Of a stretch of DNA of 32,606 nt, positions 1 through 32,606 are shown piece by piece. How positions within the stretch are numbered: the first letter of the stretch is position 1; every line of letters begins with the position of its first letter. Below the pieces are notes generated by a model. The model saw nothing but the letters and a program-made list of their open reading frames with translations. It was not told the origin of the DNA and did not search any database. Origin of the DNA: Acidobacteriota bacterium (GTDB lineage: Bacteria; Acidobacteriota; Thermoanaerobaculia; Gp7-AA8; JAHWKK01); NCBI GenBank assembly GCA_019347945.1, contig JAHWKK010000032.1, positions 1-32,606 of the forward strand, written 5' to 3'. Both the position numbers and the translations under genes were made by a program.

Positions 1-150
<150 letters not shown>

Positions 151-160
151 CTCAATCAGG

Positions 161-187
161 TCGGACATGTCGGACGGGTCGGACGCG
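161..187. repeat. 9-bp tandem repeat, left copy (3 units)
   Basis: Three tandem copies of a 9-mer of the form TCGGACNNG lie 8 bases beyond the stop codon of the minus-strand uracil-DNA glycosylase gene. A longer array of the same unit (GACNNGTCN in another phase) lies on the other side of that gene at 929-1000, so the gene is bracketed by related 9-bp repeats. Confidence 0.75.
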
Positions 188-194
188 CCTGTCT

Positions 195-839
195 TCAGTT
201 GGTCGCCTCGAGGAGACGGCGGGCGACGGTCAGGTCGGCGACGAGCATTTCCATGTAGTCGCTCCTTTGCGCCCGGTCGACGCGGAGCACGGCCGAAGGG
301 TGGATCGTGGCGAGGGTCGAAGTCGCCCACGGAGTTTCATGGACCGTTCCCCGCTGCTTCATCAATCCGAAGCCGCGGCCGAAAATCGCTCGTGCGGCAG
401 TCGCTCCGAGAGCGACCACGACGTCGGGACGGAGCGCGCGTCGCTCGGCCTCGAGCCACGGCCGGCAGGCCTCGATCTCGACCTGCTTCGGAGTCTTGTG
501 GATCCTTCTTTTTCCACGCCGTTCGAATTTGAAGTGTTTGACGGCATTGGTGACGTAGACCTCGTCCCGGTCGATTCTCGCCTCGGCGAGAGCGTCGTCG
601 AGAATGCGTCCGGCCGGACCGACGAACGGTACGCCCTGCTGGTCCTCCTGATCCCCCGGCTGCTCGCCGATGAGCATCACGCGTGAGCGTTTCAGCCCGT
701 CGCCGAACACCGTCTGGGTGGCATGGAGGTAGAGAGGACATCCTCTGCAGGTGCTGGCTGCGCGTTCCAGCCGGGAGAGGGCAGTCGAGCTCGGTACCCA
801 GGGTGTGGCGTCGAAATGCTCTGTCTGTGCGGCGGTCAT
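195..839 (-). CDS. udgX: UdgX-type uracil-DNA glycosylase (iron-sulfur, covalent uracil-DNA binder)
   Basis: Protein of 214 residues in the family 4/UdgX uracil-DNA glycosylase group, which removes uracil from DNA. Motif 1 GEQPGDQED is at residues 58-66, the UdgX-specific loop KRRIH at 110-114, and the HPSAVLR motif at 180-186. In UdgX proteins the loop histidine (His114 here) forms a covalent bond with the sugar after uracil excision, so the enzyme stays attached to DNA. Cys31, Cys34 and Cys125 fit iron-sulfur ligands. The usual family 4 sequence VKCR reads VKHF here, so His102 may be the fourth ligand (inference). I chose the ATG at 839, because the frame upstream only translates a 9-bp DNA repeat into a Thr/Pro/Arg-rich string. 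The start has no strong ribosome binding site. Confidence 0.9.
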   Translation of the reverse strand: MTAAQTEHFDATPWVPSSTALSRLERAASTCRGCPLYLHATQTVFGDGLKRSRVMLIGEQPGDQEDQQGVPFVGPAGRILDDALAEARIDRDEVYVTNAVKHFKFERRGKRRIHKTPKQVEIEACRPWLEAERRALRPDVVVALGATAARAIFGRGFGLMKQRGTVHETPWATSTLATIHPSAVLRVDRAQRSDYMEMLVADLTVARRLLEATN

Positions 840-928
840 TTGATCTCGTGGGTGTTCGTGGCCGGTCGCATTGCGTGCGAACGATGTTCCAGTGAACGCT
901 TCTACGCAGGCGGTCGGGAAGAGTGGGG

Positions 929-1000
929 GACGTGTGGGACGAGTCAGACGAGTCGGACAGGTCGGACGTGTCGGACCCGTCTGACAGGTCGGACGGCTCA
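929..1000. repeat. 9-bp tandem repeat, right copy (8 units)
   Basis: Eight consecutive 9-mers of the form GACNNGTCN with variable middle and last bases fill most of the gap between the udgX start and the end of the upstream hydrolase gene. Because the period is a multiple of three, the repeat is open in one frame and falsely extends the udgX reading frame upstream by 54 residues. Confidence 0.8.
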
Positions 1001-1038
1001 TTCCGGCGGCTGGATGATGTCCGTGGAACGCGCCGCGC

Positions 1039-1899
1039 TCAGCGCGCGTGATGGCGGAGCAGGCTCTGGCGCATCGAGCAATAGGAAAGTATGAAGTGCG
1101 CGGAGGCCCGGGCGGCCAGCGAGAGAGCGTCGGGCACTGTGATCAGCGGATGGATGGCATTCATCGTGTGCGAGGCTCCCCCCACGAGAAGGGTCGATGA
1201 TCCGACCACCGCCTCGGCGATCCGTCGGGCGTCGGACGGATCGACCGTTTCGTCTGCGCCCCCATGGACGATCAGCAGCGGGGTCTGGAGCTCGCGGAGA
1301 TTCTTCTCCAGATCCAGACGTTCGGAGTTCGTCTCGAGATCATCGAGCAGCCGGGTCGAGACTTTCATCACCTGTCCCGTACGGCTGTTGACGATCTCGT
1401 CATGACCTCGTTGCCGCCAGCGCGAGATCGTTTCCTCGTCCCATCTGTTGAGGTCGGCGATCGCGCTCCACGTGACGATCGCCTGGACGAACCGGAGATC
1501 ATGCGCGGCGAGCAGGGCGATTGCACCGCCTCGTGAGTGGCCCAGCAGAAAAAACGGCAAGTCGGCGAGATCGGGGCGTTGTCGGAGGGAGTCGACCACG
1601 ACCCGAAGATCGTTCAACTGGGTCGAATAGGTGTCGTCGGCAAACAGATCCAGCCGCTCGAAGGTTTCGGGATCGTCTCCAATCCCGTTTCTCGACATGT
1701 CGAACCGGCAGGCGGCGAGACCGTGCTCGGCGAGTTGCTCGGTGAGCCACGGAAAGAATCCCCACTCCCGGAATCCCTTGAAGCCATGGATGATGACGGC
1801 GACGCCTCGTGCAGGATGAGGGATCCTGAGCGTGCACCGAATCGGCAGCCCTTCCATCGATTCGAGACTGAAGTCGTGAATGGAATCGTCGCCCCTCAC
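1039..1899 (-). CDS. Alpha/beta hydrolase (serine hydrolase), cytoplasmic
   Basis: Protein of 286 residues with an alpha/beta-hydrolase fold. It has an oxyanion-side HGFKGF segment (38-43), the nucleophile elbow GHSRGG with Ser122, the acid in HGGADETVD (Asp216) and the catalytic His244 in GGASH. No signal peptide is seen. Such enzymes cleave esters or short acyl substrates; the substrate cannot be read from the sequence. The GTG at 1899 lies 10 bases beyond the ychF stop and keeps the first beta strand. The ATG at 1857 would give 272 residues. A much longer upstream frame overlaps ychF and is not credible. The gene is probably co-transcribed with ychF. Confidence 0.85.
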   Translation of the reverse strand: MRGDDSIHDFSLESMEGLPIRCTLRIPHPARGVAVIIHGFKGFREWGFFPWLTEQLAEHGLAACRFDMSRNGIGDDPETFERLDLFADDTYSTQLNDLRVVVDSLRQRPDLADLPFFLLGHSRGGAIALLAAHDLRFVQAIVTWSAIADLNRWDEETISRWRQRGHDEIVNSRTGQVMKVSTRLLDDLETNSERLDLEKNLRELQTPLLIVHGGADETVDPSDARRIAEAVVGSSTLLVGGASHTMNAIHPLITVPDALSLAARASAHFILSYCSMRQSLLRHHAR

Positions 1900-1909
1900 T
1901 CGTTCAGTA

Positions 1910-3007
1910 TCACACGTTGAAGCGGAACAGAATGACGTCGCCGTCATTGACGATGTAATCCTTGCCTTCACTGCGCATCCGTCCTTTTGCCTTCGCTCCC
2001 TGTTCGCCGCCTTCCTGGATGTAATCAGCGAACGAGATCGTCTCGGCTCGAATGAAGCCTCGCTCGAAGTCGCTGTGGATGCGGCCCGCAGCCTGTGGAG
2101 CCCGGGTGCCTTTCCGGATCGTCCACGCTCTCGCTTCCTTCGGACCGGCCGTGAAAAACGTCTGGAGCGAGAGGATCTCGTAGGCGGCGCGGATGAGCGC
2201 ATTCAGCCCCGGCTCCTCGAGGCCGAGATCATTGAGGAACTCGCGTCGTTCTTCAGGCTCGAGCTGGGCAATCTGGGATTCGATCTCACCCGAGATGACG
2301 ACGAGACCGCCTCCCTTTTCGTCCGCGATCCGTCGCACCGTCGCCAGGTGCTCGCTCTCCTCATCGAGGTCCTTTTCGGCGACGTTCGCCACGAAAAGTA
2401 CCGGCTTGATCGTGAGAAGGTTCGATTCGCGAAGGATCCTCCGTTCCTCGTCCGTCCAGTCGATCGCGCGGATCGGCGTCCCCTCCGAGGCCGCATCGAC
2501 CGCTCGCTGGAGAACGGCTGCTTCGTTCGCGGCGTCCTTGTTGCCGACGCGAGCCATCTTCGCGACCCGATCGTGACGCTTCTGGAGCGAGTCCAGATCG
2601 GCCAGCAGCAGCTCGGTCTCGATGATCTCGATGTCACGAGCCGGATCGACCGAGCCTTCGACATGAACGACGTTCGGGTCGTCGAAACACCGAACGACGT
2701 GGAGAATCGCATCCGTCTCACGAATATTGGCGAGGAACTGGTTCCCGAGACCCTCTCCTTTGCTGGCGCCCTGAACCAGTCCGGCGATGTCGACGATTCG
2801 GACGTCGGCCGGCACGATCTCCTTGCTCTTCGCGAGCTCGGCGATCCTGTCGAGGCGTGAGTCTGGGACGACGACGATGCCGACATTGGGGTCGATAGTG
2901 CAGAAAGGGTAATTCGCGCTTTCCGCTCCACCAGCGCAAAGGGCGTTGAAAATGGTGGACTTTCCGACGTTCGGTAGTCCGACGATTCCGGCAGCGAGAC
3001 TGCTCAT
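1910..3007 (-). CDS. ychF: YchF/OLA1-family ribosome-associated ATPase
   Basis: Protein of 365 residues, the usual YchF length. It is an Obg-related P-loop protein that binds ATP rather than GTP and associates with ribosomes, with roles in translation and stress reported for the family. The G1 loop GLPNVGKST is at residues 9-17 and the G3 motif DIAG follows. The G4 region reads NVAEKDL rather than the GTP-specific NKxD, as expected for YchF. The C-terminal TGS-like domain ends with [13 protein letters not shown] good ribosome binding site (AGGAG, 5 bases from the ATG) precedes the start. The gene is divergent from the YceI lipoprotein gene, and the hydrolase gene follows 10 bases after its stop. 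Confidence 0.96.
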
Positions 3008-3062
3008 GACTCTCCTGTAGCGAGTTGTGACCGATCAGTCGCGTTGCTCATTTCGAGTTCAT

Positions 3063-3069
3063 GTAGACT
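3063..3069 (+). promoter_or_regulatory. Possible -10 box for the YceI gene
   Basis: The hexamer TAGACT preceded directly by TG lies about 70 bases before the YceI start in the divergent gap. The same hexamer, TG-extended, is found upstream of the amidohydrolase gene at 14621-14626. No convincing -35 box at ideal spacing was found. Confidence 0.35.
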
Positions 3070-3140
3070 TTTCGGCATTCCGGGCGTTCTGCCCGAGAGG
3101 AGCGCAGAGACCTCATGCGCTATCCGAAACAGGAGGAACC

Positions 3141-3836
3141 ATGAAACTGAACAGGAATTTCACCGCGATCGTCTTTGCCGCGGCAATATTCGCGGCAGTC
3201 GGCTGCGTCGAGGAGAGCACGGCTCCGGAAGCCACGGTCGGAGAACCGGTCGCAGCCGATCGATCGGCGACCACCGAAACGGTCGAAGCCATCAGGGACA
3301 AGAGCAGCGTGAGTTTCGTCGGACGCAAAGTGACGGGTCAGCACGATGGCGGATTCCGTAACTTCGACGCCAGCCTCGGCTACGTCGACGGCGAACCGGC
3401 GAACATCGACGTCGAGATCGACATGACGTCGGTCTGGACGGACAACGACCGCCTGACGAATCACCTCAAGTCCGGCGACTTCTTCCTCGTCGAGCAGTAT
3501 CCGACCGCGACGTTCGAGTCGACCTCGATCGAACAGACCGCCGACGGTAATTACGAGATCACCGGAAATCTGGAGATGCGAGGCCAGGAGAACAGCGTGA
3601 CGTTTCCGGCGACGGTCAATCTGACCGATGAAGAGATCCACGCGGTCTCCGAGTTCACGATCAACCGCCAGCAGTGGGGAGTTTCCTACCCGGGAATGCC
3701 GGATGATCTCATTCAGGACGAGGTCGAGATGAAACTCGATCTGACGTTTCCGATACCGGCGTCCGTCGTCCCGGCGATGGAGGAAGGGGAGTCGGTGATG
3801 CCGGCTCCGGATACCGACACTGCCGCGACCGAGTAG
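3141..3836 (+). CDS. YceI-domain lipoprotein
   Basis: Protein of 231 residues. The N-terminus has a short basic region, a hydrophobic core and a lipobox AVGC, with Cys22 as the predicted lipidated residue, so the mature protein should be anchored in a membrane. The rest is a YceI-like domain starting near IRDKSSVSFVGRK and continuing through FFLVEQYPTATFES and FTINRQQWG. YceI proteins are lipocalin-like beta barrels that bind polyisoprenoid or other amphipathic ligands. The ligand and the role of the acidic Thr/Ala-rich tail are unknown. A textbook AGGAGG ribosome binding site at 3131-3136 fixes this start over the upstream in-frame one. A terminator follows directly. Confidence 0.92.
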   Translation: MKLNRNFTAIVFAAAIFAAVGCVEESTAPEATVGEPVAADRSATTETVEAIRDKSSVSFVGRKVTGQHDGGFRNFDASLGYVDGEPANIDVEIDMTSVWTDNDRLTNHLKSGDFFLVEQYPTATFESTSIEQTADGNYEITGNLEMRGQENSVTFPATVNLTDEEIHAVSEFTINRQQWGVSYPGMPDDLIQDEVEMKLDLTFPIPASVVPAMEEGESVMPAPDTDTAATE

Positions 3837-3859
3837 GTCAGTTCGGTTTTTTTGCTCTC

Positions 3860-3901
3860 GAGGGTCCGGCGGCGATGCGTCACCGGGCCCTCCTGGTTTT
3901 T
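3860..3901 (+). terminator. Rho-independent terminator after the YceI gene
   Basis: Arms GAGGGTCCGG (3860-3869) and CCGGGCCCTC (3883-3892) pair over 10 positions with one G-T wobble, and a run of T (3897-3901) follows. It lies 24 bases after the stop codon. Confidence 0.75.
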
Positions 3902-3987
3902 GGCCCCTTCCGGAATCCCTTGCGCGCTCGTTCCGACCGAGGTAACCTTGCCGGCGTTCAGAGATTGGCGATCGGGTCGACCGAGAC

Positions 3988-5523
3988 ATGCTCGCCAAGG
4001 TTACGAGTGCTGCTACATTCGGTATTGACGCAGTAAAGATTACGGTCGAGGTCGACGCAGGCCGGGAGAAGGAGCTGCCCAGCTTTGCGCTCGTCGGCCT
4101 CCCCGACGCCGCGGTGAGGGAATCCTACTCCCGAGTCCGCTCCGCCCTCTACAACAGCGGTTTTGAGTTTCCGAGCCGCAATCTGACGATCAACCTCTCG
4201 CCGGCCGACGTCCGGAAGGAGGGATCCGGATTCGACCTGCCGATCGCCGTCGGGATTCTCGTGGCGGCGGGAAATCTCGACCAGTCGGTTCTGCGAGGCC
4301 GCGTCTTCGTCGGTGAGCTCTCTCTCGATGGCGCGATCGCACCGATTCGCGGGGCGCTCTCGATCTCGAACGCCGTCAGCCGTGAGCGCTCGATCGAGGA
4401 AGTCGTCGTTCCCGCCTCCAATGCGAACGAGGCGGCTTCGGTCGCAGGAGTGCGCGTGATCGGCGTTCCGCATCTTCCGGCGCTGGTCGATCACCTGCGC
4501 GGAGAATCGGCGATCGATCCGCACGTGACGCAGGCTTCCGATGAAGAGACCGAAGATGCCGCGGATTTCGCGGAGGTGAGGGGGCAGGCTTCGGGAAAAC
4601 GGGCCCTCGAGGTCGCGGCTGCAGGGGGCCACAACATCATGATGATCGGTCCGCCGGGATCGGGGAAGACGATGCTTGCGCGCAGGCTCCCGTCGATTCT
4701 TCCAGACCTGTCGTCGGCCGAGGCGATCGACACGACGAGGATTCACTCGGTGGCCGGCTTGCTCGATCCGGGAGCAGGCCTGGTGAGACGGCGACCCTTC
4801 CGCGCGCCCCACCACACGATCTCATACGCTGGTCTCGTTGGCGGCGGGACGAGTCCGAGACCGGGCGAGGTCAGTCTCGCGCACAACGGAATTCTCTTTC
4901 TCGACGAGCTTCCGGAGTTTCGGCGCGACGTTCTCGAGGTGATGCGCCAGCCGATGGAGGACGGCCATGTGACGATCTCGCGCGCGTTGAGGACGCTGAC
5001 GTTTCCGTCGCGCTTCACCCTCGCCGCTGCGCTCAATCCATGCCCGTGTGGTTACTTCAACGATCCGCGCAGGAGGTGCAGCTGCATGGAGATGCAGATC
5101 TCGAGATATCTCGCGCGCATCTCCGGGCCCCTTCTCGATCGGATCGACCTGCAGGTGGAGGTACCCGCGCTGAGCCCCGAAGAGATTTCGTCGACGGCGG
5201 CGGGAGAGCATTCCGTATCGATCCGGGAGCGCGTCGAAAAAGCCAGGGCGCGCCAGCGGGAGAGGTTTCGCCGTGCCCGGATCGATTCGAATGCGCAGAT
5301 GACCACGCGCCACCTCCGTGCCTTCTGCGATCTCGATCGCGCGTCCCAGCGGATGCTCGAGACGGCAGTGGAGCGACTCGGCCTTTCCGCACGTGCCTGG
5401 GATCGGGTACTCAAAGTAGCGCGAACGATCGCTGATCTCGATGCTTCCGACGCCATCCGGCCGGATCACGTCGGCGAAGCGATCCAGTACCGCGCGCTCG
5501 ACAAGGCCTACTTCCGATGCTGA
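3988..5523 (+). CDS. comM: ComM/YifB-family AAA+ ATPase (Mg-chelatase-like)
   Basis: Protein of 511 residues, the usual length. Residues 1-200 form the N-terminal ChlI-like domain (PSFALVGLPDAAVRES and NLSPADVRKEGSGFDLPIA). The AAA+ core has Walker A GPPGSGKT at 221-228 and Walker B FLDE ending at Asp306-Glu307. A cysteine cluster CPCGYF...RRCSC (Cys352, 354, 364, 366) may bind zinc. The C-terminal Mg-chelatase domain ends with IADLDASDAIRPDHVGEAIQYR. In naturally competent bacteria ComM is a hexameric helicase that promotes branch migration during transformation. It is also common in bacteria not known to be competent, so its presence alone does not show competence. The gene stands alone after the YceI terminator and converges with the DUF2905 gene. 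Confidence 0.95.
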   Translation: MLAKVTSAATFGIDAVKITVEVDAGREKELPSFALVGLPDAAVRESYSRVRSALYNSGFEFPSRNLTINLSPADVRKEGSGFDLPIAVGILVAAGNLDQSVLRGRVFVGELSLDGAIAPIRGALSISNAVSRERSIEEVVVPASNANEAASVAGVRVIGVPHLPALVDHLRGESAIDPHVTQASDEETEDAADFAEVRGQASGKRALEVAAAGGHNIMMIGPPGSGKTMLARRLPSILPDLSSAEAIDTTRIHSVAGLLDPGAGLVRRRPFRAPHHTISYAGLVGGGTSPRPGEVSLAHNGILFLDELPEFRRDVLEVMRQPMEDGHVTISRALRTLTFPSRFTLAAALNPCPCGYFNDPRRRCSCMEMQISRYLARISGPLLDRIDLQVEVPALSPEEISSTAAGEHSVSIRERVEKARARQRERFRRARIDSNAQMTTRHLRAFCDLDRASQRMLETAVERLGLSARAWDRVLKVARTIADLDASDAIRPDHVGEAIQYRALDKAYFRC

Positions 5524-5556
5524 CGCAGAGCGCTCGACACCGAAACCGCCTTCCGA

Positions 5557-5823
5557 CTACCGGAAGCGACGGATGATCGCCAGCAGTGCGGTCAGAAAGA
5601 TCGAGATCACGATCATCGAGGTGATCGGTACGTAGAGACGGAATCCATCTCGCTCGATCCTGATGTCGCCGGGCAGCCTGCCGAGCCATGAGAGAGCGCC
5701 GGACCAGACGAGGATGCCGACGATCACCAGCGCGATCCCGGCAAAGACGATCATCTGACCGGCAGACGTTTGCTCCATGCGCGATGGCTCACGCAGAGAC
5801 GGTGCCTGGCCGGGAATCCTCAT
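5557..5823 (-). CDS. DUF2905 family small membrane protein
   Basis: Protein of 88 residues with two hydrophobic segments (about 24-44 and 66-83). Between them is the family signature GRLPGDIRIERDGFRLYVP, which identifies DUF2905; the function is unknown. The ATG at 5823 has a GAGG element about 11 bases upstream. A second ATG at 5778 would give 73 residues, closer to the typical family length, but lacks a ribosome binding site. The 3' end faces comM with a gap of only 33 bases. Confidence 0.85.
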   Translation of the reverse strand: MRIPGQAPSLREPSRMEQTSAGQMIVFAGIALVIVGILVWSGALSWLGRLPGDIRIERDGFRLYVPITSMIVISIFLTALLAIIRRFR

Positions 5824-5890
5824 ATCCTTAAATCCTCATCCCCTTTGGCAGTGAACTTTCCCCGCCGATTGGGTTATCGTCGGTCTCGCC

Positions 5891-8800
5891 GTGACAATGA
5901 CGACGACCCCGGACTCCTCCCGACCATCGCCGACCCCGTCGCTTTCCGATCTCGAAGAGATTCAGAAGCTCTACGACGCGGGGCAGTTTCTGAAAGCATG
6001 GAAAAGAGCGAGATCGTCAGGCGATCCTGCGCGATGGGAGCAGCCGGAAGCGCGCGTGCTCGCGGGACGTCTCATGAATCAGGTCGGTGCCGTCGGCGCC
6101 GGGAGCCGCCACCTCTACGGCACCTGGCGGCGTCATCCCGGTGACGCCGGGGCCCGCTACTACGGAGTCTTCAGCTACCGATCTTACCGCGGACCTCTTC
6201 TGGCGCGGCTCCTGATGATGGAGGTCGCTCCCGATGAGTTTCCGACCCCGAAGGACGAGTCCGACTGGCTGGGCCTCGAGGCCGGCGTCCTCGGAGATCT
6301 GCGCGATTTCGACCGTGCGGAGAAGTCGCTGGAAAGAGCACGTGAGATCTCCCCCGACAGCTCATGGCTGATGGTGGAGCGTACCGCGCTGTTCGAAAAA
6401 GAGGATCGTCTCGAGGAGGCGCTCTCCGCCAGCGAGACAGCGCTCGAACTGCGTCCCTGGTTCCATCCCGCGGTTCTGGCGCACGCGCATGTGCTCACGC
6501 TCGTGGACAGACAGATCGATGCGGTTATGTTCCTCGAGTCCGCACTCGAGCACATCGAGTCGGGGCAGGTGTGCGCATTTCTCGCGTCGCTCTACGCGGA
6601 ACGGAGAATGTTCGATGAAGCGCTCAATGCATGGGCGCTTTTCGAGCGCTATTCACCGATCATGGACGAGCAACTTCGCAAACGTCACGCGGCGAGCCTG
6701 TCGCATCTGCATTACCTCGCCGGCAACTACGGGGAGTCGAAGCGTTGGGCCGAGGCGGCGGACGACCCGATGCTCGACCGCATCGCCGAACGGCTCGGGG
6801 CCGAGGCCGGGGACCGCAGACGGAAGGAGATCGCGGTTCCATTCATCAGACAGCATCATGTGACCTGTGCCCCGACCACCGTGGCGATGATCGGCCGGCA
6901 CTGGAGCCGGGAGAACGATCATCTGGCGGTCGCCGAGGAGATTACATACAACGGCACGCCCACCCACCTCGAGCGGGACTGGGCGGATCGCAACGGATGG
7001 GTCACCCGCGAGTTCACGCTCGACTGGGAAGGAGCGGTCGAGCTCATCGACAGGGAGCTGCCGTTCACGCTGTCGACCTACTTCCCGGGAGGTGGACATG
7101 AACAGGCGGTCGTCGGATACGACGCATGGCGGCGAACTCTTCTCGTGCGGGATCCGGGGGCTCCGTCGCTCGCCGAGTACGACATGGAGAAACTTCTGGA
7201 GACCCAGCGATCGACCGGACCTCGATGCATGGTGATGGTGCCGGCCGAGTCAGCCGGCGAGCTGGAGGCGATCGAGCTTCGCGAATCGTGGGAGCGCGAC
7301 CGTCTGTTCGAAATGCAGAAGGCGCTCGACGAGCACGACCGCGTGCGCGCGGAGCGCGAGCTGAAGGAACTTCTGGCGCGATCTCCCGATGGTCTCCCCG
7401 CCTTCGAAGGCAAGCGGATGATGGCTGCTTACGATCGCAACCTGGTCGGACTCGGACGGATCTACGACAAACAAGTCGAGAAGATGCCGGACGACCGGCT
7501 GATCCTCCACATGAGTCTTCCGATCGTGGCGGAGCTGCATGGGCGGGGCGCGGAGAAGGCGATCCTCGAAAAGCTGGTCGCCGAAGAAGATCCGGCAGCC
7601 GAATCTTTTCTCGCCCTGTCGCAGATACTCAGCTCGGAGGCCGGGCAGGAGCAGCGGGCGGAGCGCCTCCTCGAGCGCCACCTGCGACTGATCCCCGGAG
7701 ATTCGAGATCAATATCGCTTCTGGCGTCACGCCGCTGGCAGGCCGGAGAGCGCCGTCTCGGCGCCGAGCTGTACCGGCTCGCCTGGACGGTTGCCGACAT
7801 GGACGAAGGGATGGCGGGGCAGTTCTTCATGGCCTCCGTTCTGACCGGCGAGCGGGAAGCGGCGCTGAAGATCCTCACCGAGCGGTTCGAGCGCGATGGC
7901 CGCAAGGCAGGCTGGCCGGCGATGACTCTGCACAACGCGTTGCTCGAATCGCACCGCACGGAGGATGCGTTCCGGGTCCTGGAGAAGGCAATCGAAATGC
8001 GGCCTGAGGACGGGGATCTGCTCCTCTTCGCCGCCGATGCAGAGGCGCGTCACGGTCGGTGGTCGCGAGCGGACGAGCTCGTCGAACGGGCTGTGGGACG
8101 TGCGCACGATCGTCATGTGCGTTCCGTCCGCGCGTCGATCGCACGGTACCGCGGCCGGCTCAGAGACTCGCTCATCGAGTGGAGCAAAGTCCTCGACCGG
8201 GAGCCCCTCGCCCCGGAGGTCTGGCAGTCCGTGGCGCAGCTGACGATGCAGGTGGAGGGACCCGAGGCGGCTGCCGGAATGCTCCGATCGATGATCGAAC
8301 GGTTTCCGTACCATCTTCCGCTTCGCCGTGCGCTGATCGAGTATCTGCGTGAAGGAGAGAGAGCCGAGCGCGAAGCGGAGATCCGTGCACTGCTGGAGAT
8401 CGAACCTGCCGACACATGGGCGCGGCGCGAGCTCGCGATCGTCTACGCGGAGGCGGGGCGCGAACAGGATGCGCTGGGCGAGCTCCAAGCGGCCGAGAGG
8501 ATCGAAGGACGCGATCCATCGACTTCGAGCCTGCGCGGCAGGATTCTCGAGCAGCTGGGCAAACCCGAGGAAGCACTGGCGGCATTCGAGGACGCAATCG
8601 CGGATGGCATCAGCGAGCCCTACGCCGTCTACTCCGTTCTCACAATGGGGGACAGCGACGAGAAGAGGCGCGAGAGAGCCACGACGATTCTCGAGCGGAT
8701 GATGCAATCAGAGGCGAGCCCCGACGCGATTGTCAGCTGGTACGAAGGAAGCCGGGAGCTGTTTCTCTGGGATGAGATGTCACAGTTCCTCAGAAAGCTC

Positions 8801-10891
8801 CACGAAGCGCATCCTCACCAGTGGATGGGAGGAACGCTTCTCGTGCGACACCTGGTGGCTTTCGAACGGGCCGAGGATGCAGTCGAGGTGGCCCGCGGCC
8901 TGGTGCAGCGCTTCCCGTTCGTTCCGATGGTGTGGCTGCGGGCAGCCGATGCGTACGGAGCCGCAGGAAACGAGGATGAACAGCGCCGGACTCTCCAGAC
9001 GGTCATGGAGCTCGATCCGACCGCCTCCGAGGCGGTCGTGAATCTGACCAACGTCATGCTCAACCGGCAGGAGGTGAGTCAGGCGAAGCAGCTTCTCGAA
9101 GAGGCATCGGCTCGCAGCCCGCTCGATCCTCTGATTCCCTACAATCTCGCGCGAGTCGCCTGGATGACGGGTAACTGGGAAGAGGCCTTCCGGTACTTCA
9201 CCCGCACGCTCGTGCTCGCGCCGCACATGGAAGACTCCTGGGCCGGAGCACGCGCCTCGGCTGAGCGAATGGGAGAGCCGGGCCGGGTCGCGGAGGTCGC
9301 TGAGGAGATCGCCAGCCAGCGTCCCGGCGACCCGCGGATTCCGATCGCGAGGGCGGAGTCGGAGATCGACCCGGAAAAGAAAATTGCCATTCTCGAGGGC
9401 GCCATCCGCCAGGATCCGTTCTTCCACGACGGCTACCACGCACTGGCCGAAACGCTGGTCCAGCTCGGCCGGTTCGACGAAGCGATCGAGCTGCTCGAGT
9501 CTTTCGGAAGCGGTCAGACAGTTCTGCCGGTCGGGATTCGCGGCAGGATCGCATGGGTCCGTGGTCAAAGCGGCGAGACGGAGCAGGCGATCGCCGAGAT
9601 GGGCGACCTCCTCGCCGAGAATCCGGATTACCGATGGGGAGTCGAGAAGCTTGCCGAGATGTACGTGAGTGTCGGCGACGCGGTGAACTATCGGAAGCAG
9701 GCAGCCCGTCTCACCCGGCTCGAACCGGAGAATGTCGTCTCCTGGAACAGGCTCGCCGATGCCGAGCTCTTTTCCGAGAACCTGGTGGGAGCGGAAAAGG
9801 CCCTGGAGCGCGCACTCCGCTGCGATCCCTATGACGGATGGAGCGCGTCGGTGCTATTCGACCTCGGCATCGATCGGAAGCGCTGGACAGTTGCGGAGAA
9901 GGCGCTTCAGGCCATCGAGCGCCAGCGCCAGCCGGGTGAAGCGGAGTGGCGCCGCGTCCGGCTCGCGACCTCGATGGGAGATCTCGACATCGCGCTTCGC
10001 GTCATCGAGACGCTCGCCGCCTATCCGGGGGATACGGGGCGGGGACTTCCGACCGCAATCTCGATCGCAGGGGAGCACGGCCTCGCCGGACCGGTCCGGG
10101 AAATCCTGAATGCGCAGGTTCGATCCGGCGAGGCGAGCCCGACGACGGCGGCCGAATGGGCTCGGCTGGAAGTTCGTGACGGCAAATGGAAAGAGGTCGA
10201 AAAGTACGTTGCGACGCTGACACCGGGATCCGAGCTATTCGTGGAAGTGATGCAGGCCTTTCTGGAGACGCTCGTCGAGATTCCGGGGGGACTTTCCCGG
10301 CTCGCAAAGATCCGGAAAAAGTACGACTCGTCGATCCGGTCTCATCCGAAGCTGTGGGGCACCATGCTGTGGAGCTTCTCGACGCTCGGGGAGTACCGGA
10401 AGACGCTCGAATTCGCCGGGGAGTGGGAACGTCGCGAGGGGCTCGAGCCCTGGATGCTTCTTAATGTCTCGCTCGCTCATCGCCATCTCGGCGACGACGA
10501 CAGAGGAGCAGCGGCGACTGGCTTTGCGATGGAGCTTGCTCCCGATCACTCGCGCTCGTGGCATGCCACATGGGCTGCCTGGGACGCTGCGAAAGATTTC
10601 GCCGCGGAGGCCGGCGCTCTGCTCGGTGACGCTGATCCCGCGGAGCTGGATGCGGCCCACATCGCGATCAGGAGCCTGACGATTGCAGTCCTCGAGGCCG
10701 GGGGTCGCGACGAAGGCTGGCGCGAGAGAGTCGACGCACATCTCGACATCGCCATGAAGTCCTACCGCACTATCCTTCCGAGGAACGATCTCGTGCGGCG
10801 TCTGTTTTTCGCGGCGTTGCGGCTCATCAGAAGGAGCGAGGGCACCGGCTGGCTCGTCTGGAAGCGGCGCTTCAGCCTGATCCTCCGCTGA
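5891..10891 (+). CDS. Giant TPR protein with embedded C39-like cysteine protease domain
   Basis: Protein of 1666 residues without signal peptide or membrane segments. Residues 1 to about 300 and about 470 to 1640 are helical repeats of TPR type (for example ALEREPxxxE-like and EEALAAFEDAI segments), with dozens of units. Between them, about 312-455, is a papain-fold domain resembling bacterial peptidase C39. Gln321, Cys326 (HHVTCAPTT), His403 (GGGHEQAVVGYD) and Asp421 (VRDPG) occupy the oxyanion and catalytic positions, so it looks active. The usual Cys-Gly after the nucleophile is Cys-Ala. C39 domains in ABC exporters cut double-glycine leaders, but no exporter or precursor gene is nearby, so the substrate is unknown. 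The start is GTG at 5891 or ATG at 5897. No ribosome binding site is visible, and TTATCG just upstream suggests a leaderless transcript. Confidence 0.85.
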   Translation: MTMTTTPDSSRPSPTPSLSDLEEIQKLYDAGQFLKAWKRARSSGDPARWEQPEARVLAGRLMNQVGAVGAGSRHLYGTWRRHPGDAGARYYGVFSYRSYRGPLLARLLMMEVAPDEFPTPKDESDWLGLEAGVLGDLRDFDRAEKSLERAREISPDSSWLMVERTALFEKEDRLEEALSASETALELRPWFHPAVLAHAHVLTLVDRQIDAVMFLESALEHIESGQVCAFLASLYAERRMFDEALNAWALFERYSPIMDEQLRKRHAASLSHLHYLAGNYGESKRWAEAADDPMLDRIAERLGAEAGDRRRKEIAVPFIRQHHVTCAPTTVAMIGRHWSRENDHLAVAEEITYNGTPTHLERDWADRNGWVTREFTLDWEGAVELIDRELPFTLSTYFPGGGHEQAVVGYDAWRRTLLVRDPGAPSLAEYDMEKLLETQRSTGPRCMVMVPAESAGELEAIELRESWERDRLFEMQKALDEHDRVRAERELKELLARSPDGLPAFEGKRMMAAYDRNLVGLGRIYDKQVEKMPDDRLILHMSLPIVAELHGRGAEKAILEKLVAEEDPAAESFLALSQILSSEAGQEQRAERLLERHLRLIPGDSRSISLLASRRWQAGERRLGAELYRLAWTVADMDEGMAGQFFMASVLTGEREAALKILTERFERDGRKAGWPAMTLHNALLESHRTEDAFRVLEKAIEMRPEDGDLLLFAADAEARHGRWSRADELVERAVGRAHDRHVRSVRASIARYRGRLRDSLIEWSKVLDREPLAPEVWQSVAQLTMQVEGPEAAAGMLRSMIERFPYHLPLRRALIEYLREGERAEREAEIRALLEIEPADTWARRELAIVYAEAGREQDALGELQAAERIEGRDPSTSSLRGRILEQLGKPEEALAAFEDAIADGISEPYAVYSVLTMGDSDEKRRERATTILERMMQSEASPDAIVSWYEGSRELFLWDEMSQFLRKLHEAHPHQWMGGTLLVRHLVAFERAEDAVEVARGLVQRFPFVPMVWLRAADAYGAAGNEDEQRRTLQTVMELDPTASEAVVNLTNVMLNRQEVSQAKQLLEEASARSPLDPLIPYNLARVAWMTGNWEEAFRYFTRTLVLAPHMEDSWAGARASAERMGEPGRVAEVAEEIASQRPGDPRIPIARAESEIDPEKKIAILEGAIRQDPFFHDGYHALAETLVQLGRFDEAIELLESFGSGQTVLPVGIRGRIAWVRGQSGETEQAIAEMGDLLAENPDYRWGVEKLAEMYVSVGDAVNYRKQAARLTRLEPENVVSWNRLADAELFSENLVGAEKALERALRCDPYDGWSASVLFDLGIDRKRWTVAEKALQAIERQRQPGEAEWRRVRLATSMGDLDIALRVIETLAAYPGDTGRGLPTAISIAGEHGLAGPVREILNAQVRSGEASPTTAAEWARLEVRDGKWKEVEKYVATLTPGSELFVEVMQAFLETLVEIPGGLSRLAKIRKKYDSSIRSHPKLWGTMLWSFSTLGEYRKTLEFAGEWERREGLEPWMLLNVSLAHRHLGDDDRGAAATGFAMELAPDHSRSWHATWAAWDAAKDFAAEAGALLGDADPAELDAAHIAIRSLTIAVLEAGGRDEGWRERVDAHLDIAMKSYRTILPRNDLVRRLFFAALRLIRRSEGTGWLVWKRRFSLILR

Positions 10892-10960
10892 CTCAGGCGG
10901 GCATCGAACCGGCACGCCGACCAATGTCTGAAGATCTGCAATCCACCTCGAGGAGTAGAA

Positions 10961-13096
10961 ATGCCGAAGACTTTCCTTTTGAACCTGATCATGGCAGCGA
11001 CACCCCTGATGGCTCAGACCACTGAGGATCCTTATATATGGCTGGAGGATATCGATGGCGAGCGTGCGATGGCCTGGGTGCGCGAGCAGAATGCCAGGAC
11101 CGCGAAAGAGCTCGAATCGGAGGAAATCTATCCCCAGCTGTACCGCGATGCGCTTGCCGCTCTCAATTCCGAGAGCCGGATCCCCTCGGTGTCGATCCGC
11201 GGCGATTACGTCTACAACCTCTGGAAGGATGAAGCGCATCCTCGAGGGATCTATCGGCGCGCGACGCTCGCCAGTTTTCGCTCCGGAGACCCCGAATGGC
11301 AGACGATCTTCGACATCGATGCGATGTCGAAGGCCGATGGCGAGCAATGGGTATTCAGAGGGCTGAACTGTCTCGAACCGGAGTACCGAAAGTGCCTGCT
11401 GTCGCTTTCGCCCGGGGGAACCGACGCCGTCATGGTGCGTGAGTACGACCTCGAGGAGCTGGAGTTCGTCGAGGACGGGTTCAATCTTCCGGTCGCCAAA
11501 CACCGGATTTCATGGCGTGACGAAGACGCCGTCTACATCGGCACCGACTTCGGCACCGGCACGATGACGACCTCCGGTTATCCGCGCATCGCGAAGCTCT
11601 GGAAACGGGGGACTCCGTTGGCTCAGGCGGAGATGATCCGCGAAGGAGACATCGACTCGGTTGCGGTCGCCGCCTACAGGTTGCACGGCGACGAGGTCGC
11701 CGTCGATCTCGTCAACGAGAGTCCGACGTTCTGGACGAACGACTACATCTATCTCGGGGGGGACGAGCCTCGGCCCCTCGCCCTTCCCGACAGCGCCGAG
11801 ATCGAAGGGGCGTACAAGGGCGAACTGGTCATCTCGCTGAAGGAGGACTGGAATCGCGGAGGATCCAGGCTGGAGCAGGGATGGGTGCTGATCGGAAGTC
11901 CCGAGGTATTTATGGGTGATGGCGAGATCGAAGTTCTCGTCAGACCCGACGCGAGCGAGGTCGTGGAGTCGGTGAGAACGACGAAGGAGGGCATTCTCGT
12001 CACGATGCTCGACAACGTACGAGGACGCCTCTACCGCTACGAGCGGGGCGAGGATGGCTGGACCCGGAGGGAGATCTCGTTTCCGGACAACGGAGCGATC
12101 AACGTCGGCTCGGTCGACGACGCAACGGGCAACTTCTTCGTTCAGTACGAGTCGTTCACCACGCCGCCGACTCTCTATTTCGTTTCCGGTCCCTCCTGGA
12201 AACCGGTGAAGGTCGTGGCGCAGGAGCCGACATTCGGCGGCTCGCGCTACGAGGTGAGCCAGAACTGGGCGACGTCGAAAGACGGAACGAAGGTTCCCTA
12301 CTTCGTCGTGATGAGGAAAGGGACGAAGCTCGACGGAACGAATCCCACCCACATCTTCTCGTACGGCGGATTCCGTAACGCGCTGACGCCGTCGTACTCC
12401 GGGTCGTACGAGGCGCACTTCGGGGCGTACGGGAAGGGCTGGCTCGATCGAGGCGGGGTGTTCGTTCTTGCGAACATTCGCGGCGGGGGAGAGTTCGGAC
12501 CCGCGTGGCATGCGGCCGCTCTTCGTGAGAACCGGCCTCGTTCATTCGAAGACTTCGAGGCGATTGCCGAGGATCTGATCGAGCGGAAAATCACATCGCC
12601 GGAGCATCTCGGGATCGAGGGGCGAAGCAATGGAGGGTTGCTCGTCACCGCCACCATGACGCGCAGACCCGATCTTTACGGCGCCACGATCGTCGGATCA
12701 CCGCTGGTCGACATGAAGCGCTATCACGAGCTTCTGGCCGGGGCGAGCTGGATGGCCGAGTACGGCGATCCCGATGTTCCTGCGGATTGGGAGTACATGC
12801 GGATGTGGTCGCCGTACCAGAATTTCCGCGATGGCGTCGACTATCCGCCGACATTCGTTTACGCGTCGACGCGCGACGACCGGGTTCACCCGGGACACGC
12901 GAGAAAGACGGTCGCGAAGCTTCTCGAGCTCGGCGAAGAGGTCTATTACTGGGAGAACATCGAGGGAGGCCACGGCGCGAGCAGCACCAACGAACAGACT
13001 GCGCACCGGATCGCGCTGTCGTACACGCATCTCTGGCGCGAGCTCGGAGGCTCGGGGGAAGAGCCAGCGGCGCGCCGGATCGACCGTAAAGAGTAG
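10961..13096 (+). CDS. Secreted prolyl oligopeptidase (family S9A)
   Basis: Protein of 711 residues. A short hydrophobic N-terminus ending in MAQ suggests export (signal peptide of about 19 residues). Then come the family start DPYIWLEDIDGERAMAWV, a beta-propeller region (about 70-400) and an alpha/beta-hydrolase domain. Ser556 in GRSNGG, Asp639 or Asp640 in RDDRVHPGH and His671 in EGGHG form the catalytic triad, close to the positions in pig prolyl oligopeptidase (554, 641, 680). The oxyanion segment NIRGGGEFGPAWH is also present. It should cleave short peptides after proline or a related residue, probably in the periplasm. A ribosome binding site AGGAG sits 5 bases before the ATG. It follows the giant TPR gene by 69 bases and may be co-transcribed. 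Confidence 0.93.
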   Translation: MPKTFLLNLIMAATPLMAQTTEDPYIWLEDIDGERAMAWVREQNARTAKELESEEIYPQLYRDALAALNSESRIPSVSIRGDYVYNLWKDEAHPRGIYRRATLASFRSGDPEWQTIFDIDAMSKADGEQWVFRGLNCLEPEYRKCLLSLSPGGTDAVMVREYDLEELEFVEDGFNLPVAKHRISWRDEDAVYIGTDFGTGTMTTSGYPRIAKLWKRGTPLAQAEMIREGDIDSVAVAAYRLHGDEVAVDLVNESPTFWTNDYIYLGGDEPRPLALPDSAEIEGAYKGELVISLKEDWNRGGSRLEQGWVLIGSPEVFMGDGEIEVLVRPDASEVVESVRTTKEGILVTMLDNVRGRLYRYERGEDGWTRREISFPDNGAINVGSVDDATGNFFVQYESFTTPPTLYFVSGPSWKPVKVVAQEPTFGGSRYEVSQNWATSKDGTKVPYFVVMRKGTKLDGTNPTHIFSYGGFRNALTPSYSGSYEAHFGAYGKGWLDRGGVFVLANIRGGGEFGPAWHAAALRENRPRSFEDFEAIAEDLIERKITSPEHLGIEGRSNGGLLVTATMTRRPDLYGATIVGSPLVDMKRYHELLAGASWMAEYGDPDVPADWEYMRMWSPYQNFRDGVDYPPTFVYASTRDDRVHPGHARKTVAKLLELGEEVYYWENIEGGHGASSTNEQTAHRIALSYTHLWRELGGSGEEPAARRIDRKE

Positions 13097-13145
13097 CCGG
13101 TTGCCGGTTGCCGGTTGCCGGTTGCCGGTTGCCGGTTACCGATTG
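13097..13145. repeat. 7-bp tandem repeat CCGGTTG (7 units)
   Basis: Five perfect and two near-perfect copies of CCGGTTG begin at the first base after the stop codon of the prolyl oligopeptidase gene. The period of 7 is shared with other intergenic arrays in the window, although the unit differs. Confidence 0.9.
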
Positions 13146-13153
13146 CCAGGCTG

Positions 13154-13209
13154 CATCCTCACATCCTCACATCCTCACATCCTCACATCCTCACATCCTC
13201 ACATCCTCA
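13154..13209. repeat. 8-bp tandem repeat CATCCTCA (7 units)
   Basis: Seven perfect tandem copies of CATCCTCA, followed by decayed copies up to 13227, end 3 bases before the start codon of the deoxyhypusine-synthase-like gene. The array occupies the place where a promoter and ribosome binding site would be expected. A similar octad motif (CTCACATC) reappears at 14473-14520. Confidence 0.9.
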
Positions 13210-13229
13210 CATCCTTATATCCTTACCTA

Positions 13230-14198
13230 ATGACCAGACCGATCACCGACTTCATCGATCATCACTACCGCCACTTCAATGCGGCCGCGCTCAAGGCGGC
13301 GTCGAAGGGCTACAACGACCATCTCGACCGGGGAGGAAAGATGATGGTCACACTGGCGGGTGCGATGAGCACCGCAGAGATCGGTCTGAGCCTCGCGGAG
13401 ATGATCCGTCGTGAGAAGGTTCATTTCATTACGTGCACGGGGGCGAACCTCGAGGAAGACGTCTTCAATCTGGTGGCGCACGATCACTACGAGCACGTTC
13501 CGAATTATCGCGAGCTGACTCCCGCGGACGAAGCACGACTGCTGGAGCGGCACCTCAACCGCGTCACCGATACCTGCATCCCGGAGCACGAGGCGATGCG
13601 GCGAATCGAAAAGGCGGTTCTCGACCGGTGGATGGACGCCGATGCGAAGGGGGAGCAGTACTTTCCTCACGAGTTCATGTATCAGATCCTCCTCGATGGA
13701 AAGCTCGAGACGCAGATCGATCCGAAAAACTCCTGGCTGGTCGCCGCCGCCGAGAAGAATCTCCCGATGTTCGTTCCCGGCTGGGAGGACTCGACGCTCG
13801 GCAACATGTACGCGGGCCACTGCATCGACGGGGACGTGAAGAACGTCCATACCGTCCGAACCGGGATCGAGTACATGATCGAGCTGGCCGAGATCTATAC
13901 CGAAACCTCGAAAAAGTCATCGATCGGGTTCTTCCAGATCGGCGGAGGGATCGCGGGAGACTTTCCGATCTGTGTCGTTCCGATGCTTCACCAGGACCTG
14001 CGCCGCGACGATGTTCCGCTGTGGGGATATTTCTGTCAGATCAGCGACTCCACGACCAGCTACGGCTCCTACTCCGGCGCGGTTCCGAACGAGAAGATCA
14101 CCTGGGGAAAGCTCGGGGTCGACACCCCGAAGTTCATCATCGAGTCCGACGCTTCGATCGTCGTGCCGCTGATGTTCGCCTACATTCTCGGAATGTAG
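13230..14198 (+). CDS. Deoxyhypusine synthase-like protein
   Basis: Protein of 322 residues in the deoxyhypusine synthase superfamily. It has the NAD-binding style segments HFITCTGANLEEDVFN and GFFQIGGGIAGDFPIC, and the active-site region EKITWGKLGVD, in which Lys294 matches the catalytic lysine of the eukaryotic enzyme. Eukaryotic and archaeal enzymes transfer the aminobutyl group of spermidine to eIF5A. Bacteria lack eIF5A, so bacterial members may act on another acceptor, such as a polyamine as in homospermidine synthase. Which applies here is not decidable. The ATG at 13230 begins the conserved protein. The longer frame upstream runs through repeats and overlaps the peptidase gene. No ribosome binding site is visible. 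Confidence 0.88.
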   Translation: MTRPITDFIDHHYRHFNAAALKAASKGYNDHLDRGGKMMVTLAGAMSTAEIGLSLAEMIRREKVHFITCTGANLEEDVFNLVAHDHYEHVPNYRELTPADEARLLERHLNRVTDTCIPEHEAMRRIEKAVLDRWMDADAKGEQYFPHEFMYQILLDGKLETQIDPKNSWLVAAAEKNLPMFVPGWEDSTLGNMYAGHCIDGDVKNVHTVRTGIEYMIELAEIYTETSKKSSIGFFQIGGGIAGDFPICVVPMLHQDLRRDDVPLWGYFCQISDSTTSYGSYSGAVPNEKITWGKLGVDTPKFIIESDASIVVPLMFAYILGM

Positions 14199-14203
14199 AA
14201 AGA

Positions 14204-14280
14204 CAGGGATCAGGATTCAGGAGCCAGGATTCAGAAGACAGGAGCCAGGAGCCAGGAGCCAGGATTCAGGATTCAGCGAG
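14204..14280 (+). repeat. Heptad array CAGGNNN (11 units) after the DHS-like gene
   Basis: Eleven tandem 7-mers beginning with CAG, mostly CAGGATT and CAGGAGC, start 5 bases after the stop codon of the deoxyhypusine-synthase-like gene. Read in the sense of that gene the unit is CAGGANN, the same orientation as the arrays after three other genes. The array forms the left side of a larger symmetric gap (14199-14651). Confidence 0.9.
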
Positions 14281-14320
14281 AAGCGGGGTAGATTCCGAGT
14301 CGCTGTGCTCGATCTCTCAC

Positions 14321-14456
14321 CTTGTCATCCTGAGCCGCCGAAGGACGGCGAAGGATCTGGGGGTTGGTCGTGAATTACCGTGGTGTCTTTCCCCATCATT
14401 CAGACAAGAGCCCCCGCCCAGATCCTTCGCCGTCCTTGGCGGCTCAGGATGACAAG
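14321..14456. repeat. REP-like inverted pair (41-bp arms)
   Basis: Arm 1 (14321-14361) and arm 2 (14417-14456) are inverted copies of one sequence, beginning GTCATCCTGAGCC and ending GAAGGATCTGGG, with one single-base indel. They are separated by 55 bases. Each arm also has its own small inverted symmetry (CCGCCGAAGGACGGCG). The layout resembles a REP doublet. The central 37 bases of arm 1 recur without change at 18049-18085. Confidence 0.9.
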
Positions 14457-14531
14457 GGGGTGGGGCTTTCCACCTCACATCCTCATATCCTCTCCTCAAG
14501 TCTCACATCCCTGAACCCCGCTTCTCCTCTC

Positions 14532-14608
14532 TCCTGAATCCTGTCTCCTGAATCCTGAATCCTGTCTCCTGAATCCTGAATCCTGAATCCTGTCTCCTGA
14601 ATCCTGTC
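14532..14608 (-). repeat. Heptad array TCCTGNN (11 units) before the amidohydrolase gene
   Basis: Eleven exact-period 7-mers, TCCTGAA or TCCTGTC, run up to 13 bases before the promoter-like TAGACT of the next gene. On the minus strand the unit reads NNCAGGA, so this array is inverted relative to the one at 14204-14280. Together they enclose the REP-like pair. Confidence 0.9.
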
Positions 14609-14617
14609 TCCCGGCCC

Positions 14618-14626
14618 TGTTAGACT
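14618..14626 (+). promoter_or_regulatory. Extended -10 promoter element
   Basis: TGTTAGACT matches an extended -10 (TGnTATAAT) at four of six hexamer positions plus the TG, 25 bases before the amidohydrolase start. It lies between the end of the heptad array and the palindrome at 14631. Confidence 0.45.
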
Positions 14627-14630
14627 GGCG

Positions 14631-14644
14631 CCCGAAATTTCGGG
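14631..14644. promoter_or_regulatory. Perfect 14-bp palindrome overlapping the ribosome binding site
   Basis: CCCGAAATTTCGGG is a perfect palindrome directly downstream of the predicted -10 element. Its last bases run into the GGGAGG ribosome binding site (14642-14647) of the amidohydrolase gene. It could be an operator for a dimeric repressor, or at RNA level a small stem competing for the ribosome binding site. No regulator gene is adjacent. Confidence 0.5.
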
Positions 14645-14651
14645 AGGAATC

Positions 14652-17600
14652 ATGAAACGATCGTTGCTCGCCCTCACGCTCGCTCTCGCCGCCCTCTTCG
14701 CGTACGCTCAGGATCCGCCCGATCAGGGACACGAAGGCGATCCGGCGCCCCTGCCGGAGGAGGTTGCCGAAAAGCAGGAGGGGGAAGAGCCGAAGAAGTG
14801 GGACGCATCGAATCCTCCCGGGCCGCACCACACCGCGACGATCGATGTCACGGAGGGGACCTGGCTGAGCCTCGATGTCAGCCCCGATGGTCGCGAGATC
14901 GTTTTCGACCTCCTCGGTGACCTCTACACGATTCCGATCGGTGGAGGGGAAGCCGCAAATCTCACGTCGGGGGTCGAGTGGGACATGCAGCCGCGATACA
15001 GCCCCGACGGACGATGGATCGCGTTCACGAGCGACCGCTCTGGTGGCGACAATATCTGGATCATGAAACGCGACGGATCCGATCCGCAGCAGGTCAGCAG
15101 CGAGACCTTCCGCCTGCTCAACAGCCCCGCGTGGTCTCCCGACGGAGAGTTCATCGCCGCTCGCAAGCACTTCACCTCCCGCCGCTCTCTCGGGGCCGGA
15201 GAGATCTGGCTGTACCACCGCTCGGGAAGCGACGGGCTGCAGATGACCGAAAAGCCGAACGAGCAGAAGGACCTAGGAGAACCGGCATTCAGCCCTGACG
15301 GACGGTACGTCTACTACAGTCAGGACACGACACCGGGCCCGGTCTTCGAGTACAACAAGAATCCCCACGAAGGGATCTACTCGATCAAACGGCTCGACCG
15401 GCAGACGGGTGAGACCATCACGATCCTGTCGGGCGCGGGCGGAGCCGTCCGTCCCACACCGTCGCCCGACGGCCGGTCGCTCGCATTCATCCGTCGGCTC
15501 GGAATGATGACGACCCTTCAGGTGCTCGATCTCGAGTCGGGACAGCCATCCATCCTTTACGACGGTCTCGATCGGGACATGCAGGAAACCTGGGCGATTC
15601 ATGGCCTCTATCCGACAATGGCGTGGACTCCCGACAATCGATCGATCGTCTTCTGGTCGGATGGAAAGATCAACCGGATCGATGCCGCATCGAAGGAGGT
15701 CGCCGACATACCGTTCCATGTCCGGGACGAGCGGATGATGACCGGAGTCGTTCGCTTTCCGATCGAGGTCGCCCCGGAGCAGTTCCCCGTCCGGATGCTC
15801 CGGTGGGTGACTGTATCGCCCGACGAGAAGCGAGTGGTCTATGGGGCGCTCGGACGTCTCTGGATTCGCGATCTTCCGAACGGAACTCCGAGGCTTCTCA
15901 CGCGCGACTTCGGCACCTTCGAGGCCTATCCTTCTTTTTCGCGCGACAGCCGGTCGGTGGTCTACGTCTCGTGGGACGACCAGGACCTCGGGGCCATTCG
16001 CGTCGTCCCTGCCAGCGGAGGGGCGAGCCGCGCCGTGACATCTGCTCCCGGTCACTATCTCGAGCCGGTCTTCAGTCCCGACGCATCGACGATCGTCTTC
16101 CGCCGCGGATCGGGCGGACACCTCGTCTCGCCGGCCTACTCCTGGGACACCGGCCTCTACCGAGTCTCCGTCCGTGGCGGAGAACCCGTTCAGATCACCG
16201 ACCATGGGTACGCCCCTCAATTCGGATTCTCCGGCGACACTCTCTACTTCATGGCTTCGGAAGGGGAGGGGAAGCGGGGACTGCGGAGGATCGATCTCGA
16301 CGGAAGTGACGAGAGGACTCTCTACATCAGTGAAGAGGCCACCGAGATGGCCATCTCCCCCGACGGACGATGGCTGGCGTTCACCGAGCAGTTCAACGCG
16401 TGGATCACGCCGTTCGTCTTCACCGGAAAGACGGTCTCGATCGGTCCTCGGAGCGAGACCGTTCCGATGACGAAAGTGTCGAGAGACGCTGGTGAGTATC
16501 TGCACTGGTCCGGCGATTCGCGGACGCTCTACTGGGCGCTCGGCCCGGAGCTTTTCTCGAGAGGGCTGCGGGAATCGTTCGCGTTTTTCGACGGCGCCCC
16601 GGAAGAGCTCCCACCGCTGGCTGAGAGCGGCACTCCGATCGGTTTCATGTTTCCCTACGACGAGCCGGCCGGCATGGTCGCTCTGCGCGGCGCGAAGATC
16701 ATCACGATGAACGGTGACGAAGTCATCGCCGACGGAACCGTGCTGGTCGAAGGCAACCGGATTCGAGCGATCGGCCCGACCGCGTCGGTGACGGTTCCTT
16801 CGAGCGCGCGGGTCGTCGATGTCTCCGGCAAGACGATCATGCCGGGGATGATCGATGTTCACTGGCACGGCTCGATGGGGAGCGACGAGATCATTCCGGA
16901 GCAGAACTGGTATCTCTTTTCGTCCCTCGCCTACGGTGTCACATCGATTCATGACCCGTCGAACGACACGAGCGAGATCTTCGCGGCGAGCGAGCTGCAG
17001 AAGGCAGGAGCGCTCCGCGGTCCTCGTATCTTCTCGACCGGGACGATTCTTTATGGAGCTAAAGCGCCGTTCAGGGCGATCATCGAATCGCTCGACGATG
17101 CGCGGTCGCACCTCCGCCGGCTCAAGGCGGTCGGGGCATTCAGCGTGAAGAGTTACAACCAGCCGCGACGCGATCAACGACAGCAGGTGATCGAAGCTGC
17201 CCGCGAGCTCGAGATGATGGTCGTCCCCGAAGGTGGCTCCCTCTTCCAGCACAACATGACAATGATCGTCGATGGACATACGGGTATCGAGCACTCGATT
17301 CCCGTGGCGAACATTTACGATGACGTGCGTCAGTTGTGGCGCCAGTCGGAAACTGCATACACGCCGACGCTGGTCGTCGGCTTCGGAGGACTGTTCGGCG
17401 AAGAGTACTGGTACTCGAGAACCAACGTTTACGAGGACGAACGTTTGCTCCGCTATACGCCGCGTGAGTACGTCGAAGCGAGAGCACGCCGCACGATCCA
17501 GGCGGCAGACGAGGACTTCAATCACTTCAACAATGCGCGGATCGCGGCGGAGCTCGTCGACGAAGGGGTGGAAGTGCAGCTCGGCGCGCATGGGCAGAGA

Positions 17601-17906
17601 GAAGGTCTCGGTGCCCACTGGGAGCTGTGGATGTTTCATCAGGGAGGAATGACGAATCATGAGGCCCTCCGGTCGGCGACGCTCTCGGGAGCGAAGTACG
17701 TTGGTCTCGACGGCGACATCGGCTCGCTCGAGCCAGGCAAGCTCGCGGATCTCATCGTGCTCGACGCCGACCCGCTCGAGGACATCCGAAACTCGACCAG
17801 TGTCCGCTACACGATGGTCAACGGGCGCCTCTACGACGCGATGGAGATCAGGGAGATCGGAACCGGAGACTTCGTCCCCGAGCGGTTCTGGTTCAACAGA
17901 GAGTAG
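14652..17906 (+). CDS. Secreted TolB-like beta-propeller/amidohydrolase fusion
   Basis: Protein of 1084 residues. A signal peptide of about 20 residues (hydrophobic LLALTLALAALFAYA) is followed by a Glu/Pro-rich linker. Next is a long region of PD40/WD40-like propeller blades (about 60-650), with repeated SPDGR motifs. The C-terminal part, about 675-1080, is a metal-dependent amidohydrolase barrel with the HxH metal motif His737-Trp-His739, Lys833 in VKSYNQP and the typical end GSLEPGKLADLIVLDADPLE. The domain resembles imidazolonepropionase-like amidohydrolases. The substrate is unknown; a peptide or cyclic amide is a guess. The fusion of propeller and amidohydrolase is a known architecture. 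A strong GGGAGG site fixes the start. A heptad array begins right after the stop. Confidence 0.92.
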   Translation: MKRSLLALTLALAALFAYAQDPPDQGHEGDPAPLPEEVAEKQEGEEPKKWDASNPPGPHHTATIDVTEGTWLSLDVSPDGREIVFDLLGDLYTIPIGGGEAANLTSGVEWDMQPRYSPDGRWIAFTSDRSGGDNIWIMKRDGSDPQQVSSETFRLLNSPAWSPDGEFIAARKHFTSRRSLGAGEIWLYHRSGSDGLQMTEKPNEQKDLGEPAFSPDGRYVYYSQDTTPGPVFEYNKNPHEGIYSIKRLDRQTGETITILSGAGGAVRPTPSPDGRSLAFIRRLGMMTTLQVLDLESGQPSILYDGLDRDMQETWAIHGLYPTMAWTPDNRSIVFWSDGKINRIDAASKEVADIPFHVRDERMMTGVVRFPIEVAPEQFPVRMLRWVTVSPDEKRVVYGALGRLWIRDLPNGTPRLLTRDFGTFEAYPSFSRDSRSVVYVSWDDQDLGAIRVVPASGGASRAVTSAPGHYLEPVFSPDASTIVFRRGSGGHLVSPAYSWDTGLYRVSVRGGEPVQITDHGYAPQFGFSGDTLYFMASEGEGKRGLRRIDLDGSDERTLYISEEATEMAISPDGRWLAFTEQFNAWITPFVFTGKTVSIGPRSETVPMTKVSRDAGEYLHWSGDSRTLYWALGPELFSRGLRESFAFFDGAPEELPPLAESGTPIGFMFPYDEPAGMVALRGAKIITMNGDEVIADGTVLVEGNRIRAIGPTASVTVPSSARVVDVSGKTIMPGMIDVHWHGSMGSDEIIPEQNWYLFSSLAYGVTSIHDPSNDTSEIFAASELQKAGALRGPRIFSTGTILYGAKAPFRAIIESLDDARSHLRRLKAVGAFSVKSYNQPRRDQRQQVIEAARELEMMVVPEGGSLFQHNMTMIVDGHTGIEHSIPVANIYDDVRQLWRQSETAYTPTLVVGFGGLFGEEYWYSRTNVYEDERLLRYTPREYVEARARRTIQAADEDFNHFNNARIAAELVDEGVEVQLGAHGQREGLGAHWELWMFHQGGMTNHEALRSATLSGAKYVGLDGDIGSLEPGKLADLIVLDADPLEDIRNSTSVRYTMVNGRLYDAMEIREIGTGDFVPERFWFNRE

Positions 17907-17909
17907 AGG

Positions 17910-17972
17910 CAGGATCCAGGAGTCAGGATCCAGGAACCAGGATCCAGGAACCAGGATCCAGGAACCAGGATT
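17910..17972 (+). repeat. Heptad array CAGGANN (9 units) after the amidohydrolase gene
   Basis: Nine tandem 7-mers, alternating mostly CAGGATC and CAGGAAC, start 3 bases after the stop codon. The orientation in the sense of the gene is the same as after the DHS-like gene. An inverted array at 18247-18316 lies at the other side of the gap. Confidence 0.92.
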
Positions 17973-17975
17973 TGC

Positions 17976-17996
17976 GCGAGACGGTCAGCGTTTCGC
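17976..17996. repeat. Small hairpin, copy 1
   Basis: Arms GCGAGACG and CGTTTCGC around the loop GTCAG, with one wobble pair. A near-identical copy with perfect arms lies at 18181-18201 in the same orientation. The two copies bracket the REP-like element between them. Confidence 0.7.
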
Positions 17997-18048
17997 TTTG
18001 TCTGACTTGTACTCTCAAAGTCGGAGATCCCTCGCTTCAACCCTCCTC

Positions 18049-18175
18049 GTCATCCTGAGCCGCCGAAGGACGGCGAAGGATCTGGTCGGGGGCTCATGAA
18101 TGCAGAGGCGCGCAAAGGCATTACGCGGATTCACGACCCAGCCCCGGTCCTTCGTCGCTGGCGCTCCTCCTAATG
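18049..18175. repeat. REP-like element with decayed inverted partner
   Basis: The core at 18049-18085 is identical over 37 bases to arm 1 of the element at 14321. A degenerate inverted copy (GGTCCTTCGTCGCTGGC) follows at about 18147-18163. The sequence between, including GGGGGCTCA and ATTCACGACC, resembles the element at 21947-22045. Confidence 0.7.
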
Positions 18176-18180
18176 ATCTG

Positions 18181-18201
18181 GCGAAACGGTTAGCGTTTCG
18201 C
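18181..18201. repeat. Small hairpin, copy 2
   Basis: Perfect 8-bp arms GCGAAACG and CGTTTCGC around the loop GTTAG. It is a direct copy of the hairpin at 17976-17996. Confidence 0.75.
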
Positions 18202-18246
18202 TGGGTCGGACCCCTCCAACTACGCAGAGCTCGGGATGAGGCGGAC

Positions 18247-18316
18247 GCCTGGCTCCTGGCTCCTGAATCCTGAATCCTGAATCCTGGCTCCTGATCCCTG
18301 ATCCCTGATCCCTAAT
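18247..18316 (-). repeat. Heptad array TCCTGNN (10 units) after the lipid kinase gene
   Basis: Ten tandem 7-mers such as TCCTGAA, TCCTGGC and CCCTGAT end 3 bases from the stop codon of the minus-strand lipid kinase gene. In the sense of that gene the unit is again CAGG-led. The array is inverted relative to the one at 17910-17972. Confidence 0.9.
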
Positions 18317-18319
18317 CCC

Positions 18320-19210
18320 TCAGAATTTCCGGACGTCCGCGGGGACCAGGACGTCGAGTGAGCTCTCCCGGACCTCGAACTCGATCTCGGCGGGGAGGTC
18401 TCGCGGCTCGCCGTCGACGTGAGCGGGCCCCTCCTTCGATCGGATGATCCGCCCCTGGCGGGCGCGCCGGATCGACACTGCGCTGGCCTGATTGAATCTG
18501 CCGGTGAACAGCTGCCAGAGAAGAAGCGGGGCTCCCAGGATCGATGCGTCGCGAAGGATGGCGATGTCGAGGGTGCCGTCCTGGAGTGATGCGAGCGGAG
18601 CCACTCTTGCCTCGTTGCCGTACTGGCCGGAGTTGGCGACCGCGATCAGGAGTGCCTCGTGCTCTTCGGTCTCCTCTCCGATCTCGAGCCGGTAGGTCTC
18701 CCGTGCATAGGACCACCAGGCGAGGGCACCTTCCTGAACGTAGCTCGCCAGACCGCGGCGTCCGGCGTCCGCGAAGCGATGTGCGACGGTTGCATCGAAG
18801 CCGATGCCGAAGATTCCGAGGAAGGGATCACCGTTGACGAGTCCCGTGTCGATCCGCTCGATCCGAGCCTGCCGGAACGTCTCGAGGGCGGCAGCCGGGT
18901 CGCAGGGAATCCCGAGGTGGCGGGCGATCCCGTTGCCCGAGCCGGTCGGAAGGATGGCGAGCGCGATGTCCGACCCGATCAGCCGTTTTCCGATCTCGTG
19001 CACGCTGCCGTCTCCGCCGACGGCACAGACGACTTCGAAGCTTTCCTGTCGGGCATATTCGATGTACTGATCGGTCTCGGCGACCGAGCTCGAGCTGAGG
19101 ATCTCGAAGCTCCTTCCCATGGAGCCCGCAATCGAGGAGATCGTCTCCTCGAGCAGCCTCCTGTCGCGGGGTTTTCCGGCGCGAGGATTGAGAATGAAGA
19201 GGGTCTTCAT
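18320..19210 (-). CDS. Diacylglycerol kinase-family lipid kinase (YegS/DgkB-like)
   Basis: Protein of 296 residues with the DAGK catalytic fold. It has LFILNPRAG at the N-terminus, the nucleotide-binding GGDGSVHEI motif (about residues 64-72) and the following LPTGSGNGIARHLGI segment, then FGIGFDATVA. The family phosphorylates diacylglycerol, sphingoid or related lipids at the cytoplasmic face of the membrane. The exact lipid cannot be assigned. The length fits the family. The ATG at 19210 begins directly with the first beta strand. The gene is divergent from the DUF4870 gene and convergent with the amidohydrolase gene. Confidence 0.92.
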   Translation of the reverse strand: MKTLFILNPRAGKPRDRRLLEETISSIAGSMGRSFEILSSSSVAETDQYIEYARQESFEVVCAVGGDGSVHEIGKRLIGSDIALAILPTGSGNGIARHLGIPCDPAAALETFRQARIERIDTGLVNGDPFLGIFGIGFDATVAHRFADAGRRGLASYVQEGALAWWSYARETYRLEIGEETEEHEALLIAVANSGQYGNEARVAPLASLQDGTLDIAILRDASILGAPLLLWQLFTGRFNQASAVSIRRARQGRIIRSKEGPAHVDGEPRDLPAEIEFEVRESSLDVLVPADVRKF

Positions 19211-19307
19211 GTTCCGGGCGGAGAGTAGCAGAACCTCCGGGCGGAACCCGCGATCGGTTGCAATGCGACGAGCAAGCGGGGGATACTTTCATCAGGGAGG
19301 AGAAAAG

Positions 19308-19697
19308 ATGACTAACCCAGAACCAACCCCCGTACCACCACCGCGGAACGAACCCGCAACGAGTCCGGATGCCCGTCAGTGGGCAATGATCACGCACCTT
19401 TCGGCGCTCACCGGACTCATTACCGGTATCGGCTTTCTGCTCGGCCCGCTCATCGTCTGGCTCATCAAGAGGGATGAGTATCCGATGGTCGACGAGCACG
19501 GCAAGGAAGCGGTCAATTTTCAGATCACCGTGTTTATCGGCTTCGTCATCGGCGGTCTGCTCGCGATCGTGTTGGTCGGCTTCGTAATCATGCTGGCAGT
19601 TGGAATCGCAGCCGTCGTGTTTCCCATCATTGCCGGCATCAAGGCGAACGAAGGACAGTTCTATCGCTACCCCTTCACCCTCCGTCTGATCAAATAG
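19308..19697 (+). CDS. DUF4870 domain membrane protein
   Basis: Protein of 129 residues. A Pro-rich N-terminus (1-22) is followed by a DUF4870/Tic20-like domain, including QWAMITHLSALTGL, a first membrane segment, WLIKRDEYPMVDEHGKEAVNFQ, and two more hydrophobic segments (about 67-105). It ends with the basic FYRYPFTLRLIK. The function is unknown. A strong GGGAGG site 7 bases before the ATG at 19308 decides the start; longer upstream frames overlap the divergent kinase gene. Confidence 0.9.
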   Translation: MTNPEPTPVPPPRNEPATSPDARQWAMITHLSALTGLITGIGFLLGPLIVWLIKRDEYPMVDEHGKEAVNFQITVFIGFVIGGLLAIVLVGFVIMLAVGIAAVVFPIIAGIKANEGQFYRYPFTLRLIK

Positions 19698-19704
19698 TCC
19701 CCAG

Positions 19705-19740
19705 CGAGCCTCGGCTGTCGGGCCCGCCGGCCGAGGCTCG
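19705..19740. terminator. Stem-loop between convergent genes
   Basis: Perfect 11-bp arms CGAGCCTCGGC (19705-19715) and GCCGAGGCTCG (19730-19740) lie 7 bases after the DUF4870 stop. No T-run follows, so this may be a terminator of another type or only an RNA-stabilising hairpin. Confidence 0.5.
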
Positions 19741-19783
19741 GGGGGGCGGCGCAAGTTTCGGCAAAGTGGCGATCGAATATAGC

Positions 19784-19823
19784 GCCGGTTTCTAACCGGC
19801 CGTTCCGCCGGTTTTCAACCGGC
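19784..19823. repeat. Two tandem small palindromes
   Basis: GCCGGTTTCTAACCGGC (19784-19800) and GCCGGTTTTCAACCGGC (19807-19823) are near-identical hairpins with 7-bp arms and 3-base loops, set 6 bases apart between the convergent DUF4870 and M49 genes. They look like members of a short dispersed palindrome family. Confidence 0.8.
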
Positions 19824-19837
19824 CCGGGACACCTTCC

Positions 19838-21634
19838 TCAGGGTGCCGTCGCGTCGCCGTCGACGGCGTCGTACCTCACGATGACGTTGCGAAAGCGGAG
19901 ACTCTCTCGTCTCGCTTTCGCGATTCTCTCGTGGAGATTGCTCCATCCGGTCCACCGGTCGACGAACGCTTCGGCCTTCGCTGGATCCCCCGCACTCTGG
20001 ATCTCCAGCACCTCTTCGAGAAGCGAAGCGACCGCGTCGTGATAGGCGGAGTAGTCGATCGCGAGCCTGTCCGTTTGCGAATCGAACTGCAGCACGCCCG
20101 TGTCGAGAAACCAGTTGAACTGCATCAGCTGCATCGTCTGGTACGGCTGGTCGCGCCGCGGCTTGACGGTCTGCAACGTTCGGAGAATCCCACTCGCATA
20201 GAGCGATCGGAGTCCGGCGTCGTCGTAGTATCCGGCGGTTCTGAGCGCGGGACCCGCGAACAGAGATACGAGGTCGGCTTTCATCTCCTCGAACGAGTCG
20301 GCGGTCGCCCCGAGAGCGACGTCGAGCGTGCGTCCTCTGACGTCGCGGTCGACTCCGAGGTAGTGACCGATCTCGTGCCAGAGCGTCCGGTCGAAGTTTG
20401 CATTCGGAGTGAGGTCGTCGCGATGAGCCGGCGCCACCACCGCGTCCCATCCGGCCTTCGTGTTCTCGAACAGCGTCGGGTTGCGCATGATGTTCTCGCG
20501 CAGGAGAATCGTCCTTCCGTAACGCTGCGAGAATAGAGGATCGTTCGGCAGGATCGTGGCGGTATTGGCTCCGCGCGCCTGCCCGAAATCGGCGATCACT
20601 TCGTAAACGCCGACCGGTATGTCGTCGCGGACACGCTTCTGCCGCTCGTATGGAAGCGAGCTCTCGATCTCCTGAATCCCCGCGATCGCCGACTTCAGCT
20701 TCGTGCTGGCTTCCTCGTCCCGTTTGAGCAGACTGAGCGACATGAATGCTTTCGCTCCATACAGCGGATCGTCGTAGGTTTCGTACGATCCGATCTGCGC
20801 GTTCAGACGGCCGAATCTTCCGGTCACCCACGAAGCGTCGCCGCTTTCGTAGTCGTCGCTCAGCAGATCCCGCGATCGGTTGCGGAGATAGCGAGCAAAC
20901 TCAGCGTCGTCCTCTTCGACCGCGTCCGCGGCCTGGTTGAGGAGCTCGTAGATCTTCATGATCTCGGGCGCCCAGGCGACTGACTGAGGAATCGCGTAGA
21001 AGGGATGTTCCTCCGGGTTCGCATCCACGTGCCGAAGATGAACGGCGAGGCCCGGATGAAGCACGTGCAGAACGGGATATCGCGCCAGTGTTCCGATGTC
21101 GTGTCGGAGATTGGTGTCGCTCGAAGCTCTCACTATGGTTCGTTCGGCGAGGATCTCGTCACGCATCTCCGGGTGCCGTGCGAGATATGCGTCGATGGCT
21201 TCCCTCGTGGCGTCGGGAGGATAGATGTTGCGCACCGGTTTCTCCGGACCGACCGGGAGGAACGCCACCCGCTCGTTCTCCAGCGTCGTGACGATCGGGC
21301 CCTTGCTCAGCCGGTAGAGCGCGAGGAGGTTCCTGGTCGCGCGGCTGTCGAGCTCGACGTGCAGCGCTCTGAGCGCGGCGAGCGAGCTGAGAGCTTCCGG
21401 ATGCTTCGCTTCGAGGTAGAGCTGGTGGAGGATCGCCCCGGCCTCGAGGAGATGGCCGACGGCGCGCCGCTCGCCGGGCGTCAGGTCCGACAGATCAGGA
21501 TCGAGACGGATCGTGCGGGTCGCGTCGAGGATCGGCTGACTGCGATCGACCCCCCAATACCCCTCGGGGAGCTCCTGGGCAGAGGCGGTCGCAGCGATGA
21601 GGAGGAGAGCGGCGGACATCGGAGCGCTTTTCAT
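19838..21634 (-). CDS. Secreted M49-family (dipeptidyl peptidase III-like) metallopeptidase
   Basis: Protein of 598 residues with a signal peptide (about 1-19, cleavage after ATASA). The zinc site is the pentapeptide HEIGH (His420, Glu421, His424), with the third ligand Glu450 in FEEMKAD. This is the M49 arrangement, in which the second motif reads EExxAD or EExxAE. Classical DPP III has a hexapeptide HELLGH; pentapeptide forms occur in some bacteria. DPP III removes dipeptides from the N-terminus of oligopeptides and is usually cytosolic, so export to the periplasm is a point of interest. The ATG at 21634 starts the signal peptide. The longer frame to 21757 runs through repeats. No ribosome binding site is seen. 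Confidence 0.85.
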   Translation of the reverse strand: MKSAPMSAALLLIAATASAQELPEGYWGVDRSQPILDATRTIRLDPDLSDLTPGERRAVGHLLEAGAILHQLYLEAKHPEALSSLAALRALHVELDSRATRNLLALYRLSKGPIVTTLENERVAFLPVGPEKPVRNIYPPDATREAIDAYLARHPEMRDEILAERTIVRASSDTNLRHDIGTLARYPVLHVLHPGLAVHLRHVDANPEEHPFYAIPQSVAWAPEIMKIYELLNQAADAVEEDDAEFARYLRNRSRDLLSDDYESGDASWVTGRFGRLNAQIGSYETYDDPLYGAKAFMSLSLLKRDEEASTKLKSAIAGIQEIESSLPYERQKRVRDDIPVGVYEVIADFGQARGANTATILPNDPLFSQRYGRTILLRENIMRNPTLFENTKAGWDAVVAPAHRDDLTPNANFDRTLWHEIGHYLGVDRDVRGRTLDVALGATADSFEEMKADLVSLFAGPALRTAGYYDDAGLRSLYASGILRTLQTVKPRRDQPYQTMQLMQFNWFLDTGVLQFDSQTDRLAIDYSAYHDAVASLLEEVLEIQSAGDPAKAEAFVDRWTGWSNLHERIAKARRESLRFRNVIVRYDAVDGDATAP

Positions 21635-21666
21635 GGCGGAACTATCGTATGCGATCTGGGAGAAAC

Positions 21667-21714
21667 GGTTGGAGGTTGGAAGCAGGTTGGAGGTTTGAGG
21701 TTGGCGGTTGGAGG
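21667..21714. repeat. Heptad array GGTTGGA (6 units)
   Basis: Six 7-mers of the form GGTTGGA, with one 4-base interruption and small changes, lie 32 bases upstream of the M49 gene start. Inverted copies (TCCAACC, twice) are at 22045-22058 on the other side of the gap, so the heptads again enclose REP-like elements. Confidence 0.85.
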
Positions 21715-21743
21715 AGTACGGCCAAGCGAAGCGCCGCGCCCTC

Positions 21744-22040
21744 GTCATCCTGAGCAAGTGACCGGCGCCTTGCGACGGTGATCGGAAATGACACCCGTGA
21801 GTGCAGAAACAACCGAACTCGCGTACTCAAACCGACGTCATCCTGAGCGGGGGGTCGGGCGGGCAGGCGAAGGACCTCGCAGGTTGGGACATCAGCCCAA
21901 GCGAAGCGCTGCAGGAGGGTCGAAGTCCAACAATTTCGTGGTCGTTTCATCCTGAGCCGGCGAAGGATCGGGGCGGGGGCTCACTAACGAAGGCGACGCC
22001 AGCTCGCGGAATCGAATCACGAGCCTGCCCCCGGACCCGA
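21744..22040. repeat. Cluster of REP-like copies in the M49/symporter gap
   Basis: The start motif GTCATCCTGAGC or TCATCCTGAGCC occurs three times, at 21744-21755, 21837-21848 and 21947-21959. The latter two are followed by the characteristic GGCGAAGGA (21865 and 21959 onwards). The segment AAGCGAAGCGC also occurs twice (21724 and 21899). No gene is credible in this stretch, which separates two divergent genes. Confidence 0.75.
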
Positions 22041-22041
22041 C

Positions 22042-22061
22042 TCCTCCAACCTCCAACCTCC
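22042..22061. repeat. Inverted heptads TCCAACC
   Basis: Two tandem TCCAACC units with partial flanks form the reverse complement of the GGTTGGA array at 21667-21714, closing the symmetric repeat region just before the symporter promoter. Confidence 0.8.
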
Positions 22062-22067
22062 TCCCGT

Positions 22068-22073
22068 TACAAT
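22068..22073 (+). promoter_or_regulatory. -10 box for the symporter gene
   Basis: TACAAT differs from TATAAT at one position and ends 8 bases before the TTG start at 22082, where transcription would be expected to begin. The transcript may thus be leaderless or nearly so. Confidence 0.5.
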
Positions 22074-22081
22074 CCCCCTCC

Positions 22082-23551
22082 TTGATCGATCTCGTCATCA
22101 TCGCCGCCTACCTGACAGGCGTCATCGCTGCCGGAATCTGGTTCTCGAAGCGGCAGAAGTCGACCGCCCGTTACTTCCTCGCCGGCCGCAACCTCCCGTG
22201 GTGGGCGATCAGCGCGTCGATCGTGGCGACGGAGACTTCGACGATCTCCTTCATCTCGGTTCCCGGAATCGCCTACGCGTACGGCGGCGACTTCCGGTTT
22301 CTGCAGCTCGTTCTCGGGTACCTGATCGGCCGGATCGTCATCTCGATCCTCTTCATACCGTCGTATTTCCGGGAAGAGCTCGTCACCGTCTATCAGCTGC
22401 TCCAGAGCGTCTTCGGCGGCGGCGTTCGCGCTCTCTCCTCGGCGATTTTCGTCGTCATGCGGATCATCGCGGACGGAGTGCGGCTGCTGCTGACCGCGCT
22501 CGTGATCGCCGCGGTTTTCACCGCGCTCGCCCCGGATCAGGCCTCCCATCTCGTGATCCCCGCCTCGATCATCGGCCTCGGGCTGATCATGATCGTCTTC
22601 ACGTTCCTCGGAGGAATCGAGGCCGTCGTCTGGATCGAGGTCGTGCAGCTCGGCATCTACATCGCCGGCGCGATCGCCGCGGCGGTCGTGCTCACCGGTC
22701 TGATCCCTGGCGGCGCAGCGGCCGCGATCGATCTCGCCGCGGCCGCCGGGAAGCTGCGCTTCTTCGACTTCGCGTTCGACATCTCGACGACATTCGGCTT
22801 CTGGGCGGGACTCATCGGGGGTTGCTTTCTCACGATGAGCACACACGGAACCGATCAGTTCATGGTGCAGAGATATCTCTCATCGCGGAGCGAGCGGGAT
22901 GCGATGCTGGGCCTTCTCTCCTCCGGGGTTCTCGTTTTCGTGCAGTTCCTCGGGTTCCTCTTCATCGGGATTCTGCTTTTCGCCTTCTACCGGCCGGATC
23001 GGATTCCCGACTGGGCGACGAACGTGGCGGCGCCCTTCGATGCGCCGGATCAGGTCTTCGCGCACTTCATCGCGAATCATCTGCCGGCCGGTCTGATGGG
23101 ACTCGTCGTGGCGGCCATACTCGCCGCAGCGCTGTCGTCGTCGCTCAGCTCGATCGCGTCGACCGCGACCGCGGATCTCTATGCCCCCGCGGTGAAGGGG
23201 AGGGACGATCGCCACTACCTCAATGCTTCGCGCCTTTTCACCGTCGGCGCCGGCATCGCGCAGATCATCGTCGCGCTGATTCTGATGGGGGAGACCCGCT
23301 CGGCGCTCAACATCGCGCTCTCGGTCGCATCGCTGCTCAACGGGCCGATCCTCGGGATCTTTCTTCTTGCGGCGATGGGAGTACGGGGGCCACGAGCAGC
23401 GCTGGCAGGAATGATCGCGGGCCTCGCCGCGGTGACGTGGGTCTGGCTCGGAACCTCCGCGGCCTGGCCCTGGTACGTGACCGTCGGAAGCCTCGTCACT
23501 GTCGCGGTGGGGTGGATCGTTTCGAAGGAATCGAGCGCGCAGGTCCGGTGA
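22082..23551 (+). CDS. Sodium:solute symporter (SSS family)
   Basis: Protein of 489 residues, strongly hydrophobic, with about 12-13 membrane segments. It shows the family hallmarks: KSTARYFLAGRNLPWWAISASIVATETSTISFISVPG near the N-terminus (residues 22-58), a GGIEAVVWIEVVQ segment, and HGTDQFMVQRYLSSRS. It imports an organic solute with sodium ions across the inner membrane. The solute cannot be told. The start is TTG at 22082, the only start that keeps the first membrane segment. No ribosome binding site is seen, but a TACAAT box is close upstream. The gene is convergent with the next hydrolase gene (31-base gap). Confidence 0.92.
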   Translation: MIDLVIIAAYLTGVIAAGIWFSKRQKSTARYFLAGRNLPWWAISASIVATETSTISFISVPGIAYAYGGDFRFLQLVLGYLIGRIVISILFIPSYFREELVTVYQLLQSVFGGGVRALSSAIFVVMRIIADGVRLLLTALVIAAVFTALAPDQASHLVIPASIIGLGLIMIVFTFLGGIEAVVWIEVVQLGIYIAGAIAAAVVLTGLIPGGAAAAIDLAAAAGKLRFFDFAFDISTTFGFWAGLIGGCFLTMSTHGTDQFMVQRYLSSRSERDAMLGLLSSGVLVFVQFLGFLFIGILLFAFYRPDRIPDWATNVAAPFDAPDQVFAHFIANHLPAGLMGLVVAAILAAALSSSLSSIASTATADLYAPAVKGRDDRHYLNASRLFTVGAGIAQIIVALILMGETRSALNIALSVASLLNGPILGIFLLAAMGVRGPRAALAGMIAGLAAVTWVWLGTSAAWPWYVTVGSLVTVAVGWIVSKESSAQVR

Positions 23552-23582
23552 ACATGGAGTGCGGCGCACCCCGGCGCCGTCC

Positions 23583-24491
23583 TCAGCCGGCCTGGCGGAG
23601 GAAGCGGCCTGCGACCGGACCTATCCGCGCGGACTCGGTGATCCAGGGAGCATGTCCTCCGCCGACCACGTGCAGCTCGGCGCGGGGCATCAGCTCGACC
23701 ATCCGCTCGCCCGTCTCGACCGAGCCGAAGGGATCGTTCTCACCCCAGAAGACCATGGTCGGTTGTCTCAACGCCTCGAGCTGCTCGGAAGTCAACCGCA
23801 TCTCCGGTCGATTGCCTCTCAAACGGATCAGAGCGTTGAGTGTCGGAAGAAACTTCGCTCTGAAACCCGGAAGCTGCTCGGTTCTCAGCAGCAGCTCCGC
23901 CAGCTCGGGGGGGAGCGGGTACTCATTCACCATCCGGCTCAACTCCTCCACCTGGCCCTCCGATGGTGGACGAATTCGCGTCAGCAGACGCCCGAGGGGC
24001 CGGAAGGAAAGAAGTCGCATCGGCAGCGGTGCTGAGGTGTCGAGGACGATGGCCGGACAGCCGAGATGCACCATGGCGGTCACACGTTCCGGTCTGTCGA
24101 GTGCCAGCCATAACGTCCAGAGCGAGCCGAGCGAGTTGGCGACGAACGGCGCCGCGCTCAGTTCGAGCCCGTCGAGTACCTCGCCCAGAAAAACGCCAGT
24201 GTTGTGACGGAAGTCCTCGGTGAAGGCCTCGATGGTGTCGGTGAGTCCATAGCCGGGGAGATCGACCGCGAACAGGCGGAATCCATCGAGCTCTGCCATC
24301 AGGGGCGCCCACATCGCGCCGGGCGTTCCGATGCCGTTGAGCATCACGACCGGTGGTCCGTCGCCCGAGACCAGGACGTGAGTCTTTCCGTCGATTGATG
24401 GTACATCGATGAAGCGTGATTCGGCACTCACCTCGTACCGGTCGAGCATCCGTCTCTGCGCTTCGAAGAAATTCTCTCTCGCCTTCGTCAT
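23583..24491 (-). CDS. Alpha/beta hydrolase
   Basis: Protein of 302 residues with the alpha/beta-hydrolase fold. The oxyanion segment LNGIGTPGAMW is at 51-61, followed by DLPGYGLTD. Ser120 in ANSLGS is the nucleophile (the usual first Gly of GxSxG is Ala), with Asp253 in GENDPFG and His280 in GGGHAPW. The cap region (about 145-235) is helical. It resembles haloalkane dehalogenase/epoxide hydrolase or ester hydrolase relatives, and the substrate is unknown. No signal peptide is seen. The ATG at 24491 has a weak GGCGGA site; an ATG at 24509 would add six residues. Confidence 0.88.
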   Translation of the reverse strand: MTKARENFFEAQRRMLDRYEVSAESRFIDVPSIDGKTHVLVSGDGPPVVMLNGIGTPGAMWAPLMAELDGFRLFAVDLPGYGLTDTIEAFTEDFRHNTGVFLGEVLDGLELSAAPFVANSLGSLWTLWLALDRPERVTAMVHLGCPAIVLDTSAPLPMRLLSFRPLGRLLTRIRPPSEGQVEELSRMVNEYPLPPELAELLLRTEQLPGFRAKFLPTLNALIRLRGNRPEMRLTSEQLEALRQPTMVFWGENDPFGSVETGERMVELMPRAELHVVGGGHAPWITESARIGPVAGRFLRQAG

Positions 24492-24591
24492 GACGAATCC
24501 GCCGTACATTCTGACAAATCGCGGCTGACGCCGTCGACGCCCGCGTCATGGGCTGACTTGGCAGATCACCAGGAGAGCGATACCATCTTCT

Positions 24592-24717
24592 ATGGAAGCG
24601 GTTACCACGTATCGAAATACCGGGTCGAGATCATTGTCCCGGGGCGTCGATTGGCTATGCCAGAATCCTGCTTCGGCAGGAGCGCCGATCTCATTGTCGG
24701 AACCGCTTCCATTTTTC
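24592..24717. other. Structured-looking element closed by a 12-bp stem and T-run
   Basis: ATGGAAGCGGTT (24592-24603) and AACCGCTTCCAT (24701-24712) are perfect inverted repeats, and the right arm runs into a T-rich tail (TTTTTCATTT) on the plus strand. Inside are a hairpin TCCTGC-TTCG-GCAGGA with a cUUCGg tetraloop (24666-24681), CCGGG...CCCGG (24620-24642), TGGC-TAT-GCCA and a GTAT-CGAA-ATAC hairpin. No credible protein is encoded. It may be a small structured RNA ending in its own terminator, or a short mobile palindromic element; which strand matters is open. Confidence 0.45.
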
Positions 24718-24762
24718 ATTTCTCCCCATCCGTCTCGTACGCGGCGTTCTGATGGGTTGAGG

Positions 24763-24872
24763 GCGGCGCAAGGTGCGCCGCACTCGAAGGCGGCGCAGGG
24801 GTGCGCCGCAGTCCATAAGATCCTGCCTCAACCACAATCAGCGAAGCTGGTGAAGGCGGGCTGGAAGCCCGC
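24763..24872. repeat. Three small perfect palindromes
   Basis: GCGGCGCA/TGCGCCGC occurs twice (24763-24781 with a 3-base loop, 24790-24809 with a 4-base loop), followed by GCGGGCT-GGA-AGCCCGC at 24856-24872. They lie in the gap between the argJ end and the upstream hydrolase gene, which otherwise holds no gene. Confidence 0.8.
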
Positions 24873-24969
24873 GGTACTGCGCGGAGCGGAGACATTGCGC
24901 GAGCTCGTCACGGGGCGGCTCGGCAGGCGCCTCGCCCTCCCGGTGATGGGGGGAATCGCGCAAGCTGGC

Positions 24970-25011
24970 TCCTGAATCCTGGCTCCTGGATCCTGAATCC
25001 TGAATCCTGCC
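24970..25011 (-). repeat. Heptad array TCCTGNN (6 units) at the argJ end
   Basis: Six tandem 7-mers (TCCTGAA, TCCTGGC, TCCTGGA, TCCTGCC) run up to the argJ stop codon and share one base with it. In the sense of argJ the unit is CAGG-led, as in the other gene-end arrays. Confidence 0.9.
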
Positions 25012-26192
25012 TAGCTTCGGTAGTCCGCGTTGAGCGAGACGTAGTCGTGCCCGAGGTCGGAGCTGAGCACGGTGGCGCGTCCTGGGCCGTTGCCGAGGGA
25101 GAGAGTGACCGGAACGCGCTCACGGGAGAAGATCCGCGCGGCGTCCTTTTCCCGGTACCCGTTCGGCTCGCCGTTCTCGATGAGCGTCAGCGGTCCGATC
25201 CGGAGCGAGACTTTCTTCGGTGAGAATTTTGCGCCGCTTCGTCCGACGGCCGCCAGAATCCGGCCCCAGTTCGGGTCGCCGCCGTGCAGCGCGGTCTTGA
25301 CCAGAGGAGACGTTGCAATGGCATGCGCGGCGAGCTTTGCATCCCGGTGCGTTCTCGCTCCCGAAACCTCGACCTCCATCACGCGGATCGCCCCTTCACC
25401 GTCGCGCACGATCATCCAGGCGAGCTCGCGACAGACGCTCTTCAGCGCACCGAGAAACGCCGCACTCTCTTCGCCCCCGGCCATCGGGTCCCCTTCGAGA
25501 CTTCCCGATGCGAGGAGGAAGACCGAGTCGTTCGTCGATGTGTCGCCGTCGACGGAGATCGCGTTGAAGCTTTCGGCTGCTGCCTCGACGAGAGCCTTCT
25601 TCAGGAAGGCCGGAGTCGCCGGCGCGTCGGTCATGATGAATGCGAGCATCGTCGCCATGTTCGGGTGGATCATCCCCGCCCCCTTGGCGACTCCGACGAT
25701 CCGGGCACGCGTACCGTTCCAGTTGAACGTCGCGCGGGCGACTTTCGGACCGACGTCGGTGGTCAGGATCGCATGCGAGGCGGCGTCGACTCCGGTGGCC
25801 GAGAGCCGGTTGAAAGCCTCCGGAAGAGCAGACCGGACCCGGGTGTCGTCGAGAGTGACGCCGATGACGCCGGTCGAGGCGAGAAGGACCTCGTTCGGAT
25901 CGCAGCCGAGCAGCTCGGCCGTCCGGCTCTGCACGCGCTTCGCCGCCTCGAATCCTTCGCGACCGGTGACTGCGTTCGCGCATCCGGCGTTGACGACGAC
26001 CGCGCGCGCCCGTCCCGAAGACGCTTTGAGCGAGCGCTTCGAGATGTCGACCGGTGCCGCGGTGAAGCGGTTGGTCGTGAAGATCGCCGCGGCATTCGCG
26101 CCGTTCTCGGCGACGATCAGAGCGAGGTCGGGGCGCTTCTTTCGAAGACCCGCACGAATCCCCGACGCGACGAAACCCTTCGGCAGTCTCAT
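25011..26192 (-). CDS. argJ: ArgJ: glutamate N-acetyltransferase / ornithine acetyltransferase
   Basis: Protein of 393 residues, the usual length. It transfers the acetyl group from N-acetylornithine to glutamate, which closes the cyclic arginine pathway; many members also use acetyl-CoA. The self-cleavage site is intact: KGAGMIHPNMA ends at residue 180 and Thr181 becomes the N-terminal nucleophile of the beta chain. STGVIG (106-111) contributes the oxyanion site. The start codon overlaps the argH stop by 4 bases (ATGA), and this is the last gene of the operon. A heptad array starts right at its stop codon. Confidence 0.97.
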   Translation of the reverse strand: MRLPKGFVASGIRAGLRKKRPDLALIVAENGANAAAIFTTNRFTAAPVDISKRSLKASSGRARAVVVNAGCANAVTGREGFEAAKRVQSRTAELLGCDPNEVLLASTGVIGVTLDDTRVRSALPEAFNRLSATGVDAASHAILTTDVGPKVARATFNWNGTRARIVGVAKGAGMIHPNMATMLAFIMTDAPATPAFLKKALVEAAAESFNAISVDGDTSTNDSVFLLASGSLEGDPMAGGEESAAFLGALKSVCRELAWMIVRDGEGAIRVMEVEVSGARTHRDAKLAAHAIATSPLVKTALHGGDPNWGRILAAVGRSGAKFSPKKVSLRIGPLTLIENGEPNGYREKDAARIFSRERVPVTLSLGNGPGRATVLSSDLGHDYVSLNADYRS

Positions 26193-27580
26193 CGCCCGCT
26201 CTCCCGGTTCTGCTTCGCGCGTGCCTTCTCGATTCTCTTCAGAGCGGTCGCTGCGGCCTTTCGGACGCGTTTCGGCGAAGTTCCGCCGGTCGCGGCTTTT
26301 CGGGCGACCGCCCGCGTCGCGTCGAGCTCGCGAAGATCCTCTTTCGTGATCTTTCCATCGGGCCCGAGCTCTGCCAGCGTGACGCCCTTCCGGATGGCCT
26401 CGCCGATGCGACGGCTGACGATCTCGTGCGCTTCGCGAAACGGGACATCTCGCGATGCCATCGAGTCCATGACCGCCGTCGAAAGAAGAAGATCGCTCGA
26501 CGCTGCGGCTTTCATCCGCTCGCGATCGATGGTGAGCCCGATGACGAGTCTTCCGAGAGCGGGAAGCAGCGACTCGAGCAGCTCGAACGAGCGGAAGAGC
26601 GGTTCCTTGTCGAGCTGCAGATCCTTGTTGTAGGCGAGGGGAAGGCCGTGCATCAGCGTCAGGAATCCGCTCAGCTCACCGGCGGATCTCGCGGCGTGTG
26701 CGCGAACGAGCTCGAGAAGATCCGGATTCTTCTTCTGCGGCATCCGGGATGAACCGGTCGCGAGCGCGTCGGGGAACTCGACGTACGCCGTTTCGTCGGC
26801 CGAGAAGAAGATGAGGTCGGCAGCCATGCGCGAAAGGTGGCTCAGAAGCATGGAGCAGGCAAAGAGCGCGTCGGCTTCGAAGTCGCGGCTCGCGACGGAG
26901 TCGAGCGAGTTGCCGGTGGGCCGGCTGAATCCGAGCTCGCGGGCGAGCGATTCGCGGTCGATGTCGATCGGGGTACCGGCAACGGCGCCGCTGCCGAGCG
27001 GGCATTCGTCGCCGCGCTCGAGTGCCGATTCGAAGCGATCCACGTCTCGGAGGAGCATCTCGACGTACGCGAGGCACCAGTGCCCGAAGGTGACCGGCTC
27101 CGCCTGCTTGAGATGCGTGTATCCCGGCATGATCGAGTCGTGCTCTTCCTCTGCTTTGCGGGCGAGCGCCTCGGTGAGATCGAGGACCGGTTCGATCGCG
27201 TCGTTCACGGCCTCGCGGAGCCAGAGCCGGAGATCGGTTGCGACCTGATCGTTGCGCGAGCGGCCGGTATGAAGCTTCTTCGCGAGCGGCCCGACGATCT
27301 CCCCGAGGGCCGATTCGACGTACGAATGGACGTCCTCGTGGTCGTCGAGCGGGAGATTCTCCGTCCCCTTCTTCGCGATCGCTCGAAGCCCCTTCACGAT
27401 CTTCGCGGCTTCCGCTTCCGTCAGAACCCCGGCCTGCTCGAGAGCGTGCGCCCACGCGATCGATCCTTGGACGTCGGCGTCGAGGAGGCGGTAGTCGACC
27501 GGGAACGAATCGTTCAGACGCTTCATCAGCGGATCCGTCTCCGTTTCGAACCTCCCGCCCCACATCGACTTTCGTGACAT
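26189..27580 (-). CDS. argH: ArgH: argininosuccinate lyase
   Basis: Protein of 463 residues. It splits argininosuccinate into arginine and fumarate, the last step of arginine synthesis; active as a cytoplasmic tetramer. It belongs to the fumarase/aspartase superfamily: HTGRSRND at 104-111, YTHLKQAEP from 154, and the signature GSSRMPQKKN at 276-285 with the catalytic serine. The ATG at 27580 is 8 bases after the argG stop, begins with MSRKSMWGGRF as in the family, and has an AAGGG element upstream. The frame extends further upstream inside argG, which is not credible as coding. The C-terminus has a Lys/Arg-rich tail. Confidence 0.97.
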   Translation of the reverse strand: MSRKSMWGGRFETETDPLMKRLNDSFPVDYRLLDADVQGSIAWAHALEQAGVLTEAEAAKIVKGLRAIAKKGTENLPLDDHEDVHSYVESALGEIVGPLAKKLHTGRSRNDQVATDLRLWLREAVNDAIEPVLDLTEALARKAEEEHDSIMPGYTHLKQAEPVTFGHWCLAYVEMLLRDVDRFESALERGDECPLGSGAVAGTPIDIDRESLARELGFSRPTGNSLDSVASRDFEADALFACSMLLSHLSRMAADLIFFSADETAYVEFPDALATGSSRMPQKKNPDLLELVRAHAARSAGELSGFLTLMHGLPLAYNKDLQLDKEPLFRSFELLESLLPALGRLVIGLTIDRERMKAAASSDLLLSTAVMDSMASRDVPFREAHEIVSRRIGEAIRKGVTLAELGPDGKITKEDLRELDATRAVARKAATGGTSPKRVRKAAATALKRIEKARAKQNRESGR

Positions 27581-27588
27581 CGTATTCG

Positions 27589-28818
27589 TCAGCCCTTCGC
27601 GGCGATTGTATCGACCGCGATCGGTGCGAGGCGATGCCGCCCCTTCGTCGGAAGGCCGAAGAGCCGGATGAATCCGGCGGCATCGGTCGCGTCGTAGCCC
27701 GTCATGTCGAACGAAGCGAGGTCGTGCGAATAGAGCGACTCGGCGGATTTCCGTCCGACGACCGCGCATCCGCCTTTGAAGAGCTTGAGCGTCACCGTTC
27801 CGGAGTTGTTCCGGGCGAGGCTGACCGAAAAAGCTTCGAGGGCTTCCCGTAGGGGCGAGTACCACTGGCCGTTGTAGACGAGCTCGGCGTATCGCGTGGC
27901 GATCCGCTCCTTTTCGTGCGCCGAGTCGCGGTCGAGAGTGAGGGTCTCCAGCGCCCGAAGCGCCTGGTAGAGGATCGTGCCGCCCGGCGTCTCGTAGACT
28001 CCGCGCGACTTGATCCCGACGAGACGGTTCTCGACGATGTCGATCCGGCCGATGCCGTGGTTGCCTCCGATCCGGTTGAGCTTTCGGACCAGTTCAGCGG
28101 GTGCGAGCGATTCGCCGTCGACCGCGACAGGAATCCCTCCTTCGAAAGTGATCGACACGCGCTGCGCTTCGTCGGGCGCGGCCTCGGGGCTCAGCGTCAT
28201 CCGGAACATCGATTCCTCCGGCTCGAAGTCGGGATCCTCGAGCGGGCCACCCTCGTGAGAGATGTGCCACAGATTGGCGTCGCGAGAATACGGATCCTTC
28301 TTCGTGACGGGGATCGGGATGTTGTGGGCAGTCGCGTAGTCGATCGCGTCCTCGCGGGAAACGATGTCCCACTCCCGCCACGGTGCGATCACCGGAAGCT
28401 GCGGAGCGAGAGCCTGATAGGCGAGCTCGAAGCGAACCTGATCGTTACCCTTACCGGTGCAGCCGTGAGCCAGACCGTCGCATCCGGTGGCCAGAGCGAT
28501 CTCGACCTGCTTCCGGGCAATCAACGGCCGCGCGGTCGAGGTACCGAGCAGATAATCGGCCTCGTAGATTGCGCCGGAGCGAAGGACGGGAAAGAGATAG
28601 TCGCGGGCGAACTCGTCGACCGCGTCGATCAGATAGAACTCCGACGCTCCGGTGGCGTAGGCCTTTTCCTCGAGCCGGGCGGTTTCCTCCACCTGACCGA
28701 CGTCGACGGCGACCGCAACCACCTCGCATCCGTAGTTTTCCTTCAGCCACGGGATGATGATCGAGGTATCGAGACCACCGGAGTAGGCGAGGGCGACTTT
28801 GTAGAGCTTGTTTTTCAC
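27589..28818 (-). CDS. argG: ArgG: argininosuccinate synthase
   Basis: Protein of 409 residues. It joins citrulline and aspartate with ATP to form argininosuccinate. The N-type ATP pyrophosphatase P-loop AYSGGLDTS is at 11-19, and further conserved segments include GCTGKGNDQVRFE and SRDANLWHIS. The start is GTG at 28818, with an AAGGAG site 8 bases upstream that lies inside the last codons of argD. Only two bases separate it from the argD stop, which suggests translational coupling. Confidence 0.97.
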   Translation of the reverse strand: MKNKLYKVALAYSGGLDTSIIIPWLKENYGCEVVAVAVDVGQVEETARLEEKAYATGASEFYLIDAVDEFARDYLFPVLRSGAIYEADYLLGTSTARPLIARKQVEIALATGCDGLAHGCTGKGNDQVRFELAYQALAPQLPVIAPWREWDIVSREDAIDYATAHNIPIPVTKKDPYSRDANLWHISHEGGPLEDPDFEPEESMFRMTLSPEAAPDEAQRVSITFEGGIPVAVDGESLAPAELVRKLNRIGGNHGIGRIDIVENRLVGIKSRGVYETPGGTILYQALRALETLTLDRDSAHEKERIATRYAELVYNGQWYSPLREALEAFSVSLARNNSGTVTLKLFKGGCAVVGRKSAESLYSHDLASFDMTGYDATDAAGFIRLFGLPTKGRHRLAPIAVDTIAAKG

Positions 28819-28820
28819 TG

Positions 28821-30011
28821 TCAGTTCTCCTTCAGAATCTTTTCGAGCGTGCTGACGAAGCCAGCGAGCGTCTTTTTTTCGATGATGTAGGGCGGAAGAA
28901 TGCGGATGACGCGATCACCGGCGGTACCGGCGATGAATCCGTGGTCGAACAGTTTGCCGACGATCGGAGCGGCGGGCTGATCGAGCTCGATCCCCTGGAT
29001 GAGACCCGCGCCGCGGACGTCGACGATTCCGAGCGTTCCGACGAGAGGTCTGAGGCGGCTCTCCAGAAAGTCCCCGAGCGCGGTCACGTGGTCGAGAAGA
29101 CGCTCGTTGGCGATCGTCTGAAGCACTGCAATTCCGAGCTGGCAGGCGACCGGATTTCCTCCGAAGGTCGTTCCGTGCATCCCCGGTTTGATGAGATTCG
29201 CGATTTCGCGCGTCACGAGAACGGCTCCGAGCGGAAGCCCGCCGCCGATCGGCTTCCCGAGCGTCACGATGTCGGGAAGGATGCCGCTGATCTGGTGAGC
29301 GTAGAACGACCCGGTGCGGCCGATGCCCGACTGGACTTCGTCGCAGATGAGGACCGCGCGGTGCTTTGCGGCGAGCCTGCTGGCCGCCTGCATGTACTCG
29401 ATGTCGAGCGGAATGACTCCGCCTTCTCCCATGACCGGCTCGAGGATGACGGCCGATGTGTCGTGATCGATCGCCCGTTCCAGCGAAGCGATGTCGTTCG
29501 GTTTCGCGAACGCGACTTCGCTGGCGAGCAGCGGAGCAAACGGCGTCCGGTAGGCCTCGCGGCCGGTCACCGAAAGGCTGCCGAACGTTCTTCCGTGAAA
29601 GCTTCCCTCGAGAGCGACGAGCCGGGTGCGGCCGGGATTCGCGAGACGCGCGAACTTCAGTGCTGCCTCGTTCGCCTCCGTTCCGCTGTTGCAGAAGAAT
29701 GCCTTCGACAGACCGGTGGCGTGGAGAAGCCGGTCGGCGAGAATCCCCTGCCACGGGTGGTAATAGAGATTGGAGACGTGCAGCAGTCCCTTCGACGCCG
29801 CGCGCAGGGCCCGTTTGATCGCCGGGTGTCCGTGCCCGAGTACGTTGACGCCGATCCCCCCGAGAAGATCCCAGCGGGCTACTCCTTCGGCATCGACGAG
29901 CTTCGCTCCTTTCCCGGAGCGCGGATGAAACGAGGTTCTGGCGTACGTACCGAGTACGTAAGACTCCTCCCGGAGCTCGACCGACTCGTTCGAGACGTCA
30001 TGCTGCAACAA
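28821..30011 (-). CDS. argD: ArgD: acetylornithine aminotransferase
   Basis: Protein of 396 residues, a class III PLP-dependent aminotransferase that makes N-acetylornithine from the semialdehyde produced by ArgC, with glutamate as amino donor. It has SGTEAN at 109-114, CDEVQSGIGRTG with Asp224, and the PLP lysine Lys253 in TLGKPIGGG. There is no ATG near the expected start. A TTG at 30011 (second TTG at 30008) overlaps the argB end by 14 bases, has a GGGAGGG element at about the right distance upstream, and gives the normal family length, so I chose it. A longer frame to 30227 lies inside argB and is rejected. Related enzymes also act in lysine synthesis. Confidence 0.93.
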   Translation of the reverse strand: MLQHDVSNESVELREESYVLGTYARTSFHPRSGKGAKLVDAEGVARWDLLGGIGVNVLGHGHPAIKRALRAASKGLLHVSNLYYHPWQGILADRLLHATGLSKAFFCNSGTEANEAALKFARLANPGRTRLVALEGSFHGRTFGSLSVTGREAYRTPFAPLLASEVAFAKPNDIASLERAIDHDTSAVILEPVMGEGGVIPLDIEYMQAASRLAAKHRAVLICDEVQSGIGRTGSFYAHQISGILPDIVTLGKPIGGGLPLGAVLVTREIANLIKPGMHGTTFGGNPVACQLGIAVLQTIANERLLDHVTALGDFLESRLRPLVGTLGIVDVRGAGLIQGIELDQPAAPIVGKLFDHGFIAGTAGDRVIRILPPYIIEKKTLAGFVSTLEKILKEN

Positions 30012-30780
30012 GGCGAGTCCCTCCCATTCCTTCGAAGATCGCATCCTGATGCCCCGCCGTACCGGCGACGATGACCTCCGAGACTCCCCGGCTGAGAGCC
30101 TCGACGCAGGCCTGGAGCTTCGGCAGCATTCCGCCGCCGACGACGCGATAGAGGAGCATTTGCCGGGCGGTATCCATCGTGATCCGCTCGATAACGCGCC
30201 CCTTGTCGTCGAGGACGCCGGGGACATCGGTCAGAAAGAGGAGACTCTCGGCACCGAGTGCGATTGCGATCGCGGCCGCCGCGGTATCGGCGTTGACGTT
30301 GAGGAGCGCACCGCTCTCGCTTCCCGCCACGGAGGCGATCACGGGGAGAAAACCGGCTTCCGCCGTCGCCCGGATGAGCGCCGGGCTGGAGCTCCGGACG
30401 GTTCCGACGAACCCGAGGTCGACCCCGTCGACCGGAGGATGGACCTCGGCGACGAGAGTCCCGCCGTCGACTCCGGAGAGTCCGGCAGCCGGCGTACCGG
30501 CGAGCCCGAGCTCCGCAACGAGCATTTTGTTGACCGTCCCCGCGAGTGTGGAGACGACGACGTCGAGCGTTTCGCGGTGGGTGATTCTGAGGCCCGCGTG
30601 GGTGAGCTTCGGGATTCCGAGGCGTGTCAGGTTCGTATCGACGCGGCGGCCTCCGCCGTGGACGACGGCGATTTTCCTTCCGCTGGCCCACGCCGAGGAG
30701 ATTGCACCGAGTGCTGTGGCACGGGTGTTGGGGCTTTCGAGGAGACTTCCCCCGATCTTGATCACCATCCAGTCGTTCAT
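29998..30780 (-). CDS. argB: ArgB: acetylglutamate kinase
   Basis: Protein of 260 residues of the amino acid kinase fold. It phosphorylates N-acetylglutamate, the second step of the pathway and often the arginine-inhibited one. It has KIGGSLLE at 8-15, VVHGGGRRVD, GLSGVDGG, LLNVNADTAAAAIA and LTDVPGVLDD, which are all typical of the family. The N-terminal helix that allows hexamer formation and arginine inhibition in some ArgB proteins is absent, so arginine feedback may be weak (inference). Its start overlaps the argC stop by 4 bases (ATGA). Confidence 0.95.
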   Translation of the reverse strand: MNDWMVIKIGGSLLESPNTRATALGAISSAWASGRKIAVVHGGGRRVDTNLTRLGIPKLTHAGLRITHRETLDVVVSTLAGTVNKMLVAELGLAGTPAAGLSGVDGGTLVAEVHPPVDGVDLGFVGTVRSSSPALIRATAEAGFLPVIASVAGSESGALLNVNADTAAAAIAIALGAESLLFLTDVPGVLDDKGRVIERITMDTARQMLLYRVVGGGMLPKLQACVEALSRGVSEVIVAGTAGHQDAIFEGMGGTRLVAA

Positions 30781-31793
30781 GAGAGGCCCTCCGTTTCGGC
30801 ATATCCGTGAATCCGGTTGAAGTTTTGAACTGCCTGTGATGCTGCCCCCTTGAGGAGGTTGTCGATGACCGAGACGACGACGGCGCGTCGCCCCTCGCCG
30901 AGAAGTTGGAATCCGATCTCGCAGTGCGGCGTACCGACGACGCTCCTGAGGCTGGGGAGGTCGCCGTGATCGAGGACGTGGACGAACGGAGCGGCGTCGT
31001 ACGCCTCCGAATATGCGGCAGCCATCTCGCCGGGCTCGACCGAGCGGTCGAAGCCGATGTGGATCGTCGAGAAGATGCCGCGCGGAATCGGGAGCAGGTG
31101 CGGAACGAAGCTGAGAAACGCCGGGCCGTCGCCGAGCTGCGATGCGATCTCCGGCTGGTGCCGGTGACCGGCGACACCGTAAGCGCTGAAGTTCCCGGCG
31201 AGCTCGCCGAGCGAGTAGTCGACGCTCGCTCTCTTGCCGGCTCCCGAGACGCCGCTCTTCGCATCACAGATGATCGTGGCGCCGCCGAGAAGGGGGTCGA
31301 GAGGCCTGAGCGCGAGAAGAATCGAGGTCGCGTAGCAACCGGGGTTCGCGACGAGCGTGGCTCCCTCGAGCGATCCGTTGCACCACTCGGTCAGTCCGTA
31401 GACCGCCCGATCGAGAAGACCGGCCGAAGGATGGTCGAACCCATAGAAGAGAGGATAGAGAGAGGCGTCGCGGAGCCGAAACGATCCCGAGAGATCGATC
31501 GTGGTGATCTTCTCGGCGGCGAGTCGCGGCACGAGCTCGGCCGACAGCTCGTTCGGTGTCGCGAGAAACAGGGTGTCCGGATCGGTGGCGAGAAGCGCGT
31601 CGAAATCGAGCGCCTCGACTCTCGGCCCAGCCACCCCTCGCAGAGACGGATGGATCGACGCGAACGGCGCGCCGGCATTCGCCTCGCTTGAGAAGACCGA
31701 CGCGATCTCGGCGGACGGATGCTTCGCGAGCAGCGAGACGAGCTCGGCTCCTGAATATCCGGTAGCACCCACGATCGAGACACGGTTTGTCAT
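30777..31793 (-). CDS. argC: ArgC: N-acetyl-gamma-glutamyl-phosphate reductase
   Basis: Protein of 338 residues. It reduces acetylglutamyl phosphate to the semialdehyde with NADPH. The Rossmann start VSIVGATGYSGAEL is at 5-18. The catalytic Cys153 is in ANPGCYAT, and the GHRHQPEI segment carries the conserved histidines. The start at 31793 matches the family. An AGGAG element lies about 14 bases upstream, a little far. The gap to argR is 62 bases, the longest within the operon, so a second promoter is possible there. Confidence 0.96.
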   Translation of the reverse strand: MTNRVSIVGATGYSGAELVSLLAKHPSAEIASVFSSEANAGAPFASIHPSLRGVAGPRVEALDFDALLATDPDTLFLATPNELSAELVPRLAAEKITTIDLSGSFRLRDASLYPLFYGFDHPSAGLLDRAVYGLTEWCNGSLEGATLVANPGCYATSILLALRPLDPLLGGATIICDAKSGVSGAGKRASVDYSLGELAGNFSAYGVAGHRHQPEIASQLGDGPAFLSFVPHLLPIPRGIFSTIHIGFDRSVEPGEMAAAYSEAYDAAPFVHVLDHGDLPSLRSVVGTPHCEIGFQLLGEGRRAVVVSVIDNLLKGAASQAVQNFNRIHGYAETEGLS

Positions 31794-31855
31794 GTGATGT
31801 TCTTCAGCTCCTGAATGAAAAGGGAATGGGGAAGATGCGTCGCCCTGACTGGCGG

Positions 31856-32359
31856 TCAGGGCCTCGTACGAAGGAGCTTCCTCGTGGGGGAGGAGAGCGA
31901 GGCGTGAATTCGATCCGACAGAGCCTTTGCGGTTCTGGCGGAAACCGTCGCGACGAACACGGTGTCGTCGCCCCCGATCGATCCGACGATTCCCTCGAGT
32001 GCGGCATCGTCGATCGCCCGCGCGAGCGGCTGTGCCTCCGCGGGAGGAGTTCGAAGGACGATGAGATTTCCCGCCGGGATCGCCGAGATCACCAAGGTCT
32101 GGACCGCGGCGTCGAACCGCTCCTCCCGGCTTTCACGCGGAGTGAACTGGGCGACGGTCGCTCCGAGGAGAGAATCCGGCAGAACGTAGCCATCGGGACC
32201 CTTGATCGCACCAAGCTCGCGCAGGTCGCGCGAGAGCGTCGGCTGGGTGATCTCGAAGCCTCGGGCTGCCAGAAGGTCGAGGATCTCCTGCTGAGACGTC
32301 GATGCCGTCTCCCGGATGATCCTTGCGATCTCGTCTCTTCTCTGGATGGTCGAGTGCAT
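31856..32359 (-). CDS. argR: ArgR: arginine repressor
   Basis: Protein of 167 residues. It is the arginine-dependent hexameric regulator of arginine genes. The N-terminal winged helix carries QQEILDLLAARGFEITQPTL and SRDLRELGAIK, close to the classic SR-recognition helix. The C-terminal oligomerisation and arginine-binding domain has GSIGGDDTVFVA with the conserved Asp pair. It is the first gene of the operon, and ARG-box-like sites overlap its start codon, so it probably represses its own transcription and that of the six genes after it. Confidence 0.95.
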   Translation of the reverse strand: MHSTIQRRDEIARIIRETASTSQQEILDLLAARGFEITQPTLSRDLRELGAIKGPDGYVLPDSLLGATVAQFTPRESREERFDAAVQTLVISAIPAGNLIVLRTPPAEAQPLARAIDDAALEGIVGSIGGDDTVFVATVSARTAKALSDRIHASLSSPTRKLLRTRP

Positions 32360-32371
32360 GTTTATTCATAT
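32355..32371 (-). promoter_or_regulatory. ARG box overlapping the argR start
   Basis: On the minus strand the sequence ATGAATAAACATGCA fits the known ARG box pattern (CATGAATAAAAATKCAAK in Bacillus, TGAAT-N-ATTCA in E. coli) with few mismatches. It includes the argR ATG, which suggests direct autorepression. Confidence 0.6.
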
Positions 32372-32375
32372 TCCA

Positions 32376-32394
32376 GCATAAATATGCGTTCAAG
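32376..32394 (-). promoter_or_regulatory. Second ARG-box-like site
   Basis: On the minus strand, CTTGAACGCATATTTATGC contains a TGAA half-site and the near-palindrome GCATATTTATGC, 4 bases from the first box. ARG boxes often occur in such pairs. A further half-site (TTTATTCCA) lies at 32402-32410. Confidence 0.45.
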
Positions 32395-32411
32395 GCAAGG
32401 GTTTATTCCAG

Positions 32412-32606
32412 GCAGGGCGGGGTCGGGGGGGGTAAAATATAATTTAAAACCAATTAAATCAACACGCGCACATCGGGGAGGGTAATTTAGAATGTGAATA
32501 ACCCCACCCCACACCCAGCAGGGGGGGGGGTGGGGGGTGTTGAGAATGTGAAGGTATAAAAAAAAACACCGCGAAGTATAGAAGTTATAAAAAAAAAGTA
32601 GTTCCT
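32412..32606. other. Low-complexity, abnormal contig end
   Basis: Runs of G, C-A rich stretches and poly-A tracts with A/T-rich composition differ from everything to the left. No gene or credible site is seen. It is probably unreliable sequence at the contig end. Consequently the true upstream region of the arginine operon cannot be read beyond about 32411. Confidence 0.7.

Follow-up and report, generated by a model that had tools for sequence, protein, structure and literature searches.

The window analyzed here, a stretch of 32,606 nucleotides from an Acidobacteriota genome, contains a gene whose product raises a specific question, i.e., what a C39-like cysteine peptidase domain does in the interior of a giant repeat protein. 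The open reading frame (5891-10891, plus strand; 1,666 open codons) follows the gene of YifB (3988-5523) and is followed, 69 bases away, by that of a prolyl-oligopeptidase-family protein. Its features are as follows:

5891..10891, plus strand: whole gene, encoding the 1,666-aa TPR/C39-like/TPR protein; GTG start, with an alternative in-frame ATG at 5897.
5948..6790, plus strand: N-terminal TPR solenoid, about residues 20-300; Pfam TPR matches at 158-259; paired helices at 120-303 in the AlphaFold2 model, pLDDT mostly >94.
6818..7270, plus strand: C39-like papain-fold domain, about residues 310-460; PF13529, E 6.9e-10; AlphaFold2 pLDDT 94.3; Foldseek match ComA 3k8u.
6851..6853, plus strand: Gln321, oxyanion-hole position; 73/73 and 20/20 in two homologue sets.
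6866..6868, plus strand: Cys326, catalytic nucleophile position, in the motif R-Q-H-x-x-T-C-A-P; 73/73 and 20/20.
7097..7099, plus strand: His403, catalytic histidine position; 73/73 in a pattern-biased set and 19/19 in an unbiased set.
7151..7153, plus strand: Asp421, third catalytic position, in the motif R-D-P; 72/73 (one Glu) and 18/19 (one Glu).
7286..10888, plus strand: C-terminal TPR solenoid, about residues 466-1666; Pfam TPR matches at about 684-1205; paired helices at 466-634 in the model.

A preliminary description of this DNA had proposed a C39-like domain carrying Gln321, Cys326, His403, and Asp421, and all four residues were found at these positions. Pfam places Peptidase_C39_2 (PF13529) at residues 315-422 (E 6.9e-10; 40.1 bits, above the curated cut-off of 24), which makes the window protein a member of this family by profile, and no other Pfam family exceeds its cut-off for the domain. 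Thus, the C39-type assignment stands, but the Pfam family is C39_2 and not the exporter-fused C39 (PF03412). The window protein is the single PF13529 match in its genome. About 20 TPR-type Pfam models match on both sides of the domain, PF14559 reaching 120 bits over 5 stretches, so that with repeats above cut-off and paired helices in the model the protein qualifies as a TPR protein and the repeats do enclose the domain, as had been claimed. Both solenoids together represent 90% of the protein. The absence of a signal peptide was likewise borne out, since the N-terminus is not hydrophobic.

The C39 domain was modeled by AlphaFold2 with 70 family sequences (pLDDT 94.3, pTM 0.91). The best PDB match found by Foldseek was the ComA peptidase domain (3k8u; E 2.3e-7, TM-score 0.60 on the query and 0.81 on the target), and the other top folds were the PCAT1 peptidase domain, the C39-like 3erv, and staphopain. 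The structure prediction had been set beforehand as a possible refutation of the C39 proposal, and it yielded a predicted papain-like fold, which with the Cys, His, Asp, and oxyanion Gln corresponds to what defines Peptidase_C39_2. In a larger model comprising residues 110-640 (pLDDT 95.0, pTM 0.92), the solenoid helices abut the C39 domain directly on both sides; since the helical repeats enter and leave the domain without a break, the model predicts a rigid arrangement. The 50 best PDB matches of this composite model were without exception helical-repeat proteins, of the TPR or a related type, whose alignments covered just the solenoid (TM-score on the query ≤0.32), and none of them combined TPR and C39.

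Seven homologues within the phylum, the window protein included, align end to end. Their mean pairwise identity is 46-60% over residues 301-450 and mostly 20-44% elsewhere, the C39 region being the most conserved stretch of the protein in this set. Across close pairs, the dN/dS of the C39 domain ranges from 0.00 to 0.16, and it is lower than that of the whole protein in every pair with a usable estimate. Judged from these alignments, no other part of the protein is as conserved or as strongly constrained as the C39 domain. The end-to-end homology, the conservation peak, and the low dN/dS argue together that the architecture is not due to chance.

The preliminary description had also named the conservation of Cys326 and His403 as a check. 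Among 73 aligned members, Gln321 and Cys326 are invariant, and position 421 carries Asp in 72 members, with Glu in the remaining one. The conservation of His403 and Gln405 in the 80-locus set from which these members derive is biased, because the search pattern contained H-x-Q, and for this reason a separate, profile-based set of 20 planctomycete loci was examined (one ends at a contig edge, and at least three overlap the earlier set). Here, the Gln and the Cys were present in 20/20, the His in 19/19, and the Asp in 18/19, the remaining locus having Glu, while the residue two positions after the catalytic His varies. Therefore, both catalytic residues are kept in homologues, including those that were not chosen by motif.

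We propose, with a probability of roughly 0.6, that the window protein is a stand-alone, cytoplasmic, C39_2-type papain-like cysteine peptidase placed between TPR solenoids of about 300 (N-terminal) and 1,200 (C-terminal) residues, in which the solenoid chooses or controls the substrate. The solenoid would bind a protein ligand, either the substrate itself or a regulator giving the signal for cleavage, and would present a segment of this ligand to the Cys326-His403-Asp421 site, where the segment would be cleaved. The intact catalytic positions, the strongest constraint falling within the domain, and the closest folds being all peptidases support an active papain-fold enzyme, and the retention of the catalytic residues at about 24% identity is an argument against the fold being used in a purely non-proteolytic way. 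From these data we infer that the C39 domain cleaves peptide bonds and that the window protein is probably cytoplasmic. Substrate selection by the solenoid may be supposed by analogy; TPR arrays are common, and thus this role of the array is a guess of that kind. The solenoids account for most of the protein and their length is fixed, an argument for the importance of their geometry.

The C-terminus of most members is merely basic and Trp-rich. Two members have a hydrophobic C-terminal segment (L098, residues 1664-1682, and L113, residues 1679-1697; mean Kyte-Doolittle values of 2.3 and 2.7), whose composition suggests a tail anchor. Some members may consequently be membrane-bound, a point against the cytoplasmic reading.

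A papain fold with an intact Cys-His-Asp is also used by acyl- or transpeptidyl-transferases and by deamidases, and conserved catalytic positions are not in themselves tied to peptide cleavage. The protein could thus modify a partner protein or act as a transferase for acyl or peptidyl groups, and its TPR solenoid would bind the target, just as O-GlcNAc transferase (OGT) binds its targets via TPRs; we consider this unlikely. In its favor, the TPR domain of OGT ranks first among the solenoid matches of the 531-residue model, and the weaker Foldseek matches of the domain model include the phytochelatin synthase Alr0975 and papain folds of effectors or toxins, deamidase toxins among them. However, the closest folds by both E-value and TM-score are those of true peptidases, and Peptidase_C39_2 alone passes the Pfam cut-off for this domain.

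A scan of named genomes yielded 80 family loci, and full-length relatives that are 24-40% identical were found in Acidobacteriota, Planctomycetota, Verrucomicrobiota, Pseudomonadota (several Pseudomonas, Cupriavidus, Burkholderia, and Roseateles relatives), Myxococcota, Cyanobacteriota (Acaryochloris), and Gemmatimonadota. The last of these is represented by one MAG (L081, 9110-10708) whose frame closes after 532 aa, shortly past the C39 domain, due either to a truncated form or to a sequencing error. The 68 near-complete members have a median length of 1,665 aa and a median pairwise identity of 31%; the catalytic Cys is at residue 314-373, and 1,325-1,423 residues separate it from the end of the protein (5th-95th percentiles). 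Even for a divergent planctomycete branch that is 23-26% identical to the window protein, a single profile match spans the whole length. PF13529 also scores above cut-off in the homologues L026, L028, L031, L032, L042, and L114, and just under it (22.8) in the divergent L164. A cousin of 1,412 aa in genome G257 (L032, 3682-7920, minus strand) has the order TPR-C39_2-TPR, with Cys and His kept and 22% identity in the domain, which indicates that this architecture extends beyond the family of the window protein.

The presence of the gene is patchy, and its frequency is low in all groups counted. Counting in each case the genome from which the search started, it was detected in 7 of 396 genomes of its own phylum, 5 of 199 Pseudomonas, and 23 of 246 Planctomycetota. 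The 60 nearest relatives of the source genome contain no family gene; one of them (G048) gave a weak match that is not a full-length homologue. The six further carriers among the 396 phylum genomes comprise five with open frames of about 1,690 residues and a sixth split in two. In a Pyrinomonadaceae MAG, the gene (L036, 9194-14188, the same gene as L027) is found as two open reading frames of 888 and 766 aa with 27 bases between them, by frameshift, assembly error, or a real split. A Verrucomicrobiales MAG (JAIXZE01) carries two paralogues (L064 and L087). The labels of the family tree cluster by phylum with some mixing; the window protein joins L091 as two long branches, a grouping flagged as unreliable, and therefore we claim no donor lineage.

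The preliminary description had suggested looking for a partner gene common to the homologues. When the open reading frames within 10 kb of the 80 loci were clustered all-against-all, no shared partner emerged, and the conserved neighbors were only clade-local, the largest set comprising 6 closely related loci. Nor did Pfam reveal any family in more than three of the 109 nearest neighbors. The flanking genes have no fixed orientation either, with 38 on the same strand and 37 on the opposite strand downstream, and 42 and 28, respectively, upstream. In a planctomycete clade (L073, L080, L085, L093, and L111), a conserved LolA-like/MMPL/AMP-binding series begins at most 40 bases downstream and is absent in the other lineages. 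In the Pseudomonas carriers L042, L075, and L076, the gene is located between those encoding a nucleoid-associated protein (NdpA/NA37) and a TRAP-type receptor, and in 10 non-carrier Pseudomonas genomes (L130, L131, L133, L134, L136, L137, and L140-L143) the same two genes adjoin with no family gene between them; for most other Pseudomonas non-carriers, the upstream gene was not detected in the 1.5 kb examined. The lack of a common neighbor and an empty site that misses solely the family gene indicate that the functional unit is a single gene. The proteins of the two Pseudomonas lineages that share this site are 54% identical, which makes an old inheritance with repeated loss likelier than a recent insertion.

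The absence of an exporter, claimed from the start, was confirmed, since the PF03412 double-glycine exporter peptidase was not found by profile search in the whole genome (99.65% complete), the same search being positive in 8 of 14 control genomes; the neighbors are the YifB and prolyl oligopeptidase genes, and no precursor gene was seen. An exporter/precursor system was rejected on this basis. A phage or plasmid origin was also discarded, as no relative was found in the viral contigs or plasmids searched; the viral fold matches of the C39 model, i.e., lysins and other papain-like folds, reflect only the common fold. Known anti-phage systems were rejected as well, with no PADLOC-DB hit in four of five members and one weak match over 104 repeat residues in the fifth.

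Elsewhere in this bacterial window, a gene of the deoxyhypusine synthase family (PF01916, E 2.7e-41) lies at 12774-14198 (plus strand); its listed frame overlaps the upstream prolyl oligopeptidase gene, and therefore the true start is probably further downstream. Another gene (14652-17906, plus strand) encodes a 1,084-aa protein in which WD40-like PD40 propeller repeats are fused to an amidohydrolase domain. An arginine biosynthesis cluster occupies 25011-31793 (minus strand) and encodes ArgJ, argininosuccinate lyase, argininosuccinate synthase, a class-III aminotransferase, and a semialdehyde dehydrogenase.

The patchy presence of a stand-alone gene that is gained or lost by itself, and a giant product with a protease embedded in its repeats, would also fit a protease activated by a sensor, in which the solenoid acts as an off-switch until a signal such as phage or stress frees the peptidase, leading to cell arrest or death. 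We regard this as rather improbable, because the single PADLOC match is weak and lies within the repeats, the nearest neighbors are ordinary genes without a shared or repeated defense family, the gene is missing from the viral contigs and plasmids searched, and the site common to two Pseudomonas lineages points to old vertical descent with losses and not to island traffic. The models for such a mechanism are TPR-CHAT (Csx29, Craspase) and separase, which resemble the window protein in that a protease is joined to a long solenoid of helical repeats. Their protease is, however, caspase-like (clan CD), whereas that of the window protein is papain-like and has no CRISPR or partner gene; Pfam detected no caspase-like (CHAT or C50) domain in the window protein, which therefore does not belong to these groups.

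That the C39 domain only binds peptide inside the scaffold and cuts nothing, like the C39-like domain of haemolysin-type exporters (that of HlyB, a weaker fold match, is non-catalytic and lacks the catalytic cysteine), is very improbable given that the Cys is kept in all members examined, the His in all full-length ones, and the Asp in all except two with Glu, and that the strongest constraint of the whole protein falls on this domain.

Returning to the peptidase with a built-in solenoid, we have compared it with the known systems that it resembles. It shares sequence family, fold, and catalytic positions with Peptidase_C39_2 (PF13529; solved example 3erv), but members of this family have been described as single-domain, transporter-associated peptidases in a review of papain-like families (PMC10318531), whereas here the domain is set at fixed spacing within about 1,500 TPR residues. 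The C39 domains of ABC exporters (PF03412; ComA, PCAT1) provide the closest solved fold; the window protein differs in having no transporter fused or adjacent. The PA2778-family cysteine peptidases (NCBIfam NF033920), which occur in Pseudomonas, also consist of a C39-type peptidase followed by TPRs, but they are short (about 330 aa) and have a lipoprotein-type N-terminus, whereas the window protein, with 1,666 aa, has no lipobox-type N-terminus; it scores 79.1 bits against NF033920 (cut-off 150) with the top-scoring stretch in the repeats, and thus falls outside this family. We take L120 (327 aa, Pseudomonas) to be a PA2778-family example. In the LbcA-CtpA system of Pseudomonas aeruginosa, a TPR solenoid also controls a protease, and LbcA (7rqf) is among the top solenoid folds of the 531-residue model. 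These are two proteins, LbcA being a periplasmic lipoprotein scaffold and CtpA a serine protease, whereas the window protein is one polypeptide with a papain-fold domain. No description of a TPR/C39/TPR giant family was found in the open-access literature, the scope of our search. The domains are known and their fixed architecture is apparently undescribed, in line with the earlier view of the gene as a candidate for an undescribed system, and the family extends over at least seven phyla.

The number of repeats in a TPR array usually changes readily, by gain as well as by loss. A near-constant length and register across phyla, together with an intact triad, thus looks like a machine and not like a loose scaffold. 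A broader interpretation, which we put forward as doubtful, is that the family constitutes a new single-protein class of signal-gated bacterial protease, the papain-fold counterpart of separase and TPR-CHAT, in which a TPR superhelix of fixed length would sense a ligand and gate or feed a C39-type protease, encoded by a stand-alone accessory gene in at least seven phyla. If the protein is a protease that carries its own recognition solenoid, it would provide a papain-fold comparison for separase and Craspase, as well as a system encoded by one gene for direct tests of how a long TPR superhelix selects substrates, and since there are culturable Pseudomonas species among the carriers, a clean deletion combined with N-terminomics is feasible.
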